Source: Nitrospinota bacterium (GTDB lineage: Bacteria; Nitrospinota_A; UBA7883; JACRLM01). From it: 64,000 nucleotides of DNA. Shown here piece after piece: positions 1-64,000 of this stretch. Location: positions 146,420 to 210,419 of the forward strand of contig JACQXA010000002.1 of NCBI GenBank assembly GCA_016208975.1, given 5' to 3'. A program made the position numbers and the translations under genes. Numbering within the stretch: the stretch's first letter is position 1; each line of letters begins with the position of its first letter. Under the pieces are notes generated by a model, which did not search any database, was not told the origin of the DNA, and worked only from the letters and a program-made list of their open reading frames with translations.

Positions 1-588
1 ATGGCGGATGTAAAGGATGGCCAGCGTCATAAAACCAAGCGCCGCCGCGGGTAGGGCCAATGGCGATGGGGTGGGGCAGGCCTCAATCCTGTTTATAACC
101 GCCCAGGAGCCCTGGACGCTCCGGAATGTGATAACGCCGCGCCCATCTTTCATTCGCGCCGCCGGGGCGTCCAGCGTAAACGTGGAGGGAACGCCTTTGG
201 AATCCCAGAAGTCCGCCGTTAAACCCGACCCGGGCGCGGGCGTTATCCGCGCCACCTCCATCCCGCCGGTTTCCACCTGTATTTCCGGCGGGGCGGTATT
301 ATGGCTGTCCATGAAGCTTATGGTTATCCGGGTATCACCGGTGTACGGAGTTTCTATGGAAAACTCCTTGGATTCCGACCCAGCCCAGCCATCCATGGGG
401 CCGGGCAGTTGATAGGGCACAAGAGGCGACTGGAGCGTGGCCCGGTGCGCCTTTCGCCCCGCCCAGAACTCCCCTTCCTTCATCGAGGTGTCATGGACGT
501 ACACCACCTTCCGGGCCGATGAAAGGGCCAGGTCCGCAAGGCCCGCCAGCGCGATAGCCGCAATGAACAGAATTATCGCTTTTTTCAT
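1..588 (-). CDS. partial membrane-anchored protein (3' end outside window)
   Basis: An open minus-strand frame starts at ATG 588 and runs off the left edge without a stop (196 codons visible). The N-terminus has two Lys followed by a hydrophobic stretch (about residues 4-24), consistent with a signal anchor. The middle is a probable beta-rich extracytoplasmic domain (FSIETPYTG..., ITISFMDSH, IQVETGG). The visible end (about residues 176-196, LALPAAALGFMTLAILYIRH) looks like a transmembrane segment. It is the most downstream gene of a minus-strand group with other polysaccharide membrane proteins, so a role in glycan assembly or export is inferred. I do not recognise the family. Confidence 0.6.
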   Translation of the reverse strand, partial: MKKAIILFIAAIALAGLADLALSSARKVVYVHDTSMKEGEFWAGRKAHRATLQSPLVPYQLPGPMDGWAGSESKEFSIETPYTGDTRITISFMDSHNTAPPEIQVETGGMEVARITPAPGSGLTADFWDSKGVPSTFTLDAPAARMKDGRGVITFRSVQGSWAVINRIEACPTPSPLALPAAALGFMTLAILYIRH

Positions 589-847
589 GCCCGCAAAACA
601 GGTTGCACCAGGTGGAATGGAAGCCCGCTAAAGCATTGGCTTCCCGCATACGCAAACACGGAAAGATACCATATCGGGCATGGGATTGGAACGCGCGGGA
701 GGTGTCCCGGGATTCCCGGATAAAAATTGAAAGATCCTGAAAAATGTCATCCTGAGCCCGCCGAAGGGTGACAACAACTCTTCGTGCCATGGTTCGGCTG
801 GTCCACCATGACACGGTTTCCCCTTCCCGCCGCTTTGGCGTGGAGGT
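589..847. other. intergenic gap with a small hairpin repeat
   Basis: About 260 bp between two minus-strand membrane genes. No gene is supported. At 746-772 an imperfect inverted repeat (GTCATCC...GGGTGAC) resembles the core of the MITE-like element found at 14761 and 58789. It may be a decayed relic or an independent small hairpin. Confidence 0.4.
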
Positions 848-2272
848 TTACGGTTTCCTCCCAGTCATCAGCCGCCATCCTTCCAGTCCCCCTATGATGA
901 CGGGGTAAAGGTAAATGTGCCTCATGCGGAACAGCGTGCCCAGGTTTGGCACAAACAGCCCCAGCGGCAGGATGAAAAGCACAACGGAGATTACCAGCCA
1001 AACCTTCACATGCGCCCCTGCGCCAGCCCGGGCCAGGTAGATCATGAACCCGATGTACATGGCGTACCAGAACGCCGTCTCCAGCCCTCCTACAAGGCGG
1101 ATAAGCCTGCCGCCCCCTTGTCCGTCGGAAAGCCATGTGTTGGGGAAGGGCGAGAACAGCCCTATCTGCGCGCCCCGGGGGATATAGCGGGCAATGTCAT
1201 AAACATCGCGGAACAGTATCGTACTGTCCACGGTGTTGGTATCGGGCGTTATGTAATAGGTAAGGAAACTGTCCCGGTACTGGCTGGCGCGGAATATTTG
1301 CTGTTCGATGGCGCGGGGGATCCATCCGGTGTAACGCCATTGGGTCAGGAACCGGTCCATGAAAGGCTCCAGCCCTTCTTTGTGGGCGCGGGCCAGGTTT
1401 TCGAGAACCGCGCGCCGTTCGTCCACCGAAGGCCAGGGCGCCGTTTCCAGCCAGCGGGCTATTTTTGATTGGAGCTGTGGGGTATAGGCCGCCTCAGTGA
1501 CATTAGCGCGTACGACGCTGTAAACCCTGTCCGGCTCCTGGGCGTATGCGGGAATCGCCACCTGGCCGAACAGGGCCATTAACGTTAGCGCGACAGCGGC
1601 GGCGGCATGGATTAATGCGGGCCGGGCCCGCCAGGCTATCAACCCCAGGGAAATTATGGCGACAAGGGCTATTATCAGTTTGGCCTCCACCCGGATGCTC
1701 CCGCAGATAACCGCTCCCAGCGCCGGGGCCGTGACAAACAGGAACCGCCGTTCATTGGTAAGCAGGGCCACCCATCCTGCGCCCATGAGCAATACGCCAA
1801 GGTTGTAGAAAGGGTCTTTTAAAAGCTGGGTGGATAGCAACAGGGTGGAAGGCATCAACCCGAACAACAGCGCCGCCGCCCCGGCGAATCCCGCCCCTCC
1901 GGCGGTCAGGCGCATCACCAGAAAATAAACCAGCGCCACCTGCGCCGCCCAGGCTAAGGCGTTCAGCGGCTCGAACATCAACGGGTCCGGCGTGGTGGCG
2001 TAATAGATCATCGAGAGCGTTTTAACGTGAAACGGCTCGTCCTTGCGGAGCCACCTGCCGGTATCGCCGCTCTTTAGCATCCCGGCAAGCTCGGCGGCGG
2101 TGGCGTGATAGTTATAAGAGTCTTTCCCGAACTCCCACAACCCGGCGCCGTTGTGATGCCCGGCCATGAAGCCGGTGCGCGCCACGGCGGACATGGCCCC
2201 GGCGGCCATAAAATGGAACAGTACGAGGGCCGCGAATATTTTAAGTCCCCGCGCAAACCCGGTATTAGGCAA
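848..2272 (-). CDS. polytopic membrane protein, GT-C glycosyltransferase-like
   Basis: A 474-residue integral membrane protein. It has an N-terminal membrane segment (about 8-30), then a loop of about 80 residues, then about eight further hydrophobic segments, ending in a basic tail (GWRLMTGRKP). This layout, with a large first extracytoplasmic loop and a later SKxxLKDPF-like loop (TQLLKDPFYN), is typical of GT-C polyprenyl-phosphate-sugar transferases and of O-antigen polymerase or ligase-like proteins. No diagnostic catalytic motif was certain, so the assignment is by topology and neighbourhood. It lies in the same orientation as the SGNH hydrolase and a second GT-C-like gene upstream (3481-5028). 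Confidence 0.6.
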   Translation of the reverse strand: MPNTGFARGLKIFAALVLFHFMAAGAMSAVARTGFMAGHHNGAGLWEFGKDSYNYHATAAELAGMLKSGDTGRWLRKDEPFHVKTLSMIYYATTPDPLMFEPLNALAWAAQVALVYFLVMRLTAGGAGFAGAAALLFGLMPSTLLLSTQLLKDPFYNLGVLLMGAGWVALLTNERRFLFVTAPALGAVICGSIRVEAKLIIALVAIISLGLIAWRARPALIHAAAAVALTLMALFGQVAIPAYAQEPDRVYSVVRANVTEAAYTPQLQSKIARWLETAPWPSVDERRAVLENLARAHKEGLEPFMDRFLTQWRYTGWIPRAIEQQIFRASQYRDSFLTYYITPDTNTVDSTILFRDVYDIARYIPRGAQIGLFSPFPNTWLSDGQGGGRLIRLVGGLETAFWYAMYIGFMIYLARAGAGAHVKVWLVISVVLFILPLGLFVPNLGTLFRMRHIYLYPVIIGGLEGWRLMTGRKP

Positions 2273-2335
2273 AAGGCGCTCCCCTTGTTTTTGGCGATGT
2301 CGGTCGGGTGTAGTTTACCCTAAAACCGGCCCTGG

Positions 2336-3484
2336 CTATCTTGCGGGCTGACGCAAAAAAGGCCCTATTTTCCTGAAAACCGCCCCGGCGATGATTTTGT
2401 TGCCATAAGCCGAAGCGTGGCCTGAATACGGGGTAATGTTAAAACTCGCCGGGTCGAACCGTTCCTCGGCGATGTCCACCACCACAAGCCCGCTTTGGCC
2501 GTAAGCCGTTTTCAGCGATCCGGCGAACTCCGCGTAAGACATCTTCCCGTTCCGCTGATACCGTTTCAGGTCGGCTATCTCCGGGATGAAAAGCAGGACC
2601 GGCGTGAACCCGTTCTCTTTGCCCAGCGCCACGAACCGATCCACCACTGCCCTCATGGTCTTAACAGGGCGTTCTTCTTTCCAAAGGTCCTCCCACCGTT
2701 TAACGTCGAACAGAAGGTACTTCGAGGTCTGGATAAGGCTGACCGAGTATGGGAAGCCGATCGTGGGCCTGCGGCGGTTGTAATCGCGCCAGAAATCGTA
2801 TTTCTCCACGGCATCCAAGGCGCTGGCGCGGCCTTCGGGGGTTGAGAGGTTTTCAAGGTAATCCCCTTTCCAGCTGAAAACGCCGTTCTCCTCCACCAAT
2901 ACCGGCTTGAACCCGTATGCGGAGCCTTCGGCCCAGTAAAAACGCGGGTTGACGTTCACTATCCGGGCGATATTCTCGCTGAGCGCGCTCAGGATAACGA
3001 TTTTCGCATGGCGGCCCGCGTTTAAATCAAGCTCCAGTTTCAGCAACGCCTGGTCCGGCCCATAGCCACGGGCTCCAAAATTGGCGACGCCTGTCGCGGA
3101 GAGCTCCCCAAGATAATGAGGCCAGGTTTCATCATCGGCCACATCCTGGCAATAGGTGAACGAGTCGCCATAGACGGAGACACCTGTTTTACCGGGGCTC
3201 GAAGGCTCATTTCGGCTTGCCAGCGCGAAAGGCTCCGGCAGGTTCGAGTTTACCGGTATTTCGTCCCACCCCATCACCCGATGGAACGTGGGGCCGGGCA
3301 GTTTGGCCGCCGGGGCGTTTAAAACCTCTTCGGCGAACAGCCGCTCGTCCACCTTTATGTGGTAATGAAGCCTTTCCTCGCCGTAAAACCGGAAGAAGGC
3401 CCAGCTGGCCGATTCCACCGCCAGGGCCATCAATACGCAAAGCGTCACCCAAAACGCGGTCCGCCGTGGCTCTTTCCCGCTCAT
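2336..3484 (-). CDS. SGNH/GDSL-type hydrolase-like, membrane-anchored
   Basis: 382 residues with an N-terminal signal anchor (about 11-32) and a periplasmic SGNH-like domain. Block I is GDS at 106-108 (SVYGDSFTYC), block II is NFGARGYGPDQAL, a block III-like SALSEN follows, and the C-terminal block is SGHASAYGN with His356. The Asp usually found three residues before this His is replaced by Tyr353, so a Ser-His dyad or altered chemistry is possible. SGNH proteins in such loci often add or remove acetyl groups on glycans; that role is inferred here. The start ATG overlaps the stop of the upstream gene by 4 bp, indicating translational coupling. Confidence 0.72.
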   Translation of the reverse strand: MSGKEPRRTAFWVTLCVLMALAVESASWAFFRFYGEERLHYHIKVDERLFAEEVLNAPAAKLPGPTFHRVMGWDEIPVNSNLPEPFALASRNEPSSPGKTGVSVYGDSFTYCQDVADDETWPHYLGELSATGVANFGARGYGPDQALLKLELDLNAGRHAKIVILSALSENIARIVNVNPRFYWAEGSAYGFKPVLVEENGVFSWKGDYLENLSTPEGRASALDAVEKYDFWRDYNRRRPTIGFPYSVSLIQTSKYLLFDVKRWEDLWKEERPVKTMRAVVDRFVALGKENGFTPVLLFIPEIADLKRYQRNGKMSYAEFAGSLKTAYGQSGLVVVDIAEERFDPASFNITPYSGHASAYGNKIIAGAVFRKIGPFLRQPAR

Positions 3485-5028
3485 GGCCGCTCCTCGTCTT
3501 GCAGGGCTGGAGTCAAAAGATCCGTTCCCGTGTGGATACTTTTCAGCATCAGGTAGAAAAGTTTTGTTTCGTTATGGGGCTGTATTTTGGCGGGCGGAGC
3601 CACGGCGGCGTCCAGCGCAATCAAATTCCTCTCCATCCTCGGGAACGGGCTTTCGAAAGTGATTTTAACGTAGTTGAACTGTAGGTAGCCCAACATGCCG
3701 CATAGCAAAACCACGGCCATGGCGGCATAAACTTCGCGCCGCAACACCGTCATCAGAATGTATTTGATGAAAATGAATGCTACCAGCATATAGATTAACG
3801 GCCGCAATAAAAATAGCGCGCGCCCGTGGAACTGCGCCCACAAAGTTACCGAGCTGTATGTCTCGCCCATGGTTTTATAACCCGCGTAGGCTATGGGCAA
3901 CGTGACGGCCCATATAAGAAGCATGACGGCCATTTGCGCCACCCGTTCGTCCCCCGGCAGTATGGCCCTAATCTTGCCCGCAATGCCTCGCCAGTATCCG
4001 GAGCCGAGAAGCCACGCCATAATGGTCACCACAGCGAAAGCCGCCGCTGTGGCTATCAGCAAAGCCATCCAGGCCTTTCCGCCGGACAAACGCGTCACAG
4101 CGCCGTTGAAAAACAGGAACAGCGTAAGTAACAATCCCAACGCGGTAAAAAGGGGTTTGCGGCGGAACATTTCGGGTTGGGTCGCGGCGTCGGCGATCAT
4201 GGCGAAAAATGCAAGTATGGCGGCGTAATCCATGTGGATGTGGGGCAGGAAGATCAAGAATCCGTATGACGCCGCGTATCTTCCGCTAAAACGCAGGGCA
4301 AGCCATGCCATGGCCAGCATGGCCGCCTGGCCCGAGGGAACAAGGGAGAATGGTATGAACGCGTTCTGCGGATAAACCATGATGTGCCGCAGGCGCAAAA
4401 TAAAATCCCACGCGTCCGGCGCTTTCATCAGGAACCGGGCGTCGAATATGGGGGTGATCTGGAATGCGGCGGAGGCGGCGTATTCGGGCCTTAGCTCGGT
4501 TAGGGCCGAAACGCCCAACAATCCCCAGGCAAGAAGGAACGCGGAGAACACCAGCAAATCCTTTGGCCATGCGGCCACGGCTATGGTAACCGCCATGAGG
4601 GCCAAAAACATTCCGGCAAGCCCTGCCAGCATTGAAAACGCCACCGCCTGGGGATATTGGCGGCTCGAATCGAAAATCCCCAACCGCATGGCGGTTTTCG
4701 CGATGGGGCGGAACATGCGCTCCCAAAGAATGTAGCTGGAGCCGCGTTCCAACCGGTCGTTAATCCGCGCTTTCACTTCTTCCCCGGCTGTCCCGGTTTT
4801 CCTGGCCACGGCGGTTATGAATTCGCCATATTTACCGCCGCTGTCGGGTTTTACGGAATAAAGGTATAGCAGAAGATGGTCGTCGTCGGCCCCTTTTAAA
4901 TAGCTTTGGCCGTGGGCGAACCCCAGCAGGCCCACGCAAACTGCGATAAGTATCCCCGCGGCCAGCGCAAGTTTTGACAGGGTCGCTGAAACAGGAGATG
5001 AAGCGGATTTATTCGATTTGTCTGCCAT
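3481..5028 (-). CDS. polytopic membrane protein, GT-C-like
   Basis: 515 residues. A hydrophilic N-terminus is followed by a membrane segment (about 17-40), a loop of about 90 residues with acidic groups (KGADDDHLLL), then some 10 predicted membrane segments. There is a 4-bp overlap with the SGNH gene. The plan is that of GT-C sugar transferases or glycan polymerases but sequence motifs are not decisive. It is probably cotranscribed with the UPF0104 protein upstream (9-bp gap) and the SGNH gene downstream, suggesting a lipid-linked glycan assembly function in the inner membrane. Confidence 0.6.
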   Translation of the reverse strand: MADKSNKSASSPVSATLSKLALAAGILIAVCVGLLGFAHGQSYLKGADDDHLLLYLYSVKPDSGGKYGEFITAVARKTGTAGEEVKARINDRLERGSSYILWERMFRPIAKTAMRLGIFDSSRQYPQAVAFSMLAGLAGMFLALMAVTIAVAAWPKDLLVFSAFLLAWGLLGVSALTELRPEYAASAAFQITPIFDARFLMKAPDAWDFILRLRHIMVYPQNAFIPFSLVPSGQAAMLAMAWLALRFSGRYAASYGFLIFLPHIHMDYAAILAFFAMIADAATQPEMFRRKPLFTALGLLLTLFLFFNGAVTRLSGGKAWMALLIATAAAFAVVTIMAWLLGSGYWRGIAGKIRAILPGDERVAQMAVMLLIWAVTLPIAYAGYKTMGETYSSVTLWAQFHGRALFLLRPLIYMLVAFIFIKYILMTVLRREVYAAMAVVLLCGMLGYLQFNYVKITFESPFPRMERNLIALDAAVAPPAKIQPHNETKLFYLMLKSIHTGTDLLTPALQDEERP

Positions 5029-5037
5029 GGCGGCGTC

Positions 5038-6090
5038 CTATTTATTTCCCTCTTCCCGCTCCAGGTTTTTCAGGTTGGCGATGGACACGCCGCTGTCGCC
5101 CCGTAAGCTGGACAGATACACGAGCCCTCCAATAACCAGACACAGGGCGATGTTCACCGCGTGGAACAGAACCGCCAGCTCCACCCCCTTGTTGGAGCCG
5201 AACATGGCGAACACCGCGCCAAACCCCACCTCGCCCACGCCAAGCCCGCTGGGCGCCACCGGGATGGAGTTTATCAGCGCGCATACCGGCAGGGCGAACA
5301 GATACTGCCAGAAGGGCAGTTCCGTAATTTTCAGCGCCGCGGCCATCAGCCATATGGAGGCGTATGCCACCAGCTGGGCGATGATGGAGAAAACCAGCGA
5401 CCGCAACATAAGCCCGGGTTCTCTGCCGAAGTTCTTGGTGGCTCCGTGGATTTTCATAATGGCCGCCGAAAAAGGGAGCAGGCCGATAAGACGCGCCAGC
5501 GCTGGCGATTCGCCCACCCGCTTGCTCATAAACAATAACGCCATTACCGAAGACATGGCGAAGGCGATTATGGAAAACAAAACCAGGCCTTTAATGGATG
5601 GCGTCCACCATCCGGGCGTATCCGGCGAAATCCAGACGAACGCCGCCGCGCCCGCGCCCGCCAGGGCGGCCATTAAAAACATGGTGTACAGACCTGCTAT
5701 CCTGTCGAAGAAAACCGTGGTGACCAGGGCGGTTTTCTGGCTCTGGCCCCGGGCCAGGTAATAGGCTTTAACGATGTCGCCCCCCACAACGCCGGGCAGG
5801 GCGATGCTGAAGAACATGCCGATGAGGGTAAGCCGTAGCGCCGGGCCGAACCCCACGGAAAATTTCATGGCCGAAAGAAGCGCCCGCCACCGTTCCACAC
5901 CGATGGCGATGGCTGTTAATGTGAGCGCCAGGCTGGCGGCCACGTGGCCCGGCGTTTCGGTGAGCGCCATGCCAAGGGCCGCAAAATCCAGCCGCCCGGA
6001 GCCGTACAGCCACGCGAATATCCCCGCCACAAGCATGAGCTTTACGGCCATAATGGCCCTTTGTTTATCCGCTCCGGCGGCGCCAGCCAT
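5038..6090 (-). CDS. UPF0104 / LPG-synthase transmembrane-family protein
   Basis: 350 residues, mostly hydrophobic. The segment PGVVGGDIVKAYYLAR (about 100-115) is the hallmark of the family that includes the flippase domain of MprF and many proteins in archaeal and bacterial glycosylation loci. Members are flippase-like or modulate lipid-linked intermediates. The C-terminal part has the conserved PSGLGVGEVGF loop. It is the first gene of the minus-strand group and diverges from the DUF2304-GT2 gene at 6283; the 192-bp gap should hold both promoters. A lipid-translocation role is inferred from family, not shown. Confidence 0.82.
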   Translation of the reverse strand: MAGAAGADKQRAIMAVKLMLVAGIFAWLYGSGRLDFAALGMALTETPGHVAASLALTLTAIAIGVERWRALLSAMKFSVGFGPALRLTLIGMFFSIALPGVVGGDIVKAYYLARGQSQKTALVTTVFFDRIAGLYTMFLMAALAGAGAAAFVWISPDTPGWWTPSIKGLVLFSIIAFAMSSVMALLFMSKRVGESPALARLIGLLPFSAAIMKIHGATKNFGREPGLMLRSLVFSIIAQLVAYASIWLMAAALKITELPFWQYLFALPVCALINSIPVAPSGLGVGEVGFGAVFAMFGSNKGVELAVLFHAVNIALCLVIGGLVYLSSLRGDSGVSIANLKNLEREEGNK

Positions 6091-6282
6091 ATCCTGTCAG
6101 AGACTCCTGGTTTTAGTGATGGGCGCGGTGTTTTATCCGCGACGCGATATTGTAACGCACGACAGCGCGGAAAAGGGGGCCAGGTTGCTTTTTAGGGTGG
6201 TTAAACTGTGGCCTGGGCCCCCAAGGTGCGGTATCATTTTTTAAAGCGCCGGTGGCGCCATGTTTAATTCCTGGAAAGCCGC
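6091..6282. promoter_or_regulatory. divergent intergenic region
   Basis: A 192-bp gap between divergent genes, so promoters for both must lie here, but no convincing -35/-10 pair was found. A perfect small hairpin (GCGCC-GGTG-GCGCC) lies at about 6245-6258, shortly before the GT2 start. Confidence 0.4.
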
Positions 6283-7347
6283 ATGGAAGACCTTTTTCAC
6301 ATATCGAACCTAAGGCTGTTGGGGGCGCTCACGGGCGCGGTGGCCATTTATTGCGCCATCAGGAAGTTGCGCTCCTATTCCGACAGCCGGGCCAGCGTGT
6401 CCGCCTTGGGCGGGTTCGGTATAGTAATCCTGCTTGTTAGCCTTTTCCCCTCCCTTGTAAACATCCCCGCCGGGGTGATCGGCGAACGGGGCCAGCCTTC
6501 GGGCAGGATAATCACCTTATTGGTCATATCGGTCTTATTTTTATTCGTGGCGCTCATTGATGAGCGGGGCAAACGGGAAAAACTGGCCGCCCAGTTCGAC
6601 AGGCTTGTAAGAAAGCTCGCCATGGACCGGTTCATGTCCATGGAGGACCTTGCGCCCATGGAGCGCGCCGTTATCATCGTCATGCCCGCGTATAACGAGG
6701 TGGAGAACATCGCCCAGGTCCTGCCGCGAATCCCCGGGATGGTCCTTGGCCTGCCTTTGATAACCCTTGTGGTGGACGATGGAAGCGCGGACGGCACCGG
6801 CGATTCGGCCCGGGCCCTGGGGGCGCGGGTCATAAGCAACGTGACAAACCGGGGCGGGGGCGCGTCCATCCGCCTGGGGCTGGACGCCGCGAAGGCCATG
6901 GCCAACGATGGCGCCGTGGTGATAATGGACGCGGACGGCCAGCACCAGCCGGAAGAGCTGGAGACCCTTGTCGCCCCGGCGCTTGCGGGGGTGGCGGACA
7001 TGGTGGTGGGCTCCCGCATACTGGGCGCCCGGGAGAGCGACTCGGCCATCCGCCTGGCCGGGGTGCATTTTTTCAGCGCGCTTTTAAGCCTGCTCACGGG
7101 GTTTAAGATCACAGACTGCTCCAGCGGCTACCGCGCCCTGCGGATGGACGCCCTGCGAAAGATGGACTTGCGGCAGGACCAGTTCTGGGCCGCCGAACAG
7201 CTATTAGAAGCCGGTAAGAGGGGTTTGAAACACACCGAACGCCCCATCACCATAACGCGCAGGATAAGCGGCGTGAGCAAAAAGGGGACCAACCTGGTTT
7301 ACGGGTTCAACTTCATGCGCTCCATCGTCAAGACCTGGATACGGTGA
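6283..7347 (+). CDS. DUF2304 membrane domain fused to GT2 glycosyltransferase
   Basis: 354 residues. Residues 1 to about 115 hold three hydrophobic segments and a basic linker, matching the DUF2304 type that often sits beside or is fused to dolichol-phosphate-mannose-synthase-like enzymes. From about 125 a GT-A domain follows: IVMPAYNEVENI, VVDDGSADGT and the metal-binding MDADGQHQ. Such enzymes move a sugar from an NDP donor to polyprenyl phosphate, supplying GT-C transferases like the two encoded on the other strand. The downstream epimerase begins 4 nt after the stop codon. Confidence 0.85.
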   Translation: MEDLFHISNLRLLGALTGAVAIYCAIRKLRSYSDSRASVSALGGFGIVILLVSLFPSLVNIPAGVIGERGQPSGRIITLLVISVLFLFVALIDERGKREKLAAQFDRLVRKLAMDRFMSMEDLAPMERAVIIVMPAYNEVENIAQVLPRIPGMVLGLPLITLVVDDGSADGTGDSARALGARVISNVTNRGGGASIRLGLDAAKAMANDGAVVIMDADGQHQPEELETLVAPALAGVADMVVGSRILGARESDSAIRLAGVHFFSALLSLLTGFKITDCSSGYRALRMDALRKMDLRQDQFWAAEQLLEAGKRGLKHTERPITITRRISGVSKKGTNLVYGFNFMRSIVKTWIR

Positions 7348-7351
7348 CGCG

Positions 7352-8314
7352 GTGAAGCTGGGCCGTATATTGGTTACCGGCGGGGCCGGATTCATCGGCG
7401 CAAGCCTGGTTAAACGCCTGGTGGCGGAAGGGGCGCGGGTAACGGTGTTCGACAATTTTTCGACCGGCTCCCGGAAGGCGGTGGATGGTTGCGGCGCTAC
7501 CGTCATTGAAGGGGATGTGCGGGACCCTCAAGCCGTGGAACGGGCCGTGGCCGGGCATGACGCGGTGGCCCATCTTGCCGGGCACGCCGATGTGGCCGAG
7601 TCCATAAAAGACCCAATGCTGGATTTCGGGGTGAATGTGGCCGGAAGCCTGAACACCCTCATGGCGTCGGTTAAGAACGGCGTTAAAAGGTTCATATTCG
7701 CTTCCTCCTCGGCGGCGGTGGGGGAGGCGCCCCAGCCGGTGGATGAGAACTCGCCGCTAAAACCCCTGTCGGCTTATGGCGCCTCGAAAATGGCGGTGGA
7801 GGGCTATTTGTCCGCCTGTCACGCCTCTTATGGGATTCAAACCGCCGCCCTGCGCTTCTCCAACGTTTATGGGCCGGGCTCGATGATGAAGTCCGACGTG
7901 GTGTCGGTGTTCTTCAGGAACGCGCTGGAGGGCAGGCCGCTTGCCATCTATGGCGATGGCGGGCAGACCCGGGATTTTATATACATAGACGACCTGTGCC
8001 GGGCCATTATCCTTACGCTGGAGAATGGGCGCCACAACGCCGGAGGTCCGAATATATGGGGTTCAGCCTACCAGCTGGGTTCCGGGACGGAGACTTCGAT
8101 AAACAGCCTGGGCGATATGGTAAAGCGAGTCGTGGAGCGTCACGCCGGGATAACCGCCCCAATAGAATATTTGCCACCCCGGCCCGGGGAGATAATCAGG
8201 AATTACGCCGACATCTCAAACTTCTCGCGGGTTTTCGGATTCAAGCCGGAAACCGCCCTACCGGAAGGGCTGGAGCGCGTCTGGGAGTTCTTCCGCAAGG
8301 AACTTGGGAAGTAA
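7352..8314 (+). CDS. NAD-dependent nucleotide-sugar epimerase (GalE-like)
   Basis: 320 residues with a GTG start 4 nt after the GT2 stop. It is an extended short-chain dehydrogenase: GGAGFIG binds NAD near the N-terminus, DNFSTG follows strand 2, the catalytic region has SSSAAVG and YGASK (YxxxK), and there is a RFSNVYGP substrate loop. Closest in type to UDP-glucose/UDP-N-acetylglucosamine 4-epimerases, though dehydratase or reductase activity cannot be excluded. It ends 17 bp from the end of the convergent ankyrin gene. Confidence 0.85.
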   Translation: MKLGRILVTGGAGFIGASLVKRLVAEGARVTVFDNFSTGSRKAVDGCGATVIEGDVRDPQAVERAVAGHDAVAHLAGHADVAESIKDPMLDFGVNVAGSLNTLMASVKNGVKRFIFASSSAAVGEAPQPVDENSPLKPLSAYGASKMAVEGYLSACHASYGIQTAALRFSNVYGPGSMMKSDVVSVFFRNALEGRPLAIYGDGGQTRDFIYIDDLCRAIILTLENGRHNAGGPNIWGSAYQLGSGTETSINSLGDMVKRVVERHAGITAPIEYLPPRPGEIIRNYADISNFSRVFGFKPETALPEGLERVWEFFRKELGK

Positions 8315-8331
8315 CGGCGGTATCAGGCCGG

Positions 8332-10662
8332 CTATGGGGTTTCTTCCCCGTTTTCTTCTACACCAGCTTCCGTCTCCACGCATCCGCAAACGGCCATGGC
8401 GGCGGCGTGATATGTTCCCGGCGGAATGGAGCCACCGGGCGCAGTCCAGAAGGCTCCGGGCTTTTCAGCAAGGATTTCGCGCGTCTGGGCCCCACCCTGG
8501 TTCCCGCCGCAAAGAACCGTGGCGGTAAATCCTGATGCGTTTTTCCGTGATGGGCCTTGCGTTGTTTTGTATCCACAACCCCGCGCCCTCGAAAATTCCT
8601 TGCGCCAAACCGGGTTTGCAAGAGCCGCGGCCAAATATTTGTTGCGGGCCTGGGCCGTGGAGAAACGGTATTTATCGCCGGTAACGTACTTACCTTCCCT
8701 GATGGAGGTGAGCAAGGCGAGGGAATCCTTAAAACCCGCGGCCAGCGCAGGGGCTCCGCCCACCGCTGGCTTGCCTTTTTCTGAGAGACTTTTGAAAAGA
8801 GGCTCATCCCTGGCCACGGCGGCGCCAGCGCCCTCAAGATTCTCCGCCATCTCTTTAGCCGCGCCGGAATGTCCCAAAGCCAGCGCCAGCTTTAACGGAG
8901 CAAATCCGCCGTTATCCGCTTCCGTTCCCCTGGCGCCCGCCGGCAATAACGCTTTTACCACGTTCAGATGGTTTCCAAGCGCGGCTAGATGGAGGGCCGT
9001 GGCCCCGGAGACGGAGTCTTTAGTATCGGCATTCGCGCCGAATAGCAGAAGCAGGTTGGCCCCTTCCGCGTTGCCGGTGGCGGCGGCCAACATCAATGGG
9101 GTCCTTCCGCATGAATCCGCCCGGTCCGGCTCCGCGCCGTTTCTAAGCAACGCCAGCGCCGCGCCATTGGCGGAGTTTTGTATTGCCGCCGATAGGGGAG
9201 TGGCCGCGGAGCAATTAATACTGTTTGGGTTTTTGTAACCATCACGGATAAGGCCCGCCAAATCATCCGCCCTGGGGCCGTAATATTCATAGGGGAATTT
9301 AAGCGCGCCAGCTTTGTTGGGATTGGCCCCTTTTTCCAGCATGGCCTGGATGGAGTTTTCCATCCCTTCCAGCGATGCATGGAATAAAAGCCTGTCCAGA
9401 GCCTCGCCTTCCGCCACCGCAAGTTTTGTTATATATTCCCGCTCCCGGATGAGTTGATAGGCTTTCCTGTGCCCCAGCTTTAAGGCCGCCTCGAAGGGTT
9501 TCACCCCGTCTGGCCCGGCCCGGGTCACATCCGCCCCGGCCGCAAGCAACAGCGACACCGTTTGCCCGTCCCCATTTTTAGCGGCGGCAAGTATCGGGGT
9601 CTCCCCCGCGCCGGATACGGCGTCCACGTTGGCCCCGGCTTTTATGAGCGCGTCAGCCGTTCCGGCGGCCCCGGCCATGGCGGCCTTGCCCAGGGCGGTC
9701 TGCCCATACTGGTCCACGGCGTTAACGTCCGCGCCGGACTGGATGAGTATTTGAGCCGTCTCTACGTCATTAACCTCGCCAGCGGCCATCAGGGGCGTTC
9801 TCCCGGCGTTGTCGCCAGCGTTCACGTCGGCCCCATGGATTATGAAGTTTAGCGCGGCAGGGCCGTTCCCGGCCTTTATGGCTTCGATGAGCGGCGTTTG
9901 CCCCAGGGTGTCCATGGCGTTCACGTCCGCCCCGGCGGCGATAAGGACTGAGGCGGTGGACCAGTCCGCCTGCCGGGTGGAAAGGGTAAGCGCGGTCTGC
10001 CCCAGGTCGTCGGTGGCGTTCACGTCGGCCCTGGCGGCGACAAGGAGCTTTATGCACTCAACCGCCCCGGTGGATGCGGCGCCTATCAGCACGGTCCTGC
10101 GGTTCGCGTCCCTCGCTTTTACCGAAGCTCCCGCGCTGATTAACGATGCCACCATTTGGGTGGAGCCACTCATGGCGGCGCGGATGAGGGGGGTCTTGCC
10201 CATCCTGTCGGCGATTTCCACGTCCGCCCCGCCGGCGATGAGCGCATCCACCAGCGCCGGATGTTTTGTCTCGACTGCGATAAACAGCGCCGTGCGCGAA
10301 AGGTTGTCTTTCAAATCCACCTTCGCCCCGGCTTCCAGTAGCGTCCTGGCGGCTTCCGGCCGGTTTTTGCCAGCCGAGAGCATCAGCGCGGTTTTCCCGG
10401 CGTAGTTAACGGCGTTCACATCCGCTCCGGCTGTTATGAGCCTTTTCAGCGCCTCCACGCGCCCCGCCTCGCTTGCGGCCATAACCGGGGTGAACCCCAG
10501 CTCGTCGGCTGTTCCGGGTTTCACGCCTTCGGCCAGCAGGGTATCTATATGCGACAGGTCTCCCTTGGCGGCGGAGGTCATCAGAAGGGATGGATCGTGG
10601 CTGGCGCAGGCCGAGCTTAACAAAAGGCAGGCGCATGCCAGCAAAGCGGACAACCGGTTCAT
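8332..10662 (-). CDS. ankyrin-repeat probable lipoprotein
   Basis: Start set at ATG 10662, giving MNRLSALLACACLLLSSACA, a lipoprotein-type signal ending in SSAC (Cys19). A longer frame to 10713 adds 17 residues before the signal. The 776-residue product has about 17 ankyrin repeats of 33 residues (repeated xTPLxxAxxxG...LLxAGADVNA) from about residue 25 to 620. Repeats 12-14 are degenerate with an insertion. The C-terminal 150 residues (Cys-containing, GCGYKTT, VLCGGNQGG, AVCGCVETE) match no domain I know. It is likely a periplasm-facing protein-binding scaffold. The very regular repeats make the locus prone to recombination. Confidence 0.82.
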   Translation of the reverse strand: MNRLSALLACACLLLSSACASHDPSLLMTSAAKGDLSHIDTLLAEGVKPGTADELGFTPVMAASEAGRVEALKRLITAGADVNAVNYAGKTALMLSAGKNRPEAARTLLEAGAKVDLKDNLSRTALFIAVETKHPALVDALIAGGADVEIADRMGKTPLIRAAMSGSTQMVASLISAGASVKARDANRRTVLIGAASTGAVECIKLLVAARADVNATDDLGQTALTLSTRQADWSTASVLIAAGADVNAMDTLGQTPLIEAIKAGNGPAALNFIIHGADVNAGDNAGRTPLMAAGEVNDVETAQILIQSGADVNAVDQYGQTALGKAAMAGAAGTADALIKAGANVDAVSGAGETPILAAAKNGDGQTVSLLLAAGADVTRAGPDGVKPFEAALKLGHRKAYQLIREREYITKLAVAEGEALDRLLFHASLEGMENSIQAMLEKGANPNKAGALKFPYEYYGPRADDLAGLIRDGYKNPNSINCSAATPLSAAIQNSANGAALALLRNGAEPDRADSCGRTPLMLAAATGNAEGANLLLLFGANADTKDSVSGATALHLAALGNHLNVVKALLPAGARGTEADNGGFAPLKLALALGHSGAAKEMAENLEGAGAAVARDEPLFKSLSEKGKPAVGGAPALAAGFKDSLALLTSIREGKYVTGDKYRFSTAQARNKYLAAALANPVWRKEFSRARGCGYKTTQGPSRKNASGFTATVLCGGNQGGAQTREILAEKPGAFWTAPGGSIPPGTYHAAAMAVCGCVETEAGVEENGEETP

Positions 10663-10752
10663 ATTGATTCTGGAATTCACAAGAAGCCTTATATAAAAAC
10701 CATGAACCAACATATTAAAGGCGACCGGTCCGCGTTTCCAGCCTAAAGCCGT

Positions 10753-12534
10753 CTATCGCGCCTGACTCCGGCGCGCCGGGATTATCTCCCCGGCGGAGTT
10801 GATGAAATATACATCGCGTATGGAAAGCCGTTCCGCCACCTCCAGCACATTGCCATACCCCCGGCAATGATATGAGTTTGATGGGATAAAAGCGGTGTCC
10901 GGCGCGAACCGGGCGATGTTATCTAAAAGAGATCCATCCAGCCCGTCCACGCTTAAAAAGCCTTCGCGCCCGTAAGGGAGGATTTTCAGCCACGGCCGGT
11001 TATTTTCGAAACCGGCCCTGTGGCCCTCGTGACATAGAAACCCTACCTCCGCTTCAGTCCAGCTTTGCCGGACGGCGTTCAGGCACATTTCGATGTGCCA
11101 GTCCCGGCTGGAGCGGAACAGCAGAGGACGCTTTGGCGCAATCCCAGCGGTTTTAACAGACTTGTCCCAGTTGTCGTAAAACACCCGGCCGTCCCGTGTT
11201 TTGCGGGCCTCGTCATAAGCATGTAGCGCGTCGAGACGGACAGACTCTATCTGTCCGCCCGTATAGCCCGGCAGGTCTATCACGCTGGACACGCCACCGT
11301 CGAAATCCTCCCAACCCCTGTCCACCAGCGCCCCCGCTTCCAGCGCCCAATCGTAGAAAGGCGTTCCCGGCTGGGGTGTGCAGATGGACACCTGGCAGTC
11401 CGATATCAGGTCGCTCTCAATGAGCTGTCGCATGAGCTTAACCGTCTTGCCGTCTTCCTCTGCGGTTGCGCCCGGCCCGCCCAGGGTGAAGGTGGCGTAC
11501 ACTCCCAGCCCTATTTCTTTTGCCGTATCCAAAAACGAGTTAAGCTTATCGGGCCGGTATTTCGCGCCCAGCTGAAGCCCTTGGGCCACGGTGTCGCTGG
11601 CGGTTTCCACTCCCACGCGAACCTGGTAATATCCCGCCCGTTTCATAAGCTCCAGCGCCTCCCGGTCGAAATTCTGGTATGCGCACATGGCGTCGTACCG
11701 TTTACCGTCCAGCCCGGCGGCGGTTATGGCCCGGGCCAGTTTCTTTGTGCGGGCGATGTTGGCGTTGTGGATCTCGTCGTCGAAAAACGCCCCTTCCAGC
11801 GAGGGGTATTTGGTGAAAAGCATGTCCAGCTCCGCCACCACGCTATCCGCGTTCCGCGCCCGGTAATCCGGCCCGCCGTAATAGGTGTGGCACGCCACGC
11901 AATACACGCACCTGTATGGGCAACCACGAGAGGCGTAAACCTGCGCCTCCCGGTATCTGCAAATGGGGTCGCCTTTCATGGCGTAAGCCAACCGGCTTAT
12001 GTCTCCGTCTTCCGGCAACGGCAGTTCATCCACGTCTATCAGGTTGCCCCGGTCAAACTCGATGACGCCGCTGGCAGGGGTTTTAGCGCCGTTCCTGAAA
12101 AACTCCAGAGCGGGTTTCAGGTATTCCCCTTTTATCACCAGGTCGCAAACGCCTTCCACCGACCGGGGGTAGGTGGTGGGGTGCTGGCCGGTCATGGCCA
12201 CTTTGGCCCCGGTGGCGGCCTTAACGGCGCGGGCCACCCACATGTCCTCGTTTATGGTGCGGGTGGAGCTTTCCATCAACAGCCAGTCCGGCTTCTCACC
12301 GGCGATGAGTTTGGCGTAGTCCTCTTTGTCCATCCGGGTAAGGCACGCGTCCACAAGTTTTATTTCGTGGCCGGTATCCCTTTTCAAAAGTGAGCTTAGA
12401 TAACCCAGGTCTCTCGGATAATAGGTGAAAGCGTCGCTATGCCCTTTGGCGGAGGTTGTCCACCGGCTGGGGTAGGGGATGATGTACCATCCCGCGCCGT
12501 CTATCCCCACGCAGTTGGCCAGGACTATTTTCAT
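10753..12534 (-). CDS. B12-binding-type radical SAM enzyme
   Basis: 593 residues. The N-terminal 165 residues have the cobalamin-binding-like fold pattern (VLANCVG, VDACLTRMD, MTGQHPTTYP, VIKGEY). The radical SAM core has the CxxxCxxC cluster at Cys205, Cys209 and Cys212 (CPYRCVYC), and the core continues with FFDDEIHN and VRVGVETASD. Class B enzymes of this type methylate or rearrange unreactive carbons. The C-terminal about 150 residues are a distinct extension with no motif I recognise. It is the last gene of a minus-strand trio, 30 bp after the MKFHF-family gene. The substrate is unknown. Confidence 0.85.
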   Translation of the reverse strand: MKIVLANCVGIDGAGWYIIPYPSRWTTSAKGHSDAFTYYPRDLGYLSSLLKRDTGHEIKLVDACLTRMDKEDYAKLIAGEKPDWLLMESSTRTINEDMWVARAVKAATGAKVAMTGQHPTTYPRSVEGVCDLVIKGEYLKPALEFFRNGAKTPASGVIEFDRGNLIDVDELPLPEDGDISRLAYAMKGDPICRYREAQVYASRGCPYRCVYCVACHTYYGGPDYRARNADSVVAELDMLFTKYPSLEGAFFDDEIHNANIARTKKLARAITAAGLDGKRYDAMCAYQNFDREALELMKRAGYYQVRVGVETASDTVAQGLQLGAKYRPDKLNSFLDTAKEIGLGVYATFTLGGPGATAEEDGKTVKLMRQLIESDLISDCQVSICTPQPGTPFYDWALEAGALVDRGWEDFDGGVSSVIDLPGYTGGQIESVRLDALHAYDEARKTRDGRVFYDNWDKSVKTAGIAPKRPLLFRSSRDWHIEMCLNAVRQSWTEAEVGFLCHEGHRAGFENNRPWLKILPYGREGFLSVDGLDGSLLDNIARFAPDTAFIPSNSYHCRGYGNVLEVAERLSIRDVYFINSAGEIIPARRSQAR

Positions 12535-12564
12535 TTACGCTCCATTGTTCGGATCAATAACCCT

Positions 12565-13599
12565 TCACCCCGCGAACGGGATGAACAGCCGGTTCCATTT
12601 CTTCAGCCCCAGGGCCTGCTTTATTATCTTATCCGCGTTTTGCCCCACAGCTTCCCATTCGTTGGACATATCCGCGTGATGGATGCGGATAGGCTGGCGC
12701 AGAAAATGATGGTGTATCCTGTCGCCGCGCCGGGCGATGAACCGGGCGAAACTGGATAAGCTGAACCTGTTGGGCATGATGGGGCCCTGCTCCTTCCCAC
12801 GCCCGCTCACCTCAAACGTGGCCATCTCGTCGGAATCGCCCACTATGTGGTAATCCGCCGGGTCGGGCACGGCGGCTGTCAGGAAATCGGTGTCTATCGC
12901 GCCGACAGGAAGCGCGCCTAAATTACGGGGCCATACCATCGCGGGGAATAGATGCAGGCAATGGGCCACGAACCCTTCCTGCCCCACCCGGAAATAAAGG
13001 TTCACCGGAGCCTCGCTGAAATTGGGCGAGTCCGCGAAATATGTGTCCATTAGCGGATGGGCATGCTCAAGGGCCAGCTTTACCAATTGCCTGGGCGCGG
13101 CGCTTATCACCCCCCCGGCGCCAAAGGCCGATCTTAAAGCGGGCGCGAAGGTTTCTTTCACCGTGCGGAAACCCGTGGTCATCACGGCCCGTTTGCCCAT
13201 CCGCGCCAGCTCGTAAAGGCGGTTGAAGAACCCGTCGGACCAAACCATGTCCGGCGTAAGGAACACCAGCGCCGCGTTTTCAGAGGCCGCCTCGGCCACA
13301 GCCATGCGGTGGAGCCACGTCATGCCCATCAACGGATTGGATTTTGTCACGCCGCCAGTGGAGAATAGATGGTCAACCGCCACCACGTCCACCGGGGCCT
13401 GCGCCACAAGGCTTTTAAATGAGGCGTGGGACACGATTCTTTCCGCGTCGGCGGTGGTTGTATAAATCTTGTAAACCGCATCGGCCTTAAGCGTGACAGA
13501 TGGCACGTTGCCGGGCGCAAGGTGGGTCGGCAGGCATAAATCAAGATACAGGCTTGTGTATTCCTCCCCCCACAACACTGTGACGAAATGGAATTTCAT
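12565..13599 (-). CDS. MKFHF-family protein 1, unknown (possible glycosyltransferase)
   Basis: 344 residues and the shortest member of a four-protein family in this window (others at 29838-31268, 32385-33782 and the C-half of 36038-38443). Shared features: the MKFHFVTVxWG start with CLPxxLxPGN, an LTPDxVWSDGxF block (about 114-126), a KLALxHxHPL...DSPNF block (about 180), VWPR, an acidic IDTDF, and VxDSDEMAxxE (about 255-265). Unlike members 2 and 3 it lacks the C-terminal Rossmann domain. The first strand and acidic motifs suggest a GT-A-like sugar transferase, but this is inference. Its start overlaps the stop of the upstream gene (ATGA). Confidence 0.7.
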   Translation of the reverse strand: MKFHFVTVLWGEEYTSLYLDLCLPTHLAPGNVPSVTLKADAVYKIYTTTADAERIVSHASFKSLVAQAPVDVVAVDHLFSTGGVTKSNPLMGMTWLHRMAVAEAASENAALVFLTPDMVWSDGFFNRLYELARMGKRAVMTTGFRTVKETFAPALRSAFGAGGVISAAPRQLVKLALEHAHPLMDTYFADSPNFSEAPVNLYFRVGQEGFVAHCLHLFPAMVWPRNLGALPVGAIDTDFLTAAVPDPADYHIVGDSDEMATFEVSGRGKEQGPIMPNRFSLSSFARFIARRGDRIHHHFLRQPIRIHHADMSNEWEAVGQNADKIIKQALGLKKWNRLFIPFAG

Positions 13600-14576
13600 A
13601 GCCGGTCTCCGCGCGGTTGAAAGATCTGCGCCACGGCGTGGGCGGCGCGTCCCGCGCTCTCTTCCGAATCCGGCGAAAAGTTGTCGAGACTTGTAAACCT
13701 GGACTTGGCGATTTCACAGATTTTCACAGCCTCCGAAACAGCTTTATCGGTTACATTACCGTTCACGCATAAAACCGCCTCCGCCACCTGCGATTCGCCG
13801 GATACCCGTTTCATCATCCCTAGCGACTGTTCCACGCCATAGCCCGGCGCGGAGCAGTTTATAACCCGGTAGCCGGGCAGAAGCTCTTGCAACCGCCAGG
13901 GGAATGTTTTCTCATCGCTCAAATTGGGGGCGAACACGCCGGTTCCGCCGAATATCGCCATGACCGGCCTATTACCCCCGGTTTCCCCGCCGGGAGCGGT
14001 TACGCGCCGCCCGGCAATGTCTATCGTCATCTGGAAAAGCCCATCAACCGCGCCGCCTTCCCTAAAGATGTGACGTTTGACACTAGTTGGGCGGTTAATC
14101 CAGCCCAGCCCCTCGTCATGGGCCAGAATGGCCCACGGGTCTTTAAGGGCCGTGGAGGGGAACCTCCAGGGTCGCAACCCGCCCGGGTCTATGGAAAAGG
14201 ATATAAACGTTTCGGCCCGGGGCAGAAGGCCCGCGCGGATCCATTTATCCAGCGCGTCAACAACGTTGAAATGGTAGAACTGGTCGCCAATAACAATGGC
14301 GATGCGGGCCGGGCGGATTTTCCTGAGCGCCCGCAACAGCGAAAGGTTGCGCCATGAAATATGGCCGGAGAATGCGGATAAAGCGGTTCCGCCAGCCGAA
14401 AATGTTTCCGCCCTGCTTTTTTCCACCAGCAGGTGGACAGCGCCCTCCCGGAGCCGCAAGGCGGAAAGCGCTTTTATAACGAACTCGTTCCGGGCGGTTC
14501 CAATCAGGACCAGGGTTCCGGCGGAGTGATTCGCCGACCCAGCTCCCCCGCCGCTGTTATTGCCAGTCAAACCCAT
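13596..14576 (-). CDS. two-part protein with degenerate SGNH-like domain
   Basis: 326 residues. Residues 1 to about 195 are unrecognised. From about 203 the sequence resembles an SGNH hydrolase: FGGTGVFAPN replaces the GDSxT block, CSAPGYGVEQSL parallels NFGARGYGPDQAL in the SGNH protein at 2336-3484, and LCVNGN is block III-like. The nucleophile Ser is lost (GGT instead of GDS) and no clear DxxH is seen, so it may bind rather than hydrolyse or use other residues. First gene of the minus-strand trio; the start is not certain because no strong ribosome-binding site is visible. Confidence 0.6.
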   Translation of the reverse strand: MGLTGNNSGGGAGSANHSAGTLVLIGTARNEFVIKALSALRLREGAVHLLVEKSRAETFSAGGTALSAFSGHISWRNLSLLRALRKIRPARIAIVIGDQFYHFNVVDALDKWIRAGLLPRAETFISFSIDPGGLRPWRFPSTALKDPWAILAHDEGLGWINRPTSVKRHIFREGGAVDGLFQMTIDIAGRRVTAPGGETGGNRPVMAIFGGTGVFAPNLSDEKTFPWRLQELLPGYRVINCSAPGYGVEQSLGMMKRVSGESQVAEAVLCVNGNVTDKAVSEAVKICEIAKSRFTSLDNFSPDSEESAGRAAHAVAQIFQPRGDRL

Positions 14577-14760
14577 CCTGATATTATCGGCGAAAGAGGG
14601 TTTATGATTAGCGCTTAATGGATAAATGCCGCTTGCGCAGGGCGCATTTTAAGCGCGTGTTCCGCGCCAACAGGGCGTATTATTTCCCGCAACGGCCATA
14701 AAGTAAAGTATTTAGCGTTATTTGGCCCCGTCAAAAAGCCGCCGGGCCAAGGCTTATTTC

Positions 14761-14912
14761 GGTGGTGTCCCAGTTTGGATCTCAAATAATGGACAGATCC
14801 TTCACTTCGCTTGCGCTTCGCCCAGGATGACAATGTTATCAACGGCTTTTATATTGCCGTTCTGGGCGTAAGTGAAGAATCCCCCCTGTACTTTCAAGCT
14901 GAGACACTACCC
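14761..14912. repeat. MITE-like inverted repeat, copy 1
   Basis: About 152 bp, nearly identical to 58789-58941. Terminal inverted repeats: the left end GGTGGTGTCCCAGTTTGGA pairs with the right end when reversed and complemented (GGTAGTGTCTCAGCTTGAA). Internally the arms around GATCCTTCACTTCGC and GTGAAGAATC also pair, so the whole element can fold into one long hairpin. No coding capacity. The structure fits a non-autonomous transposable element or a large REP-like repeat. Confidence 0.8.
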
Positions 14913-14970
14913 TTATTTCCCTAAAGTTAAAATGCCAATTACCGATATGTTAAATTGTAGGGCGGGGTTT

Positions 14971-15000
14971 TTGACTTATTTGTTAAAATCGCCGGTTAAT
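14971..15000 (+). promoter_or_regulatory. candidate sigma70-type promoter for the 15110 gene run
   Basis: TTGACT at 14971-14976 and GTTAAT at 14995-15000 with an 18-nt spacer, about 110 nt before the first start codon. The -10 matches four of six consensus positions. Weak but the best placed candidate in this gap. Confidence 0.3.
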
Positions 15001-15109
15001 ACCGGGTTTGAGGGCTTGGAAATGACTAAAAGGCCAGCCATTCGCCAAACCCCGCTTTCGTTGTTGGAAGATACTCCATTGGCCATCGTTAGACGTTCGG
15101 ATTGGCGAA

Positions 15110-16636
15110 ATGAACCATAGAGACAAGATCAAGACGCTGGCGGAGCTGGCCGAAACGGCGCAATCCGCCCGGGCCGGGGGGAAAAAGGTCGTTTACTGCC
15201 ACGGCGTTTTCGACCTGCTTCACATCGGCCACATAAAACATCTGGAGGCCGCCCGCCGGTTGGGGGACATCCTCATCGTAACCGTCACCCCCGACCGGTT
15301 CGTGAACAAGGGGCCGCACCGCCCCGCGTTCCCCGAAATGTTGCGCGCCGAGGCGCTGGCCGCCATGGGGTGCGTGGATTGGGTGGGTGTGAACAACTGG
15401 CCCACAGCCGTGGAGCCCATAAACATCATCAAACCCGACCTTTTCGTTAAGGGCATCGTGCGCGGCGAGGGCAAGCGGGACCATTCGGACGCCATTGACC
15501 AGGAGGAAAACGCAATCCGGGGCGTCGGCGGAAACATGGTGTTCACCGACGAGGAGACCTATAGCGCCTCCACGCTGATAAACCGGTTTATGGACATTTT
15601 CACCCCGGAAGCCAAACTTTTCCTGGAAGATTTCCGGAGCCGCCACACCCCCGAGGAAATAATCGGCCACATCCAGAAGATAAACCAGCTCAAGGTCCTC
15701 ACCATCGGCGAGACTATCATAGACGAGTACCATTTCTGCGCCGCCCTGGGCAAAGCCAACAAAGAGCCCATCCTGGCCGTCCGCAACCTTTACAAGGAAA
15801 CCTACGCCGGGGGCATATTGGCCATCGCCAACCACGTTTCCGGATTTTGCGGCCAGGTGGGGCTTATGAGCATGATCGGCGAGGTGGACTCCTTCGAGGA
15901 TTTTGTCCACGGGAAGCTTTATCCCAATGTTACGCCCATGTTCCTGCGCCAGCGCGGAAAACCCACGCTGGTGAAACGCCGGTTCGTGGAAAGCTATTCG
16001 GGCTCCAAGCTGTTCGAAGTGTACATAATGGAGAACGGCAAGATAAACGGCGAGCTGGAGGAGGCTTTCTGCGCCAGCCTGGAGGAGGAGCTTCCAAAAT
16101 ACGACGTGGTGGTGGTGGCCGATTACGGCCATGGCCTGTTCACCGACCGGTCCATAAAAATCCTGGCCGAAAAGGCGAAATTCCTGGCGGTGAATACCCA
16201 GACCAACGCCGGGAACATGGGGTTTAACATGATCTCCAAATACCCCCGGGCGGATTTCATATCAATAGCCGAGCCGGAGATACGGCTGGACAGCCGCGAC
16301 ATGAGCGGCGATCTGAAAAAGCTTGTGGAGCGGGCCGCCAAAAATTCCAACTGCGGCCGGATGGTGGTTACCAAGGGGAAGAACGGCTGTCTGTGTTATG
16401 ATGAAACCACGGGTTTTTGCGAAATTCCGGCGTTTTCGGTGAAAATGGTGGACCGTATCGGATCCGGCGACGCGGTGCTGGCCCTCACGGCGCCGTGCGT
16501 TACGCTGGGGCTCCCCATGGAGGTCGTGGGGTTCATCGGCAACGTGGCCGGCGCGGAAGCCTGCGCCATCATGGGGAACAAAACGCCGATAGAGCCTTCC
16601 AGTCTTTTCAGGCATATTACGTCGCTGATGAAATAA
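15110..16636 (+). CDS. HldE-like bifunctional enzyme with swapped domains (nucleotidyltransferase-PfkB kinase)
   Basis: 508 residues. The N-terminal domain (about 25-160) is a cytidylyltransferase-type nucleotidyltransferase: CHGVFDLLHIGH with HIGH at 38-41, and a late FVKGI. From about 180 a PfkB sugar kinase follows (LTIGETIIDEY, YAGGILAIANH, VTKGKNGC, and DRIGSGDAV in place of the usual DTTGAGD). Classical HldE has kinase first and nucleotidyltransferase second. Known pathway role: phosphorylate heptose 7-phosphate at C1 and make NDP-heptose. With the SIS isomerase immediately downstream, the same job is likely here; the sugar could differ. Confidence 0.82.
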   Translation: MNHRDKIKTLAELAETAQSARAGGKKVVYCHGVFDLLHIGHIKHLEAARRLGDILIVTVTPDRFVNKGPHRPAFPEMLRAEALAAMGCVDWVGVNNWPTAVEPINIIKPDLFVKGIVRGEGKRDHSDAIDQEENAIRGVGGNMVFTDEETYSASTLINRFMDIFTPEAKLFLEDFRSRHTPEEIIGHIQKINQLKVLTIGETIIDEYHFCAALGKANKEPILAVRNLYKETYAGGILAIANHVSGFCGQVGLMSMIGEVDSFEDFVHGKLYPNVTPMFLRQRGKPTLVKRRFVESYSGSKLFEVYIMENGKINGELEEAFCASLEEELPKYDVVVVADYGHGLFTDRSIKILAEKAKFLAVNTQTNAGNMGFNMISKYPRADFISIAEPEIRLDSRDMSGDLKKLVERAAKNSNCGRMVVTKGKNGCLCYDETTGFCEIPAFSVKMVDRIGSGDAVLALTAPCVTLGLPMEVVGFIGNVAGAEACAIMGNKTPIEPSSLFRHITSLMK

Positions 16637-16654
16637 TTGGAAAAACCTGCGCAC

Positions 16655-17284
16655 ATGAATAACTCAACATGGCTTGAAGAGCTGAAAAAGCTGAACCACC
16701 TGCTTTCGTCCTTCTCGTTCCGCGACGAGATGGGGGGCGACGTGAGTTTCGACGAGGGGTTCGCCCTCTGGCGCAGGTGGACGGTGGAGCTTAGGGAAAA
16801 ACGAAGGCTCTGTTTCCTCATAGGCAACGGCGCCAGCGCCTCCATGGCCAGCCACATCTCGGCGGACCTGGCCAAGAACGCCCATGTGCATACCCAGGTT
16901 TTTTCGGACCTGTCGCTAATCACCGCCATGGCCAACGACATAAGCTACGACGCGGTGTATTCGGAGCCTCTGCGCAGGCGCGGCGCTTTGGGAGACATGC
17001 TTGTGGCCATCAGCAGTTCGGGCCGGTCGGAAAACATATTGAACGCAGTAAGCGTGGCCCGGGAACTGGGCATGACGGTGATCACGCTTTCGGCAATGTC
17101 CTCGGAAAACCCGTTGCGGATGGGCGGCTCCCTGAACGCGTACGTTCCCGCCGAAACCTACGGCCACGCGGAAACCTGCCACGCCGCCATATTGCATTTC
17201 TGGATGGACTCTGTAAGCCTCGACGGGCGCAAGCCTTTGGATGATTGCCTTTCAAGGAAACTATTCGCCCCCAACCAGTCCTGA
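16655..17284 (+). CDS. SIS-domain isomerase, GmhA-like
   Basis: Start placed at ATG 16655, about 10 nt after a GGAAAA ribosome-binding-like stretch; a TTG at 16637 is the alternative. 209 residues with the sugar isomerase fold: FLIGNGASASMASHISADLAKN (phosphate and sugar binding), then AISSSGRSENILNAV, and HAETCHAAILHF near the end. This is the phosphoheptose isomerase type, which converts sedoheptulose 7-phosphate into D-glycero-D-manno-heptose 7-phosphate. It follows the HldE-like gene by 18 bp. Confidence 0.85.
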   Translation: MNNSTWLEELKKLNHLLSSFSFRDEMGGDVSFDEGFALWRRWTVELREKRRLCFLIGNGASASMASHISADLAKNAHVHTQVFSDLSLITAMANDISYDAVYSEPLRRRGALGDMLVAISSSGRSENILNAVSVARELGMTVITLSAMSSENPLRMGGSLNAYVPAETYGHAETCHAAILHFWMDSVSLDGRKPLDDCLSRKLFAPNQS

Positions 17285-17301
17285 AACGAAGAATAACGAA
17301 C

Positions 17302-18261
17302 ATGGTTTTCGATCGATCCAGGCTGAAGCTTGAGCCGCTCGATCAGCGCCAAAGCGATCTGGATTTAACAGCGATCCTCGATTTGACCGGGTCCGGCATG
17401 GCTTCGCCCGGGCTGGACAAGGCCGCGGACCGTATCCGGCAAGCCAAGGAGCGCGGCGCGGCGGTGATTTTTATAATGGGCGCCCACGTCATAAGAAGCG
17501 GCGTCCAGCGCTACATAATAGACCTGATGGCCAGGGGATATATATCCCTTGTGGCCACCAACGGGGCCGGGGCGATTCATGATTACGAGTTCGCGCTCAC
17601 TGGCAAGACCACCGAGAGCGTGGCCCGGTACGTTTCCGAAGGGCGGTTCGGTCTGTGGCGGGAAACCGGGCGCGTGAACGACATCGCCGTGGAAGGGTGG
17701 CGTGCCGGGCTGGGGCTGGGCGAGGCGGTGGGCAAAGCCATCGAAGATGAAAAACTGCCCCACAGAGACATCAGCGTTTTCGCGGCGGGTTACAGGCTGG
17801 GCGTGCCGGTGACGGCCCATGTGGGCATCGGGTACGACATAGTCCACGAACACCCCAATTGCGACGGGGCCGCCTATGGCGCCACAAGTTACACCGATTT
17901 TCTCAAGTTCGCCGCCGTTGTGGAAAAGCTTGAGGGGGGTGTGGTGATGAATTTCGGCTCGGCGGTGATGGGCCCGGAGGTTTATTTAAAAGCCTTGGCT
18001 ATGGCAAGGAACGTGGCCCATTCGGAAGGGCGGCGCATCCGCCGGTTCACGACGCTGGTGTGCGACCTTCACGATATCGGCGGGCGCGATTACGGCAAAG
18101 AGCCTCAAAAAGGCGACCCGGCTTATTATTACCGCCCATGGAAAACCATGCTGGCCCGCACCGTGGCCGACGGCGGGGAGAGCATATACGTCCAGGGCGC
18201 GCACGCGCAAACAATCCCGGCGCTGTGGGCCAGGCTGGCCCAAACAGGCGCCAAACCTTAA
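17302..18261 (+). CDS. conserved protein of uncertain family, Rossmann-like
   Basis: Start at ATG 17302, just after the SIS gene; an upstream TTG at 17245 would overlap it by 40 bp. 319 residues with an alpha/beta pattern: AVIFIMGAHVIRSG, LVATNGAGAIHDYE, RETGRVND, VPVTAHVGIGYDIVHEHP, GGVVMNFGSAVMGPEVY. The pattern vaguely recalls the deoxyhypusine-synthase-like NAD fold, but I am not sure. Placement between heptose isomerase and a radical SAM enzyme suggests a sugar-phosphate or nucleotide-sugar step. No function is claimed. Confidence 0.65.
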   Translation: MVFDRSRLKLEPLDQRQSDLDLTAILDLTGSGMASPGLDKAADRIRQAKERGAAVIFIMGAHVIRSGVQRYIIDLMARGYISLVATNGAGAIHDYEFALTGKTTESVARYVSEGRFGLWRETGRVNDIAVEGWRAGLGLGEAVGKAIEDEKLPHRDISVFAAGYRLGVPVTAHVGIGYDIVHEHPNCDGAAYGATSYTDFLKFAAVVEKLEGGVVMNFGSAVMGPEVYLKALAMARNVAHSEGRRIRRFTTLVCDLHDIGGRDYGKEPQKGDPAYYYRPWKTMLARTVADGGESIYVQGAHAQTIPALWARLAQTGAKP

Positions 18262-18276
18262 AGCAGGCGTAAATAA

Positions 18277-19353
18277 GTGGACAAGTTCAGGGTTGATAAC
18301 CACAAGCTTCACTACCATGTGGGCCGGGTGAACAGCTGGCTGAATGGGGAGAACATCTACCCCGTCTATATGGAGATAAGCCCCACCGGAGCCTGCAACC
18401 ACCGGTGTACCTTCTGCGGCGTGGATTATCTGGGCTACAAGCCCCGGAGCCTTGAAACATCCATTGTCAGGGAGCGGCTGGCGGAACTGGGCGCGCTGGG
18501 GTTGAAAAGCGTGATGTTCTGCGGCGAGGGTGAGCCGCTACTGCACAAGGACATCGCTGAAATGGTGGAGTCCGCCAAAGCCGCCGGGATAGACGTGTCC
18601 ATGACCACCAACGGCGTCCTTTTCAAAAAGGGCCTGGCGGAGCGCATCCTGCCCCACATGGAGTGGATAAAATTCAGCGTCAACGCCGCCACCAACGGCA
18701 CATACATGAAAGTGAACGGCGCGAAGAGCGGTGAGCTGGAGACGGTTATAAACAACATCACCGCCGCCAGAAAGATAAAAGACGATAACACCTACAAGGT
18801 GACACTGGGCATGCAGATGATATTACTTCCGGAAAACCGGGAGGAGGCCGTTGCGCTGGCCAGGATAGCCCGGGACACCGGCGCGGACTATCTGGTGGTG
18901 AAACCATATTCCCAGCACCCGCAGAGCGGATCCACCGTGTATAAAGACGTTAAATACGAGGATACTGAAAGGCTGGCCGAAGAGCTGGCCGCTCTAAACG
19001 GGAACGGGTTCTCGGTGATATTCCGGGGGAACGCCATGTCCAAAAACAGCGCCAACGCTGGAAAGGCCGGGCGGTATCAGAAATGCCAGGCGCTACCGTT
19101 CTGGTCTTATCTGGACTCCGGCGGTGGTGTATGGGGATGTCTGGATTTCGTGGGGGACGGGCGTTTCTATTACGGCTCCATTTATGAAAACAGCTTCCGC
19201 CAGATTTGGGAAGGGGAGAAAAGACGCAAGTCGCTGGAATGGGTCGCCAACGGGTTCGACCTGTGCCAGTGCCGGAACAACTGCCGGATGGACGAGGTGA
19301 ACAGGTATCTGTGGGACCTGAAAAATCCGCCGCCCCATGTCAATTTCATATAG
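18277..19353 (+). CDS. radical SAM enzyme with SPASM-type C-terminus
   Basis: 358 residues, GTG start. The cluster motif is CNHRCTFC (Cys40, Cys44, Cys47), followed by MFCGEGEPLLH (GGEP-like) and MTTNGVLF. The C-terminus carries a SPASM/twitch pattern of Cys residues (CQALPFW, WGCLDF, CQCRNNC) for auxiliary iron-sulfur clusters. SPASM enzymes act on peptides and, in carbohydrate loci, on sugars (for example dehydrogenation or epimerisation). One of three SPASM-type enzymes here; all three share this size and the SxxQIWE/KEMW/KEIW segment before the last cysteines. Confidence 0.85.
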   Translation: MDKFRVDNHKLHYHVGRVNSWLNGENIYPVYMEISPTGACNHRCTFCGVDYLGYKPRSLETSIVRERLAELGALGLKSVMFCGEGEPLLHKDIAEMVESAKAAGIDVSMTTNGVLFKKGLAERILPHMEWIKFSVNAATNGTYMKVNGAKSGELETVINNITAARKIKDDNTYKVTLGMQMILLPENREEAVALARIARDTGADYLVVKPYSQHPQSGSTVYKDVKYEDTERLAEELAALNGNGFSVIFRGNAMSKNSANAGKAGRYQKCQALPFWSYLDSGGGVWGCLDFVGDGRFYYGSIYENSFRQIWEGEKRRKSLEWVANGFDLCQCRNNCRMDEVNRYLWDLKNPPPHVNFI

Positions 19354-19368
19354 CCCCCGCATGAACAT

Positions 19369-20067
19369 ATGAACAGACAATTACTGATAGGCGTGGATTT
19401 CGACAACACCATCGCCGACTATGACGACCTCATCTTCTCCATAGCGTTGGAGCGGGGGTTTACCGCGCCCGGCGCGGACCGGGGCAAGAAAAGCGTTCGT
19501 GACGCCATACGGCTTCTGCCGGAGGGGGACATCCTCTGGCAATCGCTCCAGGCGGAAATTTACGGCCCACGGATGCGGGACGCGAAGCTGAAAGACGGGG
19601 CGCGGGAGTTTTTTGAAAGATGCCACGGCGCGGGCATTACAACCTGCGTGATAAGCCATAAAACCGAATACGCCGGGATGGACACCACCGGCACGAACCT
19701 GCGTTCGGCCGCCATGGGCTGGATGGCCGGGCAGGGTTTTTTCTCCCCCGGCGGGTTGGGGTTGAAACCGGGCCAGGTGTATTTCGAGAGTACCCGGTTT
19801 GAAAAGGTGGAACGGATAGGGGCGGCGGGTTGCACCCATTTCATTGACGATCTGGAGGAAGTGTTTCTGGAAGACTCATTCCCGGCGGATGTGGGCAAAA
19901 TCCTTTTCTGTCAGGAAGGGCAGGGTCCATTTCCGCCCGGCGTTGTGGTGATGAAAACCTGGAAAGAGATAGAGGGTTTTTTCTTCGCCGCCTCGCCGGA
20001 TAGCCGCTCAACATCCGCTTCTCCGGGGTCGCCTGACCCCGGTCCCTCCGCAAAGGCCGGACTATGA
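19369..20067 (+). CDS. HAD-superfamily phosphatase-like protein
   Basis: 232 residues. Motif I is VDFDNT (Asp10 nucleophile, Asp12), motif II VISHKT, motif IV HFIDDLEEV. The C-terminal 25 residues are Ser/Pro-rich and probably disordered. In heptose pathways a HAD phosphatase (GmhB) removes the C7 phosphate from heptose 1,7-bisphosphate; with HldE-like and GmhA-like genes just upstream this one is a candidate for that step, although it is not a classical GmhB. The stop overlaps the next start (ATGA). Confidence 0.75.
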   Translation: MNRQLLIGVDFDNTIADYDDLIFSIALERGFTAPGADRGKKSVRDAIRLLPEGDILWQSLQAEIYGPRMRDAKLKDGAREFFERCHGAGITTCVISHKTEYAGMDTTGTNLRSAAMGWMAGQGFFSPGGLGLKPGQVYFESTRFEKVERIGAAGCTHFIDDLEEVFLEDSFPADVGKILFCQEGQGPFPPGVVVMKTWKEIEGFFFAASPDSRSTSASPGSPDPGPSAKAGL

Positions 20068-21101
20068 CTGGCGAAACATCCACAACGGTCCCCGGCGTTC
20101 CGCCGGAGGTGGAGGGCCGGCAAGTGGTGGCCGCCACCTGGCTGGGCGGCGGCAGGAACAGCGCCGTGTATCTCATAACGCTGGAGGATGGAGACCGCAG
20201 AGCGCTCAAACGGTATTTCGGCAAAACCATGGATGGCAGGAGCCGGATGGAAGTGGAGTTTTCAGCGTTACGGTTCCTGTGGGACAACGGGTTCCGCAAT
20301 GTTCCCAGGCCGGTGATGGCCGACAGCGAAGGGAACCAGGCCGTATATGGATATATCGAGGGTGAAGCGATTGGGCAGGATAAACTCACCGCGGGCAGGA
20401 TAGACGAGCTTGTGGGTTTTGCCGCCCGGCTTAAACAAATCTCCGGGGCCGATGGCGGCCGGGAATTGTTTCCAGCGTCGGAAGCCTGTTTTTCCTTGCG
20501 GGCCGTGATGGAGAGCGTCCGCAGGCGGTATGACGCGCTGGAAAATATTCCGGTGGACAGCCAACCGCATGATGACCTGAAAAAGTTCCTTGGCGGGGTG
20601 TTCAAGCCATCTTTCGATGAGATGGAAAAATGGGTTACGGACAATGGCGGGCTGGCGATGGATGAGGAGTTGGGGGTGGCGTATCGAACCTTGAGCCAGT
20701 CGGATTTCGGCTTCCACAACACGGTGCTTGGGAAGGAAGGCCAGCTGGTATTCGTTGATTTCGAATATTTCGGCTGGGACGACCCGGCGAAGATGATATG
20801 CGATTTTCTTCTGAGCCCGGCCATGACGCTGACAGAAGCGCTTAAACGCCGGTTCCTGGATGGCGCGATGAACGTTTTCGGTAACGACGGGAATCTTCCA
20901 GTCCGCGTCCGGTATTATTATCCGTTGTTCGGCTTAAAATGGGCGATGATCATGTTGAACGATTTTCTGCCGGGCCGGGCCTTACGGCAGGCGGCAAACG
21001 GCGCGGACGCCGAAAATATCCGGCGCGCCCAACTGCGAAAGGCGGAGCGCATGACCGGTGAAATAACCAAAAATTACGCCAATTTTTATTGCGGGGCATG
21101 A
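20064..21101 (+). CDS. APH/choline-kinase-type small-molecule kinase
   Basis: 345 residues. Kinase-like fold: GGGRNSAVYLI (nucleotide loop), RALKRYF (Lys), TLSQSDFGFHNTVL (catalytic loop with Asp and Asn) and FVDFEYFGWDDPAKMICDFL (metal-binding Asp with the DPxxD feature of the aminoglycoside phosphotransferase family). In polysaccharide loci such kinases phosphorylate sugars, choline or amino alcohols. Coupled by 4-bp overlaps to the HAD gene upstream and to the transketolase subunit downstream, so its substrate may be a sugar in the same branch. Confidence 0.8.
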   Translation: MTGETSTTVPGVPPEVEGRQVVAATWLGGGRNSAVYLITLEDGDRRALKRYFGKTMDGRSRMEVEFSALRFLWDNGFRNVPRPVMADSEGNQAVYGYIEGEAIGQDKLTAGRIDELVGFAARLKQISGADGGRELFPASEACFSLRAVMESVRRRYDALENIPVDSQPHDDLKKFLGGVFKPSFDEMEKWVTDNGGLAMDEELGVAYRTLSQSDFGFHNTVLGKEGQLVFVDFEYFGWDDPAKMICDFLLSPAMTLTEALKRRFLDGAMNVFGNDGNLPVRVRYYYPLFGLKWAMIMLNDFLPGRALRQAANGADAENIRRAQLRKAERMTGEITKNYANFYCGA

Positions 21102-21922
21102 TGCCGGTGAATCAGGCTTTATCCATTTTAGACAAACGGTCGCTGGGCTTGCGGCGGATGATCGTCAAAACCCTGGGAGCCGCCGGGCGGGGGCATCTGG
21201 GGCCCGCATTCTCGCTTGTTGAGATTATCCGGGCGCTTTATGACCACGTCTTACGGTACGACGCTAACAATCCGTCATGGCCCCTGCGGGACCGCTTCAT
21301 ATTGAGCAAGGGGCACGGGTGCGTGGCGCTATATGTAATGCTGGCGGAGAAGGGCTTCTTCAACGAAGAAGAGCTCTGGAAGCTGTGCAAGTTCGAAGGC
21401 CTTTTAGGCGGCCATCCTGAACATTCCACCCCCGGCGTGGAGGTATCCACCGGCAGTCTGGGCCACGGCCTGCCCATCGGTACGGGAATGGCCCTGCACG
21501 CCCGGCGGAAAAAAGAAAACCACAGGGTTTTTGTGGTAATGGGTGACGGCGAGCTGGGCGAGGGCTCGGTATGGGAAGCGGCCATGAGCGCCTCCAAACA
21601 CAAGCTGTCAAACCTCACGGCCATTGTGGACTACAACAAGTCCCAGGCTTACGGTTCCACCTTCGAGGTGCTGGACCTGGAGCCGCTGGCGGACAAATGG
21701 CGCAGTTTCGGGTTCGAAACCCGCGAGGCGGACGGGCACGATGTGGAATCCCTCGCGAAGTTATTTAACGCAAAATCCGAAAGCGGCAAACCCGTGGCCG
21801 TTATTTGTCACACCGTAAAGGGCAGGGGCGCCTCTTTCGTGGAGAACAACATGGAGTGGCACCACAAGAACAAGATCGGGCAGGACGAGGTCAGCCGCCT
21901 TATGGAGGCGCTGGAAGGGTAA
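21098..21922 (+). CDS. transketolase-like N-terminal subunit (ThDP binding)
   Basis: Start at ATG 21098 (4-bp overlap with the kinase; TTG 21089 and ATG 21101 are alternatives). About 274 residues. ThDP-binding features: AGRGHLGPAFSLVEI, LSKGHGCVALY, GSLGHGLPIGTGMAL and GDGELGEGSVWEA with later NKSQAYG. Split transketolases of this length are known in archaea and bacteria and occur in sugar clusters. It needs the next gene as partner. A local transketolase could make sedoheptulose 7-phosphate for the GmhA/HldE-like enzymes, or add a two-carbon branch to a sugar. Confidence 0.87.
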   Translation: MMPVNQALSILDKRSLGLRRMIVKTLGAAGRGHLGPAFSLVEIIRALYDHVLRYDANNPSWPLRDRFILSKGHGCVALYVMLAEKGFFNEEELWKLCKFEGLLGGHPEHSTPGVEVSTGSLGHGLPIGTGMALHARRKKENHRVFVVMGDGELGEGSVWEAAMSASKHKLSNLTAIVDYNKSQAYGSTFEVLDLEPLADKWRSFGFETREADGHDVESLAKLFNAKSESGKPVAVICHTVKGRGASFVENNMEWHHKNKIGQDEVSRLMEALEG

Positions 21923-21923
21923 C

Positions 21924-22847
21924 ATGCGCAAGACTTGCCTGGACATGGTTTATGAGATGGCCAAGGCCGACGAACGGGTGTTCTTCATAGGCTCCGACCT
22001 GGGCGTGGGCACCCTGGATAAGTTTAAAAAGGAGATTCCCGAAAGGTTCCTGATGGAGGGCATTTCGGAGGCCAACATAGTGGGCATGGCCGCCGGTATG
22101 GCTTTGGAGGGAAGCATCCCGTACATCAACACCATCGGCGTGTTCCTCACCCGCCGCTGTTTCGAGCAGATAACGCTGGACCTGTGCCTTCACCATCTCA
22201 ACGTCCGCCTTATCGGGAGCGGCGGAGGGCTGGTTTACGCGCCGCTGGGGCCGTCGCATCTGGCCATCGAGGACATGGCCATATTGCGTTGTCTGCCGAA
22301 CATGACCATCCTGGCCCCCGCCGACGCTTCGGAAATGAGCAGGCTCATGCCCCTTACACTGGAGCATCAAGGCCCCATTTATATACGGCTGGCCAAGGGT
22401 GGCGACGCCATAGTCACCCCGGCGGAAGCGGAATATAAAATCGGCAGGGCGGTTCCCATAAGGGATGGGAACGACGCCGTGATAATCACCACCGGCGTTG
22501 GGCTTCATGTGGCGCTGGAAGCGGCGGACTCGCTGGCGGCCCAGGGCGTGCGCGCCGGGGTGCTCCATATGCATACCGTAAAACCTGTGGACAAGGAGGC
22601 CATCCTCCAGCGGCTCCAACAAGCGCCGGTGGCGGTGACGGTGGAGGAGGGGGTAATAAACGGCGGGCTGGGTAGCGCCGTGGCGGAAATCGTGGCGGAA
22701 GCCAATTTCAACCCCTCGAAAAAATTCGCCCGCATTGGCATACCCGATGTTTTCGCGGACAGGTACGGCTCCCAGGCGGAGCTTATGCGCTATTACGGCA
22801 TCACGGCGGAAAACGTGGCTGACACGGTAAAGAGGCTTGCGGGCTGA
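21924..22847 (+). CDS. transketolase-like C-terminal subunit (Pyr and C-terminal domains)
   Basis: 307 residues starting 1 nt after the stop of the N-terminal subunit. The pyrimidine-binding domain has GSDLGVGTLDKF and FLMEGISEANIVGMAAGMAL with the catalytic Glu, then GPSHLAIEDMAILR; the C-terminal domain has HTVKPVDKEAI, VTVEEGVINGGLGSAVAE. Together with 21098-21922 it forms a complete heterodimeric transketolase. Its stop overlaps the ATG of the next methyltransferase by one base. Confidence 0.87.
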   Translation: MRKTCLDMVYEMAKADERVFFIGSDLGVGTLDKFKKEIPERFLMEGISEANIVGMAAGMALEGSIPYINTIGVFLTRRCFEQITLDLCLHHLNVRLIGSGGGLVYAPLGPSHLAIEDMAILRCLPNMTILAPADASEMSRLMPLTLEHQGPIYIRLAKGGDAIVTPAEAEYKIGRAVPIRDGNDAVIITTGVGLHVALEAADSLAAQGVRAGVLHMHTVKPVDKEAILQRLQQAPVAVTVEEGVINGGLGSAVAEIVAEANFNPSKKFARIGIPDVFADRYGSQAELMRYYGITAENVADTVKRLAG

Positions 22848-23509
22848 TGGGCGGGCTTGTTTCCATATTCACCCCGTTACACAAGCGGACGGCGAGGGAC
22901 TACATGGGCCGCATGGCCGATGAAAAAACGGCGTGCATGAAAATGGCGCGGGAGTACGGGAAGGACTATTGGGATGGGGACCGGCGGTTCGGGTACGGCG
23001 GTTACAAATATGACGGCCGGTGGGCCCCGGTGGCCCAGAGATTAAAGGAAGTTTACGCGCTGACCGATAAAGCAAGGATACTGGACGTGGGTTGCGGGAA
23101 GGGTTTTCTGCTGTACGAGCTGAAAAAACTCCTGCCCGAGGCCGAAGTGGCCGGTTTTGACGTATCGGAGTACGCCATAGCCAACGCCAAGGAAGAGGTT
23201 CGGCCCCATCTTTTCAAACACGGGGCGCAGGAGCCGTTCCCGTTTGAAGCCGGGCATTTCGACCTGGTGGTGTCGCTGAACGCCCTGCACAACCTGCCGG
23301 TGGACCAGCTGGCCGGGGCGCTGGGGGAGATGGAAAGGGTTGGCCGCCGGAAATACCTGGTGGTGGAAAGTTACAGGAACGAGGAGGAGCTGTTCAACCT
23401 TCAATGCTGGGCGCTCACCTGCGAGGCTTTTTTCAGGCCCGAAGGTTGGGAGTGGCTCTTTGACAGGTTTGGATACACGGGCGATTATGAATTCATCTAT
23501 TTCGAGTAA
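22847..23509 (+). CDS. class I SAM-dependent methyltransferase
   Basis: 220 residues. SAM motif I is ILDVGCGKGFLLYEL (about 75-90), with AGFDVSEYAI (motif II) and FDLVVSLNALHNL (motif IV). The N-terminal 70 residues are specific. In this context it likely methylates a sugar or other glycan component. Overlaps the transketolase stop (TGATG). The next gene starts 7 bp later. Confidence 0.82.
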   Translation: MGGLVSIFTPLHKRTARDYMGRMADEKTACMKMAREYGKDYWDGDRRFGYGGYKYDGRWAPVAQRLKEVYALTDKARILDVGCGKGFLLYELKKLLPEAEVAGFDVSEYAIANAKEEVRPHLFKHGAQEPFPFEAGHFDLVVSLNALHNLPVDQLAGALGEMERVGRRKYLVVESYRNEEELFNLQCWALTCEAFFRPEGWEWLFDRFGYTGDYEFIYFE

Positions 23510-23516
23510 TAAAGCC

Positions 23517-24587
23517 ATGGGCCGGTTATACACCAGCATGAAGATATTCCATTTCGGCGAAAAGCTGGAATCCCTGCCCAAAGAGTCGGGCAGGATAATG
23601 GCCCCGCTCCACGTGCGCATTAAACCCACCAACGTTTGCGCCCATAACTGCGGTTACTGCGCGTACCGGACGGACTACCTCCAGCTGGGCAAAGACATGG
23701 GCAGGCGGGATTTCATTCCCCAGCCCAAGATGATGGAGATCATCGGCGACCTGGCGGATATGGACGTGAAAGCCGTCACCTTCAGCGGCGGGGGAGACCC
23801 GTTCTATTACCCCCACCTGGCCGAGGCCGTTAAAAAACTGGCCGCCACGAAAATAAAATTCGCGGCGCTCACCAACGGCGCAAAACTCTCCGGCGAGCTG
23901 GCGGAGCTGTTCTCCGCCAACGCCAGCTGGATAAGGATATCAATAGACGGGTGGGACGAAAAAAGCTACGCCGAATACCGCGGCGTGTCCGAGGATGAGT
24001 TCCGCAAGGTCATGGGCAACATCGGCGCTTTCGCCAAACTCAACGGCAATTGCTACCTGGGCGCGGTGATAGTGGTGGACCAAAAAAACGCGGCCCACGT
24101 TTACGAGCTGGTGTCGCGGCTGAAAGACGCTGGCGTCCATAGCGTGAAAGTGTCGCCGTGCATCATGAGCAACGACGGCGCGAAGAATAACGAGTACCAC
24201 CGCGATATCTTCGAACCGGTGAAGGAACAGGCCGCAAGGGCCATGGAAGAGCTGGCCGGGGAGGGGTTCGAGATTTACGATTCGTACCATCTGCTGGACG
24301 ACAAGTTCACCAAGGATTATCAATGGTGCCCGTATCTCCAGATATTGCCCGTGATAGGGGCCGACCAGAACGTTTACTCCTGCCACGACAAGGCTTACAA
24401 CCTGGATTGCGGCCTGCTTGGTTCCATCAAGGAGCAAAGTTTTAAGGAAATGTGGTTCTCGGACAAGAACAGGTTTTATCAGATAAATCCGTCCATCCAT
24501 TGCGACCATCATTGCGTGGTGAACCGGATTAACAAGCAGATCCTCGAATTCATAGAAGCCGATCCCGACCATCTGGAATTCGTTTGA
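23517..24587 (+). CDS. radical SAM enzyme with SPASM-type C-terminus
   Basis: Start placed at ATG 23517, 7 bp after the preceding stop; the frame stays open further upstream inside that gene, and ATG 23538 is an alternative. About 356 residues. The cluster motif is CAHNCGYC (Cys41, Cys45, Cys48), then FSGGGDPFYYP. Auxiliary cluster cysteines lie in WCPYLQ, VYSCHDKAY, LDCGLLGS and HCDHHC. Similar in plan to the enzymes at 18277 and 28825. Substrate unknown; it is flanked by methyltransferases. Confidence 0.85.
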   Translation: MGRLYTSMKIFHFGEKLESLPKESGRIMAPLHVRIKPTNVCAHNCGYCAYRTDYLQLGKDMGRRDFIPQPKMMEIIGDLADMDVKAVTFSGGGDPFYYPHLAEAVKKLAATKIKFAALTNGAKLSGELAELFSANASWIRISIDGWDEKSYAEYRGVSEDEFRKVMGNIGAFAKLNGNCYLGAVIVVDQKNAAHVYELVSRLKDAGVHSVKVSPCIMSNDGAKNNEYHRDIFEPVKEQAARAMEELAGEGFEIYDSYHLLDDKFTKDYQWCPYLQILPVIGADQNVYSCHDKAYNLDCGLLGSIKEQSFKEMWFSDKNRFYQINPSIHCDHHCVVNRINKQILEFIEADPDHLEFV

Positions 24588-24598
24588 AAGGCCATTAC

Positions 24599-25285
24599 AT
24601 GCCGGGAAAACACACGAAAGAGCCGCAATACCAGGCCCTGCTGGACATCTTGCAGAAAGAGGGGTTGGCCCCCCTGGGCCTTATGACCAACCAGGTGTGG
24701 CACGACGATCCCCGGCGGCTGGTGTTCACCCTGTCGCGGTACAAGTTCGTCTCAAAGATGTTCAGCGGCAGGGAACGGGTGTTGGAAGTGGGATGCGCCG
24801 ACGCGTTCGCTTCAAGAATAGTCCAGCAGGAAGTCAAAAACCTCACGGCGGTGGATTTCGACCCCATCTTCGTAAAAGACGCCAACGACAGGATGACCGG
24901 TAAATGGCGGTTCACCGTAAAGACCCACGACATCCTCGACGGCCCCGTGGAGGGGGAGTTCGACGCGGCCTACTCGCTGGATGTCATTGAGCATATACCG
25001 GCGGAGCGGGAAAACGATTTTGTCGCCAACATCACAAGGTCGCTGACCCCGGCGGGCGCCCTTATCATCGGCACGCCGTCAATCCAGTCCCAAGCCTACG
25101 CCTCGCCCCAGAGCATGGAGGGGCATGTGAACTGCATGGACCACAAGAGGCTTAAAAGCCTGATGGAAAAATATTTCCACAACGTTTTCATTTTTTCCAT
25201 GAACGACGAAGTGATACACACCGGGTTTTACCCCATGGCGCATTACCTTTTCGCCCTGTGCGCAGGGAAAAAGGCCGCGTCATGA
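24599..25285 (+). CDS. class I SAM-dependent methyltransferase
   Basis: Start at ATG 24599 with GAAAGG 7 nt upstream; a TTG at 24584 is less likely. 228 residues. Motif I VLEVGCADAFASRI, motif II VDFDPIFV, motif IV AYSLDVIEHIPAE, then LIIGTPSIQSQ. The last bases overlap the start of the following methyltransferase (ATGA). Probably glycan-directed; one of several methyltransferases in this run, suggesting a heavily methylated product. Confidence 0.82.
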   Translation: MPGKHTKEPQYQALLDILQKEGLAPLGLMTNQVWHDDPRRLVFTLSRYKFVSKMFSGRERVLEVGCADAFASRIVQQEVKNLTAVDFDPIFVKDANDRMTGKWRFTVKTHDILDGPVEGEFDAAYSLDVIEHIPAERENDFVANITRSLTPAGALIIGTPSIQSQAYASPQSMEGHVNCMDHKRLKSLMEKYFHNVFIFSMNDEVIHTGFYPMAHYLFALCAGKKAAS

Positions 25286-26466
25286 ATTGCATACTGTGCG
25301 GGGGGGCCCGAATTGCCCTGGCGCCTCCGCCGCAGAGCCTCCACGGCGTTGCGTCGGACTGCAAACCCATGCCCCGGGTGGGGGATTTTATGGTTTGCGA
25401 GAGTTGCGGCCATGTGCAGAAATGGCTGAACAACGAGTGGCTGTCGAACATAAAGCGGATTTACGCCCAATACGACATGTATGCCGTCAGCGGCGGGGCG
25501 GAGCAGTCCGTTTTCAACGGCGGCGGCGATGTGGAGCCGCGAACGGCGCATCTTCTAAGACGTTTCCTGGGCGAGAGGCGCGTTCCGGAAGCGGGCCGCC
25601 TGCTGGACATCGGTTGCGGCAACGGCTCCATCCTGCGCACCTTTGGCGGCATGAACCCGAAATGGCGCCTGGCCGGGTTCGACCAGGGGGACAAGTTCAG
25701 GGACGAGGTTTTGCGGATCCCCGGCGTGGAAGCTTTCCATAAGGGCTCGCTGGACGATGTGGACGGGATGTTCGACCTGATAACCCTCCATCATGTGTTC
25801 GAGCATATTACGGAGCCCATCCAGTTTCTTAAGAAACTCCGCCGTCTGTTAAAGCCCGGCGGCGCCATTCTCTTGCAGACCATGAATTTTATTAGTAACC
25901 CTTTCGACCTTGTGATCGTGGACCATTGCTCCCACTTTACGTTACGCACGCTGGCCCTGGCCGTGAGAACGGCCGGTTATGAAGTGGAGACCGCCAGCGA
26001 CATCTGGACGCCCAAAGAGCTCAGCGTGATAGCCACCGCCCAATCCGGGGAGGGAGAGACAGGGGCAAATCCCGATGCCGCCCAAACCGCCCGGGATGAA
26101 TTGGCGCTTCGCCTCAAATGGCTGGGGATAGTGGAGAACCACGCCCGGCGCACGGCGGAACAGGGGGAGTTCGGCGTTTTCGGCGCGGCCATAGCGGGCA
26201 CGTGGCTTGCCACGGCGCTGGGGCGCGATGTTGGTTATTTTATGGACGAAGACCCTCAGCGGATAGGGAAAAGCCACATGGGACGCCCGGTGATAAAACC
26301 CTCCAGCCAGCCGGTAGCGGCCCAAACGTATCTGGCCTTCGCGCCGGAATTCGCCCATAAGCTGGGTGGGCGTTTGTTGAAAACATATCCGGCCATTCGG
26401 CTGGTGTTCCCCCCGGCCATGCCTGGAATGGAAACGCCCATGCCGCTGGCGCTAAAACAAGAGTGA
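25282..26466 (+). CDS. sugar C-methyltransferase-like (zinc-binding, SAM and Rossmann domains)
   Basis: Start at ATG 25282 (overlaps the preceding stop). 394 residues in three parts: an N-terminal zinc-binding motif (CILCGGA ... CESCGHVQ), a SAM domain (LLDIGCGNGSIL, LITLHHVFEHI) and a C-terminal Rossmann part (FGVFGAAIAGTWLA). This is the layout of NDP-4-keto-sugar C-methyltransferases such as NovU/TylC3. With the RmlD-like reductase at 27923, a branched-chain deoxysugar is a reasonable inference. The C-terminal domain is a distant relative of the small Rossmann domain found in four other proteins of this window. Confidence 0.82.
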   Translation: MNCILCGGARIALAPPPQSLHGVASDCKPMPRVGDFMVCESCGHVQKWLNNEWLSNIKRIYAQYDMYAVSGGAEQSVFNGGGDVEPRTAHLLRRFLGERRVPEAGRLLDIGCGNGSILRTFGGMNPKWRLAGFDQGDKFRDEVLRIPGVEAFHKGSLDDVDGMFDLITLHHVFEHITEPIQFLKKLRRLLKPGGAILLQTMNFISNPFDLVIVDHCSHFTLRTLALAVRTAGYEVETASDIWTPKELSVIATAQSGEGETGANPDAAQTARDELALRLKWLGIVENHARRTAEQGEFGVFGAAIAGTWLATALGRDVGYFMDEDPQRIGKSHMGRPVIKPSSQPVAAQTYLAFAPEFAHKLGGRLLKTYPAIRLVFPPAMPGMETPMPLALKQE

Positions 26467-27923
26467 CTAACCTCATGAATAATGCCAGAAAACGCAAAGT
26501 GACGCTGTTGATGCCGAACACCCGCTGGTTCGGCAGGCGCCCGTGGATAATGTTGCAGTACGCGCCGTTGATCCTTACCACCCTCCTTAAAGACGAGTTC
26601 GACTTCTCCATAGTGGACGCCAACGCTGGCGACCTTTCGGAGGAAGAGTGTCTCAACCGCCTGCGGGAGCTTAATCCCGAGGCTTTGCTGGTGTCCGGGC
26701 TGTCCACCGAGTATTTCCAGCAGTTCCACGCGGGCATCGCCATGGGTAAAAAGCTCAATCCGGATTGCGTCACCATCATGGGCGGGGTGTATCCCACGGT
26801 TCTGGGCGAGGAGGTGTTGAAAGACACAAACCTGGATTACATATTCCAGGGCCACGCCGAGGAGCGGGTGAACGAATTTTTAAGGCTCGCGCTTGCGGAC
26901 GGGCATGAGGCGGTCAAGAAACTTCCGGGGGTGGGGTTCAGGAACGCGGATGGAAAAGCGGTGATAAATCCGGTGGCCACCTACATATCCGACGTGAAAG
27001 AGCAGGTGAAGCCGGATTACTCGCTGGTGGACATGAACTGCTATCTAAACCAGAACACCAAACACTACCAGTTGAATTCCAACCTTCCCACGGCCACCAT
27101 ACTTACATCTTACGGGTGCCCCTTTAACTGCATGTTCTGCGCCACCAGGACCGTCAGCGGCCGGGGCGTGGCTTTCAGGCCGGAGGAGGATGTGCTGGAG
27201 GAAATAGGGTATCTGGTTAAAAACTTCGGCGTGGCCAACGTGATATTCATAGACGATTTCTTCCTGGCCAAGAAAAAGCGGTGCATCACAATGATGGAAG
27301 AAATGGTCCGCCGGGGTTACAACCTGGAATGGAAGATAATGACCGTCTCCGCATGGCATCTGGACGACGAACTGCTGGAAGTCATGAAAAAAACCGGATG
27401 CACACAGATCACCATTTCCGTGGAGTCCGGCAGTCAGCGTGTTCTGAAAGAAATAATCCACAAACCGCTGAAGCTGGACATCGTGCCGGGAATAGTAAAA
27501 AAGTGCAAGGAACTGGGGATAGACATCGGAGCCAATTTCGTCATCGGTTTTCCGGGCGAGACCTGGGAGGAGTTGCGGGAGACGTTCCGGTTCGCCGAGC
27601 TGTGCGATTTCGACATTTCCCATTTCCATATCGCCACACCACTGCCAAAGACCGACCTTTACGAGGTGGCTAAAAAAGAAAACCTGCTGGATCCGGAGTT
27701 CGGTTTCACAAACCCCGCTTATTTCGGGTATGGCCGGGGTTTTATTTCCACCAGCGAGTTCAGTCCCTTTGAATTGCAGGTGCTACGCTCCTTCGAGTGG
27801 GACAGGATAAATTTCAACACCCCGGAAAAAACGCTGAAAATAGCCCAGATGATGGGCCTCACAGTAGATGAGCTGAACGAACACAGGAAGCAGACGCGGC
27901 AAAAATGCGGCGTGCACGTGTGA
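26463..27923 (+). CDS. B12-binding-type radical SAM enzyme
   Basis: 486 residues; GTG 26463 overlaps the previous stop (ATG 26475 is an alternative). N-terminal cobalamin-type domain: SIVDANAGDLSEEE, LVSGLSTEYFQQ, IMGGVYPTVLGEE, FQGHAEERV. Cluster motif CPFNCMFC (Cys219, Cys223, Cys226), then VIFIDDFFLAKK and ISVESGSQRVLKEI, GFPGETWEE. The family includes methylases and the hopanoid and P-methylase types. It follows the C-methyltransferase gene, so a carbon-methylation step on a sugar is possible. Confidence 0.86.
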   Translation: MTNLMNNARKRKVTLLMPNTRWFGRRPWIMLQYAPLILTTLLKDEFDFSIVDANAGDLSEEECLNRLRELNPEALLVSGLSTEYFQQFHAGIAMGKKLNPDCVTIMGGVYPTVLGEEVLKDTNLDYIFQGHAEERVNEFLRLALADGHEAVKKLPGVGFRNADGKAVINPVATYISDVKEQVKPDYSLVDMNCYLNQNTKHYQLNSNLPTATILTSYGCPFNCMFCATRTVSGRGVAFRPEEDVLEEIGYLVKNFGVANVIFIDDFFLAKKKRCITMMEEMVRRGYNLEWKIMTVSAWHLDDELLEVMKKTGCTQITISVESGSQRVLKEIIHKPLKLDIVPGIVKKCKELGIDIGANFVIGFPGETWEELRETFRFAELCDFDISHFHIATPLPKTDLYEVAKKENLLDPEFGFTNPAYFGYGRGFISTSEFSPFELQVLRSFEWDRINFNTPEKTLKIAQMMGLTVDELNEHRKQTRQKCGVHV

Positions 27924-28828
27924 TGGGCGCAATGGAAAAATATCTGGTGCTTGGCGCTTCAGGCGTGGTTGGGCGTAACCTTATGGCGCGGCTGGGGGAT
28001 AAAGTTGCGCTGGCCACGTACCATTCACGGCCAGTTCCCGGCGCGGTCCGGTTCGACCTCGGCAAAGACAGTCTTGATACGGTTCTAAGCGCGGCCCAGG
28101 GCGCCACCGGAGCTTTCCTGTTGCTGGGGATGACCAATATTGACGCTTGCCACACGCGTCAGGCCGAGGCCCGGAAAATAAACGTGGACGCTATTTTAGA
28201 CCTGGCAAAGGCGTTGGCGGATATGGGCGTAAAACCGGTGTTCACCTCCACCGATTACGTGTTCGGCGGAAACCGGGGCGGATATAGAGAAGAAGACCAG
28301 CCCGACCCAATCACCGCTTATGGCGCTTTTAAGGCCGAAGTGGAGAAGGATTTAATGGAGACCGTCGGGAACTACGCCGTGGCGCGGCTCTCAAGGGTGA
28401 TAGGGGCCCAGCGAGGCGACGGTTCGCTTTTCGACGGCTGGATGGACGCCATCGAAAATAACGAGCCTATCCACTCGGCGGACGACCAGATATTTTCCCC
28501 AATCTTCGCCACCGACGCTGTGGAAGCGCTGGTATGGCTGGCCGATAGCGGCGCCAATGGGCTCTACAACGTTTGCGGGCCGGAGGCCTGGAGCAGGTAC
28601 GGCCTATGCGCGAAGTTCTGCGATAAAGTGTCAGCGCTTGGTAAACCTGTTCCCCAAATCCTCCGCTGTAAAATTAACGGCATGGGCTTGAAAGCCATCC
28701 GTCCGCTGGACACATCCATGTCATCGTCAAAACTTTCGCGGGCCTCTGGAATAAAACTTATGGGCGCGGACGAAATGATGGAAAGGTTCCTGCGTTCGTG
28801 CGGGCATGGAGCGCCGTTGGCCGTATGA
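27923..28828 (+). CDS. RmlD-like NDP-4-keto-sugar reductase
   Basis: Start at ATG 27923 overlapping the TGA of the radical SAM gene; ATG 27905 and 27932 are alternatives. About 301 residues. It has a LVLGASGVVGRNL nucleotide-binding loop, NVDAILDLAK, STDYVFGG and YGAFK (the catalytic YxxxK), then IFATDAVEAL. The family reduces dTDP-4-dehydrorhamnose and related keto-sugars. Likely the last step of a deoxysugar made here with the C-methyltransferase at 25282. The stop overlaps the next start. Confidence 0.82.
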   Translation: MGAMEKYLVLGASGVVGRNLMARLGDKVALATYHSRPVPGAVRFDLGKDSLDTVLSAAQGATGAFLLLGMTNIDACHTRQAEARKINVDAILDLAKALADMGVKPVFTSTDYVFGGNRGGYREEDQPDPITAYGAFKAEVEKDLMETVGNYAVARLSRVIGAQRGDGSLFDGWMDAIENNEPIHSADDQIFSPIFATDAVEALVWLADSGANGLYNVCGPEAWSRYGLCAKFCDKVSALGKPVPQILRCKINGMGLKAIRPLDTSMSSSKLSRASGIKLMGADEMMERFLRSCGHGAPLAV

Positions 28829-29820
28829 AAAAATACCCGGAGATGCTAAAGGAATACCTGGTGAGCAGGATAGACCCCGGCTCCACCTGCGAGGGGCTTC
28901 TGGAGTTCCCCAGGTATTTCGAGATAGAAACGGTGAACGCTTGCAACGCCCGTTGCTCCATATGCGCGGTGACGGAGTGGACTTCGGACACAAAGATTAT
29001 GAAACAGGAGCTGTTCGAAAAAATAGCCAGCGAAATAGCCCCTCACGCGGACACCATCAAGCGGGTTTCCCTCTTCCGCAACGGCGAGCCGTTACTGGAC
29101 AAGAGGCTGGAGGAGAAGATAGCGCTCTTGCGCGCCAAAGGCATAAAAAACGTCTGCCTCAGCACCAACGTATCGTTGCTTAACGCCAGGCGTGCCGAGG
29201 GCATTTTATCGGCGGGGGTGGGCGTGATGATCCTGTCCATAGACAGCCTGGAAAAGGATGTCTACCAGAAAATACGGGTAAACCTGGATTTCGATGAAGT
29301 AATGGCCAACGCCACAAGGTTCATCGAAATGCGGGACCGGATGGGCTCCAAAGCCTCCATCTGGGTGCGGATGGTGAAACAGCCGCTGAACGCCCACGAA
29401 TGGCCGGAATACGAAAAATACTGGCGGGCGCTCCTTTCGCCGGGGGACAGGGTGTTTTACCGCAACCTGCACAACTGGGGCGGCCAGTTGCAAGGGGTGG
29501 CCCCTTCCAGCGAAAGTTACGAGGCCCAGCTACCCTGCGTGGCGCTGTGGTCGCTGATGATAATTTACGCCAACGGCGAGGCGCCCATATGTAGCGCGGA
29601 CATCAAAGGGGAGCGCTCGCTGGGCAACGTCCGCGAAAAGAGCATAAAGGAGATATGGACGTCTGCCCAGGCCGATTATTACCGGGACAAGCACGCCGCC
29701 GGCAGGAAAGGGGAGATAGACATGTGCAGGGATTGCAACATGTGGGAGGAGCCGGGGGACTGGAAAGAGAGCATCGCCGCCAAATACGCTGGCGAAAGAT
29801 CCATGTTGTTCAGCGAGTGA
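28825..29820 (+). CDS. radical SAM enzyme with SPASM-type C-terminus
   Basis: Start ATG 28825 (4-bp overlap with the reductase); the frame is also open to 28798. About 331 residues. CNARCSIC cluster motif (Cys40, Cys44, Cys47), FRNGEPLLD, SIDSLEKDVY, and C-terminal cysteines in LPCVALW, APICSAD and MCRDCNMW. Same architecture as the enzymes at 18277 and 23517, which suggests duplication within the locus or three sequential sugar modifications. Confidence 0.84.
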   Translation: MKKYPEMLKEYLVSRIDPGSTCEGLLEFPRYFEIETVNACNARCSICAVTEWTSDTKIMKQELFEKIASEIAPHADTIKRVSLFRNGEPLLDKRLEEKIALLRAKGIKNVCLSTNVSLLNARRAEGILSAGVGVMILSIDSLEKDVYQKIRVNLDFDEVMANATRFIEMRDRMGSKASIWVRMVKQPLNAHEWPEYEKYWRALLSPGDRVFYRNLHNWGGQLQGVAPSSESYEAQLPCVALWSLMIIYANGEAPICSADIKGERSLGNVREKSIKEIWTSAQADYYRDKHAAGRKGEIDMCRDCNMWEEPGDWKESIAAKYAGERSMLFSE

Positions 29821-29837
29821 CGGGAGTTTAAGCGCCG

Positions 29838-31268
29838 ATGAAATTCCATTTCGCCACCGCCGTATGGGGCGGGAAGTATGTGGACCTTTTTTTAAACGTG
29901 TGTCTGCCCAACCAGCTGACGAAGGGGAACCTTCTGGCTTTCACCGGGCATGATTGCGTCTATAAAGTGTTCACATCCAAAAAGGACGCGCGCGCCATCG
30001 CAAGGAACAGGCTTATCGCGGAAGCGCAAAAAATAATGCCGGTCAAAATCATCCCCGTCAAAAACCTTTTCAAGCTGGCCGGGAAACATGACATGACTCA
30101 ATATTCCGCCGCCATCGAGTCCATGAACAAATGCCACAAAATGGCCATAGAAGAGGCCAACGCGGAAGACGCGCCGCTGTTTTTCCTTCCGCCGGACCAG
30201 GTGTGGAGCGACGGGGCTTTCGCCCGGGCCCGGGAGATAATATTGCAAGGCAAACGGGCCATAAACGTGGCCACGCCACGGCTTGCGCGGGATACGTTCC
30301 TGCCGCTGTTCCTTGAAAAATTCCGCGACAGCGATGGATACATGCCCGCCCCCGCCCGGGAATTGACAAAACTTGCGTTGGGCCATCTGCATCCGCTGAT
30401 AAACACCTTCTTCGCCGACTCTAAAGATTTCGCCGCCGAGTGGACATGGCACATATTCTGGCGGGTTGGAAAATCCGGCGTTTTGGGCCGTTTCCTGTTT
30501 TTCTACCCGCTGGTGGTGTGGCCCACCGAAAAAAACGTAAGGCCGGGACTGGCGATAGATTTTGATTATCCATTCATGGCTGTCCCAAATTTCGATGATC
30601 ACTATATAGTCACCGATTCGGACGAGATAGCCGGTTACGAGTTCAGCCCCTCTGACAAGTTCGAGGAAAAAATAACCCCCGCAAGGTTCGACCCGCATTA
30701 TTTCGCCTCCAACATCCTGAACAGGTTTTCCAACAGGATTAACCGCCGGTTCCTGCTAAGGTCCGTGCGGTTGCATGGCGAGAGCCTTTCGCCGGAATGG
30801 GAGCAGGCTGAAAAAGTTGCCAAAAGGATTGCGCGCAAATCCCTGGCGGCCTATGCCCAGGGGAAAAAATGGGAGGCCAACCAGCTTACCTCCGTGTTGA
30901 GCCGCAAGGTGGACAGGGTGGTGATATTCGGCGGCGGAACGGGCGGCGAGCTGGCCGTGAAAATGGCGAAACGGAGCGGCTGGAAGGTGGCCTATTTTGT
31001 GGACAACAACCCGGCCAAATGGGGAACCACCCTGTTGAACCGCCCGGTAAAAGGCCCGGCGGAGCTTATGAACAAGGATTTCGACCTTATCGTGGTGGCC
31101 TCCTACCCAGGCAGGCGGGCCATATCCAGACAACTTAACAAAATGGGTTTCGCGTACAATTACGATTACATCTGCCATGTGAATTACGACTCGCGCGCCC
31201 TGAACGCTATTAAGGGCAAGATAACTAAAACCGTCGTGTCAGCGCAAATACTTGAAGGAGCCATGTGA
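29838..31268 (+). CDS. MKFHF-family protein 2 with C-terminal Rossmann domain
   Basis: 476 residues. Residues 1 to about 345 match the MKFHF family (MKFHFATAVWG, CLPNQL, LPPDQVWSDGAF, LTKLALGHLHPL, FWRVGKSG, VVWP, AIDFDY, VTDSDEIAGYEFSP). After a linker, residues about 360-450 form a Rossmann domain: VVIFGGGTGGELA, YFVDNNPAKWG, DLIVVASYPGRRAI, RQLNKMGF. The C-terminal domain also occurs in proteins at 31268, 32385, 33779 and distantly 25282. Function unknown; the acidic motifs could be sugar-nucleotide binding. The next gene starts within its stop codon. Confidence 0.75.
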   Translation: MKFHFATAVWGGKYVDLFLNVCLPNQLTKGNLLAFTGHDCVYKVFTSKKDARAIARNRLIAEAQKIMPVKIIPVKNLFKLAGKHDMTQYSAAIESMNKCHKMAIEEANAEDAPLFFLPPDQVWSDGAFARAREIILQGKRAINVATPRLARDTFLPLFLEKFRDSDGYMPAPARELTKLALGHLHPLINTFFADSKDFAAEWTWHIFWRVGKSGVLGRFLFFYPLVVWPTEKNVRPGLAIDFDYPFMAVPNFDDHYIVTDSDEIAGYEFSPSDKFEEKITPARFDPHYFASNILNRFSNRINRRFLLRSVRLHGESLSPEWEQAEKVAKRIARKSLAAYAQGKKWEANQLTSVLSRKVDRVVIFGGGTGGELAVKMAKRSGWKVAYFVDNNPAKWGTTLLNRPVKGPAELMNKDFDLIVVASYPGRRAISRQLNKMGFAYNYDYICHVNYDSRALNAIKGKITKTVVSAQILEGAM

Positions 31269-32359
31269 TGGGTATCGGGCCGAATGTTTTACGCCTGTAT
31301 TGCCAGCTGAAAAGGGAAGGCATATTCGACAACGTAAAGTCCGTTATGGAGTTCGGCTCCCAGGAGTTTTCGGCGGCGTGCAAGGGGCATGAGTCCGCGG
31401 TTTACGAGCTTGCCCGCCTGTTCGGGGTTAAAAACGCGCCAGCCCCCGTGGAGGTTGCGGAAATGCTGGACTGCGGCCCCGCGAAACCTTTATATGAAAT
31501 GCTTGGCCTCTCTTACGCCAGCCTGGACACCGACGGCCGCCACGGGGCCCTGCCGTGGGACCTAAACTTTGTAACCGTCACGCCGGAGCATGGGGGCAAA
31601 TACGGTTTCGTCACCAACCACGGCACCACCGAGCACCTGATAAACCAGTGGAACGCCTTTAAGGTTGCCCACGATTTAACCAGCGTGGGCGGCTACATGT
31701 TGCATTGCCTGCCGTTCATGAACTATCTGGACCACGGCTTTTTCTCATACCACCCCAATTTCTTCTACGCGCTGGCGACGGCAAATGGCTACGATGTGCT
31801 TGGCCCGTGGGTCACCATAGACGACTCGCTGAATCATTACATCCCATACGACCAGTCCATCTTTAAATATATAAACCAGACCGGTAACAGCACCATGCTG
31901 GTGATACTGCGCAAGACCGGGCCGGACCCTTTCGCCACGCCATTCCAGGGTGTGTACGAATCCTCCCGCACCACGGAGAACGCCGCCCGGTACATCACCG
32001 TCTCCGCCAGCGCCAGGTCTGGCGGGTACGAGACGGATTTATCCAACATGGTGAGGCGCCATTTTTACCGCGCCAAAAAGGTGGTGGTCTTCGGAGCGTC
32101 TTCGGCCGGGAAGGCCATTCTGCGCCAGCTTAAAACTCTGAAGTTCGAGATAGCCATTACAGACAACAATCCCGCTGTTCACGGCGCGGAAATAGAGGGA
32201 ATAAAGGTTGTTGCGCCGGACACGCTAAAAGGGAAAGGTTATTACGTCATCATCGCATCCCAACCCGGCTACCATGAAATATCGCGCCAGCTTGTGGAGA
32301 TGGGATATTCAAAATACGCCGATTTCGCGGACTACAGGCTCCTGCCGGAGCTAATGTGA
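31268..32359 (+). CDS. unknown enzyme domain with C-terminal Rossmann domain
   Basis: Start at ATG 31268 (TGATG junction; GTG 31265 is an alternative). 363 residues. The N-terminal part has a methyltransferase-like run (SVMEFGSQEFSAACK, LSYASLDTDG, FVTNHGTTEHLINQ, MLHCLPFMNYLDHGFF), reminiscent of SAM enzymes but with a degenerate first motif. Residues about 270-355 form the local Rossmann domain: VVVFGASSAGKAIL, ITDNNPAVHG, YVIIASQPGYHEISRQL. The combination suggests the Rossmann domain is a shared interaction or sugar-binding module. Substrate unknown. Confidence 0.65.
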   Translation: MGIGPNVLRLYCQLKREGIFDNVKSVMEFGSQEFSAACKGHESAVYELARLFGVKNAPAPVEVAEMLDCGPAKPLYEMLGLSYASLDTDGRHGALPWDLNFVTVTPEHGGKYGFVTNHGTTEHLINQWNAFKVAHDLTSVGGYMLHCLPFMNYLDHGFFSYHPNFFYALATANGYDVLGPWVTIDDSLNHYIPYDQSIFKYINQTGNSTMLVILRKTGPDPFATPFQGVYESSRTTENAARYITVSASARSGGYETDLSNMVRRHFYRAKKVVVFGASSAGKAILRQLKTLKFEIAITDNNPAVHGAEIEGIKVVAPDTLKGKGYYVIIASQPGYHEISRQLVEMGYSKYADFADYRLLPELM

Positions 32360-32384
32360 TCCGGCGGCGGAACATGACTATATC

Positions 32385-33782
32385 ATGAAGTTCCATTTTG
32401 TCACCGTGGTGTGGGGCGAGGAATATACCGCCCATTTTCTTAACCGTTGCCTGCCAAACCAGCTTACGCCCGGCAACCTCCACGCTTTTAAAGACACCGG
32501 CGGCGCACTCTACAAAATATACACCACCAGAAAAGACGCCGGATCAATCGAAAACAGTGAAAATTACAAGCGGGTAAAATATATATTACCTGTTAGCCTG
32601 AACATCATGGACGAAGACTCCCTGGAAAACATCGCCGGGGACGAAAAATACCGGAAGACCATAGACCTTATGAACAGTCTCCATGGCAGGGCCATTAAAG
32701 AAGCCAACGCGGACGACGCGGCCATTTTCATCCTCACACCGGACGCGCTGTGGTCCGAAGGGGCCTTTTCAAAAGCGCGGGACATTGTGAAAGGCGGCAA
32801 GCGCGTGGTGCTCCTGCCACAGCTAAGAGTGGCCCAGGAAACCTTCCTGCCCGAATATGAAAGGCTGTTTGGCGCTGGCAATGGCGGTTGTCCCGCCCCG
32901 GCGCGGGAACTGACAAAGCTGGCTCTGGCGCACATGCACCCATATACGAAAACGTTTTATGTGGACTCGCCAAATTTCTCCACGGAATTCACCTGGTATC
33001 TTTTCTGGCGCGCCGGGGAAAGCGGGCTCGTCGCCCGGTGCCTTTATTTCCACCCGTTCCTGATTTATCCAAAAGTGAAGGACGCGGTTCCCATGGTGGC
33101 GGTGGACCATGATTACCCCGCCATGGCCGTGCCCGAATATAAGGATTATTACTTCGTCAAGGACTCCGACGAGATCGCCGGTTACGAGTTCAGCCCCGCT
33201 GGAAAGCTGGCGGAATTCATTTCGCCGGGGCAATTTAATGAGCGGGATTTTACATGGAACGCGCTGGCGCGGTACTCCCGGCCTTTAAACAGGAAAATGC
33301 TACTTAACCCGATTGTGGCGCACGGCGGCGAGGTTACGCGGGAATTCATGGAGGCGCGGGAGGAGTCCGGCAGGATAGCTCGCAGGCTGGTGGCGATGTT
33401 CGAGCTGGCCCAGCGTTATAAGAACTGGCAGGAGAAGCCGCGCCCCAGGAATATGGACCATGTGAAACGCGTGGTGATATTCGGGAGCGGCTCTGGCGGG
33501 CGGAAAATGATCCCAGTCGCGGCAAGGCTCGGCTGGAGCGTTGCGTACATTGTGGATAATGACAGCGCCCGGTGGGGCGGCGTAGTGGACGGTTGTGGAA
33601 TAAAAGGGCCAGACGCCCTTGGTAGCGCGGATTACGATTTGATAATGGTTTCTTCCGGCCCGGGCCGCGAGGGCATTTTCGCGCAACTTTATGGGCTGGG
33701 TTATAAATATGGGCGGGATTATATTTATTACCAGGACACGGTGATAGTTGGCGGCGAGTTAATATCCCTTTTTGATTATTAA
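32385..33782 (+). CDS. MKFHF-family protein 3 with C-terminal Rossmann domain
   Basis: 465 residues, same architecture as 29838-31268. N-terminal MKFHFVTVVWGEEYTAHF, CLPNQLTPGNL; LTPDALWSEGAF; RELTKLALAHMHPY; DSPNFS; FWRAGESG; VKDSDEIAGYEFSP. The Rossmann domain begins at about 362 (RVVIFGSGSGGRKM, YIVDNDSARWG, DLIMVSSGPGREGIF, YKYGRDYIYY). Its last lines (YGRDYIYYQD) closely match the domain inserted in the AsnB-like protein encoded convergently next door, which suggests recent exchange. The stop overlaps the convergent stop at 33779. Confidence 0.75.
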   Translation: MKFHFVTVVWGEEYTAHFLNRCLPNQLTPGNLHAFKDTGGALYKIYTTRKDAGSIENSENYKRVKYILPVSLNIMDEDSLENIAGDEKYRKTIDLMNSLHGRAIKEANADDAAIFILTPDALWSEGAFSKARDIVKGGKRVVLLPQLRVAQETFLPEYERLFGAGNGGCPAPARELTKLALAHMHPYTKTFYVDSPNFSTEFTWYLFWRAGESGLVARCLYFHPFLIYPKVKDAVPMVAVDHDYPAMAVPEYKDYYFVKDSDEIAGYEFSPAGKLAEFISPGQFNERDFTWNALARYSRPLNRKMLLNPIVAHGGEVTREFMEAREESGRIARRLVAMFELAQRYKNWQEKPRPRNMDHVKRVVIFGSGSGGRKMIPVAARLGWSVAYIVDNDSARWGGVVDGCGIKGPDALGSADYDLIMVSSGPGREGIFAQLYGLGYKYGRDYIYYQDTVIVGGELISLFDY

Positions 33783-36031
33783 GGGCGCTTTGGCCGTTTG
33801 GCCAGAAAAGCCCGCCCAAGAACGTGTGTTTGCAGATACGGCCAGAACTGGCCCACCTGTTTTAAGTCCCCCTTTTTGTACGCTTCGTTAACAGCCCTGC
33901 GGATGGCCTGCCCGTCCCACACCTGCGATTCTAAAAACATTGCGCTGTTAACGGTATCCAGCGCGAAAGGTTTCAACGGGCCCGCCAGCCATTGGGCCAT
34001 CGGGTTGGCAAACCCCACCTTCGAAGGCCGCGTCCGGATGCTTTCGGGAAGAACTCCGCGCATGGCCTCCCGCAGGACCAGTTTTGTAAAACCATCTCCA
34101 ACTTTGCGCCCCTCCGGTAGCGAGAACGCGTAGCGCACAAGTCTCCAGTCCATAAACGGCGCGCGTATCTCCACCCCGTGCGCCATGGAAACCCTGTCGA
34201 AATTGCGCAAGATGGTCGGCAGGCGGGTAAAGTGGAAATCATCGTACAGCCTGCGGTTAAGAACGCCCATGCCCTGGAGAATCTTCATGTCGTCATCGGG
34301 TATATCTCTTGCGTAGCGCTCCGGCTTTCTAATAAGCCACGGGTTGGGATAAACCGGGGATTTAAAATAATCTTTCGTAACCATGATTTCAGAACTGGCG
34401 GAATAAATATCGTCCTGATAGTAGATAAAATCCTTTCCGTAAATGAAACCCGACTCGTGAAGGCTGTTAAATATCCCTTTCTTGCCCGGCGCGGAGGCCA
34501 CAATTATCAGGTCAAAATCCCGGCCCGGCAATATTGCCGGGTCTTTAATTTCGAGCCCCTCCAAAGCGGATCCCCACTTGCCCTTATCGTTATCCACGAA
34601 ACAAACCACTTCCCACCCACGGCTTTCCGCAAGGCGTAAGGCGGCGGCGCCTCCTTGCCCCGAGCCGAAAATAACCACCCGCCGGACGTTATCGCCAACA
34701 ACCACTGTGGCGGGGTGGTTGCTGTTGGCGTAATATTCCAGGGTTTTTGAACTTCGCTCCGCATAATCCGGAAAAACGCTTCGGACACCAGGCGGATACA
34801 TGCCGGTAAGGATTGTCCGTAGCTTCTCATACCGGGTCGGGTCCGGTTGCGGCAGGATATGGCTGTCCATCAGCTCTTCCACGTGATGGTGATAGCCAGC
34901 CAGCAATTCATCACCGCCGTGCCCGTCTATGGAAACGCGCAGGCCATCTTCCCGCATTCTGCGGTATAACAGCCACGCGGAGGCGGGCAGGTCGTAAATC
35001 TCCTCGAAACCGGACAGGATTTCATCCAGCAGGCATATTCCCCCCAGCGGGTCTATCTCCTCGAAAACGGCGGGAGCCCCGGTGTGGCGAATGACATCTT
35101 CGGCGAATGGGCGTTCGTCCTGCGGCGTGGCGGGGAACGAAGCCACAAAAGCCTTCGGCCGCCGCTCCGGTCCTCCTCCGCCTTTCCATAACGAGCAGAA
35201 GATGGAGCCGGAATCCAGCCCGCCGCTTAACGCGGCCCCGATGGGCACGTCGCTCCGTGTCCTTATCCCGCACGCGTCGAAAAACAGTTCCCGGAACTTT
35301 TCTACCTGCTGTTGAGGCGTGGAAGGGGGCGCATAAAGATGCTCCAGCGTGTTCCACCATCTGGATACCCTGGGCGGATAGCCTTTCATTATCGTAAGGC
35401 AATGGCCGCCCATGAGCCTTTTCACGCCCGTTAAAAGACAGTCCTCCGAGCCTTCGATGCTGTTATAGTCATTCAAGGCGCGGGCCACTATTCGCGGGTC
35501 GTAAACCGGGTTGAACCACTCCAGGGCCAGAAACGCTTTCATCTCGGAGGCGAAAGCGAATCGCGCTCCGTCATAAAAATAATGGAGAGGTTTTACGCCG
35601 AACCTGTCCCGGGAGAGAAACAGCTTCCTCTCCCGGCTGTCCCATATGGCCAGCGCCCACATCCCGTTGAAATGGGTCTGGCAGGCCTCGCCCCACTGCG
35701 CGTAAGCCGCCAGAACCACCTCCGTGTCCGACGAGCTTTTGAAACGATGTCCCAGCCCCTCCAGACGTTCCCGCAATTCAGGGTGGTTATATATCTCGCC
35801 GTTGAAGGTTATGGTATAGCGTCCATCCAGGTAAGACATGGGCTGTTTGCCGGCGCCGGAAAGGTCGATAATGGCCAGCCGCCGGTGACCAAGGCTCAAG
35901 CGGGCTTCCGCGTCGCGGTAAACCCCGCGCCCGTCCGGGCCGCGGTGGGCGAGGCTGTCGGTGAACGCGTCCATATCGGCGGGGGAGATGTCCCGCCCGT
36001 CAAGATTCCATACGCCGGTTATTCCGCACAT
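33779..36031 (-). CDS. asparagine-synthetase-like amidotransferase with inserted Rossmann domain
   Basis: 750 residues, about 100-130 longer than typical AsnB. Glutaminase: Cys2 in MCGITGV, HRGPDG, FNGEIYN. Synthetase: SGGLDS at 269-274 and GHGGDE at 370-375. Residues about 449-545 are a foreign Rossmann domain (VVIFGSGQGGAAAL, FVDNDKGKWG, DLIIVASAPGKKGIF, YGKDFIYYQD), then synthetase motifs resume with LPTILRNFDRVSMA at about 604. AsnB-like enzymes in polysaccharide loci amidate uronic acids using glutamine nitrogen; that is the likely role. The insertion may regulate the enzyme or localise it with MKFHF proteins. Confidence 0.86.
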   Translation of the reverse strand: MCGITGVWNLDGRDISPADMDAFTDSLAHRGPDGRGVYRDAEARLSLGHRRLAIIDLSGAGKQPMSYLDGRYTITFNGEIYNHPELRERLEGLGHRFKSSSDTEVVLAAYAQWGEACQTHFNGMWALAIWDSRERKLFLSRDRFGVKPLHYFYDGARFAFASEMKAFLALEWFNPVYDPRIVARALNDYNSIEGSEDCLLTGVKRLMGGHCLTIMKGYPPRVSRWWNTLEHLYAPPSTPQQQVEKFRELFFDACGIRTRSDVPIGAALSGGLDSGSIFCSLWKGGGGPERRPKAFVASFPATPQDERPFAEDVIRHTGAPAVFEEIDPLGGICLLDEILSGFEEIYDLPASAWLLYRRMREDGLRVSIDGHGGDELLAGYHHHVEELMDSHILPQPDPTRYEKLRTILTGMYPPGVRSVFPDYAERSSKTLEYYANSNHPATVVVGDNVRRVVIFGSGQGGAAALRLAESRGWEVVCFVDNDKGKWGSALEGLEIKDPAILPGRDFDLIIVASAPGKKGIFNSLHESGFIYGKDFIYYQDDIYSASSEIMVTKDYFKSPVYPNPWLIRKPERYARDIPDDDMKILQGMGVLNRRLYDDFHFTRLPTILRNFDRVSMAHGVEIRAPFMDWRLVRYAFSLPEGRKVGDGFTKLVLREAMRGVLPESIRTRPSKVGFANPMAQWLAGPLKPFALDTVNSAMFLESQVWDGQAIRRAVNEAYKKGDLKQVGQFWPYLQTHVLGRAFLAKRPKRP

Positions 36032-36037
36032 GCCCTG

Positions 36038-38443
36038 TTACCGCTTGAATGAATATCTGGCGAAAGAAGCAAGATCGGCTAACGCGGCTTTCGCTTCAAG
36101 CCTGGAATTTATCCGGCCTATTATTCTGTCCGACTCCAGTTCCGCGGTTTCCCAGTCCGTTTGGCCATCTTTCACCCGCATGTAGTATTTATGGTGTGAA
36201 TAGCGGCGGTGGTCCGCCCCATGGGCGTTTAGACGGAAACGATTGACGCTGGCAAGGTCTGGTTCGCAATAAGACGCATCAGCGTCCACCAGCCTCAAAA
36301 GCAGAATGTCGTCCGAATCCGTGATGAACTCAACATCGGAGGCTTTTGGGGCCGTGTCATAATACACATCCGTATCCACATCTTCAGGGTCCAGCTTATT
36401 CCAATCCAGGTAGCTTACGGACCTTGGCCATATTAGCAGGGGGAGCCAATCGTAACTGCGGACCAGCATTCCACAGTCCCCGGCTTTCCAGAAATGTTTC
36501 AATCGCGCGGGTGAAACGCCGTAACCGCCGCCGCTTTTCCACCGTATCGCTCCGGATGGATGTCGAAGCGCCAGTTTCGCCAGCCGCCTGGAGGAATTGT
36601 CCGGATTTCCGTCCTTGCCCATAAGCGCCCGGGAAAAATCCCCGTCAACCGGGACATCCGGCGCAAGGGCCAGATATTTTTTCCCACGCGCCGCCATCTC
36701 GTAAAGCTTCGGGAAAGTTCCGTCGGATAGAATGATGTCCGGGGCCAGCATGACCAGCGCCGCCCTGGTTTCCGCCGCCTTCATGATAGCCGTCCGTTGG
36801 AACATCGCTCTGGCGCGCCGGAGCTCATTGTGCGGTATCCGTTCGAATCCCCCTGTTGAAATGGATACCGGCAGGATTTTCGCCAGCCTGTTAAACGCGG
36901 GTGAATTTTTGATCCCCTCCGCCAACTCATCCGGCGCGAACAGGGTGTAGCTGACCTCCGGGAAATCCTGTAGCGACGGAAGATTTTTCATGGAAAGGTG
37001 GCAGGGTAGCGCGACACCCGTGTAAAGTCCGGCCTCCCGTTCCGTCATTACCATTGTGGCGATGTTCAACGGCGTCAGGCGCTCCTTCGCGGTAGCCAGG
37101 GGAACTCCGGCGCGCCTTGGCCCCCGAAGCCGTTCCAGGATTAATTCATGGATCCGCCCGCACCGTTTGATGGGGGTGTGGTCTCGAAGGGTACGTTCCT
37201 GCCCGGCCCTGGCTATTTGTTCGCGAACGGAGTCATGCTCCAGGAGGTACGCGGCTTTTTCCTCGCATTCGCCCAGCGACGAATATGTGACAATCTCGCG
37301 ATCCTTATCGAACAGGTCGGCCATGTTGGTTCCGTCATCGGTCAGCAGGCACGCGCCCACGCCAGTGGCCTCGAACATCCGCATGTTGCCCACCTCGCCA
37401 TCCGCGGCCACGGTATGGATGTTCAGGGTTACCCTAGACCGCGCCAGGACCCGGTACATATCCATACCGAAAACGGCGTCCCGGCATTTATCCGGATACA
37501 GGTCTCTTAAACATTTGGATGGCGCTATGGCGTTTACATGACCCGAGCCGTTGTTACCGGCGTTCAATGCGCCCCGAGCCATTTTTATAAGCTCGATGCC
37601 TGCATTGCTGGCAACCTTGCCTTCAAATGAAACCAGCCGCCTCAAAAAGGTTTCGCCGACTCTGTTCAAACCCCCTTGCGCAAGTATTTTCGAGATCCGG
37701 CTGATATGTTCAACGAAAGACGGATCCGGGGCCGACCGGCCCATTTCCCAAACTTGAAGATCTGTCCGCTCCAGCAAATCCGAAAGCATTTTATATCGCG
37801 ACCAATGGGTTTCAGGCATGGCCGGGTATGAACAGCCGGACGAGCCGATGAAAGAAAACCCGATGTCCCTTATGGTGTCCTGGGCGTCAAGCCTGGCCAA
37901 AACAGACTGGTCAAAGGAATGGTAGATTACGTGGGACTGTATGCCGTTTGCGTGCAATTGCCTTTTCAGTTTCGGCGCGCCTACGATTATCAGATCGTAA
38001 TATTGACATTCGCCGGGCGGGATAAGAAAGCTTAAATTGAGGGCCACAAGCCTTACGAATGGAAACCGGCTTAAAAAGGTTTTTTGAATTTCCTCCGGAA
38101 ACAGATTCCCCCCTTGGTAATAGACCACATCCGGTTTGATGGACTCGATCTGCCCCAGAAGGATCTCATGCCGCCAATTGCGGGGTTCATAAGGAAATCC
38201 GTTTTCCCTCGCCCAGGTCTCCTGGGCGATTTTAGCGTCGTAAACGATATCGGACGCCTCGTTCCCCAGCGCGCGCATGGCTTTTGAAAAACTGTCGGAA
38301 TAAAACAGGCCCTGGGCGAATAGGGCGCGCATCTGCTCTTCGTAGGGCTTGTTTTCCAGCCCCGGATTGTTTTCATACACCCCTTCGATGGCCAAGGGAT
38401 AATGGCCCATCGGGGCGATTCTCAAAATGCGGTAATTATCCAT
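36038..38443 (-). CDS. CgeB-type glycosyltransferase fused to MKFHF-family domain
   Basis: 801 residues. Residues 1 to about 440 are a GT-B-like glycosyltransferase of the CgeB (glyco_trans_1_2) kind: VVYYQGGNLFPEE, SFIGSSG, and the donor-binding MRMFEATGVGACLLTDDGTNM followed by HTPIKRCGRIHEL. After a linker, about 460-790, a divergent MKFHF-like domain appears: LAPDIILSDGTF, ARGKKY, RRLAKLALRHPSG, LIWPRS, DVDTDVYY, FITDSDDILLL. Linkage to a glycosyltransferase supports a glycan role for the family. It is 6 bp upstream of the AsnB-like gene and divergent from the oxidoreductase gene. Confidence 0.78.
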   Translation of the reverse strand: MDNYRILRIAPMGHYPLAIEGVYENNPGLENKPYEEQMRALFAQGLFYSDSFSKAMRALGNEASDIVYDAKIAQETWARENGFPYEPRNWRHEILLGQIESIKPDVVYYQGGNLFPEEIQKTFLSRFPFVRLVALNLSFLIPPGECQYYDLIIVGAPKLKRQLHANGIQSHVIYHSFDQSVLARLDAQDTIRDIGFSFIGSSGCSYPAMPETHWSRYKMLSDLLERTDLQVWEMGRSAPDPSFVEHISRISKILAQGGLNRVGETFLRRLVSFEGKVASNAGIELIKMARGALNAGNNGSGHVNAIAPSKCLRDLYPDKCRDAVFGMDMYRVLARSRVTLNIHTVAADGEVGNMRMFEATGVGACLLTDDGTNMADLFDKDREIVTYSSLGECEEKAAYLLEHDSVREQIARAGQERTLRDHTPIKRCGRIHELILERLRGPRRAGVPLATAKERLTPLNIATMVMTEREAGLYTGVALPCHLSMKNLPSLQDFPEVSYTLFAPDELAEGIKNSPAFNRLAKILPVSISTGGFERIPHNELRRARAMFQRTAIMKAAETRAALVMLAPDIILSDGTFPKLYEMAARGKKYLALAPDVPVDGDFSRALMGKDGNPDNSSRRLAKLALRHPSGAIRWKSGGGYGVSPARLKHFWKAGDCGMLVRSYDWLPLLIWPRSVSYLDWNKLDPEDVDTDVYYDTAPKASDVEFITDSDDILLLRLVDADASYCEPDLASVNRFRLNAHGADHRRYSHHKYYMRVKDGQTDWETAELESDRIIGRINSRLEAKAALADLASFARYSFKR

Positions 38444-38534
38444 CGGTAAACCGTATAGTCGCGCTGAAAGGCCAGGTTGTTTTCCATCATCGGGCGTTCA
38501 GGAATATTAACATAAGCCTCGCCAAACCATGTGA

Positions 38535-38563
38535 TTGACAACGCGCCGCTCTGCCCTAAGAAT
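38535..38563 (+). promoter_or_regulatory. candidate sigma70 promoter for the 38713 gene run
   Basis: A consensus TTGACA (38535-38540), 17-nt spacer and AAGAAT (38558-38563, four of six matches) lie in the 269-bp gap between divergent genes, about 150 nt before the oxidoreductase start. The remaining gap shows no gene and no other clear signal. Confidence 0.42.
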
Positions 38564-38712
38564 AGGTAATCGGGCTTTGTCCGGTTGTTTTGGCTCATAA
38601 CGCCTTTATCGGTAAAAAAGCGGCCATCGCGAGGCTAAAAGCTAAAGAATTATCCGGAAAATGCCGATAAAATGGGAAACCGCATGAAAAAACCACGTTC
38701 GGGCCTCGGCGT

Positions 38713-39795
38713 ATGATAATTGTTGGGCAGTTGGGCTGTGGCTATTGGGGGCCAAACCTTCTCCGCAATTTTTCTTCCAGGAAAGATTGCCGGGTTAAAT
38801 GGGTGGCCGAGGTTAGCGCCGAGCGCCAGGCCTATGTCCGCGAAAATTATCCGGACACCCCTGTTACTCCCCACTTCGAAGAAGTGTTGGCGGATCCTGA
38901 AGTAAACGCGGTGGTAATAGCCACACCGGCGGCCACCCATTTCGCCCTGGCCCGAGCCGCGCTTCAAAACGGCAAACATGTCCTCGTTGAAAAACCCTTC
39001 ACCAACAGCGTCTCCCACGCCCAGGAGCTTGCGGCCCTGGCGGCGGAAAAAGGGCTTGCGCTGATGGCGGGCCACACGTTCATTTACAACGCCGCCGTGC
39101 GGTATGTGAAAAACCTGGTGGATTCAGGGGAACTGGGGGACATCTTCTATATTTACTGCCAGCGGCTGAACCTGGGCAAGGTGCGGTCCGATGTCAACGC
39201 ATGGTGGAATTTCGCGCCGCACGACGTATCCATATTGCTATATCTGTTGAATGGCAGTCTTCCGGCGGCGGTCACCGCTGTCGGTTCGGATTACATCCAG
39301 TCCGGCGTCGAAGACGTGGTGTTCGCCACATACTCGTGGGCGAACAAAATGACCGCCCACGTGCACGTAAGCTGGCTTGATCCGGGGAAAACACGCCGGA
39401 TAACCGTGGTGGGTAGCAAGAAAATGGTGGTGTACAACGACATCAGCGACGACAAGATAGCGATATACGACAAAGGGGTGGATCGCATCCCCCGGCTGGC
39501 CCAGCGGATGGATTTCGACCATTACAACGGATATCAGCTTTCCCAGCGCACCGGCGATGTGATATTGCCCAAAATAAATTTCACAGAGCCGCTGAAAGTC
39601 CAGGCGGAGCATTTCCTGGAATGTATCCGGGACGGCAAAGAGCCGCTGACAGGCGCGCGGCACGCCATACCGGTGGTGATGGCCCTGGAGGCGGCCCAAC
39701 GGGCTTTAAAAACCAGGCAAAGCGTTTCGATAGGCCACGAGCATCCGGATTTCAGCGGCCCGTTGGCTGAAACAAGCCTTTCGCACATTAAATAG
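38713..39795 (+). CDS. Gfo/Idh/MocA-family oxidoreductase (WbpB-like)
   Basis: 360 residues. NAD-binding LGCGYWGPNLLRNF, VVIATPAATHF, and VEKPFTNSV (EKP motif), then an alpha/beta domain. Members of this group oxidise UDP-sugar uronates to 3-keto intermediates before transamination. The aminotransferase gene follows 36 bp later, the typical oxidase-aminotransferase pair for 3-amino sugars. It is similar to the N-terminal half of the fusion protein at 58966-60555 (both GCGYWG). First gene of the 13-kb plus-strand run. Confidence 0.87.
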   Translation: MIIVGQLGCGYWGPNLLRNFSSRKDCRVKWVAEVSAERQAYVRENYPDTPVTPHFEEVLADPEVNAVVIATPAATHFALARAALQNGKHVLVEKPFTNSVSHAQELAALAAEKGLALMAGHTFIYNAAVRYVKNLVDSGELGDIFYIYCQRLNLGKVRSDVNAWWNFAPHDVSILLYLLNGSLPAAVTAVGSDYIQSGVEDVVFATYSWANKMTAHVHVSWLDPGKTRRITVVGSKKMVVYNDISDDKIAIYDKGVDRIPRLAQRMDFDHYNGYQLSQRTGDVILPKINFTEPLKVQAEHFLECIRDGKEPLTGARHAIPVVMALEAAQRALKTRQSVSIGHEHPDFSGPLAETSLSHIK

Positions 39796-39831
39796 CCGGT
39801 GTCCGGCTCCCGGCCTTTAACATGGTAACCA

Positions 39832-40941
39832 ATGATTCCTCTGGTTGATTTAAAAGCCCAATACGCCGCCATCCGGCGCGAGATAGACGCCGCCCTGCAA
39901 GGCGTGCTGGACTCCTGCGCGTTCATAAAAGGCGCGAACGTGGCGGCGTTCGAGCGGGAATTCGCCGGGTTTTGCGGCGCCAGCGGATGCGCCACCACCG
40001 GGAATGGAACAGACGCGTTGTATTTGGCCCTCCGCGCCCTGGGAATCACCGCCGGGGATGAGGTAATCACCGTTGCCAACACCTTCATTGCCACCGCGGA
40101 GGCCATAACCCTCGCAGGCGCCAAGCCGGTTTTCGTGGATACGCTGGAAGGCTCCATGCTCTTGGATCCATCCGCGCTGGAATCCGCTATAACCTCCAAA
40201 ACAAAAGCCATAGCCCCGGTGCATTTGTACGGCCAGCCCTGCGACATGGACAGTGTGATGGATATCGCCGGGCGCCACGGCCTGCTCATGGTGGAAGACG
40301 CGGCGCAGGCCCATGGGGCGTTGTGGTCTGGCAAACCGGCGGGAACGCTGGGCCACGCGGGCTGTTTCAGTTTTTTCCCGGGTAAAAATCTGGGCGCTTA
40401 TGGGGACGGCGGCGCCGTGATAAGCGGCGACCAGGAATTGATACGCAAAATCGGTCTATTATCGAACCATGGCCGGTCGGACAAATACCTCCACCAAATG
40501 GAAGGGGTCAACAGCAGGCTGGACGAGCTTCAGGCGGCGGTGTTACGCGTCAAACTGCGATACCTGCGGGAGTGGACGGATAAGCGGAACCGCGTTGCGA
40601 GACTATATATAGAGGCCCTCACCGGCTCAAATGTAAAATTGCCGGAAGTGGATGGGCGTTCTGAACCCGCATGGCATCTTTTCGTTATCCGCGTTGGCAA
40701 CCGGGACGAGCTTCGCGCCAGGTTGAAGGAACAGGGGGTGGACACCGGCGTTCACTATCCCGTTCCACTTCATCTGCAACCGGCCTATGAACGGTTTGGG
40801 ATGCCCGAAGGTTCCTTGCCGGTCACCGAGCGGCACGCCCGGCAAATCCTGAGCCTTCCGATATATCCGGAGCTTTCCGGGGGCCAAGTGGCCCATGTGG
40901 CTGAAATTGTGCGAAAGTACGCCCGGCCGGTGGAGAATTGA
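39832..40941 (+). CDS. DegT/DnrJ/EryC1 PLP-dependent sugar aminotransferase
   Basis: 369 residues. Motifs: NGTDALYLALRAL, VANTFIATAEAI, VEDAAQAHGA and the PLP-lysine segment FFPGKNLGAYGDGG with Lys185. It is of the WbpE type, transferring an amino group from glutamate to a 3-keto UDP-sugar. Pairs with the oxidoreductase just upstream; acetylation could be done by the fused acetyltransferase at 58966-60555. Confidence 0.9.
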   Translation: MIPLVDLKAQYAAIRREIDAALQGVLDSCAFIKGANVAAFEREFAGFCGASGCATTGNGTDALYLALRALGITAGDEVITVANTFIATAEAITLAGAKPVFVDTLEGSMLLDPSALESAITSKTKAIAPVHLYGQPCDMDSVMDIAGRHGLLMVEDAAQAHGALWSGKPAGTLGHAGCFSFFPGKNLGAYGDGGAVISGDQELIRKIGLLSNHGRSDKYLHQMEGVNSRLDELQAAVLRVKLRYLREWTDKRNRVARLYIEALTGSNVKLPEVDGRSEPAWHLFVIRVGNRDELRARLKEQGVDTGVHYPVPLHLQPAYERFGMPEGSLPVTERHARQILSLPIYPELSGGQVAHVAEIVRKYARPVEN

Positions 40942-40948
40942 GCGGAAT

Positions 40949-41983
40949 ATGAGCATCGTCGCCCATCCGTATAACGCGGAGCTTGCCAGCGCATGGGACG
41001 ACTTTGTTTCAAACCAGTCCAGAAACGGGACCATCTTCCACGAACAGCGCTTTCTGGAGTATCACCCGCCCGGCCGGTTTACCGACGCTTCGCTGGTGTT
41101 CCATGAAAATGGCTCCGCTGTGGAAAAAATCATCGGCGTGTTTCCGGCGGCGCTGGTTGCGCAAAATGGAGAGACGAGGCTTGTGTCCCATCCGGGAAGC
41201 TCTTACGGCGGGCTTGTTTACGGGCCGAAAACCACCGCCCGGCAGGTGATGGAGATGGTGGAGGGAATTATAGGACACGCGCAAAGCCTGAAGGCCCAAT
41301 CGGTGGAAATGCGCCTGGCGGAGAACCTGATTTTCTCCGACCCGCCGGATCAGGAGCTGGGCTTCATGCTCTGGCACAGGGGGTTTACGCGCAAATCGCT
41401 GGAGCTGAGTAGCGCCATAAACCTTTTGACCGGCGCGCGTCTTTCCGGGATGAAAAGCACCGTGCGATGGTCCGTGGGCCGGGCGCAAAAAGACGGGGTC
41501 ACGGTGGAGACGGAAAGGCCCGTGGAAGAGGCCTACGCGCTGATAGAGAAAAACCTGGCCGCAAAATACGGGAAGAAACCAACCCACTCACTGGAAGAGT
41601 TGCAGGAACTCAAACGCAGGTACCCGGAACGGATACGCATATGGTCCGCCATGACAGACGGCCAATGCGCCGGAACCACGGTGATATTCGAGGCCAATAG
41701 AAAATCCGTACACGTATTTTACATCGCGCAGGATTACAAATTCTCCAAAGCCCAGCCGCTCTACCTGCTTTTCGACAGGGTTGTCGCCCACTACGCGGAC
41801 ATGGGTTTTGAATGCCTCAACTTCGGTATCTCCTCCCGGGAACGGTGGATAAAATGGGGTATACTTGAGTTCAAAGAAAGCTTCGGCGCCCGCGGCGTCA
41901 CACGGGAAACATGGGCGCTTAACGATTTGGCGGCCCCTAAACCGCACGACGGCCCGCCGCATGAAACAGGTATCCGGCAATGA
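40949..41983 (+). CDS. FemAB-like / GNAT-fold acyltransferase
   Basis: Start at ATG 40949, 7 bp after the aminotransferase stop; the frame is open to 40895 within that gene. 344 residues in the two-lobed GNAT pattern of FemAB-like proteins found in capsule loci: HEQRFLEYHPPGRF, SYGGLVYGP, VRWSVGRAQKDGV, AGTTVIFEANRK, FISQDYK-like YIAQDYKFSKAQPLYLLF, and LNFGISS near the end. Probably attaches an acyl or aminoacyl group to an amino sugar. The donor is unknown. Confidence 0.75.
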   Translation: MSIVAHPYNAELASAWDDFVSNQSRNGTIFHEQRFLEYHPPGRFTDASLVFHENGSAVEKIIGVFPAALVAQNGETRLVSHPGSSYGGLVYGPKTTARQVMEMVEGIIGHAQSLKAQSVEMRLAENLIFSDPPDQELGFMLWHRGFTRKSLELSSAINLLTGARLSGMKSTVRWSVGRAQKDGVTVETERPVEEAYALIEKNLAAKYGKKPTHSLEELQELKRRYPERIRIWSAMTDGQCAGTTVIFEANRKSVHVFYIAQDYKFSKAQPLYLLFDRVVAHYADMGFECLNFGISSRERWIKWGILEFKESFGARGVTRETWALNDLAAPKPHDGPPHETGIRQ

Positions 41984-43467
41984 AACTCAGGGCGCTTCTC
42001 ATCAAGCCGAACATTGTTTCAAGACGCGGTTTCGACATGCTCAACAAAATGACGCCCCCCCTGGGCCTCGGCTACATCGCAAGCGCCCTGCTGGCGGCAG
42101 GGCATGAAGTGAAAATACTGGACATGGTGGCCGAAGGCGCGGGCAGGATGTGGGATTACGGAGCCTCCCATACCTGCCATGGCCTAACAGACGATGACCT
42201 GCTCGATGTTTGCCGGGCCTTCGCTCCGGATGTCGTGGGCGTCACCGGATTCACGACCCAGCATTCCAGGATCGTGGAAATCATATCGGCGGTCAAAATA
42301 GCGTTGCCAGGCGTGATAACCGTGCTGGGCGGCGTGCACGTCACATCCATTCCGGAGATGGTGATGGAATGCTCCGGGGCCGATTACGCCCTTCTTGGTG
42401 ACGCGGAGGAATCCATCGTAGGGCTGTTCGAGGCGGTGTCGCCGGGTAATGCCCAAGCTTTGGAGCGGATAGGCGGGCTTGCGCGGCGGGTGGACGGCGG
42501 GATAGCGGTTAATCCGTTGAACGCCAGGGGGCTGGATATAGGTGGAATAAGGCCTCCGGCGCGCCAGCTGTTACCCAATGAGGCGTATATCAGGCACGGC
42601 ATCCCAATGCCCGTGATCACCTCCCGCGGATGCCCTTACAGTTGCGCGTTCTGTTGCGTGCACGTCAGCCGGGGCCGTTCATACTATTACCGCGACCCCG
42701 CCAGCGTGGTGGACGAGATAGAGTCCGTCGTCCGCGATTACGGTTACGGCACGGTATCGATATTCGATGACGCTTTCAACGTTATTCCGGAGCGGGTTAT
42801 CGCGATTTGCAAGGAGATCAAGAATAGAAGGCTGGGCATAAGGCTGGTGCTCCCCAGCAGTCTGATAATAAGCAGGCTCACGCGGGAAACGCTTTTCTGG
42901 CTCAAGGAGGCCGGATGCGTTTCGGTGGCGCTTCCATTCGAGCATGTGGACGAGAAGATAAGGAACTCCGTCATCAACAAGAACCTCCCTTCATCCCGGT
43001 TCGAGGAAGTGTTGGAATGGTGCAGGGACGTGGGGCTTCTGGCCGTAGTAAATTTCGTTCTCGGCATGCCGGGGGAGACGGAGGAAACGCTCCGCGCCAT
43101 CGTGGATTATGTGGGAAAAAACGCGTTCCGGATGGACGGGGTGGCCAGCTACATCGCCACCCCTTTTCCCGGCACCCCGTTTTACCGGGAATGTGAGGAG
43201 AAAGGGTATCTGGACAGGGCCGCCCCATTTCTGGAGTACGACCTGTATGGAAGCGTGATAGACACTCCATGGATAACGGGGCGGGTGGTGGAGAAATACA
43301 AGACGGAGATCGATTCGGCGTTCAAACGGGCCAGGGAAGGGCTTTTCGATGAAAATATCGTAAGGCGCGCCATCCGCAAGTCCGATAAGGAAGCCATGGC
43401 GTATGTGAACAGCTACTATTTCGAAAAGCGCAACCAGGAGTGGGACAAGAGGGCGGAAATCCGCTGA
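41980..43467 (+). CDS. B12-binding-type radical SAM enzyme
   Basis: 495 residues; ATG overlaps the preceding stop. Cobalamin-type N-terminus (PPLGLGYIASALLAAG, KILDMVAEG, VGVTGFTTQH, VLGGVHVTSIPE, LLGDAEESI). Cluster motif CPYSCAFC (Cys218, Cys222, Cys225), then VSIFDDAFNVIPERV and GMPGETEETL. It lies between the FemAB-like gene and a methyltransferase that begins the phosphoramidate-like block. C-methylation or other radical chemistry on the same glycan is possible. Confidence 0.86.
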   Translation: MKLRALLIKPNIVSRRGFDMLNKMTPPLGLGYIASALLAAGHEVKILDMVAEGAGRMWDYGASHTCHGLTDDDLLDVCRAFAPDVVGVTGFTTQHSRIVEIISAVKIALPGVITVLGGVHVTSIPEMVMECSGADYALLGDAEESIVGLFEAVSPGNAQALERIGGLARRVDGGIAVNPLNARGLDIGGIRPPARQLLPNEAYIRHGIPMPVITSRGCPYSCAFCCVHVSRGRSYYYRDPASVVDEIESVVRDYGYGTVSIFDDAFNVIPERVIAICKEIKNRRLGIRLVLPSSLIISRLTRETLFWLKEAGCVSVALPFEHVDEKIRNSVINKNLPSSRFEEVLEWCRDVGLLAVVNFVLGMPGETEETLRAIVDYVGKNAFRMDGVASYIATPFPGTPFYRECEEKGYLDRAAPFLEYDLYGSVIDTPWITGRVVEKYKTEIDSAFKRAREGLFDENIVRRAIRKSDKEAMAYVNSYYFEKRNQEWDKRAEIR

Positions 43468-43488
43468 TCCAAAGACCCGGTAATAAAA

Positions 43489-44220
43489 ATGGCAATAGAC
43501 GTGGATAAACAGCGGGGGATACTGGAAGGCATTTCACGCCACTATAACGTTTACGAGGGGTTCGACCGGCGGCAGAACGAAGTGGTGGGGGAAATGATGG
43601 CCGAGCGCGTCCGCGGCAAAAGGACCCTGGAATTGGGATGCGCCAACGGGCTCATCACGGGGATGTTGCTTAAAACCGCCGCCGCGCTGGACGTGGTGGA
43701 CGGCGCCGGAAAATACATCGCCGAGGTGACCGCCAAATACGGTCCGGCCATAAGCGCGCATGTATCCCTTTTCGAGGAGTATGATCCCCCCTGCAAATAC
43801 GAGGCGGTGGTCTTCGCCAACACCCTGCATCACATCCATGCCCCGGAGGCGTTGCTGGAAAGGATACGCGGATGGGTGGCGCCCGGAGGCAGGCTGTATA
43901 TAACCGCGCCCAACATGCTTTCCCTTCACAGGCGTCTGGGAGTGCTGATGGGGAAGCTTAAAGACACCCATGACGCGACCGAGCGGAACCTGGCCTTCGA
44001 CCAGCCGGGGCGCTATACCAAGGCCAGCCTTATTGCCCAGCTGGAACGGGCGGGGTACCGTGTAGTGGAGTGCCATGGATTTTTTCTAAAGCCGTTCAGC
44101 CACGCCCAGATGGAAACGCTGGATCCTTCGCCGGAGCTTATGAAAGCCCTCTGCCAGATGGGCAGGGAACTGGAAGAGTACGCAAGCCTTATTTTCGCCG
44201 AAGCGGAGCCTTTAAGATGA
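43489..44220 (+). CDS. class I SAM-dependent methyltransferase, at the head of the phosphoramidate-like block
   Basis: 243 residues. Motif I LELGCANGLITGML, motif II VVDGAGKYIAE, motif IV AVVFANTLHHIHAPEALL, then GGRLYITAPN. Its stop overlaps the start of the PEP-synthase-like kinase by 4 bp. In Campylobacter jejuni two methyltransferases (Cj1419, Cj1420) lie next to the matching kinase gene and are proposed to O-methylate the phosphoramidate. By position this protein is the best candidate for that role here; sequence similarity was not computed. Confidence 0.82.
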   Translation: MAIDVDKQRGILEGISRHYNVYEGFDRRQNEVVGEMMAERVRGKRTLELGCANGLITGMLLKTAAALDVVDGAGKYIAEVTAKYGPAISAHVSLFEEYDPPCKYEAVVFANTLHHIHAPEALLERIRGWVAPGGRLYITAPNMLSLHRRLGVLMGKLKDTHDATERNLAFDQPGRYTKASLIAQLERAGYRVVECHGFFLKPFSHAQMETLDPSPELMKALCQMGRELEEYASLIFAEAEPLR

Positions 44221-46667
44221 AACGGCTGGCCAGGCGGATGGACCGTGGGGCAAGACCCGGAGAGACTGTGGCTGAATTCCGCTTCGGAACCAAGGCCGAA
44301 ACCCTGGAGCGCCTGCAAAGAACGCTTAGCGGCGCGGTTGTGCCGGAATTCTTTTATTTTGACGCCGACGCCTGGAAAACAGGATGGATGGACATAATCC
44401 GGCGAGCGCCATCTGTTTCCGGGGGCGGGAAAATAATAATCCGCAGTAGCGCCGCCGGTGAGGATGGGGCCGCCCGCTCTATGGCTGGCGCATATTTAAG
44501 CGTGGCGGATGTGGATCCGCAAGACGAGACGGCTGTGAAAAAGGCCATCGCCCGGGTTATCGCTTCGTACAAGGGGAACGGCGGCCAGGTGATCGTCCAG
44601 CGCATGGCGCTGGATATAGCGGTAAGCGGCGTAATCATGACCCGGAGCGTTACAGACGGCGCGCCATACTATGTCCTGGATTACGATGATGTTTCGGGAA
44701 AGACCGACGTGGTAACCGGCGGTATCGGCGCGCACAAAACGGTTTACGTTTACAGGGGATCGGCCCACTCGGCCATAAAATCGCCCCGGGTGGCGGCGAT
44801 GGTGGATCTGGCCAGGAAGGTGGAGGCCGTCTGCGGAGAGACGCCTCTGGATATAGAATTCGCGCTGGGCAATGATGGTACCCAATTCCTCCTCCAGGTC
44901 CGCAGGATAACCTCTGAACATCATTGGCGGGCCCATACGGCGCGTGATGTGGCCCAAAGCCTTTCGGGCCTGGAGGAATTCGTGGCCGGACGGTCAGCGC
45001 CCCGGCCCGGCCTTTCGGGCTCGTCCACGGTGTTCGGCGTCATGCCGGACTGGAATCCCGCAGAACTGCTGGGCGACGCTCCGGCGCCTCTGGCCATTTC
45101 CCTGTTCCGCTGGCTGATAAGCGATGAGGTATGGAGAAAGGCCAGGGAGCTTATGGGCTACAAGCGCCTTCCTGAAGAAGAGCTTATGGTTACCCTGTGC
45201 GGCCGTCCCTATATAGACGTGCGTAATAGCCTGAATTCCTTTCTCCCCGCCGGTCTTGACGGAAAATTTGAGAGCGCCCTTGTGGACGCGTGTCTTGCCC
45301 GGCTCTCCGAAAGCCCCGAGCTTCACGACAAGCTGGAGTTCGAGGTGGCCCTGACCGTCCTGGATTTTGATTTCGAAAGGGAAACAGCCGCGTGGTATCC
45401 GGATGTGTTCACAGGCGGCGGTAAAATGCGGTTCCGCGAAAGCCTGCGCGCGCTTACGAACAACGCCCTTGACCTGGGCCATGGGGGCACGTTGCCGGAA
45501 TTCATCAGCCAGGCCATGAAGCTTGAAGCCATGCGGGATGGCGGTGACCGGGCGCTTGAAAAAAACGGAGACTCCACCGAACTGCTTGGCCAGGCGCTAA
45601 AACTGCTGGATGAGTGCCGGATATATGGCACGCTTCCATTTTCATCCATAGCAAGACATGCGTTCATCGGCGAAAAACTTTTAAAATCGGCGGTGGCCAG
45701 GGAGGCGCTTGACGCAGGAAGGGTGGCTGGGTTCAAAAGATCCATCCGCACCGTATTCAGCGAGCTTTCCCGCGATATGGCCAAGATCTCCCGGGGTGGC
45801 GCTTCCCTGGATGGTTTCATGCGCCGCTATGGACATTTGCGGCCAGGGGCGTTCGATATCACCTCCAGCCGTTACGCCGATATGCAGGAGATGTTTATCA
45901 ACGGGGAATTGGCGGCCCCGGCGGAAAACGGGGCTTTTACGCTGACTGCGCGGGAAAGCGGGGCCATTGGAAGCCTTCTGGCCGAAGCCGGGATAAATTC
46001 CGCAAACCCCGCCGGGCTTTTGGAGCACGCCAGGCTTTCAATCCAGTGGCGGGAACGGGCCAAGTTCCTCTTCACAAAGAACCTTTCGGATGCTCTGGAG
46101 CTCTTCGCCGCCTGGGGGGAGCGCCAGGGATTGTCCAGGGAGGACACGTCATTCCTGACCGTCCGGGAGATGGAGGAATTCGCGGCGCGCCCCGGCTCCA
46201 TCGGGGCTTCAACGTTGCGCGAAGTGGTTGACAGCAGAAGGGCCGGGAAGGATCTTTTCAAAACGGTCAAGCTGGGATATTTAATAAGGAACATCAGCGA
46301 CCTGCGCGTCTCTCCCGTGTTACGGAGCCGTCCGAATTTCATAACGGAAAAAAGGGTGTCGGGTCCGGTGGCGCTGATAGAAAAGATACCGGAAGACACA
46401 AGGAACATCGCCGGGAAAATAGCCCTCGTTAAAAACGCCGACCCTGGGTACGACTGGATATTCACCCGTCGCATTAAGGGGCTTGTGACAAAATACGGCG
46501 GGGCCAACTCTCACATGGCCATCCGGTGTGTGGAGATGAACCTTCCCGCGGCCATAGGTTGCGGTGACGAGATTTTCGCAAAACTTGCGGCCAGCGGTTA
46601 CGCGGAGTTGAATTGCGATGAGAAAACCGTGCGCCCTGCGATAGTGGGAGATTATGACGGAGCTTAG
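44217..46667 (+). CDS. PEP-synthase-like glutamine kinase candidate (Cj1418-like)
   Basis: Start ATG 44217 (ATGA overlap, GGAG 8 nt upstream); the frame is open further upstream inside the methyltransferase. 816 residues. N-terminal ATP-grasp of the PEP-synthase/PPDK type (IIIRSSAAGEDGAARS, Arg76), with FLLQVRRI closing the nucleotide domain. A long helical middle follows. The C-terminal swivelling domain has KYGGANSHMAIR with the phospho-carrier His766. No PEP-binding domain is evident. This is the layout of Cj1418, which phosphorylates the amide nitrogen of L-glutamine with ATP, and of other His-swivel kinases. The following genes favour Cj1418. Confidence 0.84.
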   Translation: MKRLARRMDRGARPGETVAEFRFGTKAETLERLQRTLSGAVVPEFFYFDADAWKTGWMDIIRRAPSVSGGGKIIIRSSAAGEDGAARSMAGAYLSVADVDPQDETAVKKAIARVIASYKGNGGQVIVQRMALDIAVSGVIMTRSVTDGAPYYVLDYDDVSGKTDVVTGGIGAHKTVYVYRGSAHSAIKSPRVAAMVDLARKVEAVCGETPLDIEFALGNDGTQFLLQVRRITSEHHWRAHTARDVAQSLSGLEEFVAGRSAPRPGLSGSSTVFGVMPDWNPAELLGDAPAPLAISLFRWLISDEVWRKARELMGYKRLPEEELMVTLCGRPYIDVRNSLNSFLPAGLDGKFESALVDACLARLSESPELHDKLEFEVALTVLDFDFERETAAWYPDVFTGGGKMRFRESLRALTNNALDLGHGGTLPEFISQAMKLEAMRDGGDRALEKNGDSTELLGQALKLLDECRIYGTLPFSSIARHAFIGEKLLKSAVAREALDAGRVAGFKRSIRTVFSELSRDMAKISRGGASLDGFMRRYGHLRPGAFDITSSRYADMQEMFINGELAAPAENGAFTLTARESGAIGSLLAEAGINSANPAGLLEHARLSIQWRERAKFLFTKNLSDALELFAAWGERQGLSREDTSFLTVREMEEFAARPGSIGASTLREVVDSRRAGKDLFKTVKLGYLIRNISDLRVSPVLRSRPNFITEKRVSGPVALIEKIPEDTRNIAGKIALVKNADPGYDWIFTRRIKGLVTKYGGANSHMAIRCVEMNLPAAIGCGDEIFAKLAASGYAELNCDEKTVRPAIVGDYDGA

Positions 46668-47277
46668 GATAGGCGTTACAACACGGGAGACCCGCCACGC
46701 GGCAAGCGGTGATACGAGGGACGCCATAAGCCGCGATTGGGCGGGGTTTATCGGCGCGGCCCTGCCGGAAGCGTTGTGGATGCCCGTGCCGAACGTGGGC
46801 CCCACCGCGCGGGAATACGCCCAAAGATGGGGGCTTAACGGTTTCATATTCACCGGCGGGGAGGATTACACAGGGCGATCGGTCAGAGATGTAACTGAAA
46901 AGGGGCTTCTTGAGCTGGCGCTGGAAAATAAATATCCGGTCTATGGCGTGTGCAGGGGGATGCAATTCTTCCAGATATATTTTGGCGGGAGTCTTGTGGA
47001 GTGTCCTGGCCGGTCGCACGTGTCCGCCCGCCACGCGGTGACTTTCGTCAACACAGGCAAAGAGGAGCGCGCCACGGTGAATTCTTTCCACAGATGGGGG
47101 ATGAGGGCCGATGGGCTCGCTCCGGCGCTGAAACCTTTCGCTATCACGGACGACGGTTTTGTGGAGGGGGTCAATGCGCCGGATAACAGGCTAATGGCCA
47201 CAATGTGGCACCCGGAAAGGGAATCCCCTTTCGCAAGGGGCGATATTGGACGTTTGCAGGCTCTGTTCCTATCGTGA
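46654..47277 (+). CDS. class I glutamine amidotransferase / gamma-glutamyl hydrolase (Cj1417-like)
   Basis: 207 residues, overlapping the kinase by 14 bp. Peptidase C26 features: FIFTGGEDY, GVCRGMQFFQ with nucleophile Cys100, NSFHRWGM, and MWHPERE with His186 and Glu188. All three triad residues are present. In Campylobacter, Cj1417 of this family cleaves CDP-L-glutamine to cytidine diphosphoramidate and glutamate. The position directly after the kinase and before the nucleotidyltransferase matches that pathway. Confidence 0.86.
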   Translation: MTELRIGVTTRETRHAASGDTRDAISRDWAGFIGAALPEALWMPVPNVGPTAREYAQRWGLNGFIFTGGEDYTGRSVRDVTEKGLLELALENKYPVYGVCRGMQFFQIYFGGSLVECPGRSHVSARHAVTFVNTGKEERATVNSFHRWGMRADGLAPALKPFAITDDGFVEGVNAPDNRLMATMWHPERESPFARGDIGRLQALFLS

Positions 47278-48050
47278 ACACAAGGACGCTTAACGCTGTT
47301 ATTCTGGCCGCTGGCAGGGGCTCCCGAATGGGGGAAGTCACCGTGGACACGCCCAAATGCCTGGCCTCCATCGGCGGCAAGCCGATGCTTCAATGGCAAA
47401 TGGCCGCCCTGAGGGAAGCCGGAATCGGGAAGATATCAATTGTGACCGGTTACAAGCGGGAAAAGCTGGAGGCATACGCGGGGGATAGTGTTGGTTTTTA
47501 TCACAATCCCCGCTGGGCGGAAACGAACATGGTCAGCAGTCTTGTAACCGCGAGCTCCGTTTTATCGGGGGATGGGTGCGTGGTCAGTTATTCGGATATC
47601 GTATATCATCCCTCCGTCATAAAAACGCTGATTGCGGCGGAGGGGGATGTATGCGTCACATACGACACCCAATGGCTGGAACTGTGGGGGATAAGGTTCC
47701 CAGATCCGCTGGAGGACGCGGAAACCTTCAGGGAAGAGGGCGGCCGCCTGCGGGAGATCGGCGGTAAACCGGCCAGCCTTGAACAAATAGAGGGGCAATA
47801 CATGGGCCTTCTGAAATTTACGCCAGCCGGATGGCGCGGGGTTTCGGGCGCTTTAGCGGCCCTGCCGGAAGACCGCCGCGGGAAAATGGACATGACATCG
47901 CTTTTAAGCCATCTTCTCAGGCTGGGAATCCCGGTGGAAACCGTGGCGGTGCGGGGCCGGTGGCTGGAGGTGGACAGCGTCGGCGATATCATCGCCTACG
48001 AGAAGAAACTCGCTGGCGCAGACACATTCAGCCATGACTGGCGCTGGTGA
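47274..48050 (+). CDS. NTP-transferase (CTP:phosphoglutamine cytidylyltransferase candidate, Cj1416-like)
   Basis: Start at GTG 47274 (GTGA overlap with the amidotransferase stop); a longer frame from 47205 would read into the previous gene. 258 residues of the LicC/MobA-like fold: AVILAAGRGSRMG, DTPKCLASIGGKPML, YSDIVYHP (metal-binding Asp) and WLEVDSVGDI near the end. In the Campylobacter pathway this family joins phosphoglutamine to CMP, releasing pyrophosphate. A phosphocholine or sugar substrate is the alternative; neighbours favour the former. Confidence 0.84.
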   Translation: MNTRTLNAVILAAGRGSRMGEVTVDTPKCLASIGGKPMLQWQMAALREAGIGKISIVTGYKREKLEAYAGDSVGFYHNPRWAETNMVSSLVTASSVLSGDGCVVSYSDIVYHPSVIKTLIAAEGDVCVTYDTQWLELWGIRFPDPLEDAETFREEGGRLREIGGKPASLEQIEGQYMGLLKFTPAGWRGVSGALAALPEDRRGKMDMTSLLSHLLRLGIPVETVAVRGRWLEVDSVGDIIAYEKKLAGADTFSHDWRW

Positions 48051-48916
48051 CACACGAAATGTTTAACAAGATGATCGGTACGATTGAAAGCGCCATCACC
48101 GGGGCGCGGGAAGCCCTTGACGCGCATGGGGCCGCCACACAGGGTGATCTTGTGGAACACGCGGCGGCGCTTATGAAAATGGCGGCCGAGCTGGTGGATC
48201 TTTCAAACACGGCCAAGTACCGGGCGTATAAAGCGCTTCTTCCAGATGGCGTTGACGGGTATAAACCATACTCCACACCGTACTTGGCCATGATCAAAGA
48301 TGTGGAGAACCAGGTGCGCCTCCAGAATGAGGAGTATGGAAAATACAAATATTTTTTCGGCCAGCCGTATCAGGCCTTCGCAACGCTGGGAATATTCGGC
48401 GCCAGGGACACGGAGACAAGATACCGGGAATATGGTCTCGGCGGCATGGTGTCGCCGCATCATCGCGTGCTGGACATAGGGGCCAGTTGCGGTTTCATGT
48501 CAATTTACACCGCGCTGATGAATGGTTGCCGCGCCGACTGTGTGGAGCACAATCCGTATATGGTAAAAATCGGCGAGATAGTCGCCGGTTACCTCGGCCT
48601 CACCGGGAAAATGCGGTTCTTCGCCACGGACGTGACCGGCTGGGAGCCGGATTGCCGCTACGATGTGGTTTTCAGCTTCGCCTCCCATCACACCGATGAT
48701 GGAGGGCACAGCCCGGTCTTGCGGGACTACATGAAGCGGTTGTGGTCACTGCTTGTCCCGGGTGGCGCGCTGGTTTTCGAGGGGCACTGCGCCGATTATG
48801 GGAACGGGGTGTTTTACAGGGATCTCGAGGAAAACCGTGATTTGTTCAGCTGGAGCGGCTCGCGCCGGTTCCCGCAGTCGAACCGGGAACTGTTCATAAT
48901 GAGGCGCAATGGCTGA
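48047..48916 (+). CDS. class I SAM-dependent methyltransferase with helical N-terminus
   Basis: 289 residues from GTG 48047 (overlaps the previous stop); ATG 48059 is an alternative. The first about 120 residues are helical (AAALMKMAAELVDL). SAM motifs: VLDIGASCGFMSIYTA, CVEHNPYMVKIGE, YDVVFSFASHHTDD, then GGALVFEGHC. It is the second methyltransferase of the phosphoramidate-like block, again similar in placement to the Cj1419/Cj1420 pair. It may methylate the phosphoramidate or the carrier sugar. Confidence 0.82.
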   Translation: MTHEMFNKMIGTIESAITGAREALDAHGAATQGDLVEHAAALMKMAAELVDLSNTAKYRAYKALLPDGVDGYKPYSTPYLAMIKDVENQVRLQNEEYGKYKYFFGQPYQAFATLGIFGARDTETRYREYGLGGMVSPHHRVLDIGASCGFMSIYTALMNGCRADCVEHNPYMVKIGEIVAGYLGLTGKMRFFATDVTGWEPDCRYDVVFSFASHHTDDGGHSPVLRDYMKRLWSLLVPGGALVFEGHCADYGNGVFYRDLEENRDLFSWSGSRRFPQSNRELFIMRRNG

Positions 48917-50072
48917 GCCCGGTTTTTCGCTGGAATGGCCCCTGCGGCCTGAATGGATAAAATCCACGGCCCCCGTCATTCAGCAGACGCGCGCCAGACC
49001 CGCCATGCCGAATGTAAACCGGGTGGCGTTCGCCATGCACAACACCGAGCTGATCAACCACTATGGCCCCATCATGCGCAAGCTTGCGCCTGCGGAATAT
49101 GACATTGTGTACGTTGCGGCCAATGAAGCCGAGCGCCGGGAGATGGAATCATTCGCGCAAGGGCTGGGGTGCAACGCCGTCCCGGCCGCGCTGGCGCTTT
49201 CCGAAGGGCGTGTTTATGACGCGGCGGTGGGCGTGCATTACGGCTCCGCGGGAACGGCGCCGGATGGGGCGCCGGCCCTCTTCCGGCTGGCCGTAACCCA
49301 GATTCGCCTGATGTACAGCATCGGTAAAGACGCATGGCTGTTTTCGGACGATAATTATCATTACAACATCATCCTTTGTTTCGGCCCTTATCACCTGAAC
49401 AACTTGTTGCCGTTCACGAACGCCAAAAAAGTGTCCGTGGGATACCCCAGGTTCGACAATTTCTTCAATAATCCCCCGGACAGGGCGGCGGCGCTGAAAA
49501 GCATGGGACTGGACCCGGCGCGCGAAACAATAGTGTGGCTTCCCACCCACGGAGCCTTGTGTTCCGTAAGGGAATTCGCAAAAGCGATCGGTGAATTGTC
49601 CGGAGAATACAATGTGGCGATAAAACTCCACCCGCTTACCGCCGTTAGCGACCCGGCGTCCATCGCCGCGCTTGAGGAAGCCGGTCTTAACAATTACTTT
49701 TCCGGAAGCTTCGACAACAGCAACTTGTTCTCCATAGCGGATTACGTTATCGCCGATTACGGCGGCTCCTCCTTCGGCGCCATATATACCGGCAAAAATC
49801 TTGTTCTTCTCGATGTGGCCGCGGCGGCTGGCAACGAAAATATCACCGGCGAATCATCCAGCGTCGAGCTTCGGCGATGGTTCCCCCATTACGGAGCCGG
49901 TGAAGCGGATAAAATAAGAACCGCCCTGCAAAATAAAACGCTCTGGAGCGGACAGGCCAAGACCAGCGCGGCGCTTCGGGACAGGTTCTTTGCGCCCCAT
50001 TATGGTTTTTCTTCGGATGTCGCCGCGATGGCCATAAGAAATCACAGGAAGATAACCGGCGCGGAAAAATAG
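48909..50072 (+). CDS. CDP-glycerol glycerophosphotransferase-like GT-B protein
   Basis: 387 residues, overlapping the methyltransferase by 8 bp. GT-B-like second half: VSVGYPRFDNFF, TIVWLPTHG, VAIKLHPLT, and VIADYGGSSFGAIYTGK, which parallels the D-Y/S-S-S...E-A motif of TagF-like glycerophosphotransferases that use CDP-linked donors. In this operon the expected donor would be a CDP-linked phosphoramidate, so this protein is a candidate phosphoramidate transferase. Campylobacter uses other transferases (Cj1421/Cj1422), so this would be a different solution. Confidence 0.75.
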   Translation: MAEPGFSLEWPLRPEWIKSTAPVIQQTRARPAMPNVNRVAFAMHNTELINHYGPIMRKLAPAEYDIVYVAANEAERREMESFAQGLGCNAVPAALALSEGRVYDAAVGVHYGSAGTAPDGAPALFRLAVTQIRLMYSIGKDAWLFSDDNYHYNIILCFGPYHLNNLLPFTNAKKVSVGYPRFDNFFNNPPDRAAALKSMGLDPARETIVWLPTHGALCSVREFAKAIGELSGEYNVAIKLHPLTAVSDPASIAALEEAGLNNYFSGSFDNSNLFSIADYVIADYGGSSFGAIYTGKNLVLLDVAAAAGNENITGESSSVELRRWFPHYGAGEADKIRTALQNKTLWSGQAKTSAALRDRFFAPHYGFSSDVAAMAIRNHRKITGAEK

Positions 50073-50084
50073 ACAGGCGGAAGA

Positions 50085-50600
50085 ATGGTTATATGGATAG
50101 TGGGCCTTTCGGGGTCGGGTAAAACCTCCATCGGGCGTGAGGTATATTCCTTGTGGAAGGAAAAGGCGCCCAACACCGCGCTTGTTGACGGTGACGAGAT
50201 AAGGGAGGTTTTCGGCGCCCGGGGCGAGGCGGATTATTCTGTGGAGGGGCGCGAAAGAAACTCAAACCGCGTGGCGGCCCTTTGCGCCTGGCTCGACAGG
50301 CAGGGGATTAACGTCGTGTGTTGCATCCTGTCCATCTTTGAGGATAGAAGAAAAAAGAACCGCGCCGGTTATTCTTCATATTTCGAGGTGTTTGTTGACA
50401 CCCCCTTTCCGGTCATCCTTCAGCGGGACACCAAGGGCCTTTATGCCCCGGCCATGCGGGGCGAGATAAAAAACGTGGTGGGGGTGGACATACCTTTCAC
50501 TCCCCCCGCCGCGGCGGATCTCCGGATAGACAATAGCGCGGATAAAACCTCTTATCGTGATGACGCCGCGCTTATTCTGGCCAAGGCTGGCGTGATGTAA
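50085..50600 (+). CDS. APS-kinase-like CDP-phosphoramidate kinase candidate (Cj1415-like)
   Basis: 171 residues. Walker A GLSGSGKTS (7-15), VDGDEIRE, ERNSNRVA, CILSIFEDRRKKNR, then FVDTPFPVILQRDTKGLY. Database annotation would usually say adenylylsulfate kinase, but no sulfate adenylyltransferase is nearby. In Campylobacter, Cj1415 (same size) phosphorylates the 3'-hydroxyl of cytidine diphosphoramidate. A sulfotransferase lies at 51856-52839, so a true PAPS-making role cannot be excluded. Ribosome-binding-like GGCGGAAG precedes the ATG. Confidence 0.85.
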   Translation: MVIWIVGLSGSGKTSIGREVYSLWKEKAPNTALVDGDEIREVFGARGEADYSVEGRERNSNRVAALCAWLDRQGINVVCCILSIFEDRRKKNRAGYSSYFEVFVDTPFPVILQRDTKGLYAPAMRGEIKNVVGVDIPFTPPAAADLRIDNSADKTSYRDDAALILAKAGVM

Positions 50601-51146
50601 ATGCCGTACATTTATTCCACGGGCGGCATGCCCGAAACAAAGATGCAGTATTCCTATTCCCCTTTCCTGGGGATCGGCTTTCTCCATGACTGGTTCAAGG
50701 ACAGGGATAACGCCCTGGAATATCTTGGCGGCGTTTCACCGGGGCAGTCCCCATCCGCCGGAGACATTTTCGGGGGCATTAAAAAGGGGCTGGGCTCAAG
50801 CTCCATCAAGGAGGCGGAGGCCGCGCGCGAAAAGCTGGCCACCCTGGTCAAGCGGTTTGAAGTGACCAAGCGGATATATTCGGCCTATAACGGCGAACTG
50901 CGCCCGGTGGACACTCAGGACTTCATGGGGCTGGGTAATTATGCAAGTTTCGCGGAGACTCTCATAGCCGCGCATGAAATTACCGGAAGCCTGGTGTATC
51001 TGAACGCATTGCTAAAATGTGTGGATATCCTGTGCGCGGCCCGGGAGCGGATTGGGGATCAGCTTAAGGGCAGGGTGGCGGCTGTCATCAGGGAAGAAAG
51101 GGCGCGTGTGCTGGCTGTCTGCGCCCGTCATGGGACACCGTTATGA
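50601..51146 (+). CDS. unknown 181-residue protein
   Basis: Begins directly after the stop of the kinase gene with no gap and ends in a 4-bp overlap with the formyltransferase. Predicted mainly helical from residue 68 on (KEAEAAREKLATLVKRF, ALLKCVDILCAARERIG). A Tyr-rich N-terminus (YIYSTGG, YSYSPFLGIGFLHDWF) recalls a small-molecule binding surface. No family recognised. The tight placement implies a function with the phosphoramidate-like or formylation step. Confidence 0.65.
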   Translation: MPYIYSTGGMPETKMQYSYSPFLGIGFLHDWFKDRDNALEYLGGVSPGQSPSAGDIFGGIKKGLGSSSIKEAEAAREKLATLVKRFEVTKRIYSAYNGELRPVDTQDFMGLGNYASFAETLIAAHEITGSLVYLNALLKCVDILCAARERIGDQLKGRVAAVIREERARVLAVCARHGTPL

Positions 51147-51865
51147 ATTTACCGGGAGTGGTTTTTCTGGCCGGCAGGACCGTCAGGGCGCAGGCATACG
51201 CCCAGGCCATGGCCCGCGCGGGGATGAAACCGGAATGGGCCTTTGTATATGGCGCCGAAAGCTCCGTTACAGTTCCACCCTCTTTGCCGCAGGCTGGGCC
51301 GCCGACTGGTCTGCCACTTCCGGATCTTTCCGTGCCGCTGGAGGAAACGGCGGCGAACGCGGGCTGGCGGATTCATGAAACCGTGGCCGGGAACGTCAAT
51401 GACCCCGCCATTCTGGATTTCCTTAAACGCGTAAGGCCAGCCCTTGTCATATATGCGGGTTACGGCGGACAGATAGTGGGTGATGAGGCGTTGTCTGTAG
51501 CCCCGTTCATGCACGTCCATTCGGGGAACCTGCCGGAGGAGCGGGGGAGCACCACTGTCTATTACGGTATTTTAAAGGGAACCGGCGTATGGGCCAGCGC
51601 CATTTTGCTGGAGCGGAAAATAGACACCGGCCCGGTTCTTTTAAAGGCGGAATATCCGCTTCCGCCAGCGGGGCTTGATATAGACCGACTTTACGACCCG
51701 GCCATCCGGGCCGATTTATTGTTGAAAGCGCTGAGGGAATACGCGGCCAGGGGGCATTTGCCGGAAGGGGTTAGACAGGAGCCGGATTGTGGCGAGGATT
51801 ATTATGTGATACATCCCGTGTTAAAACATATTGCGGCGCTTTCCATCAACAAACCTCAGCTATAG
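51143..51865 (+). CDS. formyltransferase-like protein (FMT N-terminal fold)
   Basis: 240 residues. The formyl-THF binding and active-site region is MHVHSGNLPEERGSTTVYYG followed by ERKIDTGPVL. Typical enzymes have NxHxSLLPxxRG with a catalytic Asn-His-Asp; here the Asn position is His (HVHSG) while the His and the Asp of IDTG are kept. Related enzymes N-formylate amino sugars such as Qui4N in O-antigens. With the aminotransferase upstream, N-formylation of an amino sugar is likely, but a phosphoramidate nitrogen is a speculative alternative. Overlaps the convergent sulfotransferase by 10 bp. Confidence 0.78.
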   Translation: MNLPGVVFLAGRTVRAQAYAQAMARAGMKPEWAFVYGAESSVTVPPSLPQAGPPTGLPLPDLSVPLEETAANAGWRIHETVAGNVNDPAILDFLKRVRPALVIYAGYGGQIVGDEALSVAPFMHVHSGNLPEERGSTTVYYGILKGTGVWASAILLERKIDTGPVLLKAEYPLPPAGLDIDRLYDPAIRADLLLKALREYAARGHLPEGVRQEPDCGEDYYVIHPVLKHIAALSINKPQL

Positions 51866-52839
51866 CCCATGGCGGTTATGTATTCGCCCAGTTCTTTTTC
51901 CATGTAGCTTCTCGCCTTGGGCTCCAGGCTGTTTTCCCAATTGTTCACCTGATCAATGGATAAGTTCACTCCGCCGCCGGAAGGGTAGGGATACCCCGAT
52001 TTATCCACGCCGATAGCTTCGGCTATTACGCCGAACCACTCATCCCACGCCTCCCGGCCGGAAGCTATTTCCTCCAGCTTTATTTCCATGTAATAGTTCG
52101 ACTTCAAATCCACCTTTGAGCGCAAATGGAACCACCGCCGGTAAACCGGCTTTAGTATATATTCGCAAACGTCCTCCACCTTGTCCGGAGCCCATGGCAT
52201 ACGCATAAGAGAATAGGCCACGCCTCGCGGATCCCTCTTGATGTGGATGAAAGCGCAGTCCGGAAAAAGTTCATAAAGAAAATCAATGTCCAGTATGTTG
52301 TGCGGCGTCTTTTCGCACCAGGTCTTTTTCCCCGCCTTTTTCGTGGCGGCCATAAACACGTTATCCACGAACCTTGCGGCGTGGGCGGTTAATTCGCCCC
52401 TGTCCGGGAAATACGCGGGGAGTGTCCATAAAATGGAGGACTTCTGCGATGGATGATAAAAATTAACGCCCAATGGCGGAATACTTCTGACAAACTGCGC
52501 ACCGCGAAACTTGGAGACAAATTCATCCAGTTCCCGCAGATAAACGGGCAGGTCCACATATTGTTCCACGCAATGCGCCCCCCACCGCTCCGAAAAGCTG
52601 TCCGTAAGCTGGCGGCGCAGGAAGTGGTCGAACTCCCGCGCTACGTCCCTTGCCCTTGTGAAGGAGTATGAAACCGTAAGCGCGTCCACCAGATCTTTCA
52701 GTCCATGGGAGTCTATGATGAACCGCGTTTCAGTTGGAATGGCGTAAACCTCAGGGTGCGTTCCGATAAGGTAATTCATTATGGATGTGCCGGAACGGCC
52801 CGTGCCGCCCACGAAAATGCGCTTGGGAGTTACATACAT
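51856..52839 (-). CDS. sulfotransferase (PAPS-dependent type)
   Basis: Start chosen at ATG 52839, preceded by AAAGGAAATGTA (ribosome-binding site); the frame continues to 52926 with no such signal. 327 residues. VGGTGRSGTSIMNYLIG is the 5'-phosphosulfate-binding loop, IKRDPRGVAYSLM the 3'-phosphate-binding segment. It likely sulfates a glycan at the membrane-proximal assembly site. Base composition is a little less GC-rich than the neighbours. No complete PAPS pathway is seen in the window. Confidence 0.85.
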   Translation of the reverse strand: MYVTPKRIFVGGTGRSGTSIMNYLIGTHPEVYAIPTETRFIIDSHGLKDLVDALTVSYSFTRARDVAREFDHFLRRQLTDSFSERWGAHCVEQYVDLPVYLRELDEFVSKFRGAQFVRSIPPLGVNFYHPSQKSSILWTLPAYFPDRGELTAHAARFVDNVFMAATKKAGKKTWCEKTPHNILDIDFLYELFPDCAFIHIKRDPRGVAYSLMRMPWAPDKVEDVCEYILKPVYRRWFHLRSKVDLKSNYYMEIKLEEIASGREAWDEWFGVIAEAIGVDKSGYPYPSGGGVNLSIDQVNNWENSLEPKARSYMEKELGEYITAMGYS

Positions 52840-52968
52840 TACATTTCCTTTTGCACCAAGTGCATTCAGGTTTATCGAAAGCTCATGGCTATACACACTG
52901 GCCAGATAAATACTTGATGAAATCAATACAACTAAGCGAACAAAGCATGTTGCGCCGTTGGATCAATT

Positions 52969-53403
52969 TCAGGAAACTTGGAAGCCAGCCAAGAAAGTAG
53001 TTGATGCGTCTTGTAAAACCGTTGCCGCAAGGTTGGCGAACACCTGCATTGTTATAAAATCCCCTTTGTTGCACGAAACAAGCGTTGATGCCATAGGGTA
53101 TGAAAGCGTAGCGCCTGCCTGGACATTTGTCCTGCCTTGGCCCTTTATAACGCCGTTAACAAGAATGAAAGCATATGCGTCACCAGGCACAGGATTTGCC
53201 GCTATCTTCCACTCTGCATTGAAGAAATAAAGTCCATCAAACGGTATAACATATCTGCTATTCGCTAGGTCAGCCTTTGACATATTGTCTATTTCAGCGG
53301 CCTGCCACGTCACTGTGGTTGTCGTCATCCCAGTGATAGCCTGATCAGCGGTCTTTACGAGCTTAAACGATGGCGTAATTAATACGCCCTTGTAGCATTC
53401 CAT
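52969..53403 (-). CDS. C1q/TNF-like jelly-roll domain protein
   Basis: 144 residues, with a strong ribosome-binding site (GGAGG, 5 nt before ATG 53403). From about residue 30 the sequence follows C1q-like beta-sandwich strands: YVIPFDGLYFFNAEWKI, AYAFILVNGVIKGQGR, STLVSCNKGDFITMQVF, TTFLAGFQVS. Such domains occur in phage tail and surface proteins and in secreted bacterial proteins. No signal peptide is seen. Clearly lower GC than the flanking genes, which suggests recent transfer, perhaps from a phage. Confidence 0.72.
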   Translation of the reverse strand: MECYKGVLITPSFKLVKTADQAITGMTTTTVTWQAAEIDNMSKADLANSRYVIPFDGLYFFNAEWKIAANPVPGDAYAFILVNGVIKGQGRTNVQAGATLSYPMASTLVSCNKGDFITMQVFANLAATVLQDASTTFLAGFQVS

Positions 53404-53507
53404 GGCGCCTCCATATAAATATGAATAAAAGTATAATAGTAGCGTACCAGCGCCGATTATATCTATCCCAAAAAGGACGCGTCAATGCTTATTGCGATTT
53501 ATCCATG
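53404..53507 (-). promoter_or_regulatory. AT-rich upstream region of the C1q-like gene
   Basis: AT-rich sequence with a TATACT-type -10 candidate on the minus strand at 53435-53430; no good -35 at 17 nt. The ribosome-binding GGAGG for the C1q-like gene lies next to the ATG. Confidence 0.35.
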
Positions 53508-53651
53508 TTAGCGACTCCTTTTCCATCCTCTTATCGTCACGCCTCGGATGTACCTGTCCTCCTCGTTAGAGAGGGGCCGGCGCATGACCAATGCGTCCGC
53601 CAGGGTGTAGTCCAGCCCGTTTTTGCCAAACCAGTAGGCTATTTCCTCCAT
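53508..53651 (-). CDS. possible small open frame (47 codons) after the NHL gene
   Basis: ATG 53651 to stop at 53508, 47 residues, charged (EEIAYWFGKNG, MRRPLSNEEDRYIRG). It is in the same frame as, and starts 27 nt after, the stop of the 993-residue NHL protein; the few codons between are also open. No ribosome-binding site is visible. It may be a small gene, a translational readthrough tail, or a frame disrupted by a new stop. Confidence 0.28.
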   Translation of the reverse strand: MEEIAYWFGKNGLDYTLADALVMRRPLSNEEDRYIRGVTIRGWKRSR

Positions 53652-53678
53652 GGACGGCGGATGAAAGAAAGCGACAAT

Positions 53679-56660
53679 TTACGCATAGCTCTCCGTTTTA
53701 AAAATATGCAACTGCGCGTTGCTCCTGTCGGTCAGCGCCAAATCCCCACCGGCGAAAGTATAGCCCCGCTTTCCGGACAGATAGCCGCAGTGGATGTGCT
53801 TTGCCGTGGCGCCCTGCTTAAGCGATGTTATCTGGTACACCAGGTCTCCGTGGGGGCCGTACACCTGCATGCCTATGCCCCTGGCGTTAGTTACATAAAG
53901 CAACCCGCTGTCATCATGCGCCACACCAGAGGGGGTTACGCTGAGACGCGATTGGATTATTCTGGTGTCGCCGGTTTTTAAATTCACGCTGTGGATCAGG
54001 TTTTCCATCCAGTATGTCAGCGCCAGCTCACCCTCATGATGTGAAATATCGCTTATCTGGCCGTCTGGCGCGGCTACCGGCTCGCTCTTCGTGAAATCCC
54101 TGTCCGCCAGCCATACGTTCTGCCCGCCGCTTTTTTCCCCCATTAATCCGGTCATCACAAATCCGGAGGAGTTATTCGAGGTTAGCCTGAAAGGCGTTTC
54201 CGGTAGCTGGCATTTTATTTCGCCGGTATAATCCCGCGCATGGCCGGTTTCCAGGTTTAACAACCTTACGCCTCCGCTTTTATATGGCGGCTTGTCCGCG
54301 ACCAGGGTTAGAAGCGCCTCACGCTGGTTGACCAGCTCCACGTCGCCTATACTGAATCCCGGCTCAGCGAAAACCGGTTTCAAACCGGCCCTGTCCGGCG
54401 CAATAAGGAAAAGCGCGCCATTTATATCCGCCACAAGGATTCCGAATCCCGGCGCCATCTTCGCCTTATAAGGATGCAAAGGAGCTCCAGTGTCTGGATG
54501 AACAAGCGAAAGGCTTGTAACATATCGCAGGCCCGCGCCCGCCGGTGGCGGTTCTTTACCGGCGCTCTTTAACGCTTCCGCCACAGACTGCCCGATGGAG
54601 AGCGTTACGGAGCGGTCCTTCGTTTCCATCAGCGCCCGTTGCGTGCGCCCCAGATTATCCCACTCTTTTTTCGCCGCCGGGTCGGAAGCAACCTGTGGGG
54701 CGAACTTGTTTATCAGCTCGTCCGCTGTGGCTATCGCCCCGCATATCTGAAGCCGCTTCACAAGTTCCCGGGCGTTCAGCTGGTCTTGGACCTCTTTTAC
54801 GGCAGGCGCCAGCGCCGCCCCCAGGGCTTCGTTCCCCTCGCCATGGCGGAACATCAGGTCGAACATTGAAATGGCATACCAATGCCGTTCACCGGATGTC
54901 CCGGATTCAATCCCGTGCCGGTAAACCATCCGGGCGGTCTGGTAATGGCCCCATTCCTCGCTTATCTGGGCGATAAGCGTCAACACTTTGTTCACAAGCT
55001 CTGTCTGGTCTGGCCGGAAAGGCTCAAGCCTTGGGCGCAAGGTTTTTTCATCTTCCAGTCCATCCGCTTTAAACGCGGCGTCCAGCCTGCCGATGGCTTT
55101 CGACATCAGGCTGATATGGTCCCGCAGGAACAAGATCACGGCGAAAGCGTGCAGGGCCGCCTGCGGGTTCACATTCTGGGGTGAAGATAATCTCTCCCGC
55201 AGGTATTGCGCCACGTCCGTATAGTCTTTCCGGCGCTGGGCGTATTCGCTGTTAAACAGCTCCAAAAACCCGGCCCGCTCAGGCGCAAGCGCCTCGCTAT
55301 CCTTTCCCGTGAGAACATCGCATATCCCGTTCAAATCCCCCGCCAGGGCGTGGCGAAGGGCGATCCGCGTTTGCTGGGACGCCTTATACTGCACCCGTTC
55401 CCAATTGGCCAGTTTCGCCGGGTCGTCGGAACCGCCCCCCTTCTTCTTGCCCGCCCGCCACTCGTCCATTAAATCGTAACGCCGCACAAGGGCCTGGAAC
55501 ATTTCCCCCTCGATGGTGTTCAGCTTTGTGGCGGCGGCTACGGCGGACTTTTTGGCCGTAGCCAAAAACGTCTTCGCCTTCGAAAGGGTTTCGGCGCCGC
55601 TGGCGCTGGCCGCAAGATATGACAACCATCGCCCGCACCCGCTCTCGGTCCAGTTGTTGGGAGTATCGGCGAACTCGCCGTCCCCGGGGAAGGCTTGCGG
55701 GGCGGGGTTCCTGCTGGCCCCGGGTGTGATGGAAAGCCTGTATCGCCGGATAATCCCCTTTTCCCCATCGGCGATAACAAGCTGTGTTTCGCCATTGGCG
55801 CCCTTATAAGCGGAAAAGGCGCTGGTGTTGATGATGGCGCCGTTCAGGCAGGTCTCGTCTGAAATCCACATACCGGACGTATCGGCCACGCGGAAGGCGG
55901 AGTTCAGGCTCTTGATCAAAAATAAATCCTCGCCCAGCGCCGCTACCGCCAATGGATAGGTATAAGGCGGTTTGCCGTTCACATCCAGCTTTATAAGCCC
56001 CGTGGCTGTCCCATCCGGGCCGAATTTAATGACGCGCCGGTTGCCGGTGTCGGCAATCACAAAATCGCCGCTGGAGAGCCGCGCAAACCCCATGGGGAAC
56101 TTTAATCCGCGAACCGCTGGCGCGTTACCCAAAACCGTTTCGGCCGGGTCGTTCATGGCCTCCTCATCCGCCACGCCCAGCCTCTTGCCGAACTGCGTTA
56201 TCAGCCTCCCGTCCAGCGAGTGTTTCTTTACCCGGTGGTTGCACCGGTCAAGGACCCATATGGCGGAGCCATCGGCGATAACGCCCACCGGCTCGTCAAA
56301 CTGGCCGTCTCCATCGCCGATGGAGCCGGACGCGGCAATAAAGTTCCCGTCCATATCGAACCGCTGGATGCGATGGTTCCAACCGTCACAAACCACCAGC
56401 TCGCTTACCGGGCCGTTTTGGACAATGGCAAGCCCGCGCGGATACCAGAACTGGCCGGGGCCTGCGCCCTTCTCCCCGATGTAGCGGATGAATTCCCCAG
56501 CCGGTGAAAGTACGATGATCCTGTGGTTGAACTCGTCGGATATGTAGAACCCGCCGCCGGCGCTGGCGACGATTGAATGAAAGGGGATGCGGGCCGGATC
56601 GGGCGCCCCTTTTATGGGGATCTCCTCCAAAAGCTCCATCGGCGCCAGGGTTTGGCTCAC
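53679..56660 (-). CDS. giant NHL-repeat double beta-propeller protein
   Basis: 993 residues from a GTG start at 56660 preceded by AGGAG. The N-terminal about 330 residues form NHL repeats (FHSIVASAGGGFYISDEFNHRI, FWYPRGLAI, CDGWNHRIQRF, GQFDEPVGVI, DTGNRRVIKF). A helical middle (about 340-690) has TPR-like or coiled-coil character. The last 300 residues look like a second propeller (LASDIS-type turns, NARGIGMQVYGPHGDL). No signal peptide, so probably cytoplasmic or exported by another route. Role unknown; its promoter region is shared with the divergent GT2 gene. Confidence 0.8.
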   Translation of the reverse strand: MSQTLAPMELLEEIPIKGAPDPARIPFHSIVASAGGGFYISDEFNHRIIVLSPAGEFIRYIGEKGAGPGQFWYPRGLAIVQNGPVSELVVCDGWNHRIQRFDMDGNFIAASGSIGDGDGQFDEPVGVIADGSAIWVLDRCNHRVKKHSLDGRLITQFGKRLGVADEEAMNDPAETVLGNAPAVRGLKFPMGFARLSSGDFVIADTGNRRVIKFGPDGTATGLIKLDVNGKPPYTYPLAVAALGEDLFLIKSLNSAFRVADTSGMWISDETCLNGAIINTSAFSAYKGANGETQLVIADGEKGIIRRYRLSITPGASRNPAPQAFPGDGEFADTPNNWTESGCGRWLSYLAASASGAETLSKAKTFLATAKKSAVAAATKLNTIEGEMFQALVRRYDLMDEWRAGKKKGGGSDDPAKLANWERVQYKASQQTRIALRHALAGDLNGICDVLTGKDSEALAPERAGFLELFNSEYAQRRKDYTDVAQYLRERLSSPQNVNPQAALHAFAVILFLRDHISLMSKAIGRLDAAFKADGLEDEKTLRPRLEPFRPDQTELVNKVLTLIAQISEEWGHYQTARMVYRHGIESGTSGERHWYAISMFDLMFRHGEGNEALGAALAPAVKEVQDQLNARELVKRLQICGAIATADELINKFAPQVASDPAAKKEWDNLGRTQRALMETKDRSVTLSIGQSVAEALKSAGKEPPPAGAGLRYVTSLSLVHPDTGAPLHPYKAKMAPGFGILVADINGALFLIAPDRAGLKPVFAEPGFSIGDVELVNQREALLTLVADKPPYKSGGVRLLNLETGHARDYTGEIKCQLPETPFRLTSNNSSGFVMTGLMGEKSGGQNVWLADRDFTKSEPVAAPDGQISDISHHEGELALTYWMENLIHSVNLKTGDTRIIQSRLSVTPSGVAHDDSGLLYVTNARGIGMQVYGPHGDLVYQITSLKQGATAKHIHCGYLSGKRGYTFAGGDLALTDRSNAQLHIFKTESYA

Positions 56661-56676
56661 ATTCGCTCCTGTATTG

Positions 56677-56707
56677 TTGAACCGGATAAAGGTGGCGCCA
56701 TATTATA
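56677..56707. promoter_or_regulatory. overlapping divergent promoters
   Basis: In the 118-bp gap between the NHL gene (minus) and the GT2 gene (plus), the plus strand has TTGAAC (56677-56682), spacer 18, TATTAT (56701-56706). The minus strand has a perfect TATAAT (56707-56702) with a TTGCCG-like -35 at a short spacer. The two -10 elements share bases, so transcription in one direction may exclude the other. Confidence 0.4.
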
Positions 56708-56778
56708 ACTTACTTTTCGGCCCGGCAATCCCGCCGTGGATGTTAAAATCAGCCGAATCTAACGGGATTTTTTATCGG

Positions 56779-57795
56779 ATGAACAAAGCCGGGATCTCCA
56801 TCAGTTTCGTGGTTATTTCCGGCGGCTTAAGGCCGGAACCGCTCCGGGTCCTTATAAACTCCATCACCAGCCAGAAGTTGCCGCCGTATGAAATCATCCT
56901 CGTGGGCAAAGCCCCTGGCCCCCTGCCAGATGAGGTGATTTTACTGGCCGAGCCCCTGCTGGCCCAAACCGGCGCAATCTGCGCCATGCGCAACAAGGGC
57001 ATCAAGACAGCCAGCGGCGAAGTGGTGGTCCTTACCGACGACGATGTGGAATTCACCCCCGGCTGGGGCGGGAATATAAAACCCGCGCTGGCCGACCAAT
57101 CGTGGGACATCGCCGGGTGCCGCGTGCTTGGGCCGGACGGGCAACGGTGGTACGACTGGTGCTGGCACAGCCGGACAGATCCCGTATGCCCCCCGCGCCT
57201 GCTGGAATATGGCGAGCAAAGCCCGGGGCTGTATATCAGCGGGTGCCTGATGATGATCCGCCGCCGGGTGTTCGCCACAACGTTGTTCAACGAGAACCTG
57301 CTTAACCACCAGCGGGACGATGTGGAGTTTTGCCACCGGGCCGCCGACGCTGGGTTCAAGTTCGCCTCGTTCCCATCCGCCGTGGCCATCCACCATCTGG
57401 CCCCCGCCGGAAGAAGTGTGGACGACCCCGCCTTTGGCGACAGCGGTTATATGACCGCCATCCACCTTTTCAGAAAAGGGGATTACGTTTCCGCCCTCGA
57501 AATGCTCGGAGCCCTGGAGCCCTCGGCGAAAGTTTTGTACCATAAGGCGCTCACGTTGCAACGCATGGGCCGGTTTGCGGAGGCGGAGCTGTTGTATCGT
57601 CAGGCCGCCGCGCAAACCCGGGGATGGGCGGGGGAGGAGCGGCGGATCCATTTCTCGTCATGGTTCCATATGGGCGAGATAATGGAGGCCGCGCAAAACC
57701 CGGCCCTGGCGGAGGAATATTACCGCAAGGCGCTGAAAGGTTATCCGGAGCATAAATCCGCCGCCGAAGGGCTTGCCCGGGTCTTGGAACGGTAA
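56779..57795 (+). CDS. GT2 glycosyltransferase with C-terminal TPR-like segment
   Basis: Start at ATG 56779 (an earlier in-frame ATG at 56740 lacks a ribosome-binding site; the longer frame enters the NHL gene). 338 residues. FVVISGGLRPE, ILVGKAP, VVVLTDDDVEF (DxD-like), SGCLMMIRRRVF and NHQRDDVEFCHRAAD are the GT-A family motifs. The last about 90 residues resemble TPR units (AKVLYHKALTLQRMGRFAEAE, PALAEEYYRKALKGY). It transfers a sugar in glycan assembly; the donor is unknown. Confidence 0.82.
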   Translation: MNKAGISISFVVISGGLRPEPLRVLINSITSQKLPPYEIILVGKAPGPLPDEVILLAEPLLAQTGAICAMRNKGIKTASGEVVVLTDDDVEFTPGWGGNIKPALADQSWDIAGCRVLGPDGQRWYDWCWHSRTDPVCPPRLLEYGEQSPGLYISGCLMMIRRRVFATTLFNENLLNHQRDDVEFCHRAADAGFKFASFPSAVAIHHLAPAGRSVDDPAFGDSGYMTAIHLFRKGDYVSALEMLGALEPSAKVLYHKALTLQRMGRFAEAELLYRQAAAQTRGWAGEERRIHFSSWFHMGEIMEAAQNPALAEEYYRKALKGYPEHKSAAEGLARVLER

Positions 57796-57815
57796 TAATC
57801 CGCTCCGCCGCAAAG

Positions 57816-57840
57816 AACGGCTGGGGCCGGGCCGTTTTTT
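57816..57840 (+). terminator. rho-independent terminator after the GT2-TPR gene
   Basis: Stem AACGGC (57816-57821) pairs with GCCGTT (57831-57836) across a 9-nt loop, followed by a T-run (57835-57840). It lies 20 bp after the GT2 stop, and the next gene starts at 57903. Confidence 0.75.
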
Positions 57841-57902
57841 ATGTAAAATGGATGCGTTTTGGCGAACCTTATGTATCAAAGCGATTGTGAGACGGAACTT
57901 TC

Positions 57903-58754
57903 ATGTCTGATTTATTGAACAAATTAAAAGGCGTACCAGGCTGGCTTGAAAAATTTCATAACGACGGGCTGAAAACCGGCGTATTGAAACTGGGCGAGGT
58001 TACCGGGTGGCGCAAACGCCCCGATGGCAAATACGGCCCCGCCAACTTCGAGCGGGCCCTGGTGTTGGACCGTCTGGTGAACATCATGAAACCCTCCACC
58101 GCGCTGGAGGTGGGCACGGGCCGGGGCCTGGGCTGTTTAACCATGTCCCGGTCGGCGGCGGAATATGGCATTGATTTGAAAATCGCCACGCTGGACATAT
58201 TAAGCCCCGACGCGCGGCAAGACTGGCCCATCCGCGTGGATGGGGAGGACAAGGTGATAATCGCCAACCGGCGGGAGGTATGGTCCTCCCGGGTGGATCC
58301 TTCGTTGCAGGAGCGGGTGGAGCAGATCACCGGCCGCACCACCGAGCTTTTGCCAAAGCTTGTGGAAGAAGGCCGCCGGTTCGACCTGATATTCATAGAC
58401 GCCGGCCACGACGCTTTCAGCGTGGTGTTCGATATTTCGTGCGCCATGCGACTGTTGAACGACGGCGGCGCCATATTGCTGGACGATTTCGCGCCGCTGG
58501 AGGAATACGGCATCGGCGCATGCATGGCCGCGCAACACCTTAAAGACTGGTTTACGCTGGTGGAGATATTCAAGACCGACGGGCTTGTTTACCACTACGA
58601 GGATGGACAACCGGCGTTCTCCCGGGGGATGGTCCTCGTGAGCGGGCTTAAAAAACGCCCGCCGGAAAAGGCCAGCCTGTGGCGGGCGTTGTGGTGGCGG
58701 ATGGTTTCGTGGGCGCTGTATAAAAGCGCCCGGCCCGGGAAGTTCCCGATTTAA
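57903..58754 (+). CDS. class I SAM-dependent methyltransferase (Methyltransf_24 type)
   Basis: 283 residues. Motif I ALEVGTGRGLGCLTM, then ATLDILSP, FDLIFIDAGHDAF and AILLDDFAPLEEYG. The IDAGH motif is typical of methyltransferases found in LPS and capsule loci (Methyltransf_24). The end carries a basic amphipathic segment (RALWWRMVSWALYKS) that could associate with membrane. Located just upstream of the MITE-like copy 2. Confidence 0.8.
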   Translation: MSDLLNKLKGVPGWLEKFHNDGLKTGVLKLGEVTGWRKRPDGKYGPANFERALVLDRLVNIMKPSTALEVGTGRGLGCLTMSRSAAEYGIDLKIATLDILSPDARQDWPIRVDGEDKVIIANRREVWSSRVDPSLQERVEQITGRTTELLPKLVEEGRRFDLIFIDAGHDAFSVVFDISCAMRLLNDGGAILLDDFAPLEEYGIGACMAAQHLKDWFTLVEIFKTDGLVYHYEDGQPAFSRGMVLVSGLKKRPPEKASLWRALWWRMVSWALYKSARPGKFPI

Positions 58755-58788
58755 CGCGGTTAACGGATAACCTGATGACCTCATTTTA

Positions 58789-58941
58789 GGGTGGTGTCCC
58801 AGTTTGAATCTCAAATAATAGACAGATCCTTCACTTCGCTTGCGCTTCGCTCAGGATGACAATGTTATCAACGGCTTTTATATTGTCATTCTGAGCGTAA
58901 GTGAAGAATCTCCCCTGTACTTTCAAACCGGGACACTACCC
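58789..58941. repeat. MITE-like inverted repeat, copy 2
   Basis: 153 bp, nearly identical to 14761-14912. Termini GGGTGGTGTCCCAGTTTGAA and its imperfect inverted complement (ending CCGGGACACTACCC) flank a palindromic core. It ends 9 bp before the AGGAGG ribosome-binding site of the next gene, so it may affect expression of that gene. Confidence 0.82.
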
Positions 58942-58965
58942 ATTTTCGATAGGAGGGTTTTAAAA

Positions 58966-60555
58966 GTGGGCGGAAAGAACATTGCGCTGGTAGGCTGTGG
59001 CTATTGGGGAAAAAATCTGGCCCGCAACCTGGGCGAGCTGGGCGCGTTGAACACAATCTGCGACACCGCTGGCGACAGCCTGGCGCAGTTCAAGGGGAAA
59101 TACGACGCGCTCCTTTGCGACGATTACCAGCAAACCCTGGCCAACCCGGCCATAAAAGGGGTGATGCTGGCCACCCCGGCGGAAACCCATTATTCGCTGG
59201 GCAAAATGGCGCTTGCGGCGGGCAAAGACCTTTACGTGGAAAAACCCCTGTCGCTCAAAGTTGCCCACGCCGAGGAATTGGTGGCCCTGGCCGAAAAACA
59301 CAAACGCATCCTTATGGTGGGGCACATACTCCACTACCACCCGGCGGTGGTGAAGATGAAAGAGATAATCGCTTCCGGCGGGCTGGGCCGCATCCAGACC
59401 ATATATTCCAACCGCATGAGCCTGGGCAAGATCCGCCGCGAGGAAAACATCCTCTGGAGTTTCGCGCCCCACGATGTGTCGCTCATCCAGTCCCTCGTGA
59501 AGGAAACCCCTTCGCGGATCTATTCCTCCGGCGGCTATTTCCTGCATGAAAAGATAGCCGACACCACCCTTAGCGTGTTCGAGTATGAAAGCGGCGTGCG
59601 CGCGCACATTTACGTCTCGTGGCTCCACCCGTTCAAAGAGCAGAGGCTTGTGGTGGTTGGCTCCAAAAAGATGCTGGTGTTCAACGACGTGGAGGAGAAA
59701 GACAAGCTGTTGGTATATCCCCACGAAATAGAATGGAAAGACACTATTCCGGTGCCGTCGAAGAAAGACGCGGTTTCCGCCCCCTTCGGCTCCGAAGAGC
59801 CGCTCAAGCAGGAGTGCCGGGCGTTCATGGAGGCCATCGCCACCCGCAAAAAACCCATCACCGACGGGCGTGAGGGGCTGGCGACGTTGAAAATACTCAC
59901 CGCCTGCCAGCAGTCGCTGGAGTCCCAGACGCTGGTGAAATCCGGCCCGGCGGTGGAGCAGTCGCCCGCGAAGGAATATTACGCCCATCCCACGGCGCTG
60001 GTGGACGAGCCTTGCAAAATCGGAAAAGGTTCGAAGATATGGCATTTTTCCCATGTGATGGCCGGGGCGAAGCTGGGGGATAACTGCAACATCGGGCAGA
60101 ACGTCTTCATCGCCGGGGGCGTAACCATCGGCGCCAACGTGAAGATTCAGAACAACGTGTCGGTATATGAAGGGGTGGATCTGGAAGACGACGTTTTCTG
60201 CGGCCCCTCCATGGTGTTCACCAACGTGAACACCCCGCGGAGCGGCGTGAACCGGCGCGGGCAATATCAAAAAACCGTCGTGAAAAAAGGGGTCACCCTC
60301 GGCGCCAATTCCACCATAGTCTGCGGCGAGGGGCTCACCATCGGCGAATACGCTTTCGTGGGGGCCGGGGCCGTGGTGATAAACGACGTGCCCGCCCACG
60401 CCCTGGTGGTGGGCAACCCCGCCCGGGTGGCCGGATGGCGGTGCCATTGCGGATTGAAGATAAAAATCGCCAGGACCGGCAAAGGCGCCTGCGAAGGTTG
60501 CGGCGCCAGGTATGTTAAAGGCAAAGGGGGCGTATTGCCCGCCAGGGCTAAATGA
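58966..60555 (+). CDS. fused Gfo/Idh oxidoreductase and left-handed-helix acetyltransferase (WbpB-WbpD-like)
   Basis: Start at GTG 58966 with AGGAGG 9 nt upstream. A longer frame from 58840 would begin inside the MITE-like repeat and is rejected. 529 residues. The oxidoreductase half has [22 protein letters not shown] and VEKPLSLK. The C-terminal about 190 residues have hexapeptide repeats of an N-acetyltransferase ([30 protein letters not shown], GGAxVVINDV-like). Both would serve 3-amino-sugar uronate synthesis (ManNAc3NAcA type), supplying acetylation missing near 39832. The stop overlaps the epimerase start. Confidence 0.88.
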
Positions 60556-61649
60556 AGATAGCCACCATCGTTGGGGCCCGGCCGCAGTTCATCAAGGCGG
60601 CGGCGGTGTCCCGCGCCATTCTCCGCCAGGCGGGTTCCGCGCCGGATTCCATCAGCGAGATAATCATCCACACCGGCCAGCATTACGACCATAACATGTC
60701 GCAGGTTTTCTTCGACGAACTTTCCATACCGCATCCCCTGTACAACCTGGGGGTGGGCGGCGGAACCCACGGCCAGAACACGGGACGGATGCTTGAGGGC
60801 ATCGAGAAGATACTTATGGAAGAACAGCCCGATTGGGTATTGGTTTATGGCGATACGGACAGCACCCTGGCGGGCGCGCTGTCAGCGGCCAAACTGGATA
60901 TCCCAGTGGCCCACGTGGAAGCGGGCCTGCGCTCCTACAACCGCCGGATGCCCGAGGAAATAAACCGGGTGATGGCGGATCATTTATCCTCCCTGTTGTT
61001 CTGCCCAACGCCCACGGCCGTGAAAAACCTGGCCTCCGAGGGGATCACAAAAGGCGTGATGGACGTGGGTGATGTGATGTTCGACGTGTCCATTTTTTAT
61101 AGGGACAAGGCCCGGGCCGAAAGCATGGCCCTGGAGCGGCTGGGCGTGACGCAAGGCGCTTACGTCCTTGCCACCATCCATAGGGCCGAGAATACCGGCG
61201 ACCCGGCCCGGCTAGGCGGCATAGTGAAAGCGTTGGCCCAAATAGCCCGGGAAACGCCGGTGATATTGCCCCTTCATCCCCGGACGGTGAAAGCGTTGGA
61301 GCTGGCGGGCGGTTTAAAAACCCTGGCCGGTGTGAAGGTTACGGAGCCTTTGCCGTTTCTGGACATGGTGTGGCTGGAGCAGTCCGCCATGGCCATAATC
61401 ACCGATTCCGGCGGGGTGCAGAAAGAGGCTTTCTTCTACGGCGTCCCCTGCGTCACCGCCCGGGACGAAACCGAATGGGTGGAAACGGTGGAGTCCGGCT
61501 GGAACACCCTGGCCGGGGCGGACACGCAAAAAATAATATCAGCCTGGAGCAGGATCAAATCCGGCCATCGCCCCGCCACCGCCCCCGCCTATTATGGCGA
61601 CGGCGCCGCCGCGGACAGGATAGTGGATGTCCTGATGAAATCCGCGTAG
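60552..61649 (+). CDS. UDP-N-acetylglucosamine 2-epimerase family (WecB/WbpI-like)
   Basis: 365 residues; ATG in an ATGA overlap with the fusion gene. [47 protein letters not shown] and [15 protein letters not shown]. The family makes UDP-ManNAc or UDP-diNAc-mannuronic acid derivatives. Directly after the WbpB-WbpD-like fusion, the WbpI role (C2 epimerisation of UDP-2,3-diacetamido-glucuronate) is plausible. Confidence 0.9.
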
Positions 61650-61726
61650 GGGCGGTTCGTGAACCGCCCCTCCTGATCGCTATGTCATCTCCTGATTCAA
61701 AACAGGGCGGTTCGTGAACCGCCCCT
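61648..61726. repeat. two palindromic GGGGCGGTTCGTGAACCGCCCC-type repeats
   Basis: Two near-identical perfect hairpins, at 61648-61671 (stem of 11, loop GT; the stop codon of the epimerase lies in the first stem) and 61704-61726 (stem of 9). They could act as transcription terminators without a T-run or as dispersed repeats; only these two copies are in the window. Confidence 0.7.
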
Positions 61727-61762
61727 ACAGATCACCAACCAACCGCCCCTGCCACCATGCAA

Positions 61763-62089
61763 TCAAATATTCAACTCCACCCACAAAGCGGCATGGTCCG
61801 AGGCGGCGTCTTTTTCGGTCTTTATCTCCGGGAAATGCTCGAACAGAGTCCCGTTTTTCCCGCCCCAAACGCCGCGCCGTTCAACCCCCGCCGATTTGGC
61901 CAGCGCCGCCAGCTCCGGGGACATGAGGATGTAATCCAGTTTCCCGCTTTTGGTCCCGTTCCCGTGGGTGCCCTCCCGCCCATCGCCGGTAAAGCAGGGC
62001 AGGCTCGTTACGTCGGTCAAATCCAGCCCGTTATGCAGAAGCGGTTTTAGCGGGGCGCTGTCAATATCCTCATTGTTTTCAGTAGGCAT
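61763..62089 (-). pseudogene. C-terminal remnant of endonuclease/exonuclease/phosphatase-family gene
   Basis: 108 codons: SAPLKPLLHNG, GKLDYILMSPEL, DHAALWVELNI. The GxLDYIL and SDHAALWVEL motifs are the C-terminal metal and catalytic blocks of EEP nucleases. No N-terminal part is present; the N-terminal half lies at 62597-62974, on the same strand, separated by hicBA. A separate functional protein is unlikely. Confidence 0.7.
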
Positions 62090-62117
62090 TATTTTTCACC
62101 TTTCATTTCCATTTTGC

Positions 62118-62324
62118 TCAAACCTTCTTAAACTCATCCAGTGTCATCCCCGCCTGTTTAAGTATGCTTCTGAACGTGCCGGTTGGAACGTCGCCGGGAT
62201 GCATGGCCACATATGTCTGCCTTCCATCAGGATGGCGAAAGATGATGTGGGAGCCAGATTGTCTTTTTCTCATGAAACCGGCGCGTTCGAGTTTGGCTAT
62301 TATTTCACGCGCTGAAAATGGCAT
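62118..62324 (-). CDS. hicA: HicA-type toxin
   Basis: 68 residues: [30 protein letters not shown] with the catalytic His of the GSH motif, [19 protein letters not shown]. Typical HicA mRNA interferase length and motifs. Overlaps the 3' end of the antitoxin gene by 20 bp. The antitoxin is transcribed first, an order found in some hicBA loci. Confidence 0.87.
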
Positions 62325-62550
62325 CGTCTATTTCGATTTTCGAGAAGAACGCCTCCGTTTCCACCGGCACGGTTTCCCCGTTGGCGCGTTTCTCTTCAAT
62401 CCAAAGTTTCAACAGATCGGAGGCGGCGGCCTTTGCGCCTTCTATCCCCAGGCCGTGCGTGGTCAGGTCAAGGGCCGGAATATGGGCGTAGTAATAGCCG
62501 GGCGGAAGGGAGGGATCATTCACTCGTTCGTAAACTATGGAATAGATCAT
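62305..62550 (-). CDS. hicB: HicB-type antitoxin
   Basis: 81 residues: [11 protein letters not shown]..., [36 protein letters not shown]. Short HicB without an obvious C-terminal ribbon-helix-helix. It should neutralise the toxin and may repress the promoter; an inverted repeat lies at its start (62549-62572). Confidence 0.83.
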
Positions 62551-62572
62551 AACCGGTTTCCAATATGGTTAT
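62549..62572. promoter_or_regulatory. possible HicB operator at the hicBA start
   Basis: Inverted repeat ATAACC (62549-62554), 12 nt, GGTTAT (62567-62572), spanning the predicted transcript start and the first codon of hicB. Position fits an autorepression site. Confidence 0.35.
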
Positions 62573-62576
62573 AGCG

Positions 62577-62582
62577 ATTATA
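62577..62582 (-). promoter_or_regulatory. hicBA -10 candidate
   Basis: A perfect TATAAT on the minus strand (62582-62577), about 27 nt upstream of the hicB ATG. No strong -35 hexamer at 17 nt is visible. Confidence 0.45.
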
Positions 62583-62596
62583 TCATCCCTTTTCCG

Positions 62597-62974
62597 TTAA
62601 ACCTCCATCTCCCCTTCAAAAACCTCGGTGGCGGTCTCTTCTATGTCCTCTTTCTCCAGCTCGAACCAGCCTATCCAGTCCGCCCTGCCATTGGCCGCTA
62701 TTTCCGGGTGGCCGTTCCTCGGTTTCTTCAGGAACTTGCCCCGGATGTCCCTCAGCCGGATGAACCTGCTAACGCCGTTGGCGGTAAGCCCCCGGTTGCG
62801 CCCCATGATTTCCAGCATTTCCGATTTGTCGTTTTCCGAATAGCTTGCCCTGGCGATAAGCTGGTTCAACCGGTGGCAATCCTCCAACGCCCCCCTGCCG
62901 TCTTCCCAGCTTTCAAGATTCATGGCCTTTGGCCGCTCGAACATGTTCTCTACGTTGAACGTGGCTAACCGCAT
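62597..62974 (-). pseudogene. N-terminal remnant of endonuclease/exonuclease/phosphatase-family gene
   Basis: 125 codons starting MRLATFNVENMFERP, the typical first block of EEP-type nucleases (NVENMF), with IRGKFLKKPRNGHPE and WIGWFELEKEDIEETATE. It then ends in FEGEMEV and a stop. The middle of the protein, perhaps 110-150 residues with the remaining active-site blocks, is missing and hicBA lies in its place. Confidence 0.75.
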
Positions 62975-63090
62975 TGTTTTCCCCCTCCATCACGGTTAAA
63001 TAAGAATAGGGGTTTTATACCACGGAATATTATCCGGGGGATATTAATAATATGACCCATATCGTTGATTTTCTTTAACGCGCCATGTCA

Positions 63091-63121
63091 TCCCGGAGCC
63101 GCTGGAATCGGCTATCCGGGA
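63091..63121. repeat. REP-like hairpin, copy 1
   Basis: TCCCGGAGCCG at 63091-63101 pairs with CGGCTATCCGGGA at 63109-63121. Flanked by ATGTCA and TCA. A similar unit is at 63903-63933. Confidence 0.55.
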
Positions 63122-63196
63122 TCACGTTTTACGGCCGTTTAACAATCCCAAAGGAGGGCGGCCCATGGGTGGCCTTTAAAATATAGCATTTTAGGC

Positions 63197-63225
63197 TTGA
63201 CTGGCGGGGTGAAGGCCAATAGAAT
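63197..63225 (+). promoter_or_regulatory. strong sigma70 promoter of the NusG-like gene
   Basis: TTGACT (63197-63202), exactly 17 nt, TAGAAT (63220-63225): five of six and five of six matches to consensus. The start of transcription would fall at about 63231-63233, only 2-4 nt before the ATG at 63235. Confidence 0.7.
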
Positions 63226-63234
63226 GCTCAAGCT

Positions 63235-63795
63235 ATGAGTATAGATATGACTCATTGCGTGAGCAACCCCGAAGTGGTTGATGTACAAGAGCCACAATGG
63301 TACGCCCTGTATGTCCGGCATCAGAGCGAATATAAAGTCGCGCGGATTCTGGACGAAAAGTTCGGCGTGCCAACCCGCGTACCCAGCCAAACCCTTTGGC
63401 GCAAAGGGGGCAAGCGGCTGGAAACATTCATGAAACCCCTGCTGGGGATGTACATTTTCGCCCTCACGAATTTTAAAGCCATGAACACCATGTCGTTTTA
63501 TTCGGTGAACGGGGTTTTGGGGTTTGTGCGGCACAAAGGGGCCCCGGCGGTGATACCGCTGGAGGAAATAGAAACCCTGGAGAAAATGGGGCTTTCTACC
63601 CAGCCGGTGCACGCTGTGGAATATCGCAGGTTCGCCCCCAACGACAGGGTGGAAGTGATAAAAGGCCCCCTGCGCGGGGCGCTGGGTTTTTTCCAGCGGA
63701 GCAACGAGAAGACAGGCCAGTTCATCGTGAGTCTGGAGATGTTCTCCCGCACACTTACAACGGAGCTGGACGCCCTCTGGGTGCGTCCCTACTAA
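63235..63795 (+). CDS. NusG-family antiterminator paralogue (RfaH/UpxY/LoaP-like)
   Basis: 186 residues; ATG 63235 (ATG 63247 is an alternative). The N-terminal NGN domain has QWYALYVRHQSEYKVARIL and MYIFALTNF; the C-terminal KOW part has FAPNDRVEVIKGPLRGALG. Specialised NusG paralogues assist transcription of long polysaccharide operons. Lacking a ribosome-binding site and with a promoter ending just before the ATG, the message may be leaderless. It may act on the gene run continuing to the right, or on the long operons here. Confidence 0.87.
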   Translation: MSIDMTHCVSNPEVVDVQEPQWYALYVRHQSEYKVARILDEKFGVPTRVPSQTLWRKGGKRLETFMKPLLGMYIFALTNFKAMNTMSFYSVNGVLGFVRHKGAPAVIPLEEIETLEKMGLSTQPVHAVEYRRFAPNDRVEVIKGPLRGALGFFQRSNEKTGQFIVSLEMFSRTLTTELDALWVRPY

Positions 63796-64000
63796 GCCCC
63801 GTTTATTCAGGCAGTTAAGCCTGCGCCTTGACAGGCAGGATGCCGGAGGCATGTCTTGACGGGCTGTTGCCCAAATAGTTTAGCGCCGTTTCAGCGATGT
63901 CGTCCCGGGCGTAGCGCAAGCGGAGACCCGGGATCAGGGCCTCTTTTCAAATACATATAAGGTCGCGGCCCCGGCTCGCGCTTCGCTTGGCCGGGGTGAC
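63796..64000. repeat. non-coding tail with hairpin repeats
   Basis: No gene. Hairpins: AAGCCTG...CAGGC (about 63818-63838), TCCCGGG with CCCGGGA (63903-63933), and GTCGCGGCCCCGGC with GGCCGGGGTGAC (63962-64000). The second is related to the hairpin at 63091. Its GTCGTCCCGGG...CCCGGGATCA frame matches GTCATCCCGG...CCGGGATCA there. Confidence 0.55.

Follow-up and report, generated by a model that had tools for sequence, protein, structure and literature searches.

Homologues of the Campylobacter phosphoramidate enzymes in a nine-gene operon of a Nitrospinota bacterium

Introduction

In Campylobacter jejuni the enzymes Cj1415 to Cj1418 make CDP-phosphoramidate and its 3'-phosphate from glutamine, CTP and ATP. 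The resulting MeOPN (O-methyl phosphoramidate) modification is common to several Campylobacter species (PMC3907429), and the glutamine kinase (EC 2.7.3.13) was called 'C. jejuni-specific' in a 2022 review (PMC9561416). P-N bonds are considered rare in living systems, and the open papers that we consulted present glutamine kinase as peculiar to Campylobacter (PMC9561416, PMC3907429). A phosphoramidate lacking the O-methyl group is chemically documented on surface glycan outside Campylobacter, in the lipopolysaccharide of Xanthomonas campestris and Shewanella (PMC3907429, PMC8042644), where the responsible genes are not given in the relevant sections.

Here we analyze a stretch of 64,000 nucleotides from a Nitrospinota bacterium (the window), in which four enzymes of a nine-gene operon correspond to the Campylobacter-type phosphoramidate set. 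We consider it likely that this operon makes (3'-phospho-)CDP-phosphoramidate and attaches phosphoramidate, perhaps not O-methylated, to a surface glycan, a reading that is inferred from sequence and whose chemistry is untested.

Results

Organization of the locus

The operon occupies positions 43489-51865 of the plus strand (Table 1). The initial annotation had proposed a MeOPN-like donor module of four genes in one overlapping run, close in size to Cj1418, Cj1417, Cj1416 and Cj1415. All four genes lie on the plus strand where it placed them, and the size claim holds against the Campylobacter MeOPN locus L134, in which the kinase, C26, nucleotidyltransferase and APS-kinase-like proteins measure 777, 199, 258 and 171 aa. 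The single overlapping run held only in part, as P0001, P0005 and P0006 also fall within the span: P0001 overlaps the start of P0002 by 4 bp and the junctions from P0001 through P0006 are overlaps of 4-14 bp, but P0007 starts 12 bp after P0006 without overlap, and P0005 and P0006 intervene between the nucleotidyltransferase P0004 and P0007.

The order kinase-C26-nucleotidyltransferase is that of the loci L133 and L134. As in C. jejuni Cj1415-Cj1418, four homologous enzymes with the same catalytic and family-specific residues appear as kinase, hydrolase and cytidylyltransferase followed by the 3'-kinase; unlike in C. jejuni, to whose proteins identity is about 22-38%, two genes are inserted before the 3'-kinase, no Cj1419-Cj1422-type genes were found, and the operon carries an extra P0008/P0009 pair and a TagF-fold protein. 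Glycan genes crowd the window, among them a sugar aminotransferase, dehydrogenases, radical SAM proteins and a UDP-GlcNAc epimerase-like gene.

Table 1. Genes of the operon and the convergent neighbor (functions of P0002, P0003, P0004 and P0007 inferred by homology)
Gene	Coordinates	Strand	Length (aa)	Assignment	Remarks
P0001	43489..44220	+		class I SAM methyltransferase	Pfam Methyltransf_23, E 3e-12
P0002	44217..46667	+	816	putative L-glutamine kinase	Cj1418 type
P0003	46654..47277	+	207	putative gamma-glutamyl-CDP-amidate hydrolase	Cj1417 type, C26
P0004	47274..48050	+		putative phosphoglutamine cytidylyltransferase	Cj1416 type; GTG start; Pfam NTP_transf_3
P0005	48047..48916	+		SAM methyltransferase	helical N-terminal part; Pfam Methyltransf_25
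P0006	48909..50072	+		TagF-fold protein (CDP-glycerol glycerophosphotransferase-like)	PF04464, E 7e-7; candidate phosphoramidate transferase
P0007	50085..50600	+	171	putative CDP-phosphoramidate 3'-kinase	Cj1415 type; APS-kinase fold
P0008	50601..51146	+		helical protein, function unknown	translationally coupled to P0009
P0009	51143..51865	+		formyltransferase-fold protein	weak Formyl_trans_N match
P0010	51856..52926	-		Sulfotransfer_3 protein	E 4e-19; convergent with operon; membership in system uncertain

The four donor-pathway enzymes

Pfam assigns only two domains to P0002, PF01326 (PPDK_N) at the N-terminus and PF00391, the C-terminal mobile domain, which holds the carrier residue His766 (in the motif NSH) exactly as the initial annotation had it. 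The PEP/pyruvate domain PEP-utilizers_C (PF02896) is absent from P0002 by Pfam and is present in two other copies elsewhere in the genome. P0002 scores 813.8 bits against NCBIfam PRK05849 (cut-off 501), a model to which the L134 kinase scores 1105 bits. Of 100 columns conserved in the family, 96 are shared by P0002, 95 by the Campylobacter enzyme and 35 by E. coli PpsA. The kinase tree places P0002 in one clade with Campylobacter, separated from PpsA-type proteins by a branch of 4.59 (the outgroup row L011 in this tree is a long-branch artefact). A PEP synthase identity was rejected on the missing PF02896 domain, the tree placement and the PpsA column count. By family membership P0002 is a Cj1418-type glutamine kinase, although phosphorylation of glutamine is inferred from sequence alone.

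The triad Cys100-His186-Glu188 of P0003, also claimed beforehand, is exact and intact. Its best NCBIfam match is NF045546 (gamma-glutamyl-CDP-amidate hydrolase) at 79.4 bits, a lead of 44 bits over other families, but this falls short of the curated cut-off of 250 bits for what is a model of the Campylobacterales hydrolase; module hydrolases other than P0003, outside family f48, likewise remained under the cut-off in a search of 385 genomes. Identity to the Campylobacter protein is only 22-27%, all 20 of 20 conserved columns are matched, and the C26 tree groups P0003 with the Campylobacter proteins and apart from PuuD. A PuuD identity was rejected on this separate clade and the conserved columns. 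Based on the triad, the adjoining glutamine kinase gene and the clade, we infer that P0003 works like a Cj1417-type hydrolase, an activity read from sequence for a protein that scores below the family cut-off.

P0004 is matched by the Campylobacter protein over nearly its full length (E 1e-51) and, as that protein does, fits 29 of 29 conserved columns, against 15 of 29 for GlmU; the nucleotidyltransferase tree groups it with the Campylobacter proteins, away from GlmU. A GlmU identity was rejected on the tree and the columns. LicC (1jyk) matches residues 4-96 of P0004 only (E 2e-11).

P0007 scores 156 bits against PRK05541 (cut-off 127), a family titled adenylyl-sulfate kinase, and 111.9 bits against TIGR00455 (CysC), which is under the cut-off of 138.7. 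Residues invariant in CysC are changed (Pro84 to Ile, Thr132 to Val, DGDN altered), and 38 module kinases and 31 CysC-type proteins fall on opposite sides of one branch with support of 94. Canonical CysC and ATP sulfurylase are encoded elsewhere in the genome, and this separate CysC clusters on the CysC-type side. A CysC identity for P0007 was rejected on the TIGR00455 score, the changed residues and the side of the tree. P0007 resembles the PAPS route (CysC plus sulfotransferase) in its APS-kinase fold and in the predicted gain of a 3'-phosphate by a nucleotide donor, but differs from it in belonging to a separate branch.

The initial annotation would have been refuted by trees placing these proteins with PEP synthase, phosphocholine cytidylyltransferase and true CysC. 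This outcome was not obtained: the kinase, the nucleotidyltransferase and P0007 cluster with the MeOPN enzymes of Campylobacter, and the C26 placement also held, at weaker support (84-88). The relatives with which P0003, P0004 and P0007 cluster come from Campylobacter and Helicobacter loci equipped with the MeOPN gene set. With respect to phosphocholine cytidylyltransferase the test is only partial, as the tree contained no LicC sequence.

Tailoring and transfer genes

The Cj1419/Cj1420-family profile matched neither of the operon methyltransferases, P0001 and P0005, nor any of four further ORFs of the window, and no Cj1421/1422-type transferase was found. The MeOPN transferase model NF058596, which does match the L134 transferase (680 bits, cut-off 600), has no match in the whole genome, though no control genome carries the family. 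Because Campylobacter has other genes for tailoring and transfer, the label 'MeOPN-like' is better read as 'phosphoramidate', with O-methylation left open. P0005 has relatives in a further six module loci, and five of these also carry an Fmt-like gene of the P0009 type. Methyltransferases are common in glycan loci.

The structural model of P0006 (pLDDT 82) is closest to TagF (Z 24 over 327 residues) and next to TarL with CDP-ribitol (Z 20.5), teichoic acid polymerases that transfer a phospho-alcohol from a CDP-activated donor. P0006 differs from these enzymes in having about 15% identity to them and no significant PDB chain by sequence profile; its candidacy as phosphoramidate transferase is an inference from fold, without activity data.

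P0009 shares its fold and two of three catalytic positions (His, Asp) with sugar N-formyltransferases and methionyl-tRNA formyltransferase, and its PDB profile matches are formyltransferases. Unlike in those enzymes, the catalytic Asn is replaced by His (H124-x-H126, that is HxH for NxH, with D161 present), a change invariant in all 17 aligned P0009 homologues, and a P0008-type gene adjoins in 16 loci, where the pair recurs. P0008 has no Pfam or NCBIfam match, and all 16 members of its family lie in loci with an Fmt-like gene. A Foldseek comparison of its model (pLDDT 85) with the PDB produced nothing significant (E 0.14 or worse); a second structural comparison reached Z 9.7 to alpha/alpha-barrel sugar 2-epimerases, which is within the helical background range. 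Of the module loci, 27 have a Cj1419/1420-type methyltransferase, and none of these also has an Fmt-like gene, an exclusion that is significant by Fisher test and only suggestive after correction for relatedness (median p 0.06).

Sulfotransfer_3 proteins other than P0010 recur in module loci that carry the 3'-kinase (11/12), a further likeness to the PAPS route; this link is significant by Fisher test but not after correction for relatedness, and we treat it, like the exclusion above, as a lead only. Profile comparison gave no support to a distant kinship between sulfotransferases and the MeOPN transferases of Campylobacter (DUF2972; hhalign probability 1%, with a profile holding only two sequences).

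Spread of the module

GTDB genomes contain 451 candidate relatives of the kinase, from a family that is old and diverse (30-50% identity). Among the best 80 of these loci, from bacteria and archaea, all three core genes (kinase, C26, nucleotidyltransferase) are present in 73 and directly adjacent in 52, which excludes chance assembly of the gene set; a gamma-glutamyl-type hydrolase lies in the surrounding stretch in 76. Distance matrices of the three core proteins correlate (r 0.62-0.68; 0/999 permutations as high), and each of the 6 kinase-positive genomes among 385 also encodes an NF045546-like hydrolase. Close relatives of the gene set span more than 20 phyla of bacteria and archaea, among them the cultured relative Alteromonas ponticola (L019), which carries the same operon; there and in L087 and L077 the module is flanked by flagellin-like genes. 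In roughly half of the related loci no 3'-kinase was found, so that these loci may not all end in the same donor.

The placement of the module outside Campylobacter therefore held, with the addition that it is widespread and not peculiar to this organism. The expectation that such genes are annotated piecemeal was also borne out: public records name the relatives PEP-utilizing enzyme, gamma-glutamyl-gamma-aminobutyrate hydrolase and phosphocholine cytidylyltransferase.

Discussion

In the pathway that we propose, P0002, with ATP and its carrier His766, would place a phosphoryl group on the amide nitrogen of the L-glutamine side chain, P0004 would couple the phosphorylated glutamine to CMP from CTP to give gamma-glutamyl-CDP-amidate, P0003 would remove glutamate through Cys100/His186/Glu188 to release CDP-phosphoramidate, and P0007 would add the 3'-phosphate. 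These four steps rest on homology to characterized Campylobacter enzymes; what is shown is homology, residues and gene order, and specificity for glutamine, CTP and CDP-NH2 cannot be read from the sequence. By weaker inference, P0008/P0009, and perhaps the methyltransferase P0001 or P0005, may modify the donor or product, and the transfer of phosphoramidate to a sugar may fall to P0006, with its TagF fold, or to P0010, the sulfotransferase-like protein encoded convergently. The proposal that this organism decorates its glycan with a phosphoramidate is hence supported at the sequence level, with no enzyme activity or 31P signal shown.

A bolder reading, which we consider possible but less likely than not, holds that phosphoramidate is a glycan decoration of prokaryotes in general, present in numerous bacterial and archaeal phyla, and that this operon represents a second, undescribed branch in which P0008/P0009 stand in for methyltransferases of the Cj1419/1420 type and the transfer of a differently capped phosphoramidate falls to an enzyme with the TagF fold.

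The rival that survives best, and which remains possible, is an O-methyl phosphoramidate exactly as in Campylobacter, with P0001 and/or P0005 as O-methyltransferase and P0006 as transferase. It is favored by the two SAM methyltransferases in the operon, by the overlap of P0001 with the kinase, much as Cj1419 precedes Cj1418, and by the recurrence of P0005 relatives in module loci. Against it, neither methyltransferase matches the Cj1419/1420 profile, that family never accompanies an Fmt-like gene (subject to the relatedness caveat above), and methyltransferases are frequent in glycan loci generally. Less probable is a donor that arises by the proposed route yet is destined for something else than a surface polysaccharide, for instance a flagellin glycan, a lipid or a small molecule; flagellin-like genes beside the module in three loci and the existence of bacterial small molecules with P-N bonds (PMC6429109) speak for this view, whereas the window is rich in glycan genes and none of the core enzymes of natural-product synthesis was seen next to the operon. 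We regard as very improbable that the kinase acts on the amide of some substrate other than glutamine, leading to a different CTP-activated P-N compound: specificity is not testable from sequence and the family is old and diverse, but 95-96 of 100 columns are common with the Campylobacter enzyme and a gamma-glutamyl-type hydrolase nearly always accompanies the module. The chance grouping of four unrelated housekeeping-type enzymes (PEP synthase, peptidase C26, phosphocholine cytidylyltransferase, APS kinase), suggested by the automatic names of relatives and the PRK05541 title, is virtually ruled out by the PEP/pyruvate domain missing from P0002 and present elsewhere in the genome, the separate canonical CysC and ATP sulfurylase, the conserved co-occurrence across bacteria and archaea, and the trees.

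If the module works as we infer, the operon points to a new enzyme pair, P0008/P0009, and hundreds of genes named PEP-utilizing enzyme, gamma-glutamyl-GABA hydrolase, phosphocholine cytidylyltransferase or adenylyl-sulfate kinase would need renaming. Phosphoramidate glycans would then be a widespread and overlooked surface chemistry of free-living bacteria and archaea, which would bear on how these cells are recognized by phages and hosts.

Sequence comparison with Campylobacter-type loci

Cj1415-Cj1418 are established as the enzymes making CDP-phosphoramidate and its 3'-phosphate (Taylor, Raushel and colleagues 2017-2019, via PMC10919079 and PMC6429109). Reference genomes were traced via NCBIfam NF045546, the Campylobacter hydrolase model, and two loci, L133 and L134, present the Cj1422-Cj1415 order of transferase, two methyltransferases, kinase, hydrolase, nucleotidyltransferase and APS-kinase-like gene. 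This gene order, together with the L134 scores for the transferase (NF058596 'O-methyl phosphoramidate transferase', 680 bits, cut-off 600), hydrolase (NF045546, 315 bits, cut-off 250) and kinase (PRK05849, 1105 bits), makes both good stand-ins for Cj1415-Cj1418. The Campylobacter-type pathway seems common in a further family as well (f48: G064 and relatives), inferred to be probably Helicobacteraceae, since the curated gamma-glutamyl-CDP-amidate hydrolase turned up in 46 of its 119 sampled genomes.

The nine operon genes are tightly packed, with 4-14 bp overlaps at all junctions but two: a 12 bp gap precedes P0007, and P0008 follows P0007 directly (0 bp). Upstream, the gene run extends through a radical SAM protein, a FemAB-like protein, a DegT-type aminotransferase and an oxidoreductase; the remainder of the window was judged by eye to be a glycan biosynthesis region. 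One of two big opposite-strand proteins upstream is an asparagine-synthase-like amidotransferase starting MCGITGVWN.

Coordinates of features in the window and in comparison loci
Feature	Location	Strand
Operon: methyltransferase P0001, kinase P0002, C26 hydrolase P0003, nucleotidyltransferase P0004, methyltransferase P0005, TagF-like P0006, APS-kinase-like P0007, unknown P0008, formyltransferase-like P0009	window 43489-51865	+
P0008/P0009 pair	window 50601-51865	+
Sulfotransfer_3 gene (P0010)	window 51856-52926	-
Big glycan-region protein	window 36038-38443	-
Big glycan-region protein	window 33779-36031	-
Fetched stretch holding the canonical CysC, same genome	L171, G000:C4:1281000-1297000	
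Flagellin-like genes, Alteromonas ponticola	L019 3893-4693	-
Flagellin-like gene, Pseudomonas viridiflava	L087 6533-7852	+
Flagellin-like gene, Defluviitaleaceae genome	L077 2013-4349	+
Sulfotransfer_3-type protein	L018 12589-13770	
Sulfotransfer_3-type protein	L114 4565-5776	
Sulfotransfer_3-type protein	L115 13478-14722	

The putative glutamine kinase P0002 scored 813.8 bits against PRK05849 (cut-off 501) and at most 54 bits against PEP synthase models. It comprises PPDK_N and the mobile carrier domain, and a domain search found no PEP-utilizers_C domain, although that domain is present in two further proteins encoded by this genome. An alignment of 59 other module kinases gave 100 conserved columns, of which P0002 matched 96 and Campylobacter/Helicobacter rows 95-96, compared with 35 for E. 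coli PpsA and 28-36 for five paralogous kinases; a branch of 4.59 (support 99) split all module kinases, P0002 and Campylobacter included, from PpsA-type proteins. The hydrolase P0003 misses the curated NF045546 cut-off (79.4 vs 250 bits), and this model is its top match in NCBIfam (runner-up 35.4 bits). P0003 and the Campylobacter proteins form one clade separate from PuuD-like proteins (support 84-88). The nucleotidyltransferase P0004 has all 29 family columns in common with Campylobacter (GlmU 15/29) and is 34.6% identical to its L134 counterpart across 246 residues (E 1e-51); the LicC alignment is limited to the N-terminal 93 residues (E 2e-11). Its tree, which lacks any LicC sequence, is consistent with Campylobacter grouping.

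The putative 3'-kinase P0007 exceeded the PRK05541 cut-off (156 vs 127 bits) and fell below that of the CysC model TIGR00455 (111.9 vs 138.7 bits). One branch (support 94) separated 38 module 3'-kinases, Campylobacter included, from 31 CysC-type proteins, with which a second copy in the window's genome groups. P0007 and the Campylobacter proteins have in common Y51, Y99, V131, V132, F138, D145 and N150, positions at which CysC carries F, F, F, T, Y, E and T, respectively. An ATP sulfurylase gene lies elsewhere in the genome. The second copy, the genome's canonical CysC, has a flippase-like gene on one side and radical SAM genes on the other; the fetched stretch around it gave no match to cysN or cysD, and the enzyme might supply a sulfated glycan.

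The residues named in the initial annotation (His766 of the kinase; Cys100, His186 and Glu188 of the hydrolase) were exact, and its claim of a phosphoramidate donor pathway held on sequence evidence, with no activity or glycan chemistry shown. Donor synthesis (steps 1-4) is well supported and likely, as an inference from homology.

Distribution of the module

Scanning 84,980 genomes with P0002 yielded 451 candidate relatives, and the best 80 loci, which were fetched, span more than 20 phyla of bacteria and archaea, including Woesearchaeota, Nanobdellota and haloarchaea. Kinase, hydrolase and nucleotidyltransferase occurred together within the fetched stretch in 73 of these (adjacent in 52), and an APS-kinase-like gene in 41. 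The three proteins have correlated distance matrices (r 0.62-0.68; 0/999 permutations as high) and have therefore largely travelled together. Among 385 genomes not chosen for the kinase, six carried it, the window's own counted, and all six had an NF045546-like match. Flagellin-like genes lie near the module in three loci, immediately upstream of the kinase in P. viridiflava, which suggests that some hosts place phosphoramidate on their flagellin glycans.

The predicted piecemeal public annotation also held: the trio on Vibrio alfacsensis plasmid pYa108 is named 'PEP-utilizing enzyme', 'gamma-glutamyl-gamma-aminobutyrate hydrolase family protein' and 'phosphocholine cytidylyltransferase family protein', followed by a 'CDP-glycerol glycerophosphotransferase family protein'.

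Putative tailoring and transfer genes

Clustering of module neighbours defined two locus types, one with a Cj1419/1420-type methyltransferase (27 loci, 9 with a Sulfotransfer_3 protein) and one, to which the window operon belongs, with a formyltransferase-fold gene (26 loci counting the window; a P0008 relative is present in 16). No locus combines both genes (Fisher p 2e-5); the median p is 0.06 once relatedness is corrected for, so this exclusion is a lead only. P0008, of no known family, and P0009, of formyltransferase fold, form a coupled pair seen in 16 module loci, their relatives adjoining or overlapping wherever loci were compared. On the kinase tree, the distribution of P0008-type genes requires 13 or more gains or losses, which makes the link recurrent, and P0008 relatives occur in only 2 of the 385 genomes, both kinase-positive, one being the window's own. 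Catalytic residue roles in formyltransferases are taken from PurN and Fmt. P0009 relatives have an invariant HxH in which His replaces the catalytic Asn (NxH), with the His and Asp retained; plain formyl transfer is therefore not assured.

P0006 matches the folds of TagF (Z 24.1, 3.7 A over 327 residues) and TarL (Z 20.5), enzymes that shift a phospho-alcohol from a CDP donor, and is thus the best transferase candidate. Of 12 loci with Sulfotransfer_3 proteins, 11 also have the 3'-kinase (Fisher p 0.004; significance is lost once relatedness is corrected for). One reasonable idea is that the 3'-phosphate is used as in PAPS, and these proteins, found in the three tabulated loci and nine more, are possible phosphoramidate transferases of PAPS-user type. 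Several bear an R-D-P-R-A motif. The window's own Sulfotransfer_3 protein fell outside their cluster in the neighbour clustering. Tailoring and transfer to glycan (step 5) remain a hypothesis.

MeOPN genes were reported in 13 of 30 Campylobacter strains, and unmethylated phosphoramidate in Xanthomonas campestris and Shewanella lipopolysaccharide (PMC3907429); a phosphoramide group is described in the Xanthomonas core (PMC8042644), and the kinase was termed C. jejuni-specific in 2022 (PMC9561416). We found no report of the module across other phyla in the open-access literature searched; most subscription papers lay outside the search and novelty is unproven. What is added to the initial annotation is the breadth of the module and its differing tailoring and transfer genes.
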